From positions 1-55,603 of IMG/VR virus record IMGVR_UViG_3300008110_000187: a DNA stretch of 55,603 nt; one strand, 5' to 3'. The position numbers and the translations under genes were made by a program. This DNA is from a virus. The notes below the pieces were generated by a model. The model saw nothing but the letters and a program-made list of their open reading frames with translations, was not told the DNA's origin and made no database searches. Of this stretch, positions 1 to 55,603 are shown in pieces (the first letter of the stretch is position 1; each line of letters opens with the position of its first letter).

Positions 1-3000
1 TCTGCACGTAGAAGTACTATTAAAGCTTTTGGTGACACTTTACCTGGACAACTTATTGCAGATGTCTTTAACATGGGTGATTTTCAAAAGGCAGTATTCA
101 GTGAAGCATTCTATAAACCAGAAGTAATAACTTACGATGCAGAGAATAAACCTGTAATGTCTAATCAGTTTATGTACACAAAAACTGATGGATCTAAAGG
201 TTTTAACTTTGGTGCAATTCCTGAAGCAGGTGGAGCTATGGTTGCACAAATGATGCCTATTATTGCTGTAGGCGGACTTGTTGGTGGAGCAGTAAAAGGA
301 TTAGCAGGAGCAGAGTTAGGTTGGGCATCTACTGCAGCTGCAGGAGTAGCTAGAGGATATGATGCTATAAACAAACTTTCTGCTTTTGGAAAAGAACTTC
401 AGTTAGCAGACAGGGCAGCAACCTTTGCTTCTGTTGCTGCTAATACTATCCCTCACTTTGTAGAACAAGAAAAACGTTGGGGAGGTAATTATGTAAAAAG
501 AGGCTTTGCAGGAGGTATCGTAGAAGCATCTGCAGAAGCAATAGGATTCCCTGATGTAGGAGCACTTAAGATGCGTCCTATGACTACTACTCTAGCATCT
601 TCTGCTATGAGGTCCGCAGGTCTAGAATTAAACTTTGGACAGAGATTAGGTGCTTACCTAAATAACTCTTACGAGTTTGCTAAGATGGCTACAAAGCAAA
701 ACGCAGTAGAGGCACTAGAAGAAGAACTTTCTTTAATAGGTAACTCTATTGTTCAAAATACTTTGATGCCTGAGGAGTATGCTTTAAGAGATCGTGAAGA
801 AGTTACTGCAAAAACACTAACAGATACCTTAGTAGAATCATTTGCTGCAGGTTTAATTTATAGTTTTGGTACTACAGGTGCAGGAGCTTACTCATATACT
901 AGACCAGAAAACTTAAAGAACATGGCTAACTGGGAAGCAGCGAATAACGCTGACTTATTTGTAGCTAAGTTAAGTGACCTAAAAGACAAAGGAAAGATTA
1001 CAGATCAAGACTTTGTTCAAGGTATGGCTAAGGTACGTAACCTTCAAGGCACACTTAAGTCTATGGTAGGCTTTGATAGTATTAGAGACTTAAAGACTTT
1101 AAACGTAGACAAAGACGAACAATACAATCTGTTTACAAACCTTCTTAGAAAGAATGAGTTACTTACAATAGACTACGATAGTTTATCAGAGGATGAAAAA
1201 AACACTCTTGCTAAGTACAAAATAGCAAACAAGATTTCTCAAAAAGAAGCAGGCAAGATAGAAGAGATTAAAAAACAATTAGCAGAGATATCTACTAAAG
1301 AAAATCCTACTCCTGCAGAAATAGAGAAAAGTGTAGAACTTACTTTACTTTATCAAAGAATCAAAAGAGCTAATATCCAATCTGTAAAGAAAGGAGAAAT
1401 TAGCGAAGAAGATAAGAAATTCTTCTACGAGAAAGGATTACTTCAAGATGCTGATCTTCAATTTACTAGAGAAGACATAGATAAAGAAATAGCCTCTATA
1501 GATAAATCTATTCTTAAGACACAGAAGAGAATAGATCGTTATGCTAACTTGACTGACTCAGAAAAACGTGATGTTATTAGACAGGTCTATGACGAAAAGA
1601 TAGATGCTGTAATGAACATAGATGGTACAGCTGAGCTGGTATCTTCAATGTCTGCACTGAAAAAAGATTTAGACTATCTTAAGTTAAAAGGAGAAGAAGA
1701 AGTACCTGGACAAATCGAACATAAAGAAAGACTTCTTGATGCTTACGGAAAACAGATGTATGATCTTACTAACGAAAGAGACGAGTTTGGTCAAAACAAA
1801 ATAGAGCAAAAGGTTAGTACATTTGATGCTGTTGCTTTAGAACAAGAAGGAGACTTCTATTCTATGTTAGAAGCACAAGAGTACTTATCAGCAAACAAAG
1901 ATCACGTTAATCAAGAGTTGTATGATACTGTTCAAGAAAACTTAAACGATAGTTTTGAAAGAGCACAAGCTGCTTTAGCAGAAGCAACTCCTGAAGTTAG
2001 ATCTAAAATACTTACAGACTTCTTAGATAAAGTAACTTTAAAGAATACTAAGTACGCTTACAATGTAAACTTAGTAAACAGTTTGTTTCCTAATGCAGAA
2101 TATACCCAAGAAGAGCTAGACAACTCTAGAGAGGAGTTAATTCAAAGAAGAGCACAACGTAGGTCTGCACAGGTTCTTGGTACTGAAACTTTATCAGAAG
2201 ACGAAGAAGAACAAAAAGACCAAAAAGAATTTAATGAAGTAGCAACGCAAGCAGCTCAAACCCCTGAAGTAGTTGATGAATCAGGAAACTCTAATAGGGA
2301 TGAGATTTATCTTGATGGATATAATAGGATGCTTGAGAAAGCAAAAAATAGTCCAATGGGATTTGCTAAAGCATTTGAGTCAGCAATTAAAGGCAGATTA
2401 ACTAAAGTATTTACTCGTGGTACAAAAGACTACAACACTTTAATTAATGCGTTTGATAACCTACTAGATAAGAAGATTACTCCTGAAGAGTTTAGGAATA
2501 TATTTTTATCTGTATGGAGAGACAACAAAGCAGACGAGAAAAAAGCTAACGCTGTGATCTTTCTTAAGTTTATTGCGGATAGATACTTTGCAAATGATAT
2601 GCCAGCAGATAGAGTAGCATCTACTACTCCTGCAGCTAAGACTACCCCTGTTACCCCCGCTACTACTACTACTCCTCCTCCTAAAACAGTTGCTAAGAAT
2701 GCACCTACTCCTAAACAAGGAGGTAAAGTGGATAGATTAAATGAAGTAGTTACACAAGAAGTAAAGGCTAGGATGACTCAGTTAGAGTACTTAGCTTCTC
2801 CTCTTAGAAGTATTGCTTTTGAATACAATAGGCAGAATGAGAAAAATCAAGATCCTGCAGTTCTTAGAAACATTGCTTTACTAGAGAAACTTTCTAGTAT
2901 TCCAGGTTCTCGCATTAGAGTTATGAATAGAAAACTATTCTTAACCTATCATATAATGCAGAGGAATGCTGAAGTAGATCCAACAGAAGAGTTTGAGAAG

Positions 3001-4929
3001 ATTGCAACTTATATCTCTGAAAACCAAATGTCTGTAGATACTTGGAATGCTTTGAGCGAGGAAGAGAAAGAAAATTTAATGTCTCCCATAGATGCAATCT
3101 TAGGAAAGAACTTCTATGATGAAGGTATGATTAGATTCTTCTTTACTTCTACTAAGGTTGACCCTCTTAAGCCTAATAAGTTATATCCAGTAGGTTCTGG
3201 ATTGTTTACAAATAGTGAGCCTATTATTACTGCCGTAGACGAAGAAGAAAATCTAATAACCTTAGACGGGATTCCTATGGAGTTAAATATGCCTACGGTT
3301 TCTAAGGATGATTATCCTATTAGTGACAATGTTATTAAAGAATATTCTAAGTTAGGAGGATCAGAACAGGATCTTAGAAATAAAAATGCAGATACGTTTG
3401 AACGCTTAAAGGCTTTAAAGAAATCTATAGCTGCTGCAAACTCTTTTAATGACTCTTTACCTTATATGGACTTTGACTTCAATGTTTCATCTGGAGTAAT
3501 GCTTCCTACACCTATTAACACTTTTGAGAAAGGAAATACCACAGAAGTAGAGAGTGTAAAGAAAGCTAGAATTAGTGACTTCAAGATTATAGAAGATCCT
3601 AGAGAGTCTGTCTTTGGTAAAAGTTTTGCTTTTGAAAAAGGTCGTGTATACTTTAATAACAACGGTAATCCTACTTTATTAACTAACAACAAGATTGACC
3701 CAGCAGAAGCAGATGCATTAGCAGAAGTATACTTCTCTGAAGAGAATCCTTACTTTGCTAGTCCTAAAGAAGCAGAAGCTTATTTGTTTAACTTGATTAA
3801 CCAAGTAGACAAGAAAACTCGCTTACATTTCTTTGTAAACGAAGAGTATCCAGGAACAGGTCAGTTTCCTGTAATTATTGTTAAGTCCGTACAAACAGGT
3901 ACAGGATTTCAAAATACTGTTTTAACTAAGGAAGAGTTTGCAAGTACTCTTAAGAATCATTATTACAAAGCAAGTCTTGCTTTAATGAAGAGTGGAGAAC
4001 CTATCCTAAGATTTAAACCTGAAGGAGCAGTAACTCAAAACTATGCAGAGTATTTAAAAGACACTCATAACTTTCCTATTAAAGACGGAGAGGTTGCTAA
4101 GCCTGTAAACAAGATAGTATATCTATCTACTGAGTCTTTAGCAGCACAGTTTCCAGAAATAACGGGAATTGTACCTAAGGTAGAAACTCCTAAGCAAGTA
4201 CCAACTACTCCAGTTGCTCCTGCTCAACCTACTCAAGCTACTCAACCTGTTTCAGTTGCTGATACTACTTTACCTGCATTACAGACTTTATCTATTCTTG
4301 TATTCCCTAGAGCTTTGGATGCTATAAGTAAGAGTGCTGTAGCAGACGCTCCTCAACTATCAGCAGTTAAGACTGTAGGAGAGGAATTCTATCAGATGGC
4401 AATTAATACAGTTCTTGCAGATCCTAGCAAACTTTCTACTGTATACTATCCTAAATTAATAAAGAATAATACTGGAGGTACTGGAGCTAGTGTGTATTTT
4501 GAACTGACTCCGTATGATCCAACAGATCCAGGTGCTTTGGGTTCTCCTTTTTACATTGCTAGGGTACAAATAGCAGAAAGAGAAAAACCTGTAACTCTTG
4601 TTTTGGTAAAACCTAAGTCTCCTTTTGGAGGTAAATTTGGTACTCCTAGATTCCTCGCAGAAATAGACTTAGCAAATCCTTCTGAAGGTAAGATGTCTTC
4701 TACTATACCAAGTGCACCTGTAGCTCCTATAGTTCCTGTTGCTCCTGTAGAACCTCCAGCCACTAAGAAAGCTAGACCTGTTCTTACAGCAAACACATTT
4801 GAAGAACCTCAAGCAGAGGTAACAAGTGAGTCTCCTTTCTTAGATTCTTTACAAGATGAAGAAGAACTTAGAGCAGCAGCTAAAGAAGTCAAAGACGCTT
4901 GTAAAGGTGACTTAGACGATATTGCTTAA
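1..4929 (+). CDS. Giant virion cargo/ejection-type protein (5' end outside window)
   Basis: The frame is open from base 1, 24 codons before the first in-window ATG at 73, so the gene starts left of the window and at least 1642 residues are present. An early stretch (about nt 230-360) is rich in Gly/Ala and hydrophobic residues and could insert in membranes. A second Gly/Ala patch lies near nt 840-900. From about nt 1100 to 2250 the protein is highly charged and helical, probably coiled coil. Proline/threonine linkers (about nt 2600-2700, 4170-4260 and 4690-4770) separate globular blocks, typical of large modular virion proteins. No enzymatic motif is recognised. It is the first of three consecutive giant genes, and in crAss-like phages such proteins fill the tail barrel and capsid and are ejected into the host. 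That role is inferred from context only; it could instead be a tape-measure-like protein. Confidence 0.7.
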   Translation, partial: SARRSTIKAFGDTLPGQLIADVFNMGDFQKAVFSEAFYKPEVITYDAENKPVMSNQFMYTKTDGSKGFNFGAIPEAGGAMVAQMMPIIAVGGLVGGAVKGLAGAELGWASTAAAGVARGYDAINKLSAFGKELQLADRAATFASVAANTIPHFVEQEKRWGGNYVKRGFAGGIVEASAEAIGFPDVGALKMRPMTTTLASSAMRSAGLELNFGQRLGAYLNNSYEFAKMATKQNAVEALEEELSLIGNSIVQNTLMPEEYALRDREEVTAKTLTDTLVESFAAGLIYSFGTTGAGAYSYTRPENLKNMANWEAANNADLFVAKLSDLKDKGKITDQDFVQGMAKVRNLQGTLKSMVGFDSIRDLKTLNVDKDEQYNLFTNLLRKNELLTIDYDSLSEDEKNTLAKYKIANKISQKEAGKIEEIKKQLAEISTKENPTPAEIEKSVELTLLYQRIKRANIQSVKKGEISEEDKKFFYEKGLLQDADLQFTREDIDKEIASIDKSILKTQKRIDRYANLTDSEKRDVIRQVYDEKIDAVMNIDGTAELVSSMSALKKDLDYLKLKGEEEVPGQIEHKERLLDAYGKQMYDLTNERDEFGQNKIEQKVSTFDAVALEQEGDFYSMLEAQEYLSANKDHVNQELYDTVQENLNDSFERAQAALAEATPEVRSKILTDFLDKVTLKNTKYAYNVNLVNSLFPNAEYTQEELDNSREELIQRRAQRRSAQVLGTETLSEDEEEQKDQKEFNEVATQAAQTPEVVDESGNSNRDEIYLDGYNRMLEKAKNSPMGFAKAFESAIKGRLTKVFTRGTKDYNTLINAFDNLLDKKITPEEFRNIFLSVWRDNKADEKKANAVIFLKFIADRYFANDMPADRVASTTPAAKTTPVTPATTTTPPPKTVAKNAPTPKQGGKVDRLNEVVTQEVKARMTQLEYLASPLRSIAFEYNRQNEKNQDPAVLRNIALLEKLSSIPGSRIRVMNRKLFLTYHIMQRNAEVDPTEEFEKIATYISENQMSVDTWNALSEEEKENLMSPIDAILGKNFYDEGMIRFFFTSTKVDPLKPNKLYPVGSGLFTNSEPIITAVDEEENLITLDGIPMELNMPTVSKDDYPISDNVIKEYSKLGGSEQDLRNKNADTFERLKALKKSIAAANSFNDSLPYMDFDFNVSSGVMLPTPINTFEKGNTTEVESVKKARISDFKIIEDPRESVFGKSFAFEKGRVYFNNNGNPTLLTNNKIDPAEADALAEVYFSEENPYFASPKEAEAYLFNLINQVDKKTRLHFFVNEEYPGTGQFPVIIVKSVQTGTGFQNTVLTKEEFASTLKNHYYKASLALMKSGEPILRFKPEGAVTQNYAEYLKDTHNFPIKDGEVAKPVNKIVYLSTESLAAQFPEITGIVPKVETPKQVPTTPVAPAQPTQATQPVSVADTTLPALQTLSILVFPRALDAISKSAVADAPQLSAVKTVGEEFYQMAINTVLADPSKLSTVYYPKLIKNNTGGTGASVYFELTPYDPTDPGALGSPFYIARVQIAEREKPVTLVLVKPKSPFGGKFGTPRFLAEIDLANPSEGKMSSTIPSAPVAPIVPVAPVEPPATKKARPVLTANTFEEPQAEVTSESPFLDSLQDEEELRAAAKEVKDACKGDLDDIA

Positions 4930-4967
4930 CTATCATAGATAATTAAAGCAAAACTAGATTAACAACT

Positions 4968-4975
4968 TATATTTG
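4968..4975 (+). promoter_or_regulatory. Bacteroidota -7 promoter box TATATTTG
   Basis: TATATTTG matches the TAnnTTTG -7 element used by the primary sigma factor of Bacteroidota. It lies 22 nt before the ATG of the 3124-aa gene and after the stop of the previous gene. No TTG is found at the -33 position, so the match is to the -7 box only. Confidence 0.6.
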
Positions 4976-4997
4976 TAATAATAGCAACTAAAATAAA

Positions 4998-7900
4998 ATG
5001 ATTTGTCCTAACTTAAGTGATAGTAAGATACGTGCTGAGTTTACTCACCTTAGTAACCTAGTAGGAGAAGACTTTGCTTATTTCGTATGGAATAGGAATG
5101 GTGGATACCCTCTAGATAAAACTGTGATAAAGATAAAAGGAAAAGAAACAGTAGTTGACAATCCTTTATATGCTCACTTTTTAGACTCTTACAAAAATGT
5201 AAAGCAAGCTACTTTAGCTACTTCTATTTTTTACAGTAAGAAGTTACATAAGAATAATCCTAACTTCAAAGATCTTCCAGTCCAAGAGCAGGCAAACATT
5301 ATACACAACTTTGTACAGGAGAATGAAACTCTAGAGAAAGCTTCTGAAAGAGTAATGAAGTTTATTGCTCAGGGTTTTAAGGCAGAAAGAATCATAAGCG
5401 AAAATCTACAAAAGGTTGCTTTTGATGAAGCACGTAAGATTGCTAACGGTAGACAGTTGTTAGATTCTTATATGTGGTTTAAGAGTTCTCCTTTATCTCA
5501 GCACTTAGACTTTGTGAACATGCAGAACAAAGAAGAAAGTTCTTTTGCTACATGGACTAAGTCTGCAATTACTTTATACAAAGGATCTGATTACTCTGAT
5601 CTATACCACGAGGGATGGCATGAATTCACACAACGATTCATGACCAAAGAACAAAGGACTGCTTTATACCAAACAGTTAAGTCTAGACCTTCTACCGCTA
5701 CTATTAATGGAGTTCAAGTACCTTACTATGCTTTGACTAATCGTCAGATAGAAGAAGTACTTGCAGAAGAGTTTAGAAGCTTTGCTTTAAATAAGTCTAA
5801 CCCTGAGGTTATCCCTCCAGTAGTAGAGACTCCTGTAAGAAATGTTTTCCAAAGAATTTGGGACTTCCTTACAAGTTTGTTTATAGTAAGCCCACAAGAA
5901 GTTGCTCAGCAAGATCAAGACGCATTAGTAGAGGGTGTTGTAGGTTTATTTGAGAAACTATATGCTAACCAACTATCTGAGTATAGACCTAATGCAAGTA
6001 ACATCTCTGAGAAAGTATTAAATAGAAATAAAGAATTCCAAATTAACTACAAAGCAAAGGACGGAAGAATAATTCCTTTTGGTTACAATGCTTTAGAGGC
6101 TGCTGAAATCTTTAGTGCTATTGACTACTTCTTAGCAGACGCAATGGATAACTTTACAGATGCAGAAGGTAATCCAACTAAGTTAGAGATGTCTTTCTTA
6201 ATGGATCCTAAACTTAAGTCTGTATATCTACCTAAGTTGTATGAGAGTGCTAGGGATTCTATGTTGCAGTATATCAATGCTTTACAAGGTGAAGTACCTA
6301 CTGCTGATGAAGCTACTGCTGCTGTTTTAAACTCTAGAATCAAAAACTTAAAAGGACTTGTAGTACGTACTGCAGAAAATGATGGTTGGGCAGAGGTAGT
6401 TAAGAATCACCAAAAGAACTCTAAGGGTGGAGTATTCTACTCAGGTAATAACTTAAACACTGCTGACGTAGATAATCGCTTGGATGAAACTAACGAAGAA
6501 AACTTTACTAGGGATAGTAGAAGTTTTGCAAATGCAGAGGATGTAGATCCTATGAGCTTAGCTTCTCCTGAAATTCTACAACTTATTAAAACTCTTCCTG
6601 GAATCTATTATAACAACAAAGGAGAACTTATTACAGCTACAGGTAACTCTTTTGGTTTACCACAAGCAGGAGACTTCCTTAGAAATAAAAACTTAGTTTT
6701 AAATAAGGTAAGTGGAGCCATTAATTATGAGGAAGCTATTCAGAGACTTAGAAACTCTTTAGATATTGCTCCACAATTGCAGAACTTAATCAACAGGTTA
6801 CCTAATACCTCTGACACACTTTCGTTGGCTCAGATGGCTTTAAAAGCACAATTTATGCAGTTTGCAGCTATGCCTACTGTGGCTCCATACGAAGTTAAGT
6901 CTAGGATTAAGTCTACAGCTGCTAAAGTGTCTAAGGATAAGGACAGTGTAATGGAGCACGTAACTTTCTTGAACAATACAATGTCTCAAGAAAAACTTAT
7001 TGAACACTTTGATCAGAACTTTGTAACTAATAGACTTCGTAAGTATAGAATAACTGATCCTACAGAAAGTACATTAGCTGTATTTGACTCTGCTGGAATA
7101 CTTAGCGACTATGCTGCATACAAAGAAGTAGGTTTTACTTCTGATAAAGCAGTGTTTGAATTCTTAAACGATGCTTTTGGTATCGACTTAGTTAATAATA
7201 AAAACCCTAACTTACTCTTTAATAAAAAAGGAGAAGTACAGCTTAGTGTAAATCCTATCTTTACTCCTACCAACATAAGAAACATTAATAAGATTGCAAA
7301 CAATGCTTTGTTTAAGTTAAATCTTATTTCTATGCTTCCATCAGAAGTAACTGTTCCTACTGTTGGGTCTAATCCTTTGTTAACTTTATCTTCAGACATA
7401 TCTAAGCAACTTAAAGCTCAGATAGATGCACTGCCTAATAATCCAAAAAACAAAGAAATCAAAGAGTACTTAGCTAAACACTTTAGGGCTGCAACATTAG
7501 ATAACGAAAGAACTTCTGCTTTCTCTACTTTTGAAAAGATTTACAATATCTCTAACTCTGCTTCTTATATTAGTCCTGAGGGTAATTTAGAATATGCAAT
7601 TAGAGAATGGAATCACTTACTAGATACAGTTTCTAAGATCAACAGTGTACAGACTAAGTTTGATCTTACAGGACATTTGAATCCTGAAACAAATAATTTT
7701 ATTGAACATAGTATCATCATGAAACGGATGTTTCGTGCTGATAATGGTGAAAGGAGACTTACTAATTCAGGAGAGGACGTTGAACTAAGAGTTACTAATA
7801 TGTCTGGTTACACTATAGGAACTACTATGGGAGACAAGACAACTAACCTTACTGGAGATGGAAAACTACTACAAGACTTTATTGCTTTCAAGAAAGATGC

Positions 7901-10900
7901 TGTAGTAGAGAATATGAGGGTAGGAGCTAAGAGTAGTTCTTTTGCTACATTCCTAAATGGTAACAAGTTAGACAGAGAGTACTTTCCTTTAGAAGAATAT
8001 AACTTTAAAAACAAAGCAGTATTGTCTTCTTCTTTCATAGCTCAGATGCAACAGTATTTGTACTTTGAAGCTATGCGTATGTTTGATGATAAGGCCAAGT
8101 CTAACAAGAAAGAAATCTTAGGATCTGATTTTATTATATTCAAAGACATGATTCCTGACTCTATTCAAAGTAGAGTTAAGGAAGCTGTGGCTAATGCTGA
8201 AAGTAAAGCAGCTCTTAAAGGTGCTTTAATGGGAATGTTTGGCATGTCTAGTAACTCTCTTTACGGAGAATTCAAGAATGCTTTAACAGATTACTTTGCA
8301 AACTCTGTACAAACTCTTAGAACTTCTTTTAAAGAAATCCTAAGTAAAGGAGAAAACAAAGACCTAGCTCAACAATTTAATCGACTTTATCCAAAGAATG
8401 ATAGAACCTCATACTCAGACGAGGAGATTGATTCTAATCTTATGCACTTTACAACTAACTATTATGTGCATCAGGTAGAACTACTCCACTTAACTGTAGG
8501 AGATCCTTCTAACTTCCAAATTAAAAACTCAGATTGGAGAGGATTGTTTAAACGCTTAGGTGCTACTATCTCTCCAGGAAAACAACCTAGACTTGATTCT
8601 CAAGATATTAACTCTTGGAACAGTAGTTCTAATGGTAGCCTCTCTAGAGGACTTGAAGAAATTCAAAGAGGTACAGGAAAGTCCAGACAATACGATAGTA
8701 ACCTTAACTACGTACAATACGAAGATGTAAAGACTTTTGATTACTTAGATGAAAGTACAAAAGAAAGCATCAGAGAGAGTATGAGAGAGAACTACTTGAG
8801 TGCATTAGCTACTGTTAAGGGTGCTCTTACTCCTGAGGACATAAGCAGAGAGACTGCTAAGATTGATAAAAACCTTGATGCTGTATTCGAACAAGGAAAA
8901 GAATCAGATGCTCAGGCTTATGCAGGTTTAGATTTTATTCGTTTCTACCTTAATTCTATCGGAGAATGGCCTGATGACCTAGAACAAGCATATAAGCATG
9001 AGCTAGAAGTATTTAAAGCCATTAAAAAATATAGACAGTCAAACTCAGACCAAGACAAAGCTGAAGTCTATTCCTTGATTGCAAAAAGTAATTTAGGTAT
9101 CTTGACATCTTTAAAGCTTGGATACTATGGTTCTCCTACAGACTTTACTAAATACAACGTACTAGGTAAGTACTCTGTGTTTCCATTAAGTCCTTCTATG
9201 GTTTTTGACACAGACTTAGAAGATGTTATGATGGACTACTTAGACAAGGGTGTAGACTTAGCGACTTTCTCCAGTGGTAACAAGATGGCTCTTCCTACAA
9301 AAGAACTTCCTTACTATGAAAAGAAATCAGTAAAGGGTAAATCGGAGTATGTAGAAGGAGACAATGGGCAGTTAAAGATTGGTAAAGTAGATCCTGAAGC
9401 CGTAATTAGACTTCCTATTGACGGTCTTCGTAGACAACAGTATATTGCTCCTAAAACAAAGAATGAAGCTACCTTATCTACACAGATGGTTAAACTTATC
9501 TTTACTAACTTCTATGTTGGAGGAGATATTAATCCTGCTTATGCTCACCTAGAAGAAAAAATTAACAATCTTCAAGAAGCATTTATTGATAATATTAAAG
9601 TTATCGTAGATGTAGAGAAAGCAAAAATCTACTCTAAGATTGGTGCTACAGTAGGTGCTGATGGTAACATAACAAGTATCAGTACTGCAGACTTTACTAG
9701 CTGGTTGCATAGTGAGTTTGATAAGAAAGACGTACCTACTTCTGTATATTCTTTCTTGAGACCTACTGTTAATAATTCTTTTGTATTCTCTGTAGATGCA
9801 GGAGTACAACGTTCTTTGATAGATCAGATTATTTCTTCTGCATTGTCTAAGCGTGTATTGAGACCTAAGTTATTTGGTGAAGCTTACATACAGTTAGCTT
9901 CTACTGGTTTTAACAAATTAGGTACTCGTATGAAGAAGCCTACTACTTCTCAATTAAAATCTATAGCTAAAGGCTTCAATGTAAGCGGCCTAAGAGACTA
10001 TCGTATTGAGAATGGAGTAGTACAGCCTGCAGATGTTTTGATTCCGTTTAATCCAAAGAAACACACCCCCTTATTAAACTTAGAGTGGAATGGTGCACCT
10101 ATACAAACACTAGATAGATTAAACCAAGCCTTAGAGGATGATGCTTGGGTAGCAGAACACTCTGCTAAGATCAGCATAGTAGGGGTACGTATTCCTGTTC
10201 AGGGATTAAACTCTATGGAACACTTTAGAGTACGTAGGTTCTTATCTAATGTAGGAGGTCCTGTAATGGTTGTTCCTCCTTCTATTGTAACTAAGTCTGG
10301 ATCGGATTTTGACATAGATAAATTGTTTATGTATGAGCCAGAGTTAGACGATAACGGAAACTTAGTATCTAATTCTAGACTAAGTGATCCTGAGTTTAGA
10401 GCACAAGTCATAGATAATATCTTAGCAAAGAATGAATTTTTAGCTCTTAAAGCAGATAGTTTACAAACTTTGTTTGCTTCTGCCGACTTTAAAGAAGCTG
10501 GCTTAGTATCTAAAGAGATTGAAACTCTTAAGAAGTTTATAGACGATTTAAAAGAAGCTAAGAATTCTGGAGATGAAAATGCAATTGTAGAATTTAAAGA
10601 AAACATTGGTCCGTTAAACATGAAGTTAGGTATTGCTATTGAGAGATTTAAAACTCTTCGTAGTCAAGACCCTAAAGTGGTAGAGATGTTACAGAATTTA
10701 GTTAGTGCTAATGAAACTCTTGCTGATATGAAAGACATTTCAGAAAAAGCTCTTAAGGGTTCTGCTTCTAATAATATGATCTCTGTAATAGCTTCTGTGT
10801 TGTCTGAGCCAAGTATCTTTACAGAATTTACCAAGCCTAACACTAACGTTATTCTTCCTGCTATTGCAGAAGAATATCAAAAACTAAAAGGTAAAGAGAG

Positions 10901-13900
10901 TCGTATTTCTTCTAGTGCTATGTTCTTGATTGAAACTTCTGTTAGAATCTTTACAGAGAATAACTTAGGTAAGAAGTCTTTGGGTGTAGATGCTAAGACT
11001 AACGCTTTGCATAAACTATTCCAACAGACTGGACTTAGATTTAAGAGTAATCCAGAAGAAGTAGACATAAATAAGTTCTACCTACTTAAGGCAAACAAGA
11101 ATAGAAATACCAAAGAGATTGAGTTAGGAGGCTTGTATGATGCTGATGGAGTAAATCTTATATCTGATGTAATCAACGAGTTTATTAACGGTCACGTAGA
11201 TATTGAAAACGAAGACTGGATTAACTTCTTTAACGCAGATAGAGAAAGAACCCCTTTAATTCTTCAGATGGTTCTTAATGGTACTCCTGTAGATGAAGCT
11301 ATCTTATTGGTTAACCAACCTATCATCCAACATTATATTAGATCTAGTAAGATTACTAAAGTAGGTAAAGCATTAGGACAGAAACCTGCTGACTTGTTTA
11401 AAGACTACATTATTCCTGCACTAAACTTTTTAGGAGAAAAACCAGTCTTTGTAGAAGGTCAGATAGACGAAGCCCTTACTATAGAAAAAGTTCTTAGCAC
11501 ACCTAGTATTACAAGTGCTTTATCTGCAGAAAACTTTAACAAAGAAAACTATCCTCCTAACCCTAATGTAATTAGAAGTTCTTACGAGAAGATCAAAGCT
11601 AATAGAAACAGTAAGGAAGGAAACGAAGCACTAAGAGCACAGTTAGCATTCATAACTCAGTATTACGTTGTTAAGCAGCAGAACCAAATTTTATTATCTT
11701 TGACTAGTAACATAGATTTCAATACAGCTAACTATCGTATTAATACAGAGTTCTATGCTACTTCTATGGGTATTAATGATGCAAGAGAAAACTTTAACAG
11801 TGAGGCAATTGATAAAATTCTTACAAATAGTGTTGTTTCTCCGTTTAACGTCCTTGAAGCCAATCAATCTGTAGTAGACCAAGTATGGGATTTCTTCTCT
11901 CTTCCGTTAGTTAAGGATTATTTATATAAAGCTAAACAAGAGTATGGTAAGTATTGGAGTAGAGATAAGACGGTTAGGAACTTTAACCAACTTATGAACT
12001 CTATGATGTTGTCATTCTTTCAGAACATTCCAGAACTTAAGCCCTTATATGTTAAGTATGGTGCTGAATCAGGTCTACTAGATACTAAGTCTAAGAATAA
12101 CTTACGTGCTAGGTTTGACAGAATATTTAACAATACAGAGGATTCAAAGATAAAAGCCTTTGCCTCTAACAACATTATCTTAAATAACTTTACTTCTATC
12201 ATGGTAGAAGGAACTAGCATGTTCTATCCTGGTATGCTGACCAACGAGAAGGATGTAGACACAGTAAACGCAGGACAAAAAGACTTCTCTGATGGACTTA
12301 ATCATCCTAATCCAGAAGTAAGAGGATTCTTTAGTGATCTAGCTAATGCTGTTTTATTAGGACAAGGATCTAACATTAAGTATCGTTCTATCCATAATTT
12401 TATTCCTATGGAAGCTCAGACTGAAAGTATGATTGAATTGTCTATTGTTCTTAAAAAGATTAAGGAGTCTATAGATAATCCAGAGACTGCAGAATTCTTA
12501 GAAGATCTTTTAAATAAGACTACAAAGACTCACGCATCTATCTACTGGCCAAGTAAACAAAACAAAGTAGTAGTTACTAATAAGATGAAAACTTTTCCTG
12601 ACTTTAGACAAGTAATAGAAGAGAAGCCTCAGATTACTAGTAATGATGACTTAGATGAAGCTATGATCTATGCACAAGAATCTTCTAGCGATGCTCCTGA
12701 AATTGACTTCAATAGTATGGATGAAGAGTTTATCATAGCTAGGAAGATTGAGGAAAAGAAAGCAAAGTCTACTAGTATAATTAATATCTATGCTGGTACA
12801 GGAGAGAATGCTGAGTTAAGCAACTTTGCTAATAGACCTTTTGAAATTAATGGATATAAATTTAATTCTGTAGAACAAGCATTTCAAGAAGCTAAATATG
12901 AATTTACTAAAAGAACTGCTGAAGATAGTCAGATAAGAGATAATATTCAGAATACATCTTCTTCTGCAGCAATTAAAAAGTTAGGAAGTAAATATCCTAC
13001 TTTAGATACAAAAGTTTGGGATTCAAGAAGTTCTGAAATCATGAAAAGAGTTATCAAACTTTCTTTTGAACAAAATCCTGATGCTCTAGCAAAACTTCTT
13101 GCTACAGGTAATGCTAAACTTACACATACTCAAGATAAAGGTAAGTGGGGTAAAGAATTCCCTAGATTGTTAATGGAAGTGAGAAATGAACTAAGAACTA
13201 CTCAACCATCTACTATTGTTAAAATAGATTTCCAGGAAGAACCTACATCAGGATATAAAAATAGAACTATTAAGAATGCAAGTGCTGATGCTACAATAGC
13301 AATAGCCGTTGACTTTAATACAGCTGGAGAGAAACTAACCAAGTCATCTGTAGAAAGCCAGGGTAAGAAATACATAGCCAGAAACCTTGACGAGATGTTT
13401 GCTCCTGTAGATCCGTTTAACGCAAGTAAAGGATATGAGCTCAATGACAAGGCAATATTTAATATGGCAGAAAGTATTGTAGCTGATTTGAACAACGCAA
13501 ATGCCAGGACGCTTAACATAGCCGGTAATGGTATCTACACAATGAAAGGAAAATATCCTCAAGCTTTGTTAGATGGTGCCATGGAACGTTTGCTGGAATA
13601 TGTCACTCTATCTGATAACTTGAAAAACAAGATTGTTTCAGTTAGAAGTGGTGGGCAAACTGGGATAGATGAAGCAGGAGCTAAAGCAGGTATCAAACTG
13701 GGTATTCCTACTACTGTTCTTGCTCCTAAAGGATGGAAATTTAGAAATGAATCTGGTACAGATATATCTAATGAACAAGCATTTAAAGCTAGATTTGTTT
13801 CTACTCAACCATCTACTACTGCTAAAGTAATTCCTTTAAAAGAATCACAAAGATTTACTAGAGAGTCTGTAGAAAAAGATTCTGAATATATGTACTTGTT

Positions 13901-14372
13901 TACTGACAATGCAAAACGTACTTCTGGAAGTCAATTAGTAGCTGATGAATCTAGATATAGTGCAGTTTATGGTGGAGGTAAAAAATATCCCACCAGTACT
14001 CAAGCTGTAATTAGAGGTTTAGACAATGCATTTCCTATCACTACTATGGTAGACGATAAACGTACTCAGTGGACTGACGATAGATTTGAAGAATTTAAAC
14101 AGGAAATTGACTCTGAGATTGAAATCATTAAGAGTAATATGTCAAACTTTAAAGGTATTAAGTTTAGTGCAGAGATGCCTTTTGGTAAGGGAGCAATTTC
14201 TAACATGAAGAATACTGCTCCCAACAGTTGGAATTATCTTAATACAAAACTTGCCGAACTAGGTATTGATAATACAGGTAGTATACCTAAAACTATGCAA
14301 CCAATAATTCCTTCAGATATGAGTAACTTAGAGGATACAGATTTTGAAGTGACTAAGTGCAGGGAAGATTAA
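4998..14372 (+). CDS. Giant virion protein with RNA-polymerase-like DPBB motif, HExxH motif, NADAR and SLOG-like domains
   Basis: 3124 aa. HEGWH at residues 204-208, with acidic ELxEE-like residues near 253-258, resembles a gluzincin zinc-protease site. At about 1735-1780, RIPVQG followed some 30 residues later by GSDFDIDKL (Asp 1770, 1772, 1774) has the layout of the beta-prime double-psi beta barrel, RxPT...NADFDGD, which chelates catalytic Mg in RNA polymerases. The Gly is replaced by Ile but all three Asp are kept. A lysine-rich block near 1480-1500 could belong to the other barrel (weak). The C-terminus is a string of accessory domains: NADAR (about 2595-2732; LSNF, SVEQAFQEAK), a SLOG/molybdenum-carrier-like fold (about 2770-2930; SGGQTGIDEAG) and a third module (about 2948-3100; LFTDN, AVIRGLDNA). 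Similar giant RNA polymerases of crAss-like phages are packaged in the virion. The RNAP assignment is inference from one motif plus context; the NADAR call is firm. Confidence 0.75.
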   Translation: MICPNLSDSKIRAEFTHLSNLVGEDFAYFVWNRNGGYPLDKTVIKIKGKETVVDNPLYAHFLDSYKNVKQATLATSIFYSKKLHKNNPNFKDLPVQEQANIIHNFVQENETLEKASERVMKFIAQGFKAERIISENLQKVAFDEARKIANGRQLLDSYMWFKSSPLSQHLDFVNMQNKEESSFATWTKSAITLYKGSDYSDLYHEGWHEFTQRFMTKEQRTALYQTVKSRPSTATINGVQVPYYALTNRQIEEVLAEEFRSFALNKSNPEVIPPVVETPVRNVFQRIWDFLTSLFIVSPQEVAQQDQDALVEGVVGLFEKLYANQLSEYRPNASNISEKVLNRNKEFQINYKAKDGRIIPFGYNALEAAEIFSAIDYFLADAMDNFTDAEGNPTKLEMSFLMDPKLKSVYLPKLYESARDSMLQYINALQGEVPTADEATAAVLNSRIKNLKGLVVRTAENDGWAEVVKNHQKNSKGGVFYSGNNLNTADVDNRLDETNEENFTRDSRSFANAEDVDPMSLASPEILQLIKTLPGIYYNNKGELITATGNSFGLPQAGDFLRNKNLVLNKVSGAINYEEAIQRLRNSLDIAPQLQNLINRLPNTSDTLSLAQMALKAQFMQFAAMPTVAPYEVKSRIKSTAAKVSKDKDSVMEHVTFLNNTMSQEKLIEHFDQNFVTNRLRKYRITDPTESTLAVFDSAGILSDYAAYKEVGFTSDKAVFEFLNDAFGIDLVNNKNPNLLFNKKGEVQLSVNPIFTPTNIRNINKIANNALFKLNLISMLPSEVTVPTVGSNPLLTLSSDISKQLKAQIDALPNNPKNKEIKEYLAKHFRAATLDNERTSAFSTFEKIYNISNSASYISPEGNLEYAIREWNHLLDTVSKINSVQTKFDLTGHLNPETNNFIEHSIIMKRMFRADNGERRLTNSGEDVELRVTNMSGYTIGTTMGDKTTNLTGDGKLLQDFIAFKKDAVVENMRVGAKSSSFATFLNGNKLDREYFPLEEYNFKNKAVLSSSFIAQMQQYLYFEAMRMFDDKAKSNKKEILGSDFIIFKDMIPDSIQSRVKEAVANAESKAALKGALMGMFGMSSNSLYGEFKNALTDYFANSVQTLRTSFKEILSKGENKDLAQQFNRLYPKNDRTSYSDEEIDSNLMHFTTNYYVHQVELLHLTVGDPSNFQIKNSDWRGLFKRLGATISPGKQPRLDSQDINSWNSSSNGSLSRGLEEIQRGTGKSRQYDSNLNYVQYEDVKTFDYLDESTKESIRESMRENYLSALATVKGALTPEDISRETAKIDKNLDAVFEQGKESDAQAYAGLDFIRFYLNSIGEWPDDLEQAYKHELEVFKAIKKYRQSNSDQDKAEVYSLIAKSNLGILTSLKLGYYGSPTDFTKYNVLGKYSVFPLSPSMVFDTDLEDVMMDYLDKGVDLATFSSGNKMALPTKELPYYEKKSVKGKSEYVEGDNGQLKIGKVDPEAVIRLPIDGLRRQQYIAPKTKNEATLSTQMVKLIFTNFYVGGDINPAYAHLEEKINNLQEAFIDNIKVIVDVEKAKIYSKIGATVGADGNITSISTADFTSWLHSEFDKKDVPTSVYSFLRPTVNNSFVFSVDAGVQRSLIDQIISSALSKRVLRPKLFGEAYIQLASTGFNKLGTRMKKPTTSQLKSIAKGFNVSGLRDYRIENGVVQPADVLIPFNPKKHTPLLNLEWNGAPIQTLDRLNQALEDDAWVAEHSAKISIVGVRIPVQGLNSMEHFRVRRFLSNVGGPVMVVPPSIVTKSGSDFDIDKLFMYEPELDDNGNLVSNSRLSDPEFRAQVIDNILAKNEFLALKADSLQTLFASADFKEAGLVSKEIETLKKFIDDLKEAKNSGDENAIVEFKENIGPLNMKLGIAIERFKTLRSQDPKVVEMLQNLVSANETLADMKDISEKALKGSASNNMISVIASVLSEPSIFTEFTKPNTNVILPAIAEEYQKLKGKESRISSSAMFLIETSVRIFTENNLGKKSLGVDAKTNALHKLFQQTGLRFKSNPEEVDINKFYLLKANKNRNTKEIELGGLYDADGVNLISDVINEFINGHVDIENEDWINFFNADRERTPLILQMVLNGTPVDEAILLVNQPIIQHYIRSSKITKVGKALGQKPADLFKDYIIPALNFLGEKPVFVEGQIDEALTIEKVLSTPSITSALSAENFNKENYPPNPNVIRSSYEKIKANRNSKEGNEALRAQLAFITQYYVVKQQNQILLSLTSNIDFNTANYRINTEFYATSMGINDARENFNSEAIDKILTNSVVSPFNVLEANQSVVDQVWDFFSLPLVKDYLYKAKQEYGKYWSRDKTVRNFNQLMNSMMLSFFQNIPELKPLYVKYGAESGLLDTKSKNNLRARFDRIFNNTEDSKIKAFASNNIILNNFTSIMVEGTSMFYPGMLTNEKDVDTVNAGQKDFSDGLNHPNPEVRGFFSDLANAVLLGQGSNIKYRSIHNFIPMEAQTESMIELSIVLKKIKESIDNPETAEFLEDLLNKTTKTHASIYWPSKQNKVVVTNKMKTFPDFRQVIEEKPQITSNDDLDEAMIYAQESSSDAPEIDFNSMDEEFIIARKIEEKKAKSTSIINIYAGTGENAELSNFANRPFEINGYKFNSVEQAFQEAKYEFTKRTAEDSQIRDNIQNTSSSAAIKKLGSKYPTLDTKVWDSRSSEIMKRVIKLSFEQNPDALAKLLATGNAKLTHTQDKGKWGKEFPRLLMEVRNELRTTQPSTIVKIDFQEEPTSGYKNRTIKNASADATIAIAVDFNTAGEKLTKSSVESQGKKYIARNLDEMFAPVDPFNASKGYELNDKAIFNMAESIVADLNNANARTLNIAGNGIYTMKGKYPQALLDGAMERLLEYVTLSDNLKNKIVSVRSGGQTGIDEAGAKAGIKLGIPTTVLAPKGWKFRNESGTDISNEQAFKARFVSTQPSTTAKVIPLKESQRFTRESVEKDSEYMYLFTDNAKRTSGSQLVADESRYSAVYGGGKKYPTSTQAVIRGLDNAFPITTMVDDKRTQWTDDRFEEFKQEIDSEIEIIKSNMSNFKGIKFSAEMPFGKGAISNMKNTAPNSWNYLNTKLAELGIDNTGSIPKTMQPIIPSDMSNLEDTDFEVTKCRED
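13198..13818 (+). repeat. 18-nt direct repeat pair flanking an in-frame domain cassette
   Basis: CTACTCAACCATCTACTA occurs at 13198-13215 and again, identically, at 13801-13818. The start-to-start distance is 603 nt, exactly 201 codons, and both copies are read in the same frame to give the linker TQPST. The interval encloses the SLOG-like domain, with the NADAR domain on its left and the third module on its right. Confidence 0.9.
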
Positions 14373-14381
14373 TAAACAAAC

Positions 14382-14389
14382 TATATTTG
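14382..14389 (+). promoter_or_regulatory. Bacteroidota -7 promoter box TATATTTG
   Basis: TATATTTG lies in the 57-nt gap between two giant genes, 40 nt before the ATG at 14430 and 9 nt after the upstream stop. No TTG is present 19 nt upstream. The AT-rich leader (AAACAATTTAAATTTAAAT) has no Shine-Dalgarno sequence, as is usual for Bacteroidota. Confidence 0.55.
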
Positions 14390-14429
14390 TAAGTAAACAA
14401 GTAAACAATTTAAATTTAAATAAAACAAG

Positions 14430-17400
14430 ATGTCTAAAGGCTGTGTTATAAAATATACTAATCCTGTAACAGGGATGAATCAAACTTCTGTACTTGCTTA
14501 TACTCTATCCCAAGTAGGCTATAGTAACGAGCAAGCCATAGACTTAGTTAAGCAAGGAAGTCTATATTCTAAAAAAGATGGATACAATACCTGGCCTAAA
14601 CCTTTAAACAAGGATAAGGGTAGGTTTGGAAATTTTGTAGAAATAGACTCAGACAACTTACTTAGAAACGTAGGTATTGATTCGTTAACCTCCGATCAAG
14701 TTAAGTATCTTAGAGCAGCTCAGGATTTATTTGAAGATGTTCAAGTAAGAATAGATAATCCTATTAATCTTACTACTTTAGTAGAGATAGGCAACTATGT
14801 TAAAAACAATGGACTTGCCTCTGTAGGTATAGAGATTGTTAATCCAGAAGCACCAGTATTAGAAAGGATGTACAAAGTATATCCTATACCTTTTACTGAA
14901 CTAAACATGGTATATCTTTCTAGTTTTATTGAAGGAGAAGTATTTAATAAACGTCTAGTAAATGGAGAAGAGTCACGTATAGAGTTCTTAAAGAAGTACG
15001 TAGACTTTCAAAATCCTGATGTCTATGATACTTTAGTTAAGATTCTAAACGATCCAGAGACTCCTGACTACGAGAAGTTTGTGATTAAAAAACTTTTACC
15101 TATTATAGACTTGATCCCTACAATCGGTTTAGACTTTTTTACAGGTAAAGACTTACAAAACAGAGATGTAATTCCTATGGGAGAGTATGTTCCTGAACTA
15201 CATAAAATTAAACTAAATGTATTTGGATTAAAGAATAGAGGACTAGATTATTCTAGACGTGTTATTCTCCACGAGATTCTACACTCTGTTCTATCATCTA
15301 CGTTACAAAATCCTACAAGCGAGATAGACAAAGAACTTGTAAATAGTCTTAAGCCTATCCTTGCCTACTATCAACAGAAATATTCTACAAAAAAAAGAAC
15401 AGACACTTACTATGGTTTTAAAGACATACATGAGTTTGTATCAGAGTTTTTTACTAATCCTGATTTCCGCAACACTCTAGAGTCGGAAGAACCAAACTGG
15501 TTTATTAAAATTATAGATGCTATCTTTAAGTTCTTTGGTAAGAAGTTAAATCTAAATCAAAATCCTAATAGTCTAGAGAATATAGATCTATTGATGGAAA
15601 ACTTCTTCAATGAGATACTCCTTGCTCAAGATATTAATACTAGTATTATATATACTAAGTTTGATTCTATACCCTATACTATGAGTGTGCCTCAAATGCT
15701 TGAGATGGATAGATTTGTAGAAGAGAATTCAGACTTCCTTACTCGTTTAGATGAACTATTACAGGACGAAAATCTAATCAACTGGAGTAAGGTAAGAGAT
15801 CAAGCAGAGATTCTAGGAGTAAACGTAGGCAGTGTATTAAGAACTAAGGACATGTTCGTAGAGATTTCTGCAGCTGAGGCTAAAGAGTCTTTTAAATCTT
15901 TAGTAAGTTTCTTCCATGATAGCTCTAAGTACTTGGCAAGTGTTCGTACTTCTCTTAACAAGATGTCTTCTGATCCTACAATAACCAAAGATCAACTGTT
16001 TAGACAAGCTTACCATGCTAAAGAGTTAGGAGAGCAGTATACAAACCTAGCACAAAATTATCGTAGAGTTATGGGAGACCTAGGAGCAAACACTATTTTG
16101 GGTCAACAGTTGTTAAACTTAGAAGCTACTGCAGATTCTTTGTCTAAGGCTTATTTTAACAACGCTGTAGAGGCTTTAGCTATTAAGTTGGCAGATGAGT
16201 TCGCACCACAGACAAAAGACGCTCAGAAGCGAATCCAAGACAATATAGATAGGTTTAAAGTTTCATTAGCAAGTGCACAAAAACTAGGGAACACTAGACT
16301 TATAAAACTTACAGAAGATCGTATTAGGAATGAAGAAGCAAGAATGTCTACCCTAGCTACTAAGACTAACTTACTAAAAGCACTTAGAGGTCAGATAAAA
16401 GACGTAGGAAACTTCTCTCTTTTCTTAGAGTCAGCAGGATTATCAGGAAACATTCTTACAGGTACTGTAGGAGGTATGATTTCTAACCAGTTTGATACGG
16501 CTAACGTAAAGGCTCAAGCAATGGAAGTTAAATTAAAGAAGATTGCAGATGAGTTACAAAACCACCTAAAGAGTAAAGGGGTGGGAGTGAATACTGCATT
16601 TGACTTTGAAAATGTATTTGGACGTTTCATTAAGAAAGTAGAGATTGTAGAAAACAAGAATGGAAAAATCTCTAAGAGAGAAACACTAGTTCTGTTGAGT
16701 GAGATGGATGAAGTTCGTTACAACAATCTTATAACTAAACTTAAAGCAGAGTTAAGAGAATTAAAACAAACTAAAGTACAAGACTCTACAGTAAAAGATT
16801 TAATCAGAGCTAAAGAAGAAGAGATTCGTAGAACTAGATCTGAGTTTGAAGTACAGCCTTTTGAAGATATCTACTATCAGATTCAGAATATGCTTAGTGC
16901 AGAAGCTAAAGAAGCTAGAGACTTAATCTTTGAAGAGATGAATAAGATCCAAGTAGGAAGTCTTACAGAAGAAAACTCAGAAGAACAGTTAGATAAATTA
17001 GATGACTTAAAAGAAGAACTAGACTTACTAGAATCTGATTACGATAAAAACAAAAACTTAAAAGACGAAGCAGGACTTAGAATTGCTGCTAACATTAGAG
17101 AATGGAAGAAGAGTAGAGCTGCTGCAGAACTTTATACTTACACTATCAGTAAAGAAAACCAAGCACTTTTTGACTCTCAACTAAATTCTAAAAAAACAGC
17201 TTACGATAAAGCAGCTGCTGACTATCAACAAGCAGTAGACGACAATGCTGATGCTGATACCTTAGACTACAAGAAACAAACAGTAGATTACTATAAGAAA
17301 CAGTTTGAGTTGTGGAAAGCAAACAACTGCGTAAGAAAAATTGATCCTGAGTTCTATAAACAAAGAAAAAAAATAGTAGATGCAGTTGCTGCTATTCAGT

Positions 17401-20216
17401 CTAGGTATCCTGTTCCTTCAGGTGTTCGTAAAATGGATGAAGTATGGAATGATATATTCGGGGTATTGAAGGGATATAAGAACACAGATAACTTCTACGA
17501 AGGTTCTAAGATCGCTTCTCCTAATCCAGATGGAACTCCTTCTAATCTCTCTACTCTTGTTAGAGCATTAGAAGAAGAAATAGAAGCAATTAAAACTGCT
17601 TACAAGACTGATGTAGATATGTCTAAAGAAGATTCTGACAATCTCAAGGATCTGTTTTCTTCTTTTGGAGACATCCAAGAAAAGGTCTACACTCCTGATT
17701 ATGTAAGGGAATACACTAGTAAGTTAAATCTAATTAAAACTTCTTTAATTGCTCAAAACAATGTAAAGTACCAAGACCAAACTGATGACTCTCTATTAGA
17801 GTTAGATGCAACTAAAGAACTTAGAAAGACTGATTGGTACAAACAAAACCACAAGAAAGTAAACGTATGGGATGAGAACAATCAAGTATGGACTTTATCT
17901 GATGAACCCTTATACTTCTGGATGTCTACCGAACCTACAGACAAAACTTTGATTAGCGACACTTCCCCTTCTTTTAGATGGAATACTATTGCAGTGAACC
18001 CTAGATACATTAAACCAGAAGTAAAGAATGTAAAATACAGTAAGCGTGTTCCTTTACGTACAGACAGAACTGAATATAGAAACAAAGAGTACGATAAATT
18101 AGATGCTAAGGAAAAAGAAATTCTTCAGAAGATTACAGATCTTTATTTAGATCTTCAGAAAGGAACACCTATGAATCTTAAGAAAGGATTAGAGTTGCCT
18201 AGTGTTATGATGGACCCTGTAGAAAGGTCTCTGAAAGATACTAATATGGGTACACTTAAATCCAAAATAGGATCTACTTTTCAAGGTATTTGGGATAGAG
18301 CTACTTTTGAAGATGACGAAGAAACAGCAAGGACTGAAGAAGGGGGATCTGTTATACAAAAGGTAAGTAAGAAACTTTATTTAAAATATAATAGACCTAT
18401 TCCTGCAGATAAAATGAGTCTAAACATTCTTAACAGTATTGGAATGTATGGTGCAGACTTAATCAGATTTAAAGAAGCTTATGAAGTAATGCCTTACATC
18501 TACGGTATGCAGGACGTATTACAAGAATCTTTGCCTGGTACTAAGATTGAGAAGATGATTAATAACTTGTTTGAACGTAAGTTACAAGGTAAGAGTCGTA
18601 AGTTCTTAGTAAACAACAAAGCTGGTAGGATGGTAGAAAAAGTACTTGATATGTCTTTATCTGTCAACTCCCCTATTGTACTTGCTTATCGTCTTCCTTC
18701 TAGTGTAAAAAACTTTATGGCAGGATCTGCTAACATCTTTATACAAGCTGGTATTTATGGTTTAAGTCGTAAGGAAATTTTTAAGGCTATGGGTAGGAAT
18801 GCTGTACACATAGCAGACTTGTTTCAGTCAGAAGTAGAAGATGGTAGGGATTCTGAATACATTGCTCGTATGAGATACTTTAATGTTATGCCAGAAGATC
18901 AATTAAGTGAAACAGGACGTAAGTTATTTATTTCTAAGTTAGGCAAGTATCGTAAGTACAATCCATTTAACTTTCTAGGATTCTTTAGAACCTTTGGTGA
19001 ATTTGAAATGAGAAGTGCAGTTGCAGAGGCTATGTCTCAGCAGTTCTTAGTTCCTTTGGTAGATAAACCTGAAGGAGTTCCTTTGTTTGAAGCATATGAC
19101 TTCAAAGATGGAGTTCTTGTTCCTAAAGATACAATTGTAGACTTAGAAGGATTTTCAAAAATAGAACAATACTACAGAGGTAAACTTAACCACGTTAACG
19201 CTGCTATACAAGGTGCTTATGGATCTATGGATAAGGGAGAGTACAGCAGATACACTCTTGGTAGAATTATAGGAAACATGAAAGGATGGGTTGCTTACCA
19301 AGGTATGAGGAGATTTAAAGTAGGTAGAACTATCAATCCTAGATCAGGAGAAGAGTTTCAAGGTTTTTACGTAACAGTAATCCAAGCGCTTAAACTACTT
19401 TATCAAACAAACTTCTCATTACCTGCAACTAGAAATCTTATGACTCCTGCAGAACGCAGAGAAGCAGAAGGTGCAGCTATAGATATGCTTGCATTAGCTT
19501 TAATTATGGGATTGTCTGCTTTGCTTAACAGTTTAAGATATGATGATGAGGATGATGAAGATATGTATGTAGTGTATTTCTTGCTTTATAACTTGTTACT
19601 GATTGAAGACGAGTTAAACAGTTTAAACCCTGTATTCAGTCCTTTGTCTATTTACCATTCTAGATTTGAAAACAACGTAGACGGACAAAACTTTGCTCAG
19701 TACTATTTGAATAGAAACGTATTACTTCCATTTGCAGGTGCTACAGATGCTATAAAACTAACTGTAGAAATGCTTAATCCTTTTGATGATGCAAGTCCTT
19801 TTGATGAGTATGTTCCTAGAAGTAGAAGTGGTAAGATCTCTAACCCTAAAAGATACCCCCCAGATCCTACTCTTAAAGGAGATATGGAAGTGTCTGCTCG
19901 TATTCAGAAACTATTTGGATTAAACGCTTCTATAAACTACTTCTTAAATCCTGAGTACTTATTTAGAAAGTACGAGAAGTATAACCCTAAGTGGTACGTA
20001 AGTAGCTTAGAATCAGACTTAAGAGGAGAAAAACGTTCTGTAAACTCTATAGATAAACAAATCAAGTCTATTGAAAGACAAATAGACTACGTAGATGACT
20101 TAGATACTAAGGAAAGTTTATTGAATAAGATAGAGTCTCTACAGATTGAAAGGTCAGAATCAAGAGATAGGACATCTTCTCTAACAGAAATATACTCAGA
20201 GACTGGGAGGAAATAA
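14430..20216 (+). CDS. Giant virion cargo protein with HExxH metalloprotease-like motif
   Basis: 1928 aa. An N-terminal zinc-metallopeptidase signature, VILHEILHS, gives HEILH at residues 281-285. It is followed 50 residues on by a helix HEFVSEFF (334-341) that could supply the third ligand. The centre (about residues 480-1050) is long, charged and helical, with coiled-coil character. The C-terminal third contains hydrophobic segments (about 1420-1445 and 1688-1735, the latter including LALALIMGLSALLNSL), which suggest membrane interaction or pore formation after ejection. It is the last of three giant genes in the late unit and is followed by a hairpin that includes its stop codon. A role as an ejected cargo protein is inferred from position and size; no homology search was done. 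Confidence 0.7.
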   Translation: MSKGCVIKYTNPVTGMNQTSVLAYTLSQVGYSNEQAIDLVKQGSLYSKKDGYNTWPKPLNKDKGRFGNFVEIDSDNLLRNVGIDSLTSDQVKYLRAAQDLFEDVQVRIDNPINLTTLVEIGNYVKNNGLASVGIEIVNPEAPVLERMYKVYPIPFTELNMVYLSSFIEGEVFNKRLVNGEESRIEFLKKYVDFQNPDVYDTLVKILNDPETPDYEKFVIKKLLPIIDLIPTIGLDFFTGKDLQNRDVIPMGEYVPELHKIKLNVFGLKNRGLDYSRRVILHEILHSVLSSTLQNPTSEIDKELVNSLKPILAYYQQKYSTKKRTDTYYGFKDIHEFVSEFFTNPDFRNTLESEEPNWFIKIIDAIFKFFGKKLNLNQNPNSLENIDLLMENFFNEILLAQDINTSIIYTKFDSIPYTMSVPQMLEMDRFVEENSDFLTRLDELLQDENLINWSKVRDQAEILGVNVGSVLRTKDMFVEISAAEAKESFKSLVSFFHDSSKYLASVRTSLNKMSSDPTITKDQLFRQAYHAKELGEQYTNLAQNYRRVMGDLGANTILGQQLLNLEATADSLSKAYFNNAVEALAIKLADEFAPQTKDAQKRIQDNIDRFKVSLASAQKLGNTRLIKLTEDRIRNEEARMSTLATKTNLLKALRGQIKDVGNFSLFLESAGLSGNILTGTVGGMISNQFDTANVKAQAMEVKLKKIADELQNHLKSKGVGVNTAFDFENVFGRFIKKVEIVENKNGKISKRETLVLLSEMDEVRYNNLITKLKAELRELKQTKVQDSTVKDLIRAKEEEIRRTRSEFEVQPFEDIYYQIQNMLSAEAKEARDLIFEEMNKIQVGSLTEENSEEQLDKLDDLKEELDLLESDYDKNKNLKDEAGLRIAANIREWKKSRAAAELYTYTISKENQALFDSQLNSKKTAYDKAAADYQQAVDDNADADTLDYKKQTVDYYKKQFELWKANNCVRKIDPEFYKQRKKIVDAVAAIQSRYPVPSGVRKMDEVWNDIFGVLKGYKNTDNFYEGSKIASPNPDGTPSNLSTLVRALEEEIEAIKTAYKTDVDMSKEDSDNLKDLFSSFGDIQEKVYTPDYVREYTSKLNLIKTSLIAQNNVKYQDQTDDSLLELDATKELRKTDWYKQNHKKVNVWDENNQVWTLSDEPLYFWMSTEPTDKTLISDTSPSFRWNTIAVNPRYIKPEVKNVKYSKRVPLRTDRTEYRNKEYDKLDAKEKEILQKITDLYLDLQKGTPMNLKKGLELPSVMMDPVERSLKDTNMGTLKSKIGSTFQGIWDRATFEDDEETARTEEGGSVIQKVSKKLYLKYNRPIPADKMSLNILNSIGMYGADLIRFKEAYEVMPYIYGMQDVLQESLPGTKIEKMINNLFERKLQGKSRKFLVNNKAGRMVEKVLDMSLSVNSPIVLAYRLPSSVKNFMAGSANIFIQAGIYGLSRKEIFKAMGRNAVHIADLFQSEVEDGRDSEYIARMRYFNVMPEDQLSETGRKLFISKLGKYRKYNPFNFLGFFRTFGEFEMRSAVAEAMSQQFLVPLVDKPEGVPLFEAYDFKDGVLVPKDTIVDLEGFSKIEQYYRGKLNHVNAAIQGAYGSMDKGEYSRYTLGRIIGNMKGWVAYQGMRRFKVGRTINPRSGEEFQGFYVTVIQALKLLYQTNFSLPATRNLMTPAERREAEGAAIDMLALALIMGLSALLNSLRYDDEDDEDMYVVYFLLYNLLLIEDELNSLNPVFSPLSIYHSRFENNVDGQNFAQYYLNRNVLLPFAGATDAIKLTVEMLNPFDDASPFDEYVPRSRSGKISNPKRYPPDPTLKGDMEVSARIQKLFGLNASINYFLNPEYLFRKYEKYNPKWYVSSLESDLRGEKRSVNSIDKQIKSIERQIDYVDDLDTKESLLNKIESLQIERSESRDRTSSLTEIYSETGRK

Positions 20217-20243
20217 TCCTCCTAGTTTCTTGACTTTATTTTT
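20199..20243 (+). terminator. Rho-independent-like terminator spanning the stop codon
   Basis: Arms GAGACTGGGAGGA (20199-20211) and TCCTCCTAGTTTC (20217-20229) form a 13-bp stem with two G.U pairs and a 5-nt loop. The loop AATAA contains the TAA stop of the giant gene. A T-rich stretch follows. The next promoter starts at the base after the stem. Confidence 0.7.
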
Positions 20244-20259
20244 AATTAATATACTTTTG
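20230..20259 (+). promoter_or_regulatory. Strong Bacteroidota promoter (TTG-N19-TACTTTTG)
   Basis: TTG at 20230-20232, exactly 19 nt, then TACTTTTG at 20252-20259. This is a full match to the Bacteroidota consensus TTG-N19-TAnnTTTG. It would start a late transcript for the appendage and lysis genes just after the terminator of the cargo genes. Confidence 0.8.
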
Positions 20260-20264
20260 TACTA

Positions 20265-20298
20265 CGGGCATATGTGCCGAGTACTTAGGTACTGTACC
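20265..20298 (+). promoter_or_regulatory. Structured 5' leader with nested inverted repeats
   Basis: Downstream of the promoter, a roughly 60-nt leader holds CGGGCATATGTGCCG (20265-20279; 5-bp stem with one bulged G), then AGTAC-TTAG-GTACT (20280-20293) overlapping GGTACTGTACC (20288-20298). The last two share bases, so only one can form at a time. GTAC occurs four times between 20259 and 20297. The leader is more GC-rich than its surroundings. Function is unknown: mRNA stabilisation, an operator or a switch are all possible. Confidence 0.45.
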
Positions 20299-20327
20299 GA
20301 TAATTTAATTTTTAAAACTACATAATT

Positions 20328-20549
20328 ATGGAAAATAACGATTTGCTTAAAGAACAAGCTAAGCGTCTTCGTCAAGTAAAAGACGAAATCACATTAGTAA
20401 ATAACGCTACTTCTAGAAGCGCAGGTATGGGTGGAACTATTGCAGTTGCTACTACATACACAGGAAGCTTTGAAGCCTTAGTAGTAAACGAAGATGCAGT
20501 TATTGCTGTATTGGAGTACTCAGATGAAGTAGGCGAGACGCCTAGTTGA
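20328..20549 (+). CDS. Small structural protein, apparently truncated
   Basis: 73 aa, first gene after the strong promoter at 20230. The start is ATG at 20328 with an AT-rich leader. The N-terminus is charged and helical (LLKEQAKRLRQVKDE); the rest is a Gly/Thr/Val-rich beta-like segment (GGTIAVATTYTGSFEALVVN). The last residues overlap the coding sequence of the following appendage protein, which is read in the +1 frame, and the final five codons before the end fall inside a 15-nt palindrome. It looks like a small virion protein whose C-terminus has been shortened or joined to the next gene. Function is not recognised. Confidence 0.6.
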   Translation: MENNDLLKEQAKRLRQVKDEITLVNNATSRSAGMGGTIAVATTYTGSFEALVVNEDAVIAVLEYSDEVGETPS

Positions 20550-20745
20550 AGGTTTCTCTACGTCTGTTCCTTGGGATAGACCAAATGTTCTATGGAACAA
20601 AGCAGATGATTGGTGGAATGATAACTACGTTACTGACTCTAATACAGCAGCTTTCCTAAGTGCTACAGGTATCATTGATCCCAACAAACAAAACTATGTA
20701 AACAATCTTGTAATAGCTCTTAAGAACCAAGGGCTATGGAATAAG
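20524..20745 (+). other. Upstream coding segment of the appendage protein, interrupted by TAG
   Basis: In the frame of the following gene, translation is open from 20533 to the annotated ATG at 20746 and reads as protein (STSVPWDRPNVLWNKADDWW, then SATGIIDPNK, then ALKNQGLW). The last part leads without a break into KMKAIYPFV, the usual core of this phage protein family. There is no ATG, GTG or TTG codon from 20533 to 20745. The only in-frame ATG upstream is at 20524, two codons before the TAG at 20530. The 20746 start therefore removes about 70 residues of apparently conserved protein. Options are a nonsense or insertion event, readthrough or bypass of the palindrome, or a sequence error. 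Confidence 0.7.
20530..20544 (+). repeat. 15-nt perfect palindrome TAGGCG-AGA-CGCCTA
   Basis: A 6-bp perfect stem with a 3-nt loop, much richer in G+C than its surroundings. It lies between ATG-AAG (20524-20529) and GTT-GAA-GGT (20545-20553) in the frame of the downstream appendage protein, and its first three bases form an in-frame TAG. It is exactly five codons long. Confidence 0.85.
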
Positions 20746-21834
20746 ATGAAAGCAATCTATCCGTTTGTAAGCGAACAGAGAAACTTGCTTAACTATACTG
20801 AAGATTTCTCTAACTCTTATTGGACAAAGTCTCAAATAATTTTTACAGGTGGACAATCTGATGCATCTGGTGGTAATAATGCTACTAAATGCGAAGGAAG
20901 TTCGGCAACTAATGCATATATTTTTGGTAGTTGTTCTACAATCGTAGGTGAAACTTACACTGCTTCAGTTTATATTAAAGGAGATAGTGCAGGATCAGTG
21001 AGTTTTAGGGTAGATAGCGGAGGAAGTTCTCCAAATAACCCTGTCAACTACACAACATCTTGGCAAAGATTTACTTACACATATGTTGCTGGGAATGCAA
21101 ATTCTGATTGGGTAATTGGTGGATATAATACTTGGACAGGTTCAGAAACTATTTATGTGTATGCCCCCCAACTTGAAACAGGATCAGCAACTACTAGTTA
21201 CCAACCTACTATCAACGCACAAGAACAGTTTGCAGCAGCTTATAAGTATAACTTAAAAGACCCTCAAGATACTGACGCAGCATTTAGACTTAAGATATTT
21301 GGAACATGGACATTCACTCCTACAGGAGCTAAGCCTAATGGTACAAATGCTTATATGGATACCAGTTTTGTTCCGAGTTTAAACAGCTCATTAAATAACG
21401 CACATTTATCCTATTATTCAAGAACTAGTGTCGTAGGTACTCAAGTAGATATGGGCTCAATCGGTTCTGTATCCAATGCTTTCTATCTAATTATGAATTT
21501 AAACAATGTAGCACCCAGCGGTATAAATTCTTCGGAGACTAATAGAACGTCTGCAATGAGTCCAACTTTGGGGCTTTTAATTGGTAGTAGGGTTTCAAGC
21601 ACAGAAGAAAAATACTATACAAATAATGTAAGCCAAATATTAACTAAAAATTCTAATAGTATGAATAGTTTGAATGTTTATTTAGGATGTTTTAACCAAG
21701 GCGGAATAGCAAATTTGTTTTCAACAAAACAGTGTGCTTTTTCCTCCATTGGTGATGGCCTAACTGACGCAGAAGCAGCAGCCTTCTATACTATTGTACA
21801 GCAATTCCAAACTTCAATGGCTCGCCAAGTTTAA
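20746..21834 (+). CDS. Tail appendage / receptor-binding protein with inserted jelly-roll domain
   Basis: 362 aa from the first usable ATG; the true protein probably extends upstream (see the interrupted segment before it). The outer parts, KMKAIYPFV at the start and YNLKDPQDTDAAFRL onward to the end (IGDGLTDAEAAAFY, then QTSMARQV), read as one phage structural domain. Between them, residues of about 15-150 (LLNYTEDFSNSYW, GETYTASVYIKG, SWQRFTYTY, APQLETGS) look like a beta-sandwich carbohydrate-binding module placed inside the host domain. Such modules usually bind glycans, so a role in recognising capsule or surface polysaccharide is inferred. The gene lies in the fibre cluster and is followed by a small gene 17 nt later. 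Confidence 0.65.
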   Translation: MKAIYPFVSEQRNLLNYTEDFSNSYWTKSQIIFTGGQSDASGGNNATKCEGSSATNAYIFGSCSTIVGETYTASVYIKGDSAGSVSFRVDSGGSSPNNPVNYTTSWQRFTYTYVAGNANSDWVIGGYNTWTGSETIYVYAPQLETGSATTSYQPTINAQEQFAAAYKYNLKDPQDTDAAFRLKIFGTWTFTPTGAKPNGTNAYMDTSFVPSLNSSLNNAHLSYYSRTSVVGTQVDMGSIGSVSNAFYLIMNLNNVAPSGINSSETNRTSAMSPTLGLLIGSRVSSTEEKYYTNNVSQILTKNSNSMNSLNVYLGCFNQGGIANLFSTKQCAFSSIGDGLTDAEAAAFYTIVQQFQTSMARQV

Positions 21835-21851
21835 TCTAAAATAAAATAATC

Positions 21852-22100
21852 ATGTCAGATATAACCTTAAACGTAATTCCTTTTGATTCTGCTTTCTTTC
21901 TAACAGAAGAAGAAGCAAATACTTTAAAAGGGAAAGAGTACAGACCTAACTGTTACTTTAATCCTGTACAAGACAGTGAGGACAGGTGGTGTATCTTCTA
22001 TCAAGAATCACAAGATTGCTTAAGCGAAGAATTCGCTTGGGTAAAAGATCTCCCTTACGGAGAGTTCATAGCTAAACCTACGCTTAATCCCTTTATCTAA
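21852..22100 (+). CDS. Small conserved phage protein, unknown function
   Basis: 82 aa, acidic, with no signal peptide or membrane segment. It contains LTEEEANTLKG and NCYFNPVQD, and aromatic residues are frequent. It starts 17 nt after the appendage gene behind an A-rich leader (AAATAAAATAATC) and ends 6 nt before the first fibre gene, so it is probably co-transcribed with them. Its place between receptor-binding genes suggests a fibre chaperone or minor tail component. That is only an inference from context. Confidence 0.65.
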   Translation: MSDITLNVIPFDSAFFLTEEEANTLKGKEYRPNCYFNPVQDSEDRWCIFYQESQDCLSEEFAWVKDLPYGEFIAKPTLNPFI

Positions 22101-22106
22101 ACCACA

Positions 22107-23840
22107 ATGGCAACACTCTTTAATACTAAGATAAAAGACACCTACCAATCTTTGCTTAAGTTGGAGGACAACACTATCTTAACTACAACCTCTAAGAACA
22201 TAACAGACGGATTAGGTAATGCCTCTCCCTTGTATATGAGCACTACCCAAGTAAGAATAGGTAGTACATCTGCTAGTGCTCTTTATTGGGACAACGTTAA
22301 TAACAGATTAGGCATAGGAACGAGTTCTCCTACACAGTCTATAGAGACCCCAGGAGCAATAAAATTTGCTTCTGCTAATTCGGACTCTACTGTCACTCTT
22401 AAAGCATTTGATGCTGCCACAGGTAATATTGATTTTACTAACGAGTTTATAGTTAGTAGGCAAGGAACAAATTTAATGAAGATGTTCTTTAACAATAGAA
22501 TAGCTATTGGAGGTGCAGGATCTTCAGCAAAACTTAGTATAAGAGGAGAAGGGTCAACTTCAGCAACCACTTCACTATTGGTTCAGAATAGTTCTGGTCA
22601 GCAATCAATGTCAGTTCTTGACGATGGTAGTTGTACAATTGGTATTAATGGTTCTACAACTAATTCACTTACTATTGTAGGAAATTCGGGAATACAAGCA
22701 ATTATTGGAAATAATAATTTTCAATCTCCGGCAAATATTTTTCGTTATGGCGGAGGGACGATCACGTTTTTTGGAAATAACAACGATGGCACAGCCTTTA
22801 GTTTTGGTTTTAACAATAACCAAGCGTCCACCACTACAACAAGTGCAATGATTGGATTAGGAGGAAACTATCAGTCACAACAGAGTTTTCAATTTGCTAA
22901 TTTACGTATTAATCCTACATACGATTTTGCTTCAAACACAACCTCTAACGCAATTGCTCGTGGTATATATTACAACCCTACAATTACAAACCTTCGTGTA
23001 GCACAACACAGAGCCATCGAAACCACAACAGGAGATGTATTGTTTGGTACTACAAGTGGTAAAGCAACTTTTGGATCTGGTGTAGCAGGAACGTCTTACA
23101 TTGAAATTAAACCAGGTATTAGCAATGGTTTTAACAGAATTACCTTTAATGATTTTGATGGGGGTACAGCTACTAGAGGTGGATTTATAGAAATATCAAC
23201 CTATCTTGCACAAATAAATTTTGGTTCATACAATTCTTTTTATCTAGGAAACTCCTCTAAACCATACAATTTTTATATGGTTGCAGGTACAAGTAATATA
23301 ATTATTAGTACTGGTAATATAGTTCCAACAGACAGTGGTGCATTGTTTCAAGTAAAAGGAACAGGAAGCACAAGTGCTACAACTTCCTTACTAGTGCAGA
23401 ATAGTGCGGGGAATACTTCTTTACAAATCCAAGACAATGGGGCGGTTTCGGTTATAAATGAGGGTAATTTTAGTGTAAATAGATATGGTAATACTTTGTT
23501 AAGTACGGGTCAATCAACTTCGAGTTTATCTACATATAATTCATCAGTCACAGTAACTAATACGTATGTAGCATTTAATACATTGGGTAATTATGGATGG
23601 GCATTTCTACAAGATTTGTTTCAAGGTTATCATCCAATGATAATTCAAGATGCAACATATAAAGCAAGAGAAACTTCAGCACTTGTAGAATTAAATTCAA
23701 AAACACGTGGATTTTTACCACCTAAAATGACTACTGCCCAAAAATTAGCAATTGCTTCTCCTGTAGGGGGTCTTCAAGTCTTCGATACTACGCTTAACCA
23801 AATGTCTTACTATAACGGATCAGCTTGGATTAACTTCTAA
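22107..23840 (+). CDS. Tail fibre protein A
   Basis: 577 aa, rich in Ser, Thr, Gly and Asn, with beta-helical character. The first about 55 residues (MATLFNTKIKDTYQSLL..., ASPLYMSTTQV) are nearly identical to those of the next gene and probably form the attachment domain. Two copies of a module reading GSTSATTSLLVQNS followed by a short beta turn with DDG or DNG lie near residues 150 and 425. The C-terminus (GFLPPKMTTAQKLAI, GLQVFDTT, YYNGSAWINF) is a cap common in fibres of Bacteroidota phages. The middle is unlike the next gene, as expected for a host-range region. No chaperone or lyase motif is visible. Confidence 0.85.
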   Translation: MATLFNTKIKDTYQSLLKLEDNTILTTTSKNITDGLGNASPLYMSTTQVRIGSTSASALYWDNVNNRLGIGTSSPTQSIETPGAIKFASANSDSTVTLKAFDAATGNIDFTNEFIVSRQGTNLMKMFFNNRIAIGGAGSSAKLSIRGEGSTSATTSLLVQNSSGQQSMSVLDDGSCTIGINGSTTNSLTIVGNSGIQAIIGNNNFQSPANIFRYGGGTITFFGNNNDGTAFSFGFNNNQASTTTTSAMIGLGGNYQSQQSFQFANLRINPTYDFASNTTSNAIARGIYYNPTITNLRVAQHRAIETTTGDVLFGTTSGKATFGSGVAGTSYIEIKPGISNGFNRITFNDFDGGTATRGGFIEISTYLAQINFGSYNSFYLGNSSKPYNFYMVAGTSNIIISTGNIVPTDSGALFQVKGTGSTSATTSLLVQNSAGNTSLQIQDNGAVSVINEGNFSVNRYGNTLLSTGQSTSSLSTYNSSVTVTNTYVAFNTLGNYGWAFLQDLFQGYHPMIIQDATYKARETSALVELNSKTRGFLPPKMTTAQKLAIASPVGGLQVFDTTLNQMSYYNGSAWINF

Positions 23841-23853
23841 TTAAACAAACAAA

Positions 23854-26208
23854 ATGGCAACCTTATTCAATACAAAAATAAAAGATACCTACCAGTCACT
23901 CTTAAAACTGGAAGACAATACTATCCTAACCACTACTACTAAAAACGTAACAGATGGCTTAGGCAATGCTTCTCCTCTATACATGAGTACTACTAGAGTA
24001 GGTATAGGTACTAATGCTCCTATAAGCACACTAAATGTTTTAGGTCTATCTACATTTGTTGGTGCATCAGGCAATACATTAGGATCTACTACAGCTGGTG
24101 CTGCTGCTGCATTTTATCAAACAGGCTTTGGAGGTACTTTAGCAATAGGAGGCTATTCTAATAGTGGGGGAGAAATACAAGGTTACCAAAACAATGGTTC
24201 AAATGTTGGTGGTACTATGTGGCTACAAAGACAAGCTGGTAATGTATTAATTGGTAATACATCTGATAATGCTAAACTTGTTGTACGAGGAAGTGGATCT
24301 ACCTCTGCTACTACTTCATTACTTGTTCAGAATAGTTCTGCAACAACTGCTTTAAGTATTTTAGATGATAGAAGTTCAAATTTCAATGGTACGGTAAATA
24401 TAAATACTGGTATTACAGGAGGAAGTTATTTGCTTTATGTTCGTAGTGCATTCGTAGGTCAAGAATTGTTTACAGTTCAGGAAAATCAAAATATGGTTTT
24501 AGGTTGTAATAATGTAGTAATACGAGCAAATGCAACTTGGAATAGTCAAGGTCAGTCAGGACTTGCTTTTAATGCAAATAATTGGTACCCACAAGGAGAC
24601 ACTAGAATAGGGTGGAGTTTTACTGGCAATATGTTTGGTGCTACGGGAGGTAATTCAAATTTATCTTTAATTAGGGTAAACCCTAGTTTAGGTAATTTTA
24701 ATTCAGGTACAACGAGTGAAGTAAATTGTTTATTGTTTAATCCCGCAATCAACCAAGTAAATACAGGTACATATATAGTAAGAGGAATCTATTATAATCC
24801 AACACTTACGAGTTTAACTAGTACTACCCACACAGCAATTGAAACAGTAACTGGTAACGTTCTATTAGGAACAACTAGTGGAAACGTAGGTATTGGTACA
24901 AGTAACCCTACTAATAAACTTGAGGTAGTGGGTACTAGTAGAATTTCTTCTACCTTAAATGTAGGAGGTGATGGTTCTACAAGCACAAGTTTTGCTTCAG
25001 GCTTTATAGCTTATGATACAGGAAATGCTTATGGACATTCTCTTGTTCATGCTCAGTCTGCGCAACTTTACTTATTTGCCAATCCTCAAGGATTTGCTGC
25101 AGGAGGATATGAACCTAGTTCAGGTGGTCTGTCTTCGGGTAACTTAGCGTTTATGACTGCAAGTACTACAAGATTAAAAATACTTAACAACGGAAACGTA
25201 TTAATAGGAACAACAACAGATAGCGGTTACAAATTAGATGTTAACGGTACAGCTAGAGTAACTGGTGCTGTTAAAGGAGGAGAAGGTTCTAATTTTAATG
25301 AAATTTATTTTTATGGTGGAGGTGATAGAAAGATTAAACCAGGAGTAAATCAATTAGATATAACAGACTCGGCAGGAGTTAGTGGATTTCAAGTAGGGGG
25401 TGGTGGCGGATTTCCGAGAGTTGCTTTGGGTTATGATAAATTTGATTTTGTTAAAGGTTTGGGAAATTTTACTTATTCTGCGTCAGGATCAAATCAAGTT
25501 TTAACTTTAAATCTTAATGGACAAGGTGCAAATCACTTAACTCCTTTTGCTGATATTGTAGCTCAAGGATATGCGTTTAGTGCTCCTTCGGGAAACAATA
25601 CTACTTTAAGACTTTATACTACTAACACTACAAGTGGTACTTATGGTAATATCATTATAGGACATAATGGAACTAATGCTACAGGTAACGTAGGAGTAGG
25701 AGAAGCTTCACCTACAGCTAGATTACAAGTAAAAGGAAGTGGTAGTACTAGTGCTACTACATCGTTGTTGGTGCAAAATAGTGCGGGGACGGCTGCGATG
25801 ACCGTAAGAGATGATTTGGCAAGTGTTTTTGGAGGGCAAATTATTGGGGTGGCGTCAGGCACATTTTTAATCAATGCTGGTGGTACTTTTACACATACAA
25901 TTAGTGGAGGTGCAAGTACTTTAGATTATTTCAATGGCTTTACAATTCAAAATGCAGGACAAGGAGTAATTAAAAGTTCATATAATGGCAACACAAGGTT
26001 TTTGAGAGCATCAATTTTTGGTGCTGATTCAACAAACGATGCAAGTTCACAACTTCAAATTGATTCTACTACTAAGGGATTCCTACCACCCCGAATGACA
26101 ACAGCACAAAAAACAGCTATTGTTTCTCCTGCGGAAGGATTAATGGTTTACGATTCTACCCTAAAGAGACCTTGTTTCTTTGATGGAACTAGTTGGGTAA
26201 CAATGTAA
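23854..26208 (+). CDS. Tail fibre protein B (paralogue of A)
   Basis: 784 aa. It shares its N-terminal attachment segment (28 identical first residues) and C-terminal cap (GFLPPRMTTAQKTAI, GLMVYDST) with the preceding gene, and has two more copies of the GSTSATTSLLVQNS module near residues 150 and 630. In between are repeats of the type VGIGTSNPTNKLEVVG and VLIGTTTDSGYKLDVNG, typical of trimeric beta-helical fibres. The start follows the previous stop by 13 nt after AAACAAACAAA. The two genes probably supply alternative or stacked receptor-binding fibres. The next gene begins at its own promoter. Confidence 0.85.
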   Translation: MATLFNTKIKDTYQSLLKLEDNTILTTTTKNVTDGLGNASPLYMSTTRVGIGTNAPISTLNVLGLSTFVGASGNTLGSTTAGAAAAFYQTGFGGTLAIGGYSNSGGEIQGYQNNGSNVGGTMWLQRQAGNVLIGNTSDNAKLVVRGSGSTSATTSLLVQNSSATTALSILDDRSSNFNGTVNINTGITGGSYLLYVRSAFVGQELFTVQENQNMVLGCNNVVIRANATWNSQGQSGLAFNANNWYPQGDTRIGWSFTGNMFGATGGNSNLSLIRVNPSLGNFNSGTTSEVNCLLFNPAINQVNTGTYIVRGIYYNPTLTSLTSTTHTAIETVTGNVLLGTTSGNVGIGTSNPTNKLEVVGTSRISSTLNVGGDGSTSTSFASGFIAYDTGNAYGHSLVHAQSAQLYLFANPQGFAAGGYEPSSGGLSSGNLAFMTASTTRLKILNNGNVLIGTTTDSGYKLDVNGTARVTGAVKGGEGSNFNEIYFYGGGDRKIKPGVNQLDITDSAGVSGFQVGGGGGFPRVALGYDKFDFVKGLGNFTYSASGSNQVLTLNLNGQGANHLTPFADIVAQGYAFSAPSGNNTTLRLYTTNTTSGTYGNIIIGHNGTNATGNVGVGEASPTARLQVKGSGSTSATTSLLVQNSAGTAAMTVRDDLASVFGGQIIGVASGTFLINAGGTFTHTISGGASTLDYFNGFTIQNAGQGVIKSSYNGNTRFLRASIFGADSTNDASSQLQIDSTTKGFLPPRMTTAQKTAIVSPAEGLMVYDSTLKRPCFFDGTSWVTM

Positions 26209-26215
26209 AATCAAC

Positions 26216-26245
26216 TTGATTTAAATTTAAAATAAACTATTTTTG
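26216..26245 (+). promoter_or_regulatory. Bacteroidota promoter (TTG-N19-TATTTTTG) for the holin gene
   Basis: TTG at 26216-26218, exactly 19 nt, then TATTTTTG at 26238-26245. The GTG start of the holin is at 26256, only 10 nt after the -7 box, so the leader would be a few nucleotides long. The TTG sits in a small AT palindrome (AAATCAACTTGATTT, 26207-26221). Confidence 0.75.
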
Positions 26246-26255
26246 TAAACATACC

Positions 26256-26672
26256 GTGAAAACTTCCTTCCTACTTTACTCTACGACAACTATCCTAGCT
26301 TTCTTAGGAACTTACTTCCTTAAGTTAGGAGCAGATAACATAGAACAGTACTTAGCGGTAGTTGCTGTTATTTTTATAGATGGCTTCTTTGGAGTATGGG
26401 CAGGAACTAAGAAGATTGGTTTTCAAACAAGAAAAGCAGTTAAGGTACTTCAGACTTTGTTTTCTTGGGTACTTATACTTACAGGTGTCTTGATGATTGA
26501 GAAGGGATTTGAAGGCACTTTTTGGCTAAGCGAAACTTTGTGTGCCCCCTTTATTGTTTTTCAGCTGATAAGTGCGCTTAAGAATGCTCACACAGTAGGA
26601 ATCATAGAGAATAGTGTACTCTCTCAGATCTTGGAGAAGATAGATCAACACAAGTTCAACCACGACAAATAA
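26256..26672 (+). CDS. Phage holin (phage_holin_4-like)
   Basis: 138 aa with three or four hydrophobic segments: about residues 3-22, 30-48, 67-85 and 92-110. The central IDGFFGVWAGTKKIGFQTRK matches the conserved core of the toxin-secretion/lysis holin family (D-x-x-FGV and GF-x-TRKA). The tail is charged (KIDQHKFNHDK), as is usual for holins, which form lesions in the inner membrane to release endolysin. The start is GTG, directly after a full promoter match, which gives it separate timing from the fibre genes. No endolysin gene is adjacent. The alternative of another small membrane protein is unlikely given the motif. Confidence 0.8.
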   Translation: MKTSFLLYSTTTILAFLGTYFLKLGADNIEQYLAVVAVIFIDGFFGVWAGTKKIGFQTRKAVKVLQTLFSWVLILTGVLMIEKGFEGTFWLSETLCAPFIVFQLISALKNAHTVGIIENSVLSQILEKIDQHKFNHDK

Positions 26673-26689
26673 AATTAAACTAAATTAGA

Positions 26690-28348
26690 ATGAAAAAAAC
26701 AGATCTATATCTTAAGCCAGGGACATACATAAAGTCTTCTACTACTACAGGAGAAGTACAAGGTATCTCATTAGAGAACTTTGTAGTAAGTGTTTTAAAC
26801 AACCCTACATGTTGCCCTAAGCCAACTTTTATAAAAGATGGTATGCTTATGACAGCTGCTTTCTTGAATCCTACTTTACAAACCGTAACAGATCAAGGCT
26901 TAAATGCAAGTCCTCTAAAGTTAAGTACAACTTCTGTAACAGCCTATGGAGCAGGAGCAATAGTAAGTAACACAGTATATGGAGAAGACGCTTTAATTAC
27001 TAATACTACAGGAAGATATAACACTGCTATTGGTAAGGAAGCACTATACTCTAATACAACAGGAGAATCCAATACTGCAATTGGTTTTTATGCTATGGGC
27101 TCTATGGAGACTGGCTTAAACAATACAGCAGTAGGTCAATCAGCTCTATCTTCTAATTATAGTGGGTCTCAGAATACCGCAATAGGTAGACTTGCTCTTG
27201 GATTTGGTGGTAGTGGAGATCAAAACACAGCAGTTGGAGACCAAGCTTCTATCTTTAACACAACAGGCTCCTATAACACCTCTATGGGTGGACAGTCTCT
27301 GTATAATAACTTTACGGGGAATAATAACGTAGCTTTAGGATGGAGTGCTCTGCGTGCTAATACAGCTTCTAATAATACGGCTGTAGGGTATCGTGCTCTA
27401 ACAGCCAATACAAGTGCAACATACAACGTTGGAGTAGGTGTAGATGCTTTATTGGCAAATACCACAGGTAGTTACAACGTTGCTATTGGTGGATTGGCAA
27501 TGGCTTCAAATTTAACAGGAGCACAAAATACCGCTATTGGGGTTGCATCTATGAATTTAAATACAAGCGGTCAAAACAATTCCGCTTATGGTGCAAACAC
27601 CTTGCAAAGCAATACTACAGGACAAAATAACGTAGCATTAGGGTATTTAAGTTTATTTGCCAATACTACGGCAGAAGGAAATACAGGTTTGGGTACTGCT
27701 ACTCTATATGTAAATACTACAGGTCAATTTAACGTTGCAATTGGTAGTAATACGTTGGTGAGTAATGTTATAGGTAGCAATAATACGGCTGTAGGAACTA
27801 CAGCATTAAGAGCAAACACCGCCTCCAACAATACCGCAGTAGGCTACGAAGCAGGGTTTAGTAATACGAGTGGTTCTTCCAACGTTGTCGTAGGTTATCA
27901 AGCAGGACTTAACATTTCAACAGGTTCAGCGAATACAGCCGTAGGATATCAAGCGATTGGTTCAGGGAATTCAAGTGGTGGATATAATACTGCTGTAGGA
28001 TGGAGTTCTTTACAAAGTGTATCGGGAACATCAAATGTTGCATTAGGGGCTTATAGTGGATTACAAATTACAACTGGGCAAACCAACGTTGCAATTGGTA
28101 ATTATGCTTTAAGTAGCACAACTTCTGCGTCTAACAATACAGCCGTTGGATATAATACACAAAGTGGTAACTTTAGTGGTAGTGTTATTTTGGGAGCAAG
28201 TGCAACCGCCACAGGAAATAACCAATTTGTAGTAGGTAGTTCAGGAACAAATGCAGGTGCAGTAGATACAGCAGCAGTAACTCCTACTAAACGTTGGAAA
28301 GTAAAGATTAACGGAGTAGATTACTATATTGCTTTAGAGCCAGCTTAA
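26690..28348 (+). CDS. Repeat-rich tail fibre with NTAVG-type head repeats
   Basis: 552 aa. An N-terminal block of about 85 residues ends in NASPLKLSTTSV, which resembles the attachment segment of the two fibres upstream. From about residue 90 to 500 it is made almost wholly of repeats of roughly 14-16 or 24-30 residues with the pattern N-T-A-x-G-x-x-A (for example NNTAVGYQAG and QNNVALGYLSL). These are like the left-handed beta-roll heads of trimeric autotransporter adhesins. A short C-terminal block (RWKVKINGVDYYIAL) closes it. It is likely a trimeric fibre or adhesin-like tail component. It lies 18 nt after the holin and is probably co-transcribed. Confidence 0.8.
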   Translation: MKKTDLYLKPGTYIKSSTTTGEVQGISLENFVVSVLNNPTCCPKPTFIKDGMLMTAAFLNPTLQTVTDQGLNASPLKLSTTSVTAYGAGAIVSNTVYGEDALITNTTGRYNTAIGKEALYSNTTGESNTAIGFYAMGSMETGLNNTAVGQSALSSNYSGSQNTAIGRLALGFGGSGDQNTAVGDQASIFNTTGSYNTSMGGQSLYNNFTGNNNVALGWSALRANTASNNTAVGYRALTANTSATYNVGVGVDALLANTTGSYNVAIGGLAMASNLTGAQNTAIGVASMNLNTSGQNNSAYGANTLQSNTTGQNNVALGYLSLFANTTAEGNTGLGTATLYVNTTGQFNVAIGSNTLVSNVIGSNNTAVGTTALRANTASNNTAVGYEAGFSNTSGSSNVVVGYQAGLNISTGSANTAVGYQAIGSGNSSGGYNTAVGWSSLQSVSGTSNVALGAYSGLQITTGQTNVAIGNYALSSTTSASNNTAVGYNTQSGNFSGSVILGASATATGNNQFVVGSSGTNAGAVDTAAVTPTKRWKVKINGVDYYIALEPA

Positions 28349-28375
28349 TAAATAAAACAAAAAAAATATATAATT

Positions 28376-28702
28376 ATGACAACTTACAATTGGAAAATCA
28401 CTAACCTTTATACTAAGACTGTAGAAGGTTTGGAAGACTACGTAGTAACTGCTATGTTTGAAGTAGAAGGCGTAGATGGAGAATTCTCTTCTACTGTTAA
28501 CGGAAGTCAAATGTTTACCGTAAAAGAAGGAGCTGAGTTTGTTCCTTACGCTAACTTGACTGAAGAGATCGTAGTAGAGTGGATTAAGGAAGAGTTGGGT
28601 GAGAATGGTTTGCTTTCTATTACTGCTTGCATTGATGGCCAAATCGAAAGTCAAAAGAATCCTCCAGTAGTACCAGTAATTACTCCCTTGCCTTGGGCTT
28701 AA
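28376..28702 (+). CDS. Conserved phage protein, DUF7936-like
   Basis: 108 aa, mostly beta, acidic, with no membrane segment. The start MTTYNWKITNLYTKTVEGLE and the following VVTAMFEVEGVDGEFSS fit a small phage family often found beside tail fibres (recognised from memory as DUF7936-like, not searched). It has a Pro-rich end (PPVVPVITPLPWA). It is followed 8 nt later by a clear terminator, so it closes a transcription unit that begins at the holin promoter. It is possibly a virion decoration or fibre-tip protein; function is unknown. Confidence 0.6.
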   Translation: MTTYNWKITNLYTKTVEGLEDYVVTAMFEVEGVDGEFSSTVNGSQMFTVKEGAEFVPYANLTEEIVVEWIKEELGENGLLSITACIDGQIESQKNPPVVPVITPLPWA

Positions 28703-28709
28703 ACTAATT

Positions 28710-28737
28710 AAGGGGGTTAATAGCCCCCTTTTTTCTT
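28710..28737 (+). terminator. Rho-independent terminator
   Basis: AAGGGGG and CCCCCTT arms around TTAATAG, followed by TTTTTTCTT. The T-run ends directly at the ATG of the next gene (28738), so the spanin-like genes must be expressed by readthrough or from an unseen promoter. Confidence 0.85.
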
Positions 28738-29055
28738 ATGAAAAACCTATCCATCAAACTTAACTTTATCTTCTTCTTTACTATCGTATATCTTTTATAT
28801 AGGTATGAGTACGTACAAGAACAAGACACCAATCAAGTAATTTCTTTTATAGATTCTATTGATAAAGCAAACGATACTTACTTTGAAAAGATAGACTCCT
28901 TAGAGCATATCAAACACGAAGAGTATAGAACTTACGAAAAAATCACCCTAAAGTATGACACCATTCAAATCGCTATTGACACTATGCCTGATATTGACGG
29001 CACAAAGTATCTACTCACAATCTCTAGACAGCTTACCGCTAAAGGAATTGAATAA
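28738..29055 (+). CDS. Inner-membrane spanin-like protein
   Basis: 105 aa. One N-terminal membrane segment (about residues 5-20, FIFFFTIVYLLY) is followed by a charged helical domain that would lie in the periplasm (SIDSIDKANDTYFEKIDSLE). This is the N-in/C-out layout of i-spanins (Rz). It starts immediately after the T-run of a terminator and overlaps the next gene by 101 nt in another frame, as Rz and Rz1 pairs do. The holin is 2 kb upstream in the same orientation. Function in outer-membrane disruption at lysis is inferred from topology and arrangement, not from sequence identity. Confidence 0.55.
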   Translation: MKNLSIKLNFIFFFTIVYLLYRYEYVQEQDTNQVISFIDSIDKANDTYFEKIDSLEHIKHEEYRTYEKITLKYDTIQIAIDTMPDIDGTKYLLTISRQLTAKGIE

Positions 29056-29314
29056 CGAGTTCCTTAAAGGAATTCAAGCACGTGAGAGAGTAGTTAGTCT
29101 TAAAAAGATAGTTAGGACTGACAGTATACAGTTATCTTTATATAAAGATTCTATTATTCCTAACTTTAGATTAGCTCTAGATACAGCTAAAGTAGAGATA
29201 GTTCGCTTAGATACTAAGGTTAGATCTCAAGCAGAAACTATTAAAACATTAAAGAATGTTTTGAAAGGTGGATTAATTGCTATAGCTTTGTTAACCATAG
29301 GGTTAATACTCTAA
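28955..29314 (+). CDS. Spanin-partner-like protein with signal peptide and C-terminal membrane segment
   Basis: 119 aa, starting inside the previous gene in the +1 frame. The N-terminus is a good signal peptide (FKSLLTLCLILTAQSIYSQ; cleavage probably near YSQ) without a clear lipobox. A helical charged middle (RLDTKVRSQAETIKTLKNVL) follows, with a C-terminal hydrophobic segment (GGLIAIALLTIGLIL). A secreted N-terminus plus a C-terminal anchor resembles unimolecular spanins. With the preceding gene this could be an unusual two-component lysis pair. It ends 5 nt before the phosphoesterase gene. Assignment is tentative. Confidence 0.55.
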   Translation: MTPFKSLLTLCLILTAQSIYSQSLDSLPLKELNNEFLKGIQARERVVSLKKIVRTDSIQLSLYKDSIIPNFRLALDTAKVEIVRLDTKVRSQAETIKTLKNVLKGGLIAIALLTIGLIL

Positions 29315-29319
29315 AGCCT

Positions 29320-30654
29320 ATGATGCCAATATCTAAACAGATTGTCCAGTATTACATGGAGAATCCAAATACGAATGAGACAGCTATTGAAGTTGCTCTT
29401 CGTTTTAACTATCATCCTGAAGAACGTAATCAGTTAAGGGGTAAGCGAGTTCGTGATTTAAAAAGATCAGCTATGGCCAAACTCCTAAAGGGTGATCCTC
29501 TTTACATGCCGAATCCACAATCCGAGATTAATTCTAATACAACTCTAGGAACTTACGACGAAAACTTAGAAAAAGGTACTTTAGAAGTATCTAAACTAGT
29601 ATCTGAGCAACCTAGATCTGCCGAAGAGATTGTAAGGATTCACAAAATAGATACTACTAAGTGGAAACTTGTTCAGTATTGGAGTAAAGAAAAAAGCTCT
29701 GGATGGTTAGTATCAGCTTTGTTTGCTCATATAAAGCCAGAGGATACTTTTAATGACGACATAGAAGGCATTCTAAGAGAAGTTTTTCTTGAATCTGACA
29801 TCACAGTACACCCAACACCTAAAAAGTCTCCTGTAAGCTCTAAGAAGGGCTTATTTGTTTATATGAGTGACAAACATGTAGGTGCGCTTACACATCCTAC
29901 TGCTCTCTTTGGAAACGAATACAACGAGAATGTCTTTGAGGAGAGAATGAATAGAACATTAGAGGAGATAGAGAAGCAAGTTAAGATACACGGAAGACTA
30001 GAAGACTTATTTATCTGTGACTTAGGTGATTCTTTAGATGGTTGGAACGGATATACTACTAGAGGAGGTCACCAATTACCTCAGAACATGGATAGTAAGG
30101 AATCTTTTATGACTTATCTGTATGCTCATAAGAGATTCTTTGATACTTTAGTCGAAAGAAACTTAACTAATAACATTCATGCAGTAATGCAAACCAATGA
30201 TAACCATGCAGGTTCATTTGGATATATTACTAACCAAGCACTTACTCTTTATTTAAACACAGCTTATCCATTTATTAAAGTAACGATAATGGAGAAGTTC
30301 TTAGAACATTTTGATTATGGCAAACATACGTTTATCTTCACTCATGGAAAAGATTCTGAAGATCTTAAGCATGGTCTTCCCCTTTTCTTAACAGAGAAAG
30401 CAGAAAACTTCCTCAATAAGTATATAAATCACCACAATTTAGGAGAGAATAAAAATATCTCGATAGTAAAAGGAGACCTACATACAGAGAGTATGCAACA
30501 AGCATACAAATTTAGATACAGAAATGTATTGTCTATGTATGGTTCTTCTAAGTGGATAATGAATAACTTTGGTCCAGGATACCCAGGAGTTTCATTTGAT
30601 TTAGTAGAAAAAGATACGGATTTGATTTATTCGTTTTATATTCGCTTTAAATAA
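29320..30654 (+). CDS. Calcineurin-like metallophosphoesterase with N-terminal helical domain
   Basis: 444 aa. The first 60 residues are helical and may form a small HTH-like domain. The C-terminal half has the metal-binding motifs of the calcineurin-like fold: SDKH (Asp184, His186), GDSLDGW (Asp237), NDNHAG (about 293-298, in place of GNHD), FTHGKD and GDLHTE. All ligand types are present, although two motifs are non-canonical. Substrate is unknown; relatives act on nucleotides, DNA ends or protein phosphates. It is carried in the late rightward unit after the lysis genes, which is unusual for a DNA-processing enzyme. ATG codons at 29320 and 29323 are both possible starts. Confidence 0.8.
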   Translation: MMPISKQIVQYYMENPNTNETAIEVALRFNYHPEERNQLRGKRVRDLKRSAMAKLLKGDPLYMPNPQSEINSNTTLGTYDENLEKGTLEVSKLVSEQPRSAEEIVRIHKIDTTKWKLVQYWSKEKSSGWLVSALFAHIKPEDTFNDDIEGILREVFLESDITVHPTPKKSPVSSKKGLFVYMSDKHVGALTHPTALFGNEYNENVFEERMNRTLEEIEKQVKIHGRLEDLFICDLGDSLDGWNGYTTRGGHQLPQNMDSKESFMTYLYAHKRFFDTLVERNLTNNIHAVMQTNDNHAGSFGYITNQALTLYLNTAYPFIKVTIMEKFLEHFDYGKHTFIFTHGKDSEDLKHGLPLFLTEKAENFLNKYINHHNLGENKNISIVKGDLHTESMQQAYKFRYRNVLSMYGSSKWIMNNFGPGYPGVSFDLVEKDTDLIYSFYIRFK

Positions 30655-30661
30655 AGATAAC

Positions 30662-30892
30662 ATGATTACCCTAGCAGATATAGACAAATTAATAAATCAA
30701 TTTTATTTAGACTCCGAGAAAGATGGGTTAGGAGTAAGACCTAACGTAATACTACTCACAGAAGATCACTTTGAAGAATTATTAAAAGAGATGGGAGTAG
30801 AAGAAGAAGACGATGTTACAATAGAAAGCATCCTGGGAATGGATGTCGTCATAGCAAATGGGATAGAGTACCCAAGACTAATAAGACTTTAA
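30662..30892 (+). CDS. Small acidic phage protein, unknown function
   Basis: 76 aa, acidic (LLKEMGVEEEDDVTIE), with an alpha/beta look and no signal or membrane segment. It contains VRPNVILLTEDHFEELL and ILGMDVVIANG, a pattern seen in small uncharacterised phage proteins. It is the last gene of the rightward module, and its TAA stop shares two of its bases with the stop of the convergent fibre gene. Function is not recognised. Confidence 0.6.
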   Translation: MITLADIDKLINQFYLDSEKDGLGVRPNVILLTEDHFEELLKEMGVEEEDDVTIESILGMDVVIANGIEYPRLIRL

Positions 30893-31674
30893 AAGGTCGT
30901 AATCTTGTAGTAAATATCCATGTTATATGGATTGGGATTATTGACCGTAATATCTAAAGAAGGTCCTCCCGTGACACTAAAACTTAGTTGTCCAAAAGAA
31001 GCAGGAGTAGGACTTTGAACGTCTACCCAAAAATTATATCCTAAGGGATTTCCTGCTAAAAAGGTAACATAAACAACACCAATTTCTTGTTCTCCATTGG
31101 CAGCTGAGTTACGCTTAGCGTAGTATTCTAGTTTTAAGAATCCTACATCAGTACCACTAGTGTATAAACTAACAGTACTTCCTGTGTTTAGAGTGGCTGT
31201 ACTAGGAGAACTTCCACCACCTCCTCCATTAGAGGCAGCAGTTATTCTTCCTTGAGCATCTACAGTAATGTCAGCACTTGTATAAGAGCCTGCAGTTACT
31301 GCTGTATTGGCTAGAGAGATGGTTCCACTTGTTGAAATTGTTCCTCCGCTTAATCCTGTTCCTGCTGTAATAGAGGTAACAGTACCCAAGTAAGCATCTC
31401 CGCTTACAGGAGTATAACCAAGAGCATTAATAACATCAGTACCTGTTAAGGTAATAGCACCTGTTCTAGTGTTAAAACTAGTAACAAAGTTAGCTGAATT
31501 AAAGCCTATAGTTACATCACCAGTACCTGAGTTAGCACCTGTACTGCTGATAGTTAGAGGAGAGTTTACTAATAACTTAGTAATCAAAGCCTCTCCTGAG
31601 GTAGTAGTGTTTATGTCACTTCTACCTACAGAGGAATTTTCAATAAGGGAACCACCAATCTGAGTTCTAGCCAT
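30889..31674 (-). CDS. Tail fibre-like protein (short)
   Basis: 261 aa, Gly/Ser/Thr-rich. It has the phage fibre repeat FNTRTGAITLTGTDVINALG (about residues 67-86) and then ITAGTGLSGGTI, followed by GSYTSADITVDAQGRITAAS and a Gly-rich hinge (GGGGG). The C-terminal about 85 residues (GFLKLEYYAKRNSAANGEQ) look like a distinct beta-sandwich tip. It is the last of three consecutive fibre genes on the minus strand and overlaps the end of the opposing gene by four bases. Likely a side-fibre or fibre-tip subunit. Confidence 0.75.
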   Translation of the reverse strand: MARTQIGGSLIENSSVGRSDINTTTSGEALITKLLVNSPLTISSTGANSGTGDVTIGFNSANFVTSFNTRTGAITLTGTDVINALGYTPVSGDAYLGTVTSITAGTGLSGGTISTSGTISLANTAVTAGSYTSADITVDAQGRITAASNGGGGGSSPSTATLNTGSTVSLYTSGTDVGFLKLEYYAKRNSAANGEQEIGVVYVTFLAGNPLGYNFWVDVQSPTPASFGQLSFSVTGGPSLDITVNNPNPYNMDIYYKITTF

Positions 31675-31693
31675 AATTAATATTAAAAGTCAA

Positions 31694-33691
31694 TTAAGGT
31701 TTAATATAAGAGATACGAATCTTATCAGTAGAAGTAGGAGTAAACAACATAGTAATGGTGAAGGGAGCTAAGCTTCCTACTGTGTAGTCATTACCTACAC
31801 CAGGTTCCATCAATACACCATTTAAGTAAACATGTTCAGTTCCTGCTACACAGTTACCTGTAAGAGTAAATACAGTTGCTACACCGTTAGGCAAAGGAGA
31901 AGGAGTTTCTCTTGTAGCAATGTTAGAGATATTGATAGTTCCTGAAGGAAGATCACCTGTGCTTAAAGTAGCACCTGTGGTAACTCTACCCTTAACATCA
32001 ACAGTAACCTTAGTATAAGTTCCAGCACTTACGCCAGAGTTAGCTAAAGTCAAAGCAATTGAAGTACTTCCTGAACCTGTAGCATCACCACTTACAGTGA
32101 TAGTTTGGTTAGCAGTAATGTAGTTAGGAGTCCAGTTTACCCACTTGTTAGTTCCACCACCTGTGTAACGAAGCAATTGACCATCAGCAGGAGTTGTAAT
32201 AGTTACATCACTCAAACCACTCAAAGCACTAATCAAGTTAATAGCTGTGTTGGTTACACCTGTTACACGACCTTTAGCATCTACTGTGAATACAGGAACC
32301 TGAGTAGCACTACCATAAGTACCTGAAGTTACACCTGAGTTAGCCAAAGTAACTGCAATACCTGTTGCACCACTACCTGTAACGTCGCCAGACAATGTAA
32401 TAGTTTGGTTACCTGTTAAGTAAGTGTTGGTATCAAGAGACCAAGTGTTAGCTGCGGTCTTCTTCAAGAAACCTGTAGTTCCCGAAAGAGTCGCAATTGC
32501 ACCTAAATCCGCATCATATGCTTGAACGTCTGTTCCAATAGCCAAACCTAATGTAGTACGAGCAGCACTAGCATCAGCAGAAGCAATAATACTACGACCA
32601 TAAGCAGTTAAACTAGTTACAGCAGCTGTATCTAATCCACTGAAGTAGATCATTGTATCAGGAGCTGTTACTGATCCAGCTAATGCAGTTAAAGTAGCAT
32701 CTAAAGGTTGCTTAGTGTTTAACTGAGTTTGGATAGCTGAACTAACACCTGTTAGGTAGCTTAATTCTGTAGAGGTAACTGCACTAACTCCTACCTTACC
32801 ACTACCATCAGAAACTAAAGCTCTGCTTGCAGTTAAGTTAGAAGTTACAATAGTAGAAGCACCACCTGTGATAGCTGCTTGTGCTCTAGCATCTAAGTAG
32901 TATAGGTTAGAACCTTCAGCAATATCAGAAGTAGTAGCTGAAGTAGCAGCAGTTGCTCTACCGTAAGTGTCTAAGGTAACTTTAGTAAATGTACCTGCAC
33001 TAACACCAGTAGTTGCTAAGTCGATGTTATCAGCGTTAACAACAATACGAGAAGAAGAAGCTGTACCTACGTCAAAAGTAAGACCTGTTTTAGTTAAACC
33101 TGCTCCTGCAGTATAATCGGCAGCTCCTGAGAACTGAGAGAACACTAAGGCAGTTGTACCAGGAGTAATAGGTCCAGGAGTACTTTGTACCCAACCTGTT
33201 GCTTGAAGAGTAGTTCCACTTTGTACAAAGTAGAAAGCGTTAACCAACTCAGTACCTGCATCAGAGTCTGAAGAACGAGACCATGCACCTGAAGCTACAT
33301 CATAAACACCGTTCTGAGAACCTGTACTTTGGTTTTTAACCAATACACGATCTCCTACAGAAAGAGAAACACCATCAATAGTCTGTGTTCCACTTAAAGT
33401 AATGTTTGCAGTTGTAGCTACTCTTACTGCAGTCTTCACGCTCAAACCTTGAGCAACTGAATCTACGTAAGCTTTGGTAGCTGCGTCAGAGTTAGAGGTA
33501 GGGGTTCCTACGTTAGTTACTTTGTTACCACCAAAAGACTGATCTGCTGTAAAGGCTACTGATCCATCCTTCTTGACAAAATTTGCTCCATCTGCAAGTT
33601 TCGAACTTGCAATGGCTGCGGATGCATCTATATCACTGTTTACAATGTTAAGTGCATCTAGTTGCGATTTTTTAATCCTAGTTACTGGCAT
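31694..33691 (-). CDS. Tail fibre protein with collagen-like/beta repeats
   Basis: 665 aa. The N-terminal region has the fibre motif NKVTNVGTPTSNSDAATKAY (about residues 56-75), followed by a beta domain (GDRVLVKNQSTGSQNGVYDV). Three repeats of the type TLANSGVSAGTYTKVTVD-x-KGRVT occur in the shaft. The C-terminal about 80 residues (HVYLNGVLMEPG, DKIRISYIKP) match the end of the next fibre gene, so the two share a tip domain. Its leader on the coding strand is AAACTAAATAAATAACTAAA. The function is probably host adsorption. Confidence 0.8.
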   Translation of the reverse strand: MPVTRIKKSQLDALNIVNSDIDASAAIASSKLADGANFVKKDGSVAFTADQSFGGNKVTNVGTPTSNSDAATKAYVDSVAQGLSVKTAVRVATTANITLSGTQTIDGVSLSVGDRVLVKNQSTGSQNGVYDVASGAWSRSSDSDAGTELVNAFYFVQSGTTLQATGWVQSTPGPITPGTTALVFSQFSGAADYTAGAGLTKTGLTFDVGTASSSRIVVNADNIDLATTGVSAGTFTKVTLDTYGRATAATSATTSDIAEGSNLYYLDARAQAAITGGASTIVTSNLTASRALVSDGSGKVGVSAVTSTELSYLTGVSSAIQTQLNTKQPLDATLTALAGSVTAPDTMIYFSGLDTAAVTSLTAYGRSIIASADASAARTTLGLAIGTDVQAYDADLGAIATLSGTTGFLKKTAANTWSLDTNTYLTGNQTITLSGDVTGSGATGIAVTLANSGVTSGTYGSATQVPVFTVDAKGRVTGVTNTAINLISALSGLSDVTITTPADGQLLRYTGGGTNKWVNWTPNYITANQTITVSGDATGSGSTSIALTLANSGVSAGTYTKVTVDVKGRVTTGATLSTGDLPSGTINISNIATRETPSPLPNGVATVFTLTGNCVAGTEHVYLNGVLMEPGVGNDYTVGSLAPFTITMLFTPTSTDKIRISYIKP

Positions 33692-33713
33692 GTTATTTAG
33701 TTATTTATTTAGT

Positions 33714-34400
33714 TTATATAATTTGGTATTCTACAATTAATTGATCTGATGATACAGGAGCGTAAACTAAACTTATTTGGCTTACTCCTGCTTCTACATA
33801 ATCATACCCAACACCTCTAGTAAGTCTTTGTCCGTTTAAGAACACTCTAGTAGTACCTGTAACGAAGTTAGAACTAGTGTTAAAGTTAGTATTGCTTCCG
33901 TTTTTTGCTCCTGATAGATTGTAATCGTAATCTATTTTAAAAGCATTGAAAGCAGGACTCCAACTTTCCCATTGTCCAGTAGCTGAATTAAACCTAAGCA
34001 ACTGTCCATCTACAGGTGTAGGAGTAGTTACATCGTTTAAAGCATTCAAAGTAGTAGGGGGAGTAAATCCTAAGGCTGTTGTTACATCCGTAGAATTTAA
34101 GGTTACTACTCCTGTCCTCGTATTAAAAGAACTTACACCACTAGATCCTCCGCTTACTATCTTCCAAGTATTATCGTCTGCTAAGAACCTTGTACCTGCG
34201 CCTGTAGCACCTGTACCTAGTCTATTGACGTTAATAGTTCCTAAAGTAATGTACCCTGCATCAAATAAACGATAAGCAATAGGTCCAGTACCACTTACAG
34301 GCGTAGCAAAGATGTAGCCTGAAGGCATCTGGACTATCCCTCCTACAGCACTACCTGCATAAGATTGTAATTCGGCTAAGGTTAGGGGGTTATTAGGCAT
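33714..34400 (-). CDS. Tail fibre-like protein, first gene of a leftward fibre unit
   Basis: 228 aa. The shaft motif FNTRTGVVTLNSTDVTTALG is shared with the 261-aa fibre two genes on, and the C-terminal tip (TRVFLNGQRLTRGVGYDYVE, QLIVEYQII) with the 665-aa fibre. The N-terminus (MPNNPLTLAELQSYAGSAVG) is unlike either. A TATATTTG box lies 44 nt upstream, beyond which is a terminator, so this and the two following genes form a separate transcription unit. It is probably a virion fibre subunit or adaptor. Confidence 0.75.
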   Translation of the reverse strand: MPNNPLTLAELQSYAGSAVGGIVQMPSGYIFATPVSGTGPIAYRLFDAGYITLGTINVNRLGTGATGAGTRFLADDNTWKIVSGGSSGVSSFNTRTGVVTLNSTDVTTALGFTPPTTLNALNDVTTPTPVDGQLLRFNSATGQWESWSPAFNAFKIDYDYNLSGAKNGSNTNFNTSSNFVTGTTRVFLNGQRLTRGVGYDYVEAGVSQISLVYAPVSSDQLIVEYQII

Positions 34401-34444
34401 TACAGAATGGGAGGTACAGTATACTGCACACTAATTGTCTAATA

Positions 34445-34452
34445 CAAATATA
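34445..34452 (-). promoter_or_regulatory. Bacteroidota -7 promoter box for the leftward fibre genes
   Basis: CAAATATA on the plus strand reads TATATTTG on the minus strand. It lies between the terminator of the replication module and the 228-aa fibre gene. No TTG is found 19 nt upstream. Confidence 0.55.
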
Positions 34453-34460
34453 ATAGATTA

Positions 34461-34496
34461 AAAAAATAAAGAAAGGGGAACTTTTGATTCCCCTTT
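34461..34496 (-). terminator. Rho-independent terminator closing the replication module
   Basis: Perfect 9-bp arms AAAGGGGAA (34472-34480) and TTCCCCTTT (34488-34496) around a 7-nt loop. Read leftward, the stem is followed by a T-rich run (34461-34471). Confidence 0.85.
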
Positions 34497-34511
34497 ACTT
34501 TGGTTGGTTGG

Positions 34512-34574
34512 TAAACTAAATAAACTAAAATAACTAAATAAACTAAATAACTAAAAACTAAAACTAAATAAACT
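34512..34574. repeat. AT-rich low-complexity repeat (AAACTAAATA)
   Basis: About six imperfect tandem copies of AACTAAATA/AACTAAAA fill the gap between the 107-aa gene and the terminator; a TGGTTGGTTGG triplet precedes them. The unit resembles the A-rich leaders in front of many genes here. No ORF. Confidence 0.7.
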
Positions 34575-34580
34575 GGTATC

Positions 34581-34904
34581 TTATATCGCTTGTGGTCCTC
34601 CTGTAGCAGCTAAGAAAGCAAGAACTTCTTCTTTTACTTTCAGCTCTACTACGATTGGCTCACTTGTGATTTCAAATTTAGTGATTTTTACTGGAACTTT
34701 TTGCTTAGTTGCAGGATCAATCTTGTACTGATAGTCTACAGGGTTAAGCTTATCTGCGTTACCTTCTAAGACAACAGCTAAGCCATTATCTGTAGGGTAG
34801 GTCATAAGAACCTTGTTGATGTTAAAAGAGTAACCCTTCTTTACGATGAGTTCCATTTCTTCACCGTTTTCAATTTTTTCTTTTTCTGTGTAGTAGAATA
34901 ACAT
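34581..34904 (-). CDS. Conserved phage protein, unknown function
   Basis: 107 aa, soluble, beta-rich, with Lys and Glu balanced. It contains GYSFNINKVLMTYPTDNGLA and VVELKVKEEVLAFLA. It starts 23 nt after the GroES-like gene and is the last gene of the leftward replication module before the terminator. The last gene of a long early operon next to a co-chaperonin could be a structural assembly factor or a host-takeover protein; nothing in the sequence decides this. Confidence 0.6.
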   Translation of the reverse strand: MLFYYTEKEKIENGEEMELIVKKGYSFNINKVLMTYPTDNGLAVVLEGNADKLNPVDYQYKIDPATKQKVPVKITKFEITSEPIVVELKVKEEVLAFLAATGGPQAI

Positions 34905-34927
34905 ATCTTTCTTTTTAATTAGTTAAA

Positions 34928-35209
34928 TTACCAAACAATAGCAATGTCGCTGTCTCTTACCATGATCTTTTCTTCTCCCTCTACTTCAACTAACTCTGCT
35001 GATTGAAGGTACATCAAATTTACATAGACGAAGTCTCCTACTTTTACGCTGGTTACTTCTTCTCCGAGTGCGTATACTTCTAAACGCTTAAGGTTAGCTA
35101 ACTCTTTCATGTTCAACTCTTCTTCCATCTCTGGTGTAAGTTGGATGAGTCTTTCTTCTCTTCTAGGACGATTGAGTAATACTCTGTGTCCTTTTACTGT
35201 GATTGCCAT
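34928..35209 (-). CDS. GroES-like co-chaperonin
   Basis: 93 aa, the usual length of a Cpn10 subunit (about 95). It has a beta-barrel pattern with the family's GHRVLLNRP start, VYALGEEVTSVKVGDFVYVN in the middle and a MVRDSDIAIVW end. Phage co-chaperonins such as T4 gp31 replace host GroES to fold capsid or other large proteins. With proteins of 1600-3100 residues encoded nearby, a need for adapted chaperonin help is plausible. The mobile-loop region (about 18-33, REERLIQLTPEMEEELN) is longer in charged residues than in bacterial GroES. Its position next to the deaminase gene gives no further hint. Confidence 0.75.
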   Translation of the reverse strand: MAITVKGHRVLLNRPRREERLIQLTPEMEEELNMKELANLKRLEVYALGEEVTSVKVGDFVYVNLMYLQSAELVEVEGEEKIMVRDSDIAIVW

Positions 35210-35215
35210 ATTGTT

Positions 35216-35656
35216 TTAATTTGTTTTTGCTTTTACTACATCTAGACCTGCTGCTATCAATAGTTCTAATCCTGTTCTATCTCTATAGTCTTCGATATAT
35301 ACAAATGTAGTGATTCCACTTTGAATAATCAACTTAGCACAATGCACACAGCATGCATGAGTACAGTACATAACTGCTCCTTCTGTACTGATAGGACTCT
35401 TGCATGCTTTAGTAATTGCATTGGATTCTGAGTGGAGTACGTATTCAAAGGTTGTATCATTCTCTTCACATACATTTGGAAACCCTGAAGGAGTTCCATT
35501 ATACCCAAAAGAGATAATGTTTCCGTTCTTTACGATTAAAGATCCTACCTGTAATCTCTCACAGTAAGATTCTTGAGCAATTCTTAGAGCTAAATCTAAG
35601 TAAAGTTCAGACTTATCGTTCTTAGGCATGCTGTATATGATAGGTATTTTATACAT
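35216..35656 (-). CDS. dCMP/cytidine deaminase-family enzyme
   Basis: 146 aa. Zinc-site motifs are complete: HSESNAI (His75, Glu77) and CCVHC (Cys103, Cys106). The motif YNGTPSGFP (about 52-60) is typical of dCMP deaminases. It would convert dCMP to dUMP, the substrate of the thymidylate synthase encoded at 53615-54637, and so feed dTTP synthesis. The ATG at 35656 shares its A with the TAA of the upstream gene (TAATG), which supports this start over the internal Met10. Confidence 0.9.
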   Translation of the reverse strand: MYKIPIIYSMPKNDKSELYLDLALRIAQESYCERLQVGSLIVKNGNIISFGYNGTPSGFPNVCEENDTTFEYVLHSESNAITKACKSPISTEGAVMYCTHACCVHCAKLIIQSGITTFVYIEDYRDRTGLELLIAAGLDVVKAKTN

Positions 35657-36117
35657 TATCTTAAACTTAGTTCAAATCTAAAGATTTCTTTTGGAATATC
35701 TACAACTACATCTTTAAAATTTATATCACGATGTAAAAGGGATTTATAATCTTTGGACATGTCATTAAACCTACCTTGCTTAAACAATTCAATGTCTCTA
35801 TGATATAAAGAACTAGGTCTAAAGACGTACATAATCATGTCATCTATCTCATAATAGTCATAGAAAGAGTCAAAACCTGTAATCTTACCTTCGAACAATT
35901 TAAAAGCATCTTTGTCTGTAGGCTTAAACAGAAAAAACAAACAGTTATTGTACTTACTTTTATACCCATAGTCATCTACGTAAACATTAACTAACCCAAA
36001 GTTAGCAAGTAGACGAGCAGCATTAGCCCCTGATGTAAATATCATGGGGCTAAGAAACTTGGTGGTATTGTTTGTAGTATCTGAGTACACTGTTTTACAC
36101 AATTCTAAGTCCGTCAT
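35656..36117 (-). CDS. Hypothetical phage protein
   Basis: 153 aa from Met at 36117 (MTDLELCKTVYS); the frame is open a further 11 codons to an ATG at 36150. The later start is chosen because it gives a smaller overlap (23 nt) with the nuclease gene and a more natural N-terminus. The protein is aromatic-rich (DSFYDYYEIDDMIMYVF) with no membrane segment. It has TAATG coupling to the deaminase gene. It could be a regulator or a host inhibitor; no motif is recognised. Confidence 0.55.
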   Translation of the reverse strand: MTDLELCKTVYSDTTNNTTKFLSPMIFTSGANAARLLANFGLVNVYVDDYGYKSKYNNCLFFLFKPTDKDAFKLFEGKITGFDSFYDYYEIDDMIMYVFRPSSLYHRDIELFKQGRFNDMSKDYKSLLHRDINFKDVVVDIPKEIFRFELSLR

Positions 36118-37063
36118 TCCAGTAGTCCTCCATTGTATATGCCCACACATCGTTTTCTGAGTGCCATTTTAAGCGTTGAATTGCTTGGTGGAACCCTTCA
36201 TACTCTTTACCTAAGTAAGTGCCTCCCATCTTTCCTAAATTCATTAGGTTGTCTGACATCTCATAGATCAAAGGACTACCTGGATACTTCTGACTCTCTA
36301 CAATAAATCTAAAGTTATGTATAGTCAAGTTCTCTCCGTAGATACTTAGGTCTGTTTGTTTAAGAGCTTCTGTGTAGAAGGCTGCTTGGAAATCATACCT
36401 GTGCTTAAGCAACATCTCTATCCAGTAGTTTAAAGAAGTTGTAGTTGTCTTAAGGTCAATAGGATATAGGATGTTGTTCACTGTGTCAACTACCACTAAA
36501 TCCAAAAGACCCTTACAAGCAACTCCTTCGTATTCAAACTGAAGAGACTGTTGGGTAAATACTTTAAACTGTGAATTTCCTACTACATACTTAGAAGTAA
36601 AGGGACTCATCTTAAGAGTGTTTGCTACGTTCTGAATGGTTGCATACTGAATAGGACTTACTACTTTCTTTCCTTCTCCTGCAATCAAATCATCGTAATA
36701 GGCTTTACCTTCTTTCTCGAATCTTTCTCTCACCTTAGCAAGAGTATCACGCTTAAATCCTGCTAATTCGTAGGCTATGTTTTCTGCCATAGTATCATTA
36801 CGATTAGCAAATAGATGCCATACAAAGTCTCCCATCTGTCCTGTAGGTCTTTCTACAGTACTAAAATAGAATTGCTCCATAAATACATCTTCTCCTTGAG
36901 TTAATAATAAATCTACTCCATCACCTATAACTGTTACTTCTGCTGGTTCATCCATGTCAGAATTAGGATCGTAGTTAATATAAAGGTTAGGGTGTAAAAG
37001 TATTTTCTTTAGCCTACTCTGGCTTTGTGCTGTGTTGGATAAATAATCCTCGTCTAAAATCAT
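36095..37063 (-). CDS. PD-(D/E)XK exonuclease (RecE/Cas4-like)
   Basis: 322 aa. The catalytic core is visible: GLLDLVVVD (Asp188) and, 15 residues on, PIDLKTT (Asp203, Lys205), then a helix with YDFQAAFYTEAL, the QxxxY signature of the RecB/Cas4-like branch. The family degrades DNA ends to give single strands for recombination. It sits in the operon with NinB-like, NinG and AAA_24 ATPase genes, so a role in phage recombination or replication is likely. Start and stop overlap the upstream gene by ATGA (37060-37063). Confidence 0.8.
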   Translation of the reverse strand: MILDEDYLSNTAQSQSRLKKILLHPNLYINYDPNSDMDEPAEVTVIGDGVDLLLTQGEDVFMEQFYFSTVERPTGQMGDFVWHLFANRNDTMAENIAYELAGFKRDTLAKVRERFEKEGKAYYDDLIAGEGKKVVSPIQYATIQNVANTLKMSPFTSKYVVGNSQFKVFTQQSLQFEYEGVACKGLLDLVVVDTVNNILYPIDLKTTTTSLNYWIEMLLKHRYDFQAAFYTEALKQTDLSIYGENLTIHNFRFIVESQKYPGSPLIYEMSDNLMNLGKMGGTYLGKEYEGFHQAIQRLKWHSENDVWAYTMEDYWNDGLRIV

Positions 37064-37236
37064 TGCTTCGTAAATTTAATAGTTAGTGTAAACCATAAGA
37101 ACCCTAAATGAATACTAAACCTCTCTCTAGAGTTAGTGCGACTAAAAGTTAATATGGGTAAAGGATAGAAGAACCAATAAGGATAATTCCTTTGGCCTTT
37201 GGTTAGTTTGGAAAAGTTACTTACTTGGATCTTCAT
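37060..37236 (-). CDS. Small basic phage protein
   Basis: 58 aa from the Met at 37236. Basic and aromatic (YPYWFFYPLP, GFLWFTLTIKF). Two hydrophobic beta-like stretches could associate with membranes but are short. It is coupled on both sides: a 20-nt overlap with the MazG-like gene upstream and ATGA overlap with the nuclease downstream. Function unknown. Confidence 0.5.
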   Translation of the reverse strand: MKIQVSNFSKLTKGQRNYPYWFFYPLPILTFSRTNSRERFSIHLGFLWFTLTIKFTKQ

Positions 37237-37576
37237 GTCTTCTATCATCATAGTGAGACTTCTCTCTCATTATGTACGAGAGAAACATAGCGTTACACAT
37301 TACATGTCCTAGGTGATCTATTCCTGATTCAGGGTCTTTGTCTTCTCCTGAAAGAAAAGCAAACATATGCCTAAGCAAACTCTCGCTTACTTCAGTTACA
37401 GGCATACCCTTACACCAATTCCATTTTTCATATTTCTCTGCGCCAAAAGAAAGGACATCAACCATAGGCTCTAAAGACTTAAAGTCTACTAAAGCCCACT
37501 GTTTCTTTCCTTTGTTGTAGCGTAGTGCTTGACTACCCTCATTATAGTCTTCCATAGCAGGAAAATCGTTAGCCAT
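37217..37576 (-). CDS. DUF5664 dATP/dGTP diphosphohydrolase-like (MazG-type all-alpha NTP pyrophosphatase)
   Basis: 119 aa. It has the GSQALRYNKGKKQWALV start and GAEKYEKWNW followed by DPESGIDHLGHVMCNAMF, a pattern of the all-alpha NTP pyrophosphatase superfamily found in phages. Acidic residues in the last motif would bind Mg. Such enzymes hydrolyse dATP/dGTP-type nucleotides and adjust the dNTP pool, or remove specific dNTPs during phage replication. No purZ or datZ gene is seen in the window, so a link to 2-aminoadenine DNA is not supported. It is followed by a small gene that overlaps it by 20 nt. Confidence 0.65.
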   Translation of the reverse strand: MANDFPAMEDYNEGSQALRYNKGKKQWALVDFKSLEPMVDVLSFGAEKYEKWNWCKGMPVTEVSESLLRHMFAFLSGEDKDPESGIDHLGHVMCNAMFLSYIMREKSHYDDRRHEDPSK

Positions 37577-37579
37577 AGT

Positions 37580-37852
37580 TTAACGTTTTAAAGCACCTGT
37601 AGTAGTTTTAGAAATAGGATAAGCAGGAACTACTGTAAGAATAACTCTTCCAAATTTCATAGGAAGAACATTAGTTACAATAGACATTACTTCATTACAG
37701 TTTACTATAGTTCCTAATTGGATAGTTTGACTGTACTCATCTCCATAATAGGTGACCATGTTTTCTCCATAAGCGTAGGAGTGTGCGACATCAGGGGAGC
37801 CAACAGCTTCCACTTTGTCTGATTCTGTGCGGGGTTCTATAATATATAACAT
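37580..37852 (-). CDS. Hypothetical phage protein
   Basis: 90 aa, beta-rich with a Val/Ile-rich second half (IVTNVLPMKFGRVILTVVP). No catalytic motif, signal or membrane segment. It lies 5 nt after the NinB-like gene and 3 nt before the MazG-like gene in a tightly packed operon, so it is probably translated. Function not recognised. Confidence 0.55.
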   Translation of the reverse strand: MLYIIEPRTESDKVEAVGSPDVAHSYAYGENMVTYYGDEYSQTIQLGTIVNCNEVMSIVTNVLPMKFGRVILTVVPAYPISKTTTGALKR

Positions 37853-37857
37853 AATTT

Positions 37858-38295
37858 TTAGTCTAGTTCTGGTACTTCCACTCCCAGGATTTCTCTTGCA
37901 AATAAAATCACATCTTGTATAAACTTATGTACTTCGTCTTTCTTACCATTAGATAAAGAGAGAGGAGTTTTAATAAACTGTCCTTGAAACATAGTCTCTT
38001 CATAGAAATACTTGTCTTTAAGGAATGTTACTACGTCCTCTTTGCTGTATACTTCGCCTGTAAGCGACTCAAAGCCTGCTTTTACTATAGGTACTAGGGT
38101 ACTATAGAAATAAGCTAACTGAGGGTTTGTTTTCTTAGAATCTATTCTAGTAATACAAACTTCTACATCTATACTCGGATCTTGTTTCATAAGTTCTTTA
38201 AAGTATGATTGCATTAACTCTTTATCTCCCTTAAGATAAACGTTACCATCTATGTTAAGGGAGAGAGTTGCAGGTATGTAAACTCTATTTATCAT
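37858..38295 (-). CDS. NinB-like recombination protein candidate
   Basis: 145 aa. The pattern TNPQLAYFYSTLVPIVKAGF, then a helix pair, then KKDEVHKFIQDVILFAREIL and a VPELD end resembles phage NinB/Orf-type single-strand-binding recombination mediators. Those commonly have QN-x-x-Y-W-G near the middle and end in a similar VPEPG. The match is at pattern level only. The presence of NinG-like and exonuclease genes in the same operon supports a recombination role. It overlaps the preceding gene by 11 nt. Confidence 0.45.
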   Translation of the reverse strand: MINRVYIPATLSLNIDGNVYLKGDKELMQSYFKELMKQDPSIDVEVCITRIDSKKTNPQLAYFYSTLVPIVKAGFESLTGEVYSKEDVVTFLKDKYFYEETMFQGQFIKTPLSLSNGKKDEVHKFIQDVILFAREILGVEVPELD

Positions 38296-38554
38296 TAGTT
38301 CTCTTTTCTATTTCTTCCAACTTTTCCAAAAGCAAAAATGCTAACTCTTCGTCTTCTTCTATCTGGTTACTTGCGTTTCTCTTCTGCAAATATCCGTCTA
38401 AAATTTTAATAAAGTAAGCATTTTTTGCTTTTGCTTCGTTAATTGCTTTCCGTAAATCGTCATTAACAAACTCACGGATAAACTGATACTGTGTGTTAAC
38501 TGCTCTAGCAAGAAGATATGTTCTTCTTACTTCTTTTATCTGTTCCTCTGTCAT
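38285..38554 (-). CDS. Small helical phage protein
   Basis: 89 aa from the ATG at 38554, which follows the polA stop with one base between; the longer frame to 38629 would overlap polA by 74 nt and is less likely. It is almost wholly helical and charged, with an acidic end (IEEDEELAFLLLEKLEEIEK). It ends with TAG, one of two TAG stops in this module. It may be a polymerase-associated or regulatory factor; no motif is seen. Confidence 0.6.
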   Translation of the reverse strand: MTEEQIKEVRRTYLLARAVNTQYQFIREFVNDDLRKAINEAKAKNAYFIKILDGYLQKRNASNQIEEDEELAFLLLEKLEEIEKRTNDK

Positions 38555-38555
38555 G

Positions 38556-40526
38556 TTACTTCTTCCAATACGGAGCAATACAGGGATCTGCTTTGAGAGG
38601 AACTCTCTTACAAAACTTAGCACCTGCATCTACCATTGCTTTTTCTAATTGTGCAGCAGCCTGTTGCGCAATTTTCTCAGGTGTTTCTATTAATATCTCA
38701 TCGTGTATTATATTGACTATTAATACTTTAAACAATAAGTTATTAGGTACTAGATACTTAGTCCAGAAATACACACAAGCTAGCTTAGTAATCTCTGCGG
38801 ATTCACCTTGTATTCCGTAGTTTAAAGACATACGTTCAATGTCTCCACGCTTTCTAAAGAATTTGCTTACCTTCTCTTTCATCTCTCTAGCTGTAGGTGT
38901 ATCACTATTCTTAAGTTGTTTGTACCTATCCCAGAAATCTTTAGTCATTTCGTTCTTGATTTGTACAAACTCATCGTAGTAATCTACATAAGACTTCTTA
39001 CCTGTTACAGGTGAGATAAGAACGTAGCCATTCTCTACACCAAACTTTTTTGTTTCATCAAAATACGCTTTAAGTCCAGGGAAAGCTCTAAAGTATGCAT
39101 CATAGATATACTGACCTTGATCTACACTAAGTCCTAGTTGATCTGCAATACCAATACCTGAGCCACCATAGTTGATAGCAAAGCCTGCAACCTTAGCTGA
39201 TTGACGCTTATCCTTGTGTTTCTTTTTGATGTCATTAAGATCCATACCATCTAACTCAGGATACATCTTGCTCGCAATAAAGCTGTGCATATCACCCAAG
39301 TCATTATCATAGAACTCTAAGAGGTTTTTATCTAGACACTTGTTAACTAATACAATTTGTTCTTGACCTGTATAGTCACAACCTACTAGAGTGTTTCCTT
39401 CTGATGCTACAAAGCAAGATCTAGTTTCTTGGTCTGAGGGAATGTTCTGAAAGTTAAAGTTCTTTACGTCTCCTGATTTACCACCACTAGATAAGCGTCC
39501 TGTGTTCATCAACTGCTTAAACTGTGTGTGGATTCTTCCGCTTACTGGATTAATTTGGTCTATCCAGTTCTGTCCGTAAGTACCTATGTCTTTTTGAGCT
39601 CCCTTAAACTTTAAATAGAGCTCAATAATGGGGTATTTTGAGCTGTATTTTACTAGATGGTTAGCTTCAATGGTGTCTTTAGTCTTTCCTTTCTCTACTA
39701 CTTTGGTATTTACACCTAATGCCTGAAAGAACTCCACAACTTGTGAAGGTGAGTTCCAATTCACATTAACCTTAGTCGAAGAAGAGAAGAGATCGAGTTG
39801 AGAGTCGATAAACTTTTCCATCTTATTATCTAGGATGAATTGATTTAACTGTGCTTCAGCTTCATCTGCTATGGTCTGTACTTTATTTATCTTAGCTGTC
39901 CATTGCTCTACGTCTAGTCTCATTCCTGAATACTCGATATAAGCTAGTACTAATACAAACTTATTGTCCAATTCAATAGACACTGAGGTACCATCTGCTA
40001 GCTGTAAGAATTCTTGTTTGTCCTTTAATTCGTGTAGATACTTTACGTCATACGCAGAGTACTTTACGAAACCTTCAGTAAGTCTACCTGTAATATTTAG
40101 ACGCTCTTCTTTGCTTAGTATGATTCCACAATGACGTAGTACACAAGCAGCAAGTGAGCATCTATGGCTTTCTATACCTAGGCGAGATGTTTTTTCTCCT
40201 AAGAAGGTATCATATACCTTTGTTGGAATTACCCTATAATGATAAAGGAATCTTAGGTCAAACTTTAAGTTATGACCAATAAGACCCTTAGTCTCTAACA
40301 ACTCTTTGTATTCGTTAATGTCAATCGTAGTTAAGTCTATTACGTATTGAACATCGTTATCTCCTAACTGAAGAGTATATAGTTTAGTAGTGTAAGGATC
40401 GAAACCTGAGGTCTCTGTGTCCAAACCTATCCACTCTAACTTGTTTAAGTATTCGAGGGAGTCTTGTACTGTAGTAAGGGTAATGTCGGGTAAGAAGATA
40501 TCTTGTTTTGTAACTAGATATATCAT
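38556..40526 (-). CDS. Family A DNA polymerase with 3'-5' exonuclease
   Basis: 656 aa. Exonuclease domain: GLDTETSGF (Asp36, Glu38), GHNLKFDLRF and YSAYDVKYL give the three Exo motifs. Polymerase domain: motif A GCDYTGQEQIVL, motif B KDKRQSAKVAGFAINYGG and motif C IIHDEILIE (His608-Asp-Glu610). All catalytic acids are present. There is no 5'-3' exonuclease domain. This is the replicative polymerase of the phage and works with the primase, helicase and SSB-like genes upstream in the operon. It overlaps the NinG gene by ATGA-type coupling. Confidence 0.95.
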   Translation of the reverse strand: MIYLVTKQDIFLPDITLTTVQDSLEYLNKLEWIGLDTETSGFDPYTTKLYTLQLGDNDVQYVIDLTTIDINEYKELLETKGLIGHNLKFDLRFLYHYRVIPTKVYDTFLGEKTSRLGIESHRCSLAACVLRHCGIILSKEERLNITGRLTEGFVKYSAYDVKYLHELKDKQEFLQLADGTSVSIELDNKFVLVLAYIEYSGMRLDVEQWTAKINKVQTIADEAEAQLNQFILDNKMEKFIDSQLDLFSSSTKVNVNWNSPSQVVEFFQALGVNTKVVEKGKTKDTIEANHLVKYSSKYPIIELYLKFKGAQKDIGTYGQNWIDQINPVSGRIHTQFKQLMNTGRLSSGGKSGDVKNFNFQNIPSDQETRSCFVASEGNTLVGCDYTGQEQIVLVNKCLDKNLLEFYDNDLGDMHSFIASKMYPELDGMDLNDIKKKHKDKRQSAKVAGFAINYGGSGIGIADQLGLSVDQGQYIYDAYFRAFPGLKAYFDETKKFGVENGYVLISPVTGKKSYVDYYDEFVQIKNEMTKDFWDRYKQLKNSDTPTAREMKEKVSKFFRKRGDIERMSLNYGIQGESAEITKLACVYFWTKYLVPNNLLFKVLIVNIIHDEILIETPEKIAQQAAAQLEKAMVDAGAKFCKRVPLKADPCIAPYWKK

Positions 40527-41167
40527 TTTAAAATGGGTCCTACTATCTTGTTATAATCATTTAAAGCTTGTTTAAGCTTTTCGTACTTCTGCTCTTGTGA
40601 GTAGTTGCCTTGTTCAATATCTGTAAGGCAAGTTCTGTACACATCGTAGATAAGTTTTCTATCGTGGTTACTTAACTTAAGAATCTTATTCGAAAGTTGT
40701 AGCATGTCTTCTGTGGTATCTTCTCCCCATATCTTATTTAGGGACTTACCTAAGTTCCATACGTGATGAGGGGTATAAAGATTACACTTAGGACAAGCGG
40801 GTAATAAGTTAGTTAAGTGGTAACGAGTAGATACTTTAGTTCTACCTACAAAGTGAGCACACTGAAGTCCTTTAGGATCTAGAGTAATCTCACAAGCATG
40901 ACACTTATTAATGTGTGCACCTCTTACTAACCATGATGTTATTTGATCTAACTTGGTTTGAGTAATGGTTTCTTGCTTGATCTTTCTTTTAATCTCTTTG
41001 CGGACTTTCTGCTTAGCTTTCTTTTCTTTTACTACGCATCCTGCACAAAGTCTCTTAGTCTTGTTGGCGATAGCTTTTACTTTACCGCACTCAGAGCAAG
41101 GCTTTTGCAAGTCTTTTTCTTCGGGGTTTCCTTTTACAGGAACTTTCTTGATTGTTCTCTTTAACAT
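40523..41167 (-). CDS. ninG: NinG/Rap-like HNH recombination nuclease
   Basis: 214 aa. The start at 41167 (MLKRTIKK) is chosen because a TATATTTG promoter box ends 6 nt before it; the longer frame to 41227 would run through that promoter and the adjacent terminator. There is an N-terminal zinc pair (CSECGK, CAGC) and lysine-rich helix, then CHACEITLD, CAHFVGRT and LLPACPKCN, the zinc/HNH core of NinG. NinG acts on recombination intermediates in lambdoid phages. The gene precedes polA and overlaps it by 4 nt. Confidence 0.8.
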   Translation of the reverse strand: MLKRTIKKVPVKGNPEEKDLQKPCSECGKVKAIANKTKRLCAGCVVKEKKAKQKVRKEIKRKIKQETITQTKLDQITSWLVRGAHINKCHACEITLDPKGLQCAHFVGRTKVSTRYHLTNLLPACPKCNLYTPHHVWNLGKSLNKIWGEDTTEDMLQLSNKILKLSNHDRKLIYDVYRTCLTDIEQGNYSQEQKYEKLKQALNDYNKIVGPILK

Positions 41168-41173
41168 GGTGTA

Positions 41174-41181
41174 CAAATATA
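41174..41181 (-). promoter_or_regulatory. Bacteroidota -7 box directly upstream of ninG
   Basis: Reads TATATTTG on the minus strand. Only 6 nt (TACACC) separate it from the ATG of ninG, so the transcript would be leaderless or nearly so. It would drive ninG, polA and the genes after them. Confidence 0.65.
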
Positions 41182-41183
41182 AA

Positions 41184-41211
41184 CAAAAGAAAAGGGGATC
41201 TGTTGACCCCC
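41184..41211 (-). terminator. Terminator between DUF932 gene and ninG
   Basis: Read leftward, GGGGGTC-AACA-GATCCCC (7 bp with one G.U pair) is followed by TTTTCTTTTG. It lies immediately before the ninG promoter box. Confidence 0.75.
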
Positions 41212-41236
41212 TAATCTTTTTTGGCATGCAAGAGAA

Positions 41237-42103
41237 TTACAAAGATAATTCAGATAACTCAGATAACTCTGGTGTGTATAAAGGAGTGTAGGTTTCAGAA
41301 ATTAATTCTAAGCCTCTGTTGTTGATGTTGTAAGCTGTTCCGTGGATCAAAGACTCACGCTTATGCTCTATACTCTTGTGTCCCATCATATAATTAGTGA
41401 AACGAGTAGTAGCATTAAACAAAGCATAAGCTGTGTTACCATGAGTATTATACTCAGTGGCAATAGCTTGTCTGAAATCTAGGATACGATTTTTAGTACG
41501 AGAAGCTTCTCCATCACCTCCAATAATACCTACGATAAACTCGTCTGTAACTACCTCAGGAATGTTAATTTTACTCAACTCAATTAACTTCTCAACAAAC
41601 TGCTCTTCTTGAGTAAGGGAGTTTTGTAATTGAGAGATGATAATCGCTAATCTTCCGTGAGAGTTCTTAGTATGTCTTACCCTCTGAGAGTCTCTTAGAG
41701 CCATGTAAAACGTGTTAGCACATACAACTGTCACATTGGTTGCTCCGAAGCCAATAGGAGCGCTACCATCGTGTGAAGTAAGGGCTGTAAGAAACCTCTT
41801 ATTGTCAGATCCACCAATAGTAACATCAGTTAGAGGGAATTGATAGTATACTTTCTGGCCGTCTCCTAAGAAACCACCTCTTTCTCCTGAGATATTAACC
41901 CTAGCAGCAGCTTCTAAAAGCATATCTAAGATTTCTTCATTCTGTGTAGGAACATATTTAGATCCTACGATACCTAAACACTTGTTAGTATCTCCTCTAA
42001 AGATACCAAAAGCAGGAGTAGGTTCTCCATTAGGACCTACTAGTTCACGTTTGTCTACTGTCCAGTTAGTTCTGGAGCTTTCTAATAATTGTTGTTTGTT
42101 CAT
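41237..42103 (-). CDS. DUF932 phage/plasmid-like protein
   Basis: 288 aa. The order LGIVGSKYVPTQNEE, VYYQFPL, FLTALTSHDGS, ATNVTVVCANTF and KSIEHKRESLIHGTAYN matches the DUF932 family (phage/plasmid-like protein, TIGR03299). The family is common in phages and plasmids, near replication and recombination genes, but its biochemical function is unknown. Length is within the usual range. It ends just before a terminator, so it closes the primase-to-DUF932 unit. Confidence 0.8.
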   Translation of the reverse strand: MNKQQLLESSRTNWTVDKRELVGPNGEPTPAFGIFRGDTNKCLGIVGSKYVPTQNEEILDMLLEAAARVNISGERGGFLGDGQKVYYQFPLTDVTIGGSDNKRFLTALTSHDGSAPIGFGATNVTVVCANTFYMALRDSQRVRHTKNSHGRLAIIISQLQNSLTQEEQFVEKLIELSKINIPEVVTDEFIVGIIGGDGEASRTKNRILDFRQAIATEYNTHGNTAYALFNATTRFTNYMMGHKSIEHKRESLIHGTAYNINNRGLELISETYTPLYTPELSELSELSL

Positions 42104-42297
42104 AATGCTGGTCTTTTAAATGTTTCAATAAAGTTTTGTAGTTCTTCTAATTCTTTAATTCTACCTTGTACTTCACAATATTCGTACTCGGTGCTTTGTT
42201 CCATTAGTTTGGTTTGTTTTACTCTTTCAGTAAAGTGTTCTATTAATTTAGATTTAAATTCTAAATGACTTAATGTCTCGAAGTCTTGCCAATTCAT
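42100..42297 (-). CDS. Small helical phage protein
   Basis: 65 aa, predicted coiled coil (EYCEVQGRIKELEELQNFIE). It overlaps the DUF932 gene by ATGA and follows the UDG gene by 7 nt, so it is probably a translated member of the operon. No functional motif. Confidence 0.55.
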   Translation of the reverse strand: MNWQDFETLSHLEFKSKLIEHFTERVKQTKLMEQSTEYEYCEVQGRIKELEELQNFIETFKRPAL

Positions 42298-42304
42298 ATT
42301 TAGT

Positions 42305-43006
42305 TTATTTTAAGTTTTGTAGCCAATCAATCTGTTCTCCGTTGTTGGCCATTAGTATTTCGTTTATTCTTTTAAAGTGGTCACAATTCCACTTACCTCC
42401 AGCGTATAAAGCGGCTGCAGGATGAGGTGCAACTAAGATGTGATGAAAGTTATCATCAATCAAAGGAGCAAACTTTAAAGCGTCTTTACCCCAGAAACAA
42501 AAGATAAGTCCTGTGGTATTGTCGTCTAAAGTCTTAAATACAGCTTCTGTAAACTGATTCCAGTGAGTTAGGTGAGAACCTGACTTACCTTCTTCGATAG
42601 TTAAAGCTGCGTTAATTAAGAGAACTCCTTGCTTAGCCCATGCTTCTAGGTCCATGTCAATAGGGAATGTTAGTTCGTCTGGATAAACATCTTCTTTAAT
42701 CTTGTTATACATAACCCTTAAAGAAGGAGGAACTTGATCTTTATTTCTAGGACTGAAAGCTAAGCCATGTGCTGTAGGTTCTCCTTTGTATCTACCTGGA
42801 TACGGATCCATACCTAAGATAACCACTCTTACTTTCTGAAAAGGGGTTAAATTAAAAGCCTTGAAGACTTCATCTTTGTAAGGAAGAATAGACTTAGTTT
42901 GTCTTTCCTTAGCAATGAAACCCCCAAGGCTTTTAAAATATGGACTCTCTATTGTATCTCTTAGGTGTAAATACCAATCATCTGGAATATTTACTAATTT
43001 TTTCAT
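42305..43006 (-). CDS. ung: Uracil-DNA glycosylase
   Basis: 233 aa. Motif A is VVILGMDPYPG, with the catalytic Asp68 kept but the usual GQDPYH changed to GMDPYP. AHGLAFS, LLINAALTIEEGKSGSH and the His motif APHPAAAL (His195) follow. It removes uracil from DNA, which fits a phage that passes through dUMP and dCMP deamination and uses ordinary thymine. UDG is a frequent member of crAss-like replication modules. It starts inside the end of the DnaA-like gene (29-nt overlap). Confidence 0.9.
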   Translation of the reverse strand: MKKLVNIPDDWYLHLRDTIESPYFKSLGGFIAKERQTKSILPYKDEVFKAFNLTPFQKVRVVILGMDPYPGRYKGEPTAHGLAFSPRNKDQVPPSLRVMYNKIKEDVYPDELTFPIDMDLEAWAKQGVLLINAALTIEEGKSGSHLTHWNQFTEAVFKTLDDNTTGLIFCFWGKDALKFAPLIDDNFHHILVAPHPAAALYAGGKWNCDHFKRINEILMANNGEQIDWLQNLK

Positions 43007-43610
43007 TAATCTCTTTTCTACGTTTACGTCTTCTGCTACTATCTAAAGTTTCTACAATAACATTAGCTCTAATCTCTGTATTCATCATACCAGGAAAAAC
43101 ATCATCTACCATGTTAAGGATTTGATTATATCTTACCTTATAGCTGTTCATTACATCGTAGAAGTCAGTATGCTGTCTAATCGAATGAATGATTGTAGAG
43201 TGATCTTTGCCTAGTAAGTTACCTACTTTGGTATATGTGTAGTGAAATTGAATAAGTAAAACAGCAGCAAACTGAAATCTAGCTTCTACATACTCTCTCT
43301 TTCTGCTTAGTTTAACAAACTCTTCTACACTGATTCTATTGACGTTACAAACTATCTTTATAATAGTCTGCTCAAAGTCTGTAAACTTAGCTAGATTTAC
43401 TTTAACCATCTGAGCTTTTTCTTGTGCTAGTTTTTTCTTTCTTGCATACTCTTCAGGATCGATTATATTAATCCTTCTTTGATAGAACTCTTTGTTTTTA
43501 GATTTTAAATTTACTGTATTCAATAGACTCTCTTGCATAAGAGGTTCTATTTTGAGTTTTGCGAACACAATTTCTAAAGCTTCGTTTACAATATCTTTAA
43601 CTCTTGGCAT
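42978..43610 (-). CDS. DnaA domain IV-like DNA-binding protein (no AAA+ domain)
   Basis: 210 aa. Residues of about 78-150 match the C-terminal DNA-binding domain of bacterial DnaA, including VGNLLGKDHSTIIHSIRQH (signature GxxxGxRDHSTV; here DHST at 136-139). The N-terminal half is charged and helical and has none of the Walker motifs of DnaA. It could bind the phage origin, or host DnaA boxes to block or recruit the host initiator. It overlaps primase (25 nt) and UDG, which places it at the heart of the replication genes. Confidence 0.8.
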   Translation of the reverse strand: MPRVKDIVNEALEIVFAKLKIEPLMQESLLNTVNLKSKNKEFYQRRINIIDPEEYARKKKLAQEKAQMVKVNLAKFTDFEQTIIKIVCNVNRISVEEFVKLSRKREYVEARFQFAAVLLIQFHYTYTKVGNLLGKDHSTIIHSIRQHTDFYDVMNSYKVRYNQILNMVDDVFPGMMNTEIRANVIVETLDSSRRRKRRKEINEKISKYSR

Positions 43611-44575
43611 AATTTTATTAATTTATCTTTTCCGTGTTCTTTATAAATGTCACTAATGTCCTTACCTAGACTTGCATGATGGTATAGTACAGGTATGTCG
43701 TACATCTCTGATATCTTCTGTGAGCCTTCTATACCTGCTCTATCTGCATCAAACCACACATATATGTTATCGAATCTTGCTCTAAGCAATTCATAGGCAT
43801 TTTCCGATATAGGTGTAGTCTCGCTTCTTACTGCAACTGCATTAACTCCAATAGAGTGTAAGGTCATAACATCCTTAGTACCTTTAGTAATGACTAGGAT
43901 ACTTCCTTTGTGAGGGAGTTGTGTGTATCCTTCTAGCATACCTCCAAAGAAATTAGTTCTAAACTTTACTCTCTTTTCTGCAAAAGGACGGTATAATTTA
44001 AACTTATCTTTTTCTTTGTAGCGATAGCAAGGATCAAAGTCATTATTAATGTACCAGATGTTATCAGCTATCCAAGCTTTGTCTACTCTTCTTATGTCAA
44101 AAAACTTAAGGATACTCGGAGTTACTCCGAACTGTGCCCAATATTCTAAGTCTTTCTGTGTAAAACGAGTAAGTTTAACTTTGATAGAAGCTGGCTTTAC
44201 CTCTGCTGGTTTAACTGTTTTAAGACTATCGACTTCTATTTTAAGACCTAACCTATCTTCTAGGCTAAAGTTCTTAAGTTGGAAGTCAGACTCAATCTTA
44301 TAGAGAATGTCTGGATACTCGTAGCCAGTTCTCATTTGAGCTATGTCTATACAGTTGTAGTGGATTTTCTCAGTAGCGTAATCTATAAAATAAAGATTAC
44401 CACCTTGACTCCACTTAAAGAAACATGTTGCATGCTTATCAGATCTGAAAGGATTCTTGTACTTGTTTCTAAAGTTAATCTTTTCTCCGAAGTAGAACTC
44501 CATGAGTTGTTCTTGACCTAGCAACTTGTACAGAGTTTGTACGTTAGGTCTAATTTCTATACTTGTCAGATCCAT
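43586..44575 (-). CDS. DNA primase (Toprim domain)
   Basis: 329 aa. The N-terminal half lacks a complete zinc finger. A Toprim fold is visible from about residue 222: ILVITKGTKDVMTL, then VAVRSE and VWFDADRAG (about 270-278). In most Toprim proteins the first motif carries a Glu; here Lys occupies it (TKG). The VWFDADRAG acidic pair is kept. This variant motif is seen in other phage primases. It is the first gene after its own promoter box (44606-44613) and would synthesise primers for the polymerase. Confidence 0.8.
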   Translation of the reverse strand: MDLTSIEIRPNVQTLYKLLGQEQLMEFYFGEKINFRNKYKNPFRSDKHATCFFKWSQGGNLYFIDYATEKIHYNCIDIAQMRTGYEYPDILYKIESDFQLKNFSLEDRLGLKIEVDSLKTVKPAEVKPASIKVKLTRFTQKDLEYWAQFGVTPSILKFFDIRRVDKAWIADNIWYINNDFDPCYRYKEKDKFKLYRPFAEKRVKFRTNFFGGMLEGYTQLPHKGSILVITKGTKDVMTLHSIGVNAVAVRSETTPISENAYELLRARFDNIYVWFDADRAGIEGSQKISEMYDIPVLYHHASLGKDISDIYKEHGKDKLIKLCQELKIL

Positions 44576-44590
44576 AAGGAAGGTTTTTAA

Positions 44591-44625
44591 AAGAAAAAGG
44601 GGCTACAAATGTAACCCCTTTTCTT
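44591..44625 (-). terminator. Terminator between SSB-like gene and primase
   Basis: Arms 44591-44606 and 44611-44625 form an extended AAGAAAAGGGG/CCCCTTTTCTT stem (one bulge, one mismatch) around a 4-nt loop. Read leftward the GC stem is followed by TTTTTCTTTT. The sequence is nearly symmetric, so it may work on both strands. Confidence 0.8.
44606..44613 (-). promoter_or_regulatory. Bacteroidota -7 box inside the terminator loop
   Basis: Reads TACATTTG on the minus strand and spans the loop and inner stem of the terminator hairpin. It lies 30 nt before the primase ATG. Confidence 0.6.
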
Positions 44626-44648
44626 AAAATTGAAACAGTTAGTTAGAA

Positions 44649-45488
44649 TTAAAACAAGCTATCTGCATCTTCGCTAATAGGAGCAGTAGCTACATCGCTC
44701 TTTTCCCATGACATCATATCACTAGCAAAGGGACTTTCTACCTCGTTAGCGGCAGGTGCATTGTTTTCTGTAAACTCTTTAAAGTCAAAGTTTCCGTAGA
44801 AACTCTTAAATCCATACTCACCAGTAACTTGCTTAGCTACGTAGTCAGTAATTTTACTGTTTACGTTTACAAATACTTTAGTACATACATCTTGGTACTT
44901 GTCGTCTTTAATTCCTAAGAGAACTTTAACACCCATGTTGGCTTTGTTAAAGTGAGCAAAGAAATCTACCAACTCATTACCCTTACCTTTTGCAATAGAA
45001 TTCCAAGAATCCAATACAAATGGCTTTTCTTTAGGAGAGATATTACCATAAGCCTTCAATAAAGAGTATACAGTTTCTTCTCCACCTTTAGCTTCACGAA
45101 CACTCTTAAGGTCCATTCTACGAGAAGGATCCAAAGATGCTTGTGCTTCACTTAAAGCAGCCAAGTTCTCAGCCCAAGAAGTCCTAGTATAATTGTCAAT
45201 GAACTGTTTCTTACCTGCTTGAGAAGTACGAGTATCATTGTTTACCCACAAAGAAAACTTACCACGTAAGTCTGTTTTAAAATCAGGATGGTTTACATAC
45301 CAAAAGTCTAAACGCATTCCGTTTTCACCGTCATAGTTAGGCTCTTTTACTTTGTCTTCGTCAATACCTAACAAAGCAGCAAGTGTTTTAGTGTTAGGGT
45401 TAACAGCTACAATTTGGATAGGAGCAAATCCTGTGTACATCTTTTTGCCTGATGAAGGCTCTCTGGTTTCTAATTCGTCGAATTTCAT
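44649..45488 (-). CDS. SSB-like phage protein
   Basis: 279 aa. Mixed alpha/beta with SDLRGKFSLWVNNDTRTS-like aromatic/basic segments and an acidic C-terminal tail ending SEDADSLF, reminiscent of the protein-interaction tail of single-stranded DNA-binding proteins. It stands between the AAA_24 ATPase and the primase, the usual place of such SSB-like genes in crAss-like phages. The OB fold cannot be confirmed by eye. It is followed by a terminator, so it may be expressed in excess of the primase gene. Confidence 0.55.
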   Translation of the reverse strand: MKFDELETREPSSGKKMYTGFAPIQIVAVNPNTKTLAALLGIDEDKVKEPNYDGENGMRLDFWYVNHPDFKTDLRGKFSLWVNNDTRTSQAGKKQFIDNYTRTSWAENLAALSEAQASLDPSRRMDLKSVREAKGGEETVYSLLKAYGNISPKEKPFVLDSWNSIAKGKGNELVDFFAHFNKANMGVKVLLGIKDDKYQDVCTKVFVNVNSKITDYVAKQVTGEYGFKSFYGNFDFKEFTENNAPAANEVESPFASDMMSWEKSDVATAPISEDADSLF

Positions 45489-45508
45489 AATTTTTCTTTT
45501 TGTTGTTT

Positions 45509-46201
45509 TTATTTTGTTTTGGTTACTTCTTCTGTGTAATAAGAGTCAATAGACTGACATACTAAATTAAGATCATTAGGGATTAAGGTTTCTGAGAACA
45601 TATCCATTGGGCTCTTAGCAGGATAGTTGCGGAAACGGTTAGTCACAAAATGATAAGTTGCATTCTCGTCTTTATCTTCACCTACGTGAGTATAAAGTGC
45701 GATTGTAAACAATCCTTCGAGAACAATTTGGTTGTCTAATGCTTTACCGATAGTCTTAATCTTCTGACCTACGATATGTCCATCATCCTCAATTGTCTCG
45801 CTGTGAGTGATGTAGAATACTTTAAGATCATTACGAAGCTTACGAGCAGTAGTAAGCATGTTAGTTACGTCTTTAGCCAAGTTAACAAACTTACCAAAGC
45901 CTACTTCGTTAGCTTTCTTCATCATAAGGAATGACATAGAGTAGATAGCATCATCCATTACGATGTTTTTAATGTGTGGTGCTTTCTCGCTAATCTGTTG
46001 TAACAAAGTAGTGATTTGGTTGATGTCGTCTACTTCCATGTAATTTTTAGATTCTAGGTTGTAGAGTTTCTCAGCTCCTTTGAAAGGCAATTCTTTCCGT
46101 GCTACGTTAATAATAAAGGTTTCTTTTGGGTCTAGAGTCCTAATAGAGGTAGATTTACCTGTACCTGAAGGACCTACAATAGCGATTAGTTTTGATGACA
46201 T
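45509..46201 (-). CDS. AAA_24/Sak4-like RecA-fold ATPase
   Basis: 230 aa. Walker A GPSGTGKST (10-18), then IVMDDAIYSMSFLMM (Walker B-like) and VFYITHSE, all typical of the AAA_24 phage ATPase family related to Sak4 single-strand annealing recombinases. It probably works with the SSB-like protein made by the next gene in single-strand DNA annealing or recombination-dependent replication. It lies 20 nt before that gene. Confidence 0.8.
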   Translation of the reverse strand: MSSKLIAIVGPSGTGKSTSIRTLDPKETFIINVARKELPFKGAEKLYNLESKNYMEVDDINQITTLLQQISEKAPHIKNIVMDDAIYSMSFLMMKKANEVGFGKFVNLAKDVTNMLTTARKLRNDLKVFYITHSETIEDDGHIVGQKIKTIGKALDNQIVLEGLFTIALYTHVGEDKDENATYHFVTNRFRNYPAKSPMDMFSETLIPNDLNLVCQSIDSYYTEEVTKTK

Positions 46202-46207
46202 ATTGTT

Positions 46208-46531
46208 TTATTTTACTTTGTTTTCTTCTATGTTGTCTACAATATCACCTAATGTATCCCAACCAAAGTTGGCTACAAAGTGTACTGCTGCTCGGAAGCA
46301 ATTCATAATACTTTTCTCAGGATCTTCTAACAGTTCTTCTCGCATAGCTTCGTTGTTAAAAAGCTCTTCTGACATCCATACAATGTATTCGTTCTCTTGT
46401 TTTTCTGTCCAGGTATGTTTGTCATACCATCCGTCTTCTTGGAAGTCTATAGTTTCGTAATCTACGTTGATTACTTCACACATCTTCCGTATGAGTTGTA
46501 CTAAATAAGGGTTCTTTTCTTCTTCGATCAT
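46208..46531 (-). CDS. Small conserved phage protein
   Basis: 107 aa, acidic, helical and Trp-rich. It contains WYDKHTWTEKQENEYIVWM and AAVHFVANFGWD, a pattern seen in uncharacterised phage proteins next to replication genes. It lies between helicase and the AAA_24 ATPase with gaps of 2 and 6 nt. Function unknown; a helicase or ATPase cofactor is conceivable from position. Confidence 0.6.
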   Translation of the reverse strand: MIEEEKNPYLVQLIRKMCEVINVDYETIDFQEDGWYDKHTWTEKQENEYIVWMSEELFNNEAMREELLEDPEKSIMNCFRAAVHFVANFGWDTLGDIVDNIEENKVK

Positions 46532-46533
46532 TT

Positions 46534-47649
46534 TTAATGTTTTGCTTTTCTTAAAAAATTCTCATAATGACTAGCTGTAGGGCTATTCATCTCTTGGGGT
46601 CTAGGTAACTCTTCAAATTCTCCGTTAGCTCCATTAAAGTATAGACCTATGCTTGAGTTTTCTAAGCCAAAGTATCTATCTTTTAGGAATTTAAGAGATC
46701 TGTAGTGGTTACCGAGTAATGATACATCGTAGCCATTATGAGTAGCTATGTTGTATCTAGCAGGACTAAACAAACCTATTACTACTTCGTAGTCTTGGTG
46801 TACACCCTTATTGATGTGAAGCTCCTCCATTGAGGGTTCTAGCTTCTCTTCCATAAGTTGACCTTTGTAAGTGTAGGTTTGCTTTTCTGAAGCTGGTGTT
46901 TGTTGGTGGACGATTACATTAACCATCTTAAAACGCTTAGAGAATATATCAAGGACATAATCCTTAATCATAAAGTCAAACGTTTGGTAAGATGATAACT
47001 TCATCTTGGTGTCAGGAGCTAGCTCATTAGATAAAAGACTAATATGATCTAATACAAAGAACACCCACAAGTCATCTGACTTATAAGTATAACCTGTTAT
47101 TATACGCTTACCTTCTTCTATTTCTTTGTAGGTGTATTCTCCTATTTCAGGATTCTCGAAGTACGCTTTTACGTACTTAGCCATACCTGTGGGATTTCTG
47201 ATATAGTCAACTACCTCTACTGATCTTTCTAGTGTGTTGATGAACTTCTCTCCTTGCTTTACCTTTTCTAATAGTTCGCTACTTAAAGTATAATTACCTA
47301 CTGATTTAAGTTGAGATACACTGATTGTAATACGGTGTTTCTCATACATATACATAGATAGGAACGATAGCCAAAAGTCTGTAGCACTTTCCTCTAAGGC
47401 AAAATAAAAGATCTTAGGAACTATGTTTGTGTTCTGTGTCTTCTTCATGATGTTAAGGATAGTCATGTATTTAGCAAACTTTGACTTACCTACACCTGAA
47501 GCAGCAGTTAAACAAGTAATAGAACCTTTAGTAAATCCTCCATAATGTTCTGATAAACGAGGAAATGGAGGAGGGATAGCTGTTAAGCCACCTGTCTCTT
47601 TGATAATCTTGTTACCCTCAATCTGACTTATTAACTTTTCAAAGTTCAT
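46534..47649 (-). CDS. Replicative helicase (DnaB/gp4-type RecA core)
   Basis: 371 aa. Walker A AASGVGKSKFA (50-60), catalytic Glu in FALEES (86-87), Walker B VFFVLDHISLLS (Asp201) and a later VIVHQQTP stretch give the DnaB/T7 gp4 helicase core. There is no DnaB N-terminal domain; the protein is the C-terminal motor alone. It would unwind the fork 5'-3' as a hexamer. The preceding gene probably helps load it. Confidence 0.9.
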   Translation of the reverse strand: MNFEKLISQIEGNKIIKETGGLTAIPPPFPRLSEHYGGFTKGSITCLTAASGVGKSKFAKYMTILNIMKKTQNTNIVPKIFYFALEESATDFWLSFLSMYMYEKHRITISVSQLKSVGNYTLSSELLEKVKQGEKFINTLERSVEVVDYIRNPTGMAKYVKAYFENPEIGEYTYKEIEEGKRIITGYTYKSDDLWVFFVLDHISLLSNELAPDTKMKLSSYQTFDFMIKDYVLDIFSKRFKMVNVIVHQQTPASEKQTYTYKGQLMEEKLEPSMEELHINKGVHQDYEVVIGLFSPARYNIATHNGYDVSLLGNHYRSLKFLKDRYFGLENSSIGLYFNGANGEFEELPRPQEMNSPTASHYENFLRKAKH

Positions 47650-47651
47650 AA

Positions 47652-48200
47652 TTAGAGGATTTGGTGACTATTGTAAGCAGGTCCTGTACCATTTTTGAGT
47701 TCTTCACACCACTTAGCTAAGTCGCTTTGGTCTACTCCGTCTACTTTCTTAAAGATAAAATACCCACACTCTCTGATAAATCTGATACTTCCTTGTTGTT
47801 TAAGCGTACTAATATACAGATCGGTGGCTTGTGAGATCTCTTCGAGAGTGTAATCATACTCAGATAAAAACTTAATCAATCTTTTAACTACGCTAGACTT
47901 ATCAGTTGTTTTACCTGATACTCCTAGATTCTTAGCACTGAACTTAGAAATAAAGTCAGCCAACCATGTAGGAGGAATACTTAAGTCTCTATTAGGAGCA
48001 GTGTTTATGTGTGTAGTCTTTAATTTCTCAAGAGCAGATAACTCACCAACAGATTCAGTTACATCAAGATCTTGTAGTGCTTTAGGAGTCCAACTGTAAG
48101 TTGTTCCATTAAACAGAAGTTTTTCTTCGTAAATCCATCTCTCGATCATCTTCTCCTGTTTGGCTAGTGCCCATAGTACTTCGTAGAATGTCTTTTTCAT
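47652..48200 (-). CDS. Replication initiator/helicase-loader-like protein
   Basis: 182 aa. The first 50 residues look like a small helical domain; the second half (VVKRLIKFLSEYDYTLEEIS, then ATDLYISTLK and GYFIFKKVDG) resembles the DnaD/replisome-organiser type helical domain in phage helicase-loading proteins. It stands directly before helicase (2-nt gap), the usual position of a loader. Resemblance is at pattern level. It begins inside the previous gene with an overlap of 92 nt. Confidence 0.55.
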   Translation of the reverse strand: MKKTFYEVLWALAKQEKMIERWIYEEKLLFNGTTYSWTPKALQDLDVTESVGELSALEKLKTTHINTAPNRDLSIPPTWLADFISKFSAKNLGVSGKTTDKSSVVKRLIKFLSEYDYTLEEISQATDLYISTLKQQGSIRFIRECGYFIFKKVDGVDQSDLAKWCEELKNGTGPAYNSHQIL

Positions 48201-48390
48201 CTGTTTCTTTTATTAAATTAAAGTTTACACCTGCAAATATTTCTTTTGAATTAATCTTAGGCGGGTCTACAAAGATAAGCGAATCTTCCTCTTTTTCCAA
48301 GTCAATTTGGTCTTCCAACCACATTTTTTTCATAAAAAGAAAGCCTGGATGTGACTCCAGGCTATCTCCATAGTGTTCTATTTCTGTCAT
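48109..48390 (-). CDS. Small acidic protein overlapping the loader gene
   Basis: 93 aa from the ATG at 48390, which directly follows the TAA of the metallopeptidase gene (TAAATG). A second start is Met20 (48333), just after a hairpin plus T-run that covers codons of about 10-20. The protein is acidic and hydrophilic; the last about 30 residues (TSQTGEDDREMDLRRKTSV) lie wholly in the overlap with the loader gene. It may be a small regulatory protein; no family recognised. Confidence 0.5.
   Translation of the reverse strand: MTEIEHYGDSLESHPGFLFMKKMWLEDQIDLEKEEDSLIFVDPPKINSKEIFAGVNFNLIKETDEKDILRSTMGTSQTGEDDREMDLRRKTSV
48342..48363 (-). terminator. Hairpin with T-run near the start of the small acidic gene
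   Basis: Perfect 8-bp arms AGCCTGGA (48342-48349) and TCCAGGCT (48356-48363) with a 6-nt loop. Read leftward it is followed by TTCTTTTT and then ATG. It has the form of an intrinsic terminator but lies inside the open reading frame. Confidence 0.55.
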
Positions 48391-49845
48391 TTACATGTCT
48401 GCTATTTCTTGGAAATCAATTTTTCTTTTCACACACTCTTGAATCTTAGATTCTACGTAATCTTGGTCTTCCGCAACTACATTAAATACACTTTCACAAG
48501 CATGACAACAAGTGTGTAGTAAAAGATCATTAGTAATTACTAAGCCACTTTCATCATAACAATGAGGGCAGATGTCATCCATAATCATTTCATCAAGTAA
48601 ATCTTGACTTATTTCTTTAACTGTAGGGAAGAAAACAGAATAAGACTTAAGTTCCTCTCTGATTTTTGGATCTGTGTACTCAGGGTAGCATTCCATAATC
48701 CACTCATTGTACGTTTCATACTCTTTGTCTTTTTCTAGTTCTGCTTCATCTATCATTTCAGAAGGCATTTCTCTGCTCCAATAAGTAGATTGTTTACCTA
48801 CTTTAGATCCAGTAGAAGCTGACGGCTCAAAAGGATCTATAATTTTAGGTTTAGGTTTTACCCAGTCTCCAACTACTGCATCATAATACCAATGACCATC
48901 ATCATCGTCAGCATCAAACATATGAATTTGACGACCACCATAACCAAGAGGAGTAGATGTAGATTTAACTTTAGATCCTCCGTAGGGAAGTTCTGCCCTA
49001 GAGTATATGGGAAATGTAAGAGGAATGTTCCTTTCAGCAAGCATAGTAAGCATTTCATAAGCAAAGCTAAAAGCGTTGATAAGAAGACCTACACTAGCTA
49101 TCTCGGTATCTGAGTGCTCGTTAAAGTAACCACATGATAAGTTATGTGAAGAAACTTTAAGACCTCTTTTACGTAGACCACCGACATCAGTTGCTGTACC
49201 TGAGTTTATAGTGTAACCATATTTCTCCATCAAAGGCTCGATTAGTTCATAATGATCGTGACTAAAAGTCTGAACTCCATTAGTAAACTTAATAAAGTCA
49301 TTAGTGTAAGACCTACGATCTAGCTGAGTAACTACTAGTGAGTTGTCAAAGAATGACATATCACAGCAGTTAGTACCTACAATTCCTCGTTCCTCGCCAT
49401 AAGGCAAGAAAACCTTACATACAGGCATCATCTTAAGCATTTGGATAGCAAAGCATACACCTACGGAATCATCGAGACCTAAGCCACATTGTTCACCTGT
49501 TGCATCATCAAAGCCAAAAATCCACTTATCTGTTTTATAGATACGCATACCTACATGGTAATCTTGAGCTGTGTCATAGTGACCTACGATAGTAGGGTAG
49601 AATTCAGCTTCTCCTTTAGTGCAATAGATATTCCCTCCCTTTTCTATTACTGTTACACCTTCTATCTTAGAAATCAATTCTACAAGCCAATCTTTCTTTA
49701 GTCTTTCCATTTCTGGTTGATAAGTAGGGCTTTGTTGATACATGATATCAAACAATAGATCAAAATCTACGGGGAAATCTCCTTTAATAGTGTGGTCTAT
49801 ACTTTCTAGTCGGTTAACGTAACTGCTAACATAAGATTTTGTCAT
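48391..49845 (-). CDS. M20/M42-like zinc metallopeptidase with C-terminal zinc ribbon
   Basis: 484 aa. The pattern of metal ligands of co-catalytic aminopeptidases is present: GHYDTAQ (His89, Asp91), GLGLDDSVG (Asp125 or Asp126), YGEERG (Glu151, Glu152), LDRRS (Asp176) and NEHSDTE (His244). The order resembles peptidase T and M20/M42 enzymes. A low-complexity region follows (DADDDDGH), and a C-terminal zinc ribbon, CPHC ... CCHAC, ends the protein. Such enzymes are rarely expected in phage replication operons. The substrate (peptide, amidated metabolite or capsule precursor) is unknown. It is not a murein endolysin by any motif. Confidence 0.7.
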   Translation of the reverse strand: MTKSYVSSYVNRLESIDHTIKGDFPVDFDLLFDIMYQQSPTYQPEMERLKKDWLVELISKIEGVTVIEKGGNIYCTKGEAEFYPTIVGHYDTAQDYHVGMRIYKTDKWIFGFDDATGEQCGLGLDDSVGVCFAIQMLKMMPVCKVFLPYGEERGIVGTNCCDMSFFDNSLVVTQLDRRSYTNDFIKFTNGVQTFSHDHYELIEPLMEKYGYTINSGTATDVGGLRKRGLKVSSHNLSCGYFNEHSDTEIASVGLLINAFSFAYEMLTMLAERNIPLTFPIYSRAELPYGGSKVKSTSTPLGYGGRQIHMFDADDDDGHWYYDAVVGDWVKPKPKIIDPFEPSASTGSKVGKQSTYWSREMPSEMIDEAELEKDKEYETYNEWIMECYPEYTDPKIREELKSYSVFFPTVKEISQDLLDEMIMDDICPHCYDESGLVITNDLLLHTCCHACESVFNVVAEDQDYVESKIQECVKRKIDFQEIADM

Positions 49846-49869
49846 TTTTGTTTTGTTTTAGTTTGTTTT

Positions 49870-51960
49870 TTAAATAAGGAATTGTTGTTCATCTTGTAGA
49901 TCTTCCTCCATTTCTTCTGGTTCTAATTCTACTTCTTCTTCGACTGTTTCGTTAATCTGTGCTAGTGATGAAGATAATAAAGATCCATGCATGTTTATAC
50001 CTAAACCAGTAGAATTAAGATAGGTTATAGACGCAACATTATTAAATGAAAAAGTATTACTTGTTACAGAATTACTTGTAATTAGTGTATAACCACTTTC
50101 TGCTTGAGCAAGTGCCTGTGCTTCTGCTCTAGCAATGTTTTCTGCTATTGCTCTTTGAAGTTCTTCTTGTGCTCTTCTGTCAGCTTCCTGAGAGTCATAA
50201 GCGTCTTCAGGAATGTTTGGATCTTTCTTGTGATAGAAACGACTTCCGTCTGTAAAGTAAAAGTCTTCATCTAGGATAAAGTATCCGAAATTATTTTCAT
50301 ACTCTCTAAGTTGTTCGTCATTTATATGAGCATACTCTCCATTATTTAGTCTAAGAGATCTACATGTAAGGATAGTTTGATTATCATAAGTTTCTACTGT
50401 GTCATCTTCTATAGTAACATAAGAATCGTCTGCTTCACAATAAATATAACAACTACTGCAAGCATGAGAATCTGAATGATCACCTGCAGTAATATAAGTT
50501 GAGTCGTCTTCGTTCATCTCATCTCCACAGATGCAACACTCTATTCTGTCATTAGAGTTGTAGCGACTATAGCAACCTCCTGTAGATCTAAACTGCCAAT
50601 ACTCACTGCTAAGATGTTGGTTTGTCAGAAGCATTCTATGAGGATCGTAGTTACAAAGAGTGTCTACATAAGGAAACTGATTGATACCTGTTAAGTCAAT
50701 GTTTAAGGAGAAGTTCCTATTTGATTGAAATAAAGTTTCATAACCAGCTCCTATTAGTGTGTTTTTAAGTAGGTTTTGAGTCTCGTCAGTTGAATAATAA
50801 ATACGGTCAAACATAAACTTACCTTCGATGTTCCACATAATAGAACGAGCAGCAATCTTACCTGATCTTTTAAGTACAGCCATCTTTACTTTTTCTGGGT
50901 ACTTAGTGTAGATTTGAAAATAATTCCTACAGTTGTTGTAACGCATACAAGAGTTACCTAAGGTACCTGAATGTTGATAGTAGTTATTCTCGTGGTAAGC
51001 ATCTTTAATATCTTCTCCTTCAATAATTTGAAACTCATACAAAGGATTGGAGACAGTAATCAAAGAGGCATATGCTTCTGCAAATGCAGTAACCTCTCTA
51101 TCTGAGTACTTGTCTGCAAATAACCTACGTACAATCTTACCTATGGAAGTGTGATAACGTTTTTTAAAGTTCCATACTTCTTTAACAGTCATTGAAGTGT
51201 TCTCAAATTCTACTGCTAAGAGTCTTTCCCAGTTGTGTCCTGATAGAATAACACCACTACTACCTAAAGTAAAACAACCTGATCCTCTAGTTCTTGAGTT
51301 TTGAATACGTAATGTTCCTGCTTCATGTGAAAGATAAGTGTTTTTAAAACTAAAAGAATAAGTTTTAGTTGGAGAATCGTCCCAGAATTCTTGAATAAAA
51401 TGTACATCAGCGTCTTCTGTACGGTCAATTGGATACAATCTATCGCCTAGATGTCTTGCAGTCAACTTTAAGGTAAATACTATCATCATCTGTTGTGCTG
51501 TAGAATCATCTAAAGTTTGTTCTCTGCTTCTACGTCTACTTCTCTGTAAATAAAATTTAGCAACAGTTCCAGGACGAATCATCTCCATTGTAGTTTCTTG
51601 TCCTGCAAGTCTTTCTTCACGATCCTTATCTAGATAAGAAATCTTAGTATAGTCCGCTTGAGATAAACCTAGGTAGTTACAGTACTTACCTTCTAAAGGA
51701 ACATACTTAAGATTTAGAATGTCTTGAGCTACTGCTTTTGCTTGTTCGTTACAGTTACTGGAGAGTAATCTAGTTAAGCGAGTCTTTAGGTCTTTGTGTA
51801 ATACAAATTTGTCTCTTGCTACCCTTACTCGTCTTTTAGGTAAGCTAGCAAGTGAGTCAGCAGATACTTGTAAGGTGTTTGCTGTTTCCATAAACTCCAT
51901 TGAAAATGGATCATCGGGGATTAGAGCTGCAATTAGCTCCTGTGGTTGTGAATTAGGCAT
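49870..51960 (-). CDS. Large conserved protein of unknown function with zinc-binding region
   Basis: 696 aa. The centre has HSGTLGNSCMRY and KRSGKIAARSIMW with FDRIYYSTDE, a combination I recall from uncharacterised proteins of other phages and large viruses. It is followed by a Cys/His-rich block, CCICGDEMNEDDSTY ... CSSCYIYC, probably binding two zinc ions. The C-terminus is Ala/Glu-rich and helical (ARAEAQALAQAESG), then Ser/Asn-rich and finally acidic (ELEPEEMEEDLQDE). It is the first gene after a terminator, with no recognisable promoter. Function unknown. Confidence 0.7.
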   Translation of the reverse strand: MPNSQPQELIAALIPDDPFSMEFMETANTLQVSADSLASLPKRRVRVARDKFVLHKDLKTRLTRLLSSNCNEQAKAVAQDILNLKYVPLEGKYCNYLGLSQADYTKISYLDKDREERLAGQETTMEMIRPGTVAKFYLQRSRRRSREQTLDDSTAQQMMIVFTLKLTARHLGDRLYPIDRTEDADVHFIQEFWDDSPTKTYSFSFKNTYLSHEAGTLRIQNSRTRGSGCFTLGSSGVILSGHNWERLLAVEFENTSMTVKEVWNFKKRYHTSIGKIVRRLFADKYSDREVTAFAEAYASLITVSNPLYEFQIIEGEDIKDAYHENNYYQHSGTLGNSCMRYNNCRNYFQIYTKYPEKVKMAVLKRSGKIAARSIMWNIEGKFMFDRIYYSTDETQNLLKNTLIGAGYETLFQSNRNFSLNIDLTGINQFPYVDTLCNYDPHRMLLTNQHLSSEYWQFRSTGGCYSRYNSNDRIECCICGDEMNEDDSTYITAGDHSDSHACSSCYIYCEADDSYVTIEDDTVETYDNQTILTCRSLRLNNGEYAHINDEQLREYENNFGYFILDEDFYFTDGSRFYHKKDPNIPEDAYDSQEADRRAQEELQRAIAENIARAEAQALAQAESGYTLITSNSVTSNTFSFNNVASITYLNSTGLGINMHGSLLSSSLAQINETVEEEVELEPEEMEEDLQDEQQFLI

Positions 51961-51980
51961 ATTTTAGTTGGTTTAGTTTT

Positions 51981-52010
51981 AAAACAAAAAAGCACCCCTA
52001 GAGGTGCTTT
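51981..52010 (-). terminator. Rho-independent terminator
   Basis: AAAGCACC (51989-51996) and GGTGCTTT (52003-52010) form an 8-bp stem. Read leftward it is followed by TTTTTTGTTTT. It closes the upstream small-gene unit. Confidence 0.85.
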
Positions 52011-52038
52011 CATTAAATTCATTAAATTTCTTTTTAAT

Positions 52039-52236
52039 TTAAAGTTGTTCTGGTGTTTTTTCGCTGTCTTTTTTGTAACGATGAGCTAGCAGTAAGTTTT
52101 TTTCTCCTAAAGCTTTCTTAAATTCTGTATCTCTTTCTTTCTCTGAGTAGAACTTGTAGTCTTCGTTCTTTTTCATTGTCTTTACAATCAAATGAAATTC
52201 TATGACTGTACCTTCTTCGCTTAACGTATACTCCAT
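52039..52236 (-). CDS. Small charged phage protein
   Basis: 65 aa, hydrophilic, with many Lys and Glu. It starts by TAATG overlap with the small membrane protein upstream and ends 29 nt before a terminator. No recognised domain. Confidence 0.55.
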   Translation of the reverse strand: MEYTLSEEGTVIEFHLIVKTMKKNEDYKFYSEKERDTEFKKALGEKNLLLAHRYKKDSEKTPEQL

Positions 52237-52385
52237 TATTCAAAGATAGCACATAAATCTACTACAAACCCTATCAACAGGGAGAATAAGGAGACAAAGA
52301 GAAGAGAGAATGCGAAGAACTCGTTACTACTCATACAGTTAGTGTTCTTAAGCTTTCTTCCAATATTTTTACATGCTTTTCTCAT
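52236..52385 (-). CDS. Short membrane protein
   Basis: 49 aa, starting with ATG at 52385 and reading MRKACKNIGRKLKNTNC, then a 20-25-residue hydrophobic segment (FFAFSLLFVSLFSLLIGF) and a short tail. The positive N-terminus predicts N-in topology. It overlaps the preceding gene by 17 nt, and its TAA shares a base with the next ATG (TAATG), so it is well placed to be translated. Its role is unknown; a superinfection-exclusion or lysis-related membrane peptide is possible. Confidence 0.6.
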   Translation of the reverse strand: MRKACKNIGRKLKNTNCMSSNEFFAFSLLFVSLFSLLIGFVVDLCAIFE

Positions 52386-52590
52386 TGATGTGCTGTTTTA
52401 CTTCTTTCCAAAATAAAACTGCATTATGTACAGTTTTGTTGCTTAGATAATTATCCATATCTCTGTACTCAGCAATGATTTTATCTAGGGTATAGTTAGC
52501 AATCTGCTTAAATCGGTAGTTGTCCATCTGAAAACCTAAGGTCTTCTTAATTTCTACTTCCATAGCTTCTGCTTGTTGTTTAGGACTCAT
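52369..52590 (-). CDS. Small helical phage protein
   Basis: 73 aa, helical and charged (MSPKQQAEAMEVEIKKTLGF). A TATATTTG box ends only 4 nt before its ATG, so it would be the first gene of a leaderless transcript covering three small genes up to the terminator at 51981. No function recognised. Confidence 0.6.
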   Translation of the reverse strand: MSPKQQAEAMEVEIKKTLGFQMDNYRFKQIANYTLDKIIAEYRDMDNYLSNKTVHNAVLFWKEVKQHINEKSM

Positions 52591-52594
52591 GTTA

Positions 52595-52602
52595 CAAATA
52601 TA
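52595..52602 (-). promoter_or_regulatory. Bacteroidota -7 box with a 4-nt gap to ATG
   Basis: Reads TATATTTG on the minus strand, followed by TAAC and the ATG at 52590. No TTG at -33. Transcription would begin at or after the start codon unless the spacing is unusual, so a leaderless message is inferred. Confidence 0.55.
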
Positions 52603-52608
52603 AGTTAG

Positions 52609-53010
52609 TTAAAGCTTTTCTGATTTCTCTTCAAATCTATATTTTAACTCTTCCTTAAAAATCTCTTTATAAAAGTCAGAGAGTTGGTGTTGAGTTTTTA
52701 GTATAGCTTCTATATGGTCAGAGTCTAAGTCTTTAATGGGTTTATAAACTAAGGGTTGTTTTCCGTCCATACCTCTAGTACCCCAATGAACAGCAGACCT
52801 TCTCGTTAAATGTGAGCCATCGTCATAAACGGTTAGCTCTTCGTAAGTTCCTATATGTCTTCTAAGATAATCTGTTCCTCCATCTACCATAAGAACTTCT
52901 TTAGTAATAGTATCCTTATAGGTGTTATAATCATGACGATTATAAGAAGTAAGGATAGTACCATCTGGTGTTTTAATCCTGTTTAAAAGGATCTTGTTTT
53001 CCGTAGTCAT
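52609..53010 (-). CDS. Conserved phage protein (DUF7695-like)
   Basis: 133 aa. It contains TSYNRHDYNTYKD and MVDGGTDYLRRH, then WGTRGMDGKQPL, a set found in phage proteins recalled as DUF7695-like. It is mixed alpha/beta without membrane segment. The start MTTENKILL overlaps the GNAT gene by 38 nt in another frame. Function unknown; the frequent presence of this family in early regions suggests a regulatory or host-takeover role. Confidence 0.6.
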   Translation of the reverse strand: MTTENKILLNRIKTPDGTILTSYNRHDYNTYKDTITKEVLMVDGGTDYLRRHIGTYEELTVYDDGSHLTRRSAVHWGTRGMDGKQPLVYKPIKDLDSDHIEAILKTQHQLSDFYKEIFKEELKYRFEEKSEKL

Positions 53011-53455
53011 AAGTTAGTATATAAGCTGGTTTAATTGTTGTTGTGATGCTTCCGTTGATGTCAACTGTTTCACTTCTACACTCAAAGGTTTTAAACTTGT
53101 AACCTGCCTTAGTAAAGAAGTTAAGCGAAGTTAAGTTATTCGCTTTAACTCTTGTAATTACAGTTACAAATTCTTTTGTCTCTTCATAGATAGATTTAAT
53201 AACATAATCTATGAGAAAACTTGCATAACCTTGTCTTTGATACTTCTCTGCTACATGAATAAAGTTAATACGATAGCATTCTTTCTTCTTTCTCATTAAC
53301 ATTACAGCTACTATATCTAGTCCGTCTTGGATAGCATGTACTGTTAAATTAGGGTCGTTAAATGACTTGTCCGTAAATTGTACTCCGAAATGATCTGTAA
53401 TAAACTGAAAGTATTTAAGATCTTTTCTGTTGTAATAAGAAATTTGAGTTAGCAT
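52973..53455 (-). CDS. GNAT-family N-acetyltransferase
   Basis: 160 aa from the ATG at 53455 (MLTQISYYN); the frame runs on to 53512, but the shorter start has the usual A/T-rich leader and a smaller overlap with the HTH gene. Motif A of the GNAT fold is clear, EKYQRQGYASFLIDYVI, with the acetyl-CoA loop QRQGYA, followed by NLTSLNFFTKAGYKF, the standard C-terminal half. It transfers an acyl group from CoA to an amine of unknown substrate, possibly a host protein or an antibiotic-like small molecule. It overlaps the genes on both sides. Confidence 0.75.
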   Translation of the reverse strand: MLTQISYYNRKDLKYFQFITDHFGVQFTDKSFNDPNLTVHAIQDGLDIVAVMLMRKKKECYRINFIHVAEKYQRQGYASFLIDYVIKSIYEETKEFVTVITRVKANNLTSLNFFTKAGYKFKTFECRSETVDINGSITTTIKPAYILTYDYGKQDPFKQD

Positions 53456-53651
53456 AAATAGTTTTAGTTTCGTGTTTATAGGTAGCTCTTTTGTAAAGCT
53501 CTCTGAAAGCAAATCTATTAAGACCTAAACGACTTCCTGCCCTTCCATAGCTGTACCCTAGTTCATCTCGTAGGATAAGGGCAGCATATTGTCTAGGAGT
53601 ATAGCCTTTTAAGTCTAGTTTGAGAGGGGTGCTTTGATCGGGGGATGACAT
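53415..53651 (-). CDS. Small HTH-type DNA-binding protein
   Basis: 78 aa. YTPRQYAALILRDELGYSYG followed by AGSRLGLNRFAFRELYKRA has the spacing of a helix-turn-helix (sigma-region-4/terminase-small-like). The N-terminus is short and the C-terminus basic. It overlaps thyA by 37 nt and the GNAT gene by 41 nt. It could regulate early genes or act as a packaging adaptor; a regulator is more likely in this position. Confidence 0.55.
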   Translation of the reverse strand: MSSPDQSTPLKLDLKGYTPRQYAALILRDELGYSYGRAGSRLGLNRFAFRELYKRATYKHETKTIYANSNFLLQQKRS

Positions 53652-54637
53652 AAGTAGTTTTCTAAGACAATATCATTAACAGAACTGCAAAAAATTCCGT
53701 CTCTAACCTGTACAGTAGGTAATGGATAGGGTGTTCTTGTAATCTGTTCTTGTGCTTGTTCAATATGATTAAGATAAAGATGAGTATCACCTAGATTACC
53801 AATTAATTGGTCAGGTATCATGTTAACTTCATCAGCAATCATAGTCAATAACAAGGCATAAGAAGCAATATTAAAGGGAAGACCTAAGAATGCATCTACT
53901 GAGCGTTGATTCCACATTAAAGAGATTGCTCTTGTTGGAACATTATTCTCATCCATCTCCTGAACAATGTGGTCATGATGCATGTGAGAACCTATCTTGT
54001 TTCCATACCAATTGAATCTTTCACTTTCACTTAACTCTCTTGTATAAACTTGAAACGCATAATGACATGGAGGAAGTACCATTTGGTCTAATTCACCTAC
54101 ATTCCAAGCTGAAACCATTAGTCTTCTTGAGTCTGGATTTGTTTTAAGCTCTTCAATTAGGTTTTGTATTTGGTCTACACCCCAAGTGTGGTTAGGATCT
54201 GCAGTCCAATCTCTCCATTGTTTACCATAGATAGGACCTAATTCACCCCACTCTTTAGCAAACTCATCATCAGTTTTGATTTTGTTAATGAACTCTTCTT
54301 TTGTTTCTGGTAAGTCAATTGCTGAAATAAGTTGTATATTATTCGCAATTATTTTCTTTGAGTAGTTAGACCAAACATCTCCATCCCAAATATGACAATC
54401 ATTGTCTACTAAGTATTTGATGTTAGTATCACCCTTTAAAAACCATAGTAGTTCAGTTACCATTGTTTTCCAAGCCATTTTCTTAGTGGTAAGAAGAGGA
54501 AAACCCCAACTCATATTGTGTCTAAAAGTGTATCCAAACATGGATTTAGTACCTGTGCCAGTTCTGTCTTTCTTAATTACTCCATAGTCTAAAATAGCCT
54601 GAAGTAATTCTTGGTATTGTGCATCTACTGTATTCAT
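53615..54637 (-). CDS. thyA: Thymidylate synthase
   Basis: 340 aa. It contains KDRTGTGTKSMFGYTFRHN, TELLWFLKGDTN, GPIYGKQWRDW, PPCHYAFQVY with catalytic Cys191, and WNQRSVDAFLGLPFNIASYA. The protein is longer than the usual about 264 residues, with extra sequence after the phosphate-binding region and between YTRELSESERFNWYG and the SVDAFLGLP motif. It makes dTMP from dUMP with methylene-THF and, with the dCMP deaminase gene in the same module, supports dTTP synthesis. It ends with TAG. It overlaps the preceding and following genes. Confidence 0.95.
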   Translation of the reverse strand: MNTVDAQYQELLQAILDYGVIKKDRTGTGTKSMFGYTFRHNMSWGFPLLTTKKMAWKTMVTELLWFLKGDTNIKYLVDNDCHIWDGDVWSNYSKKIIANNIQLISAIDLPETKEEFINKIKTDDEFAKEWGELGPIYGKQWRDWTADPNHTWGVDQIQNLIEELKTNPDSRRLMVSAWNVGELDQMVLPPCHYAFQVYTRELSESERFNWYGNKIGSHMHHDHIVQEMDENNVPTRAISLMWNQRSVDAFLGLPFNIASYALLLTMIADEVNMIPDQLIGNLGDTHLYLNHIEQAQEQITRTPYPLPTVQVRDGIFCSSVNDIVLENYLCHPPIKAPLSN

Positions 54638-54864
54638 TAGTCAAAGCTTACTCCGTTGTTAGTCATAATCTGTCTAAAGTCATCTCTTAGTTTATAAAGA
54701 GCTTCTATTACTTTATCATCATCTTCATCGGATGCATATTTGGTGCGTCTTCTGAGTTCTTGGTCCAACTCCCAAGCTACTGCATACCATTTGTATGCGT
54801 TAACAGCCAGTTCAAAGTCTGATCTTTCTTCGTTTAAGTCAAATATTAATTGTCCTTGTGCCAT
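54637..54864 (-). CDS. Small conserved phage protein
   Basis: 75 aa, acidic and helical. ELAVNAYKWYAVAWELDQEL and KLRDDFRQIM form a pattern common in short phage proteins. It overlaps the preceding gene by 19 nt and thyA by one base. Function unknown. Confidence 0.65.
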   Translation of the reverse strand: MAQGQLIFDLNEERSDFELAVNAYKWYAVAWELDQELRRRTKYASDEDDDKVIEALYKLRDDFRQIMTNNGVSFD

Positions 54865-55175
54865 AGTTCGTATGTACTATTTGTAGTTTTAAACTTAATA
54901 TAGTCGTCTTCTTCTTTTAAGATTTCTGTGATAGAAGTTGTTAACCAAGCAAAGCTTATTCTATGTGGATTTAATATACAAGATAATCCAATAGCAGGTT
55001 TATCATGTAATTTTCCAAAAGTACCATCTGGTTTCCATTCAATCCATCCAACTTTATCACCAAAGCTAAGTAAATTATCTCTTTCTCTAACTAGTTTATA
55101 CTTGTAGCTAAGAGTTTCTAAGACATTATCTTCTGTTAATGTCATAGGTATTTTGTCTTGTTTTATTTTTCTCAT
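54846..55175 (-). CDS. Hypothetical phage protein
   Basis: 109 aa, soluble, mixed alpha/beta, Trp-containing (GDKVGWIEWKPDGTFG, ISFAWLTTSITEIL). It starts with ATGA overlap on the preceding gene and overlaps the next. No motif. Confidence 0.6.
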   Translation of the reverse strand: MRKIKQDKIPMTLTEDNVLETLSYKYKLVRERDNLLSFGDKVGWIEWKPDGTFGKLHDKPAIGLSCILNPHRISFAWLTTSITEILKEEDDYIKFKTTNSTYELWHKDN

Positions 55176-55498
55176 AGGTTTTCTATTTCTTTTAACATTT
55201 CTTTATGGTGCTCTATGTGATGTCTGTTTTGCCAACTGTGGGCTTCTAGAGCTAATATAATTCTTTCAAGACTTAACTTAGCACACATTACAGCTTCCTT
55301 ATACCGAGACTCACAACTGTTAATCCCAGTATAAAGGCTGCCATTGTTAGGTAATCTGTAGTAAAAAGATAAAACGAAGTCTTGAGCCTCTGCTTTAGGA
55401 CCTTGAGGTTCCATTTGTTTGCTAGTAGCTTCAAACTGTTCAGGAGATACTTCACTAAGTAGTTTTTCAATAAGGGGAGATATATATTCTTTAGTCAT
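55172..55498 (-). CDS. Hypothetical helical phage protein
   Basis: 108 aa from the ATG at 55498 (MTKEYISPLIEKLL); the frame runs on to 55564, but the first 22 residues would lie inside the upstream gene. The protein is His- and Glu-rich near its end (AHSWQNRHHIEHHKEML). It has an 8-nt overlap with the gene upstream and ATGA coupling to the next. Function unknown. Confidence 0.6.
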   Translation of the reverse strand: MTKEYISPLIEKLLSEVSPEQFEATSKQMEPQGPKAEAQDFVLSFYYRLPNNGSLYTGINSCESRYKEAVMCAKLSLERIILALEAHSWQNRHHIEHHKEMLKEIENL

Positions 55499-55603
55499 TG
55501 TTACCTCCGAATGTTTCGTTGTAGTATTGTTGTGAAAAATCTTCTGCACTTTGTCGTTTTTCAAGATATTCTAAACCATAAGGCAAATTATTAAGATGAA
55601 TAA
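55491..55603 (-). CDS. C-terminal fragment of a gene entering from the right edge
   Basis: 36 in-frame residues read IHLNNLPYGLEYLEKRQSAE and then EDFSQQYYNETFGGNND with a TAA at 55491-55493. It overlaps the next ATG by 8 nt, as neighbours in this operon do, which supports real coding. The rest lies beyond the window. Confidence 0.55.
   Translation of the reverse strand, partial: IHLNNLPYGLEYLEKRQSAEDFSQQYYNETFGGNND

Follow-up and report, generated by a model that had tools for sequence, protein, structure and literature searches.

NADAR domains and crAss-like virion RNA polymerases

In NADAR domains, the third catalytic site is His in phage gp30.3 proteins, Asp in DarT1 antitoxins, and Glu in YbiA (PMC11543638, PMC11125620). 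NADARs, including the His-type T4 gp30.3, hydrolyze guanosine-ADP-ribose in vitro, and neither T4 gp30.3 nor YbiA rescues cells from DarT1 toxicity (PMC11125620). In the survey of Iyer et al., viral NADARs are typically stand-alone, crAss-like phages are unmentioned, and phage NADARs are argued to target mainly soluble ADP-ribose derivatives (PMC9503650). For the crAss-like phage crAss001, mass spectrometry of virions identified the RNA polymerase (RNAP)-associated proteins gp47, gp49, and gp50, and disulfides are used in the virion tail (PMC10172136). The annotation of phi14:2 gp65-gp67, which include the RNAP gp66, likewise derives from virion proteomics.

The window, that is, the whole 55.6-kb IMG/VR record that was analyzed, contains a NADAR domain inside an RNAP ORF that sits between two cargo giants; the genes, domains, motifs, and linkers described below are on its plus strand. 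In the ORF list, the upstream giant g1 (1618 amino acids) occupies 73..4929, the RNAP giant g2 (3124 amino acids), which bears the cassette array and was also identified by profile search, occupies 4998..14372, and the downstream giant g3 (1928 amino acids) occupies 14430..20216. The RNAP catalytic metal-binding motif DFDID, which aligns to 6VR4, lies at g2 residues 1770-1774 (10305..10319), and a HEGWH zincin-like motif is found in the N-terminal part of the protein (5607..5621). A profile of the DFDID region built from 18 sequences matched only one PDB entry in an hmmsearch, 6VR4, the phi14:2 virion RNAP (E = 1.6e-23). Judged by its sequence, g2 is a crAss-like virion RNAP with a DFDID core related to phi14:2 gp66, so that the label "RNA-polymerase-like," given to the 3124-residue protein in a sequence-only reading of this DNA, was right. 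The g3 product is a homolog of gp49-type proteins (the match is the one of PhiCrAssBcn2) in the same position as phi14:2 gp65; gene order together with the Cys pattern, rather than alignment, links g1 to phi14:2 gp67 and crAss001 gp47.

That reading had also proposed that the protein is ejected with the genome. The predicted delivery of g2 is well supported by homology to proteins found in crAss001 and phi14:2 virions, and the near absence of Cys from fused NADARs (see below) points the same way. The large multidomain make-up of g2 fits that of polyvalent proteins, with its virion location again suggested by homology.

The g2 protein contains a His-type NADAR domain

The NADAR cassette covers residues ~2590-2733 of g2 (12765..13196), as delimited by Pfam, alignment, model, and Foldseek. 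Pfam NADAR (PF08719) matched residues 2603-2719 (E = 1.1e-13, 52.2 bits, cut-off 35.1), and a separate genome search placed NADAR at the same site. By phmmer, the solved NADARs YbiA 2b3w (7e-11) and 8bau (3e-8) were matched, and these E values improved to 2e-16 and 4e-14 with a NADAR profile to which 20 relatives had been added. An AlphaFold2 model of the domain had a mean pLDDT of 93.3 and a pTM of 0.88; a Foldseek search with this model gave just two significant matches, YbiA (5e-7) and the ADP-ribose-containing NADAR 8bau (1.8e-7).

Alignments identified E2626 (12873..12875) and K2633 (12894..12896) as the predicted catalytic Glu and Lys, the pair that is characteristic of the NADAR superfamily (E88/K95 in the Escherichia coli C7 NADAR), and H2710 (13125..13127), at the third catalytic site, as a residue of the phage type. 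When eight stand-alone phage NADARs are aligned with the domain, H2710 occupies the third-site column, which is His in Melville, RL38J1, and Lu11 and Glu in YbiA-type phage NADARs; the Asp that is the hallmark of DarT1-associated (BC4488) NADARs is absent from the window domain, which has His instead. The three residues are unchanged across 21 aligned sequences that diverge down to 38% identity, and the middle of the domain is hypervariable across relatives. Based on the profile matches, alignments, and model, g2 residues 2603-2719 are confirmed as a NADAR domain of the His (gp30.3-type) subtype. The sequence-only reading had placed the domain at residues ~2595-2732 (12780-13185), coordinates that proved good, and the profile search and structure prediction with active-site check that it had suggested both upheld its call.

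SLOG, DUF7831, and linker repeats follow the NADAR domain

The domain order in g2 is polymerase core, NADAR, SLOG, DUF7831, and a short C-terminal tail; SLOG and DUF7831 are absent from the NADAR finding of the sequence-only reading. The SLOG domain (phrog_10774, residues 2742-2927, 13221..13778) was identified with PHROGs and Pfam; Pfam cpYpsA/SLOG covers residues 2882-2920 only, and the PHROGs match widens the domain to its full extent. Relative to Pfam cpYpsA, the halves of this SLOG (13221-13778) are in swapped order, with an N-terminal part that resembles the C-terminal half of 3imk (a weak match) and the GGQTG part coming after. Pfam placed the DUF7831 cassette at residues 2951-3082 (13848..14243), and a model of it reached a pLDDT of only 74 and had no significant PDB match. 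Comparison of relatives defined the conserved C-terminal tail PSDMSNLEDTDFEVTKCRED, which includes Cys3121 (14310..14369); this tail (FEVTKCRED) is kept regardless of the cassettes that precede it.

A repeat search found an exact 18-nt DNA repeat on both sides of the SLOG cassette, where copy 1 encodes the linker TTQPST (13197..13214) and copy 2 the linker STQPST (13800..13817), each at a cassette boundary. The window has four exact direct repeats of at least 16 nt within 700 nt, one of which is this linker, and none occurred in 30 first-order Markov simulations of the window, so chance was rejected as the origin of the linker repeat. The same linker DNA is present in three distant phages (L019, L082, and L122). 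Among 93 RNAPs, all 15 of 15 (S/T)TQ(P/S)ST motifs lie within the accessory C-terminal 15% of the protein (binomial p = 3e-13, a value that is indicative only because the sequences are related). In sequence, one relative (L045) looks like another (L047) with a DUF7831 cassette inserted at the linker and the linker duplicated. The simplest reading of these data is that cassettes move by recombination between linker repeats; cassette exchange could also be neutral recombination at the linkers.

Near-identical phages differ in their cassettes

Viral-contig loci related to the window were compared with it at the segment between the RNAP core and the C-terminal tail. One relative (L009) has 97.7-98.6% nucleotide identity to the window from 2720 to 20368 (17.6 kb), and the sole large break is inside NADAR. 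In two others (L010 and L012), compared over 2762-20267, the only breaks are at NADAR, which is missing, and at DUF7831, which is replaced by an ART-PolyVal ORF; no NADAR match was found across the entire 118.9-kb record containing L010. The arrays can be described as NADAR(A)-SLOG-DUF7831 in the window, NADAR(B)-SLOG-DUF7831 in L009, SLOG followed by a separate ART-PolyVal ORF in L010-L012, SLOG alone with a split frame in L046, NADAR alone in the L048 group, DUF7831 plus a stretch of >1200 residues of unknown type in L045, and the unknown stretch alone in L047. This last cassette (L045:5937-9941, L047:6174-9949), which is at the same site, has no Pfam match. In L016 and L046, the RNAP frame is broken just ahead of the cassette region by a stop after IVLKTI, which is either real or a sequencing error.

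The ART-PolyVal ORF (L010:10738-11730; PF18760, E = 1e-10; also in L012, L011, and L041) starts with MICPN and finishes with KCRED, both as in g2, and the shortened g2 beside it has a new terminal Cys (FNNC). In the Oafivirinae loci L003-L005 (cr131_1, cr130_1, and cr272_1), the giant ORFs are not open with genetic code table 11; with TAG translated as Gln, DUF7831 comes immediately after NADAR. In other loci, NADAR lies on the N-terminal side of the core (cr126_1, L018, L024, and L027) or comes after SLOG (L019).

The middle of the L009 NADAR is ~85-92% identical in nucleotides to that of L025, a phage whose RNAP core aligns at only 37% amino acid identity; at the 3' end, the L009 NADAR matches the window with 98-100% identity. 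By sequence, the L009 NADAR is a chimera shared with a distant crAss-like phage. Across 17 phages, NADAR similarity and RNAP-core similarity are uncorrelated (Mantel r = 0.07, p = 0.24, with only ~110 RNAP residues used), and NADAR is more similar than the RNAP core in 134 of 136 phage pairs (~110 RNAP residues compared). Isolates and named phages differ in the same way. Kolpuevirus cr126_1 has a NADAR near RNAP residue 50, whereas its cultured relative frurule (83-92% identical by segment) has none, and the PhiCrAssBcn2 RNAP is crAss001 gp50 at 99.4% identity apart from a SLOG insertion. In a DNA-level search of named phages, the only match was a 155-nt SLOG stretch in cr10_1. By these sequence comparisons, near-identical phages have swapped, lost, or replaced NADAR as a cassette, a pattern that looks like an arms race with host defenses starting at the very outset of infection.

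Fusion to NADAR is the exception. In a sample of 80 loci chosen for RNAP similarity, many of them partial, 3 have a fused NADAR, 16 SLOG, 4 DUF7831, and 3 an ART-like domain. When 68 RNAP tails, a sample chosen partly for NADAR, were scanned with Pfam, 7 tails had AlkB-like 2OG-FeII_Oxy_2 domains, and the scan also detected helicase and RNase H domains; the AlkB-like 2OG-Fe(II) oxygenases suggest that base-repair cassettes may also be borne on crAss-like RNAP tails. The crAss-type NADAR was found at 4 loci in bacterial genomes, every one of them metagenome-assembled. Bacterial-binned NADAR contigs (L135, which is WLWP01000004.1, and L136-L137) are labeled Pseudomonadales, Bacilli, and Zoogloea, and L135 is probably a misbinned crAss-like contig because it has a DFDID motif and a near-terminal Cys.

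Cys residues are placed at the facing ends of the cargo giants

The 3124 residues of g2 include Cys at positions 3 and 3121 only. The sole Cys of g1 is residue 1610 of 1618, and g3 has Cys5 and Cys967, with none C-terminal; the terminal Cys codons of g1, g2 (both ends), and g3 are at 4900-4902, 5004-5006, 14358-14360, and 14442-14444. The Cys residues of phi14:2 are at 1797 (of 1797) in gp67, 3 and 2179 (of 2180) in gp66, and 3 in gp65, and those of crAss001 are at 2339 (of 2341) in gp47, 5, 1334, and 2404 in gp50, and 5 in gp49. The crAss001 gp47 gene is on the opposite strand to those of gp49 and gp50, yet its Cys pattern is the same.

This pattern was surveyed in loci L055-L134, phi14:2 (L141), and crAss001 (L008), taking the first ATG as the start. 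Cys was present at the g1 C terminus in 56/60, the g2 N terminus in 66/70, the g2 C terminus in 81/84, and the g3 N terminus in 77/78, counts that come from related sequences and so are not independent events. Both sides of facing ends had Cys in 143 of 149 cases in the sampled loci. ORFs interposed between g2 and g3 have Cys at their two ends (12/14 and 14/14), in contrast to the outer ends of the three-giant block (0/7 for the g1 N terminus and 0/48 for the g3 C terminus). The g2 ORFs without an N-terminal Cys are four very long ones (>4300 amino acids), apparently with fused upstream material, and the g2/g3 junction of L027 has no Cys on either side. Internal Cys makes up 0.006-0.034% of the giants, whereas other genes, in the window as in phi14:2, have ~1%. 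An unrelated injected giant, the N4 virion RNAP, has 0 Cys in 3500 residues, and gp51 and gp52 are also Cys-free. MICPN was considered as a general cargo tag and rejected; the strict pattern is found only in window-clade g2 and the L010 ART ORF, and since it is restricted to one clade, the N-terminal Cys was taken as the more general feature.

The NADAR domains differ accordingly, with 1 Cys in 3379 residues when fused to crAss RNAPs versus 22 in 1236 residues for the eight stand-alone phage NADARs (Fisher p = 4e-12 by residue, 2e-6 by sequence). The near Cys-free composition of the fused NADARs suggests that they share the constraints of ejected cargo, as would be expected for proteins threaded through a tail. 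As a working hypothesis, the terminal Cys residues may couple the giants. We tentatively propose, with somewhat more doubt than conviction, that the crAss-like cargo giants form a Cys-coupled train g1-g2-g3 in which the RNAP link is a platform for exchangeable counter-defense domains. In the virion, head-to-tail links, for example disulfides, would join the giants, which would be threaded through the tail in order and freed in the reducing cytoplasm, and phages would exchange counter-defense domains such as NADAR on the RNAP link.

The NADAR cassette as a candidate counter-defense effector

The explanation that we favor, and consider reasonably probable, is that NADAR is an exchangeable C-terminal effector cassette of the virion RNAP that is ejected early and hydrolyzes ADP-ribose adducts against host defense. 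The capsid would contain the RNAP, and its ejection before or together with the DNA would put NADAR in the cytoplasm before any phage gene expression. There NADAR would hydrolyze N-glycosidic adducts of ADP-ribose, with guanine-ADP-ribose on phage DNA or transcripts as the most likely substrate and soluble ADP-ribose derivatives as a possible one, and thereby blunt an ADP-ribosylation-based defense. For the window NADAR, we infer ejection, activity, and defense target alike, and the reading we prefer is a hydrolase of guanine-ADP-ribose that is present from time zero. An anti-defense role had been suggested in the sequence-only reading, with DarT-type toxins as the opponent. The role itself fits the pattern of cassette exchange. 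DarT as the specific target is not supported, because the domain is of the His type, with His and not Asp at the third site, and cells poisoned by DarT1 are not rescued by T4 gp30.3 (PMC11125620).

Soluble ADP-ribose signals are a close rival to nucleic acid as the target because SLOG accompanies NADAR in the window. According to this alternative, which we regard as quite credible while stopping short of calling it probable, the NADAR-SLOG-DUF7831 array acts on signals that TIR, Thoeris-like, or RES effectors produce, such as cADPR variants or ADPr-1''-P, nucleic acid is not the target, and fusion to the RNAP serves for delivery only. In the window, SLOG comes immediately after NADAR, and in related RNAPs SLOG stands beside or without it; such co-occurrence, the soluble targets proposed for phage NADAR, Macro, SLOG, and Nudix domains (PMC9503650), and the lack of DarT1 rescue by T4 gp30.3 (PMC11125620) are all in its favor. 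However, the NADARs tested in the literature searched cleave guanine-ADP-ribose in DNA, no phage NADAR activity on cADPR is reported there, and the AlkB-like 2OG-Fe(II) domains on 7/68 RNAP tails point to nucleic-acid bases. These domains also bear on an alternative that we consider unlikely, in which NADAR works in cis with the polymerase as a form of transcription-coupled base repair. As the first transcription proceeds, NADAR would free the template or the nascent RNA of ADP-ribose, and on other crAss RNAPs the AlkB-like cassettes would do likewise for alkylation. The presence of AlkB-family, helicase, and RNase H domains on the same tails agrees with this alternative, as does the location of NADAR in the DFDID ORF, N- or C-terminal, in most NADAR loci (the exceptions are L003, L032, and the truncated L029). 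Nevertheless, delivery alone already explains the fusion, the DUF7831, ART, and SLOG cassettes have no obvious fit with repair, and the position of NADAR, N-terminal in cr126_1 and C-terminal in the window, implies no fixed geometry relative to the polymerase active site.

Two further explanations seem to us highly improbable. Relatives with ART-PolyVal cassettes at the same site raise the idea that NADAR strips off ADP-ribose put on by an ejected ART of the phage itself; this idea was set aside as the principal explanation since NADAR is missing from the relatives that carry the ART (L010/L012), and domain searches found no ART in the three window giants. The hypervariable middle and the presence/absence polymorphism would suit a noncatalytic relic or structural spacer, an idea that has very little to recommend it given that E, K, and H are unchanged in 21 sequences down to 38% identity.

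If the favored reading of the NADAR cassette is true, crAss-like phages, the dominant phage order of the human gut, carry on their virion RNAP both a nucleic-acid de-ADP-ribosylase and an entire collection of exchangeable domains that handle ADP-ribose, and this RNAP reaches the cytoplasm in advance of all phage gene expression. Since natural cassette-plus and cassette-minus pairs exist, the role of ejected anti-defense domains is directly testable; an isolate pair is available for SLOG (crAss001 and PhiCrAssBcn2), and for NADAR the cultured frurule can be paired with the sequenced Kolpuevirus cr126_1. The terminal-Cys pattern makes a simple biochemical prediction on the storage and ejection of giant cargo proteins, a question that remained after the crAss001 virion structure.

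Comparison with known systems

The window NADAR shares its fold, Glu/Lys pair, and third-site His with T4 gp30.3 and other phage His-type NADARs (PMC11543638, PMC11125620). Those proteins are stand-alone and contain Cys, whereas the window domain is nearly Cys-free, is fused to a virion RNAP, and has a shortened loop after WG. The fold and Glu/Lys pair are also common to DarG1, the BC4488-type NADAR antitoxin of DarTG1; in contrast, the window domain has His for Asp, no DarT was seen adjacent to it, and its neighbors are cargo giants. Among virion RNAPs, phi14:2 gp66 and crAss001 gp50 have the DFDID core, three-giant cargo block, and terminal Cys found in the window, but crAss001 gp50 lacks the SLOG of the PhiCrAssBcn2 RNAP, and the NADAR-SLOG-DUF7831 array is seen in neither of those two.

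Polyvalent proteins and packaged NAD-ADPr effectors are also ejected and multidomain, and they include ART-PolyVal and ADP-ribose-handling domains; the known packaged effectors (Iyer, Burroughs, and Aravind; PMC9503650) are fused to MuF, portal, or head proteins. Automatic annotation already puts NADAR- and SLOG-like domains on crAss RNAPs, as "DUF1768" in Kolpuevirus cr126_1 and "DprA-like" in cr130_1, but in both the domain position differs from that in the window, and cassette behavior is not described in the literature found. Based on these comparisons, the NADAR subtype and the theme of packaged ADP-ribose effectors are already known, and what is new relative to the open-license literature is the crAss virion RNAP as carrier, cassette exchange with shared linker repeats, and the terminal-Cys pattern.
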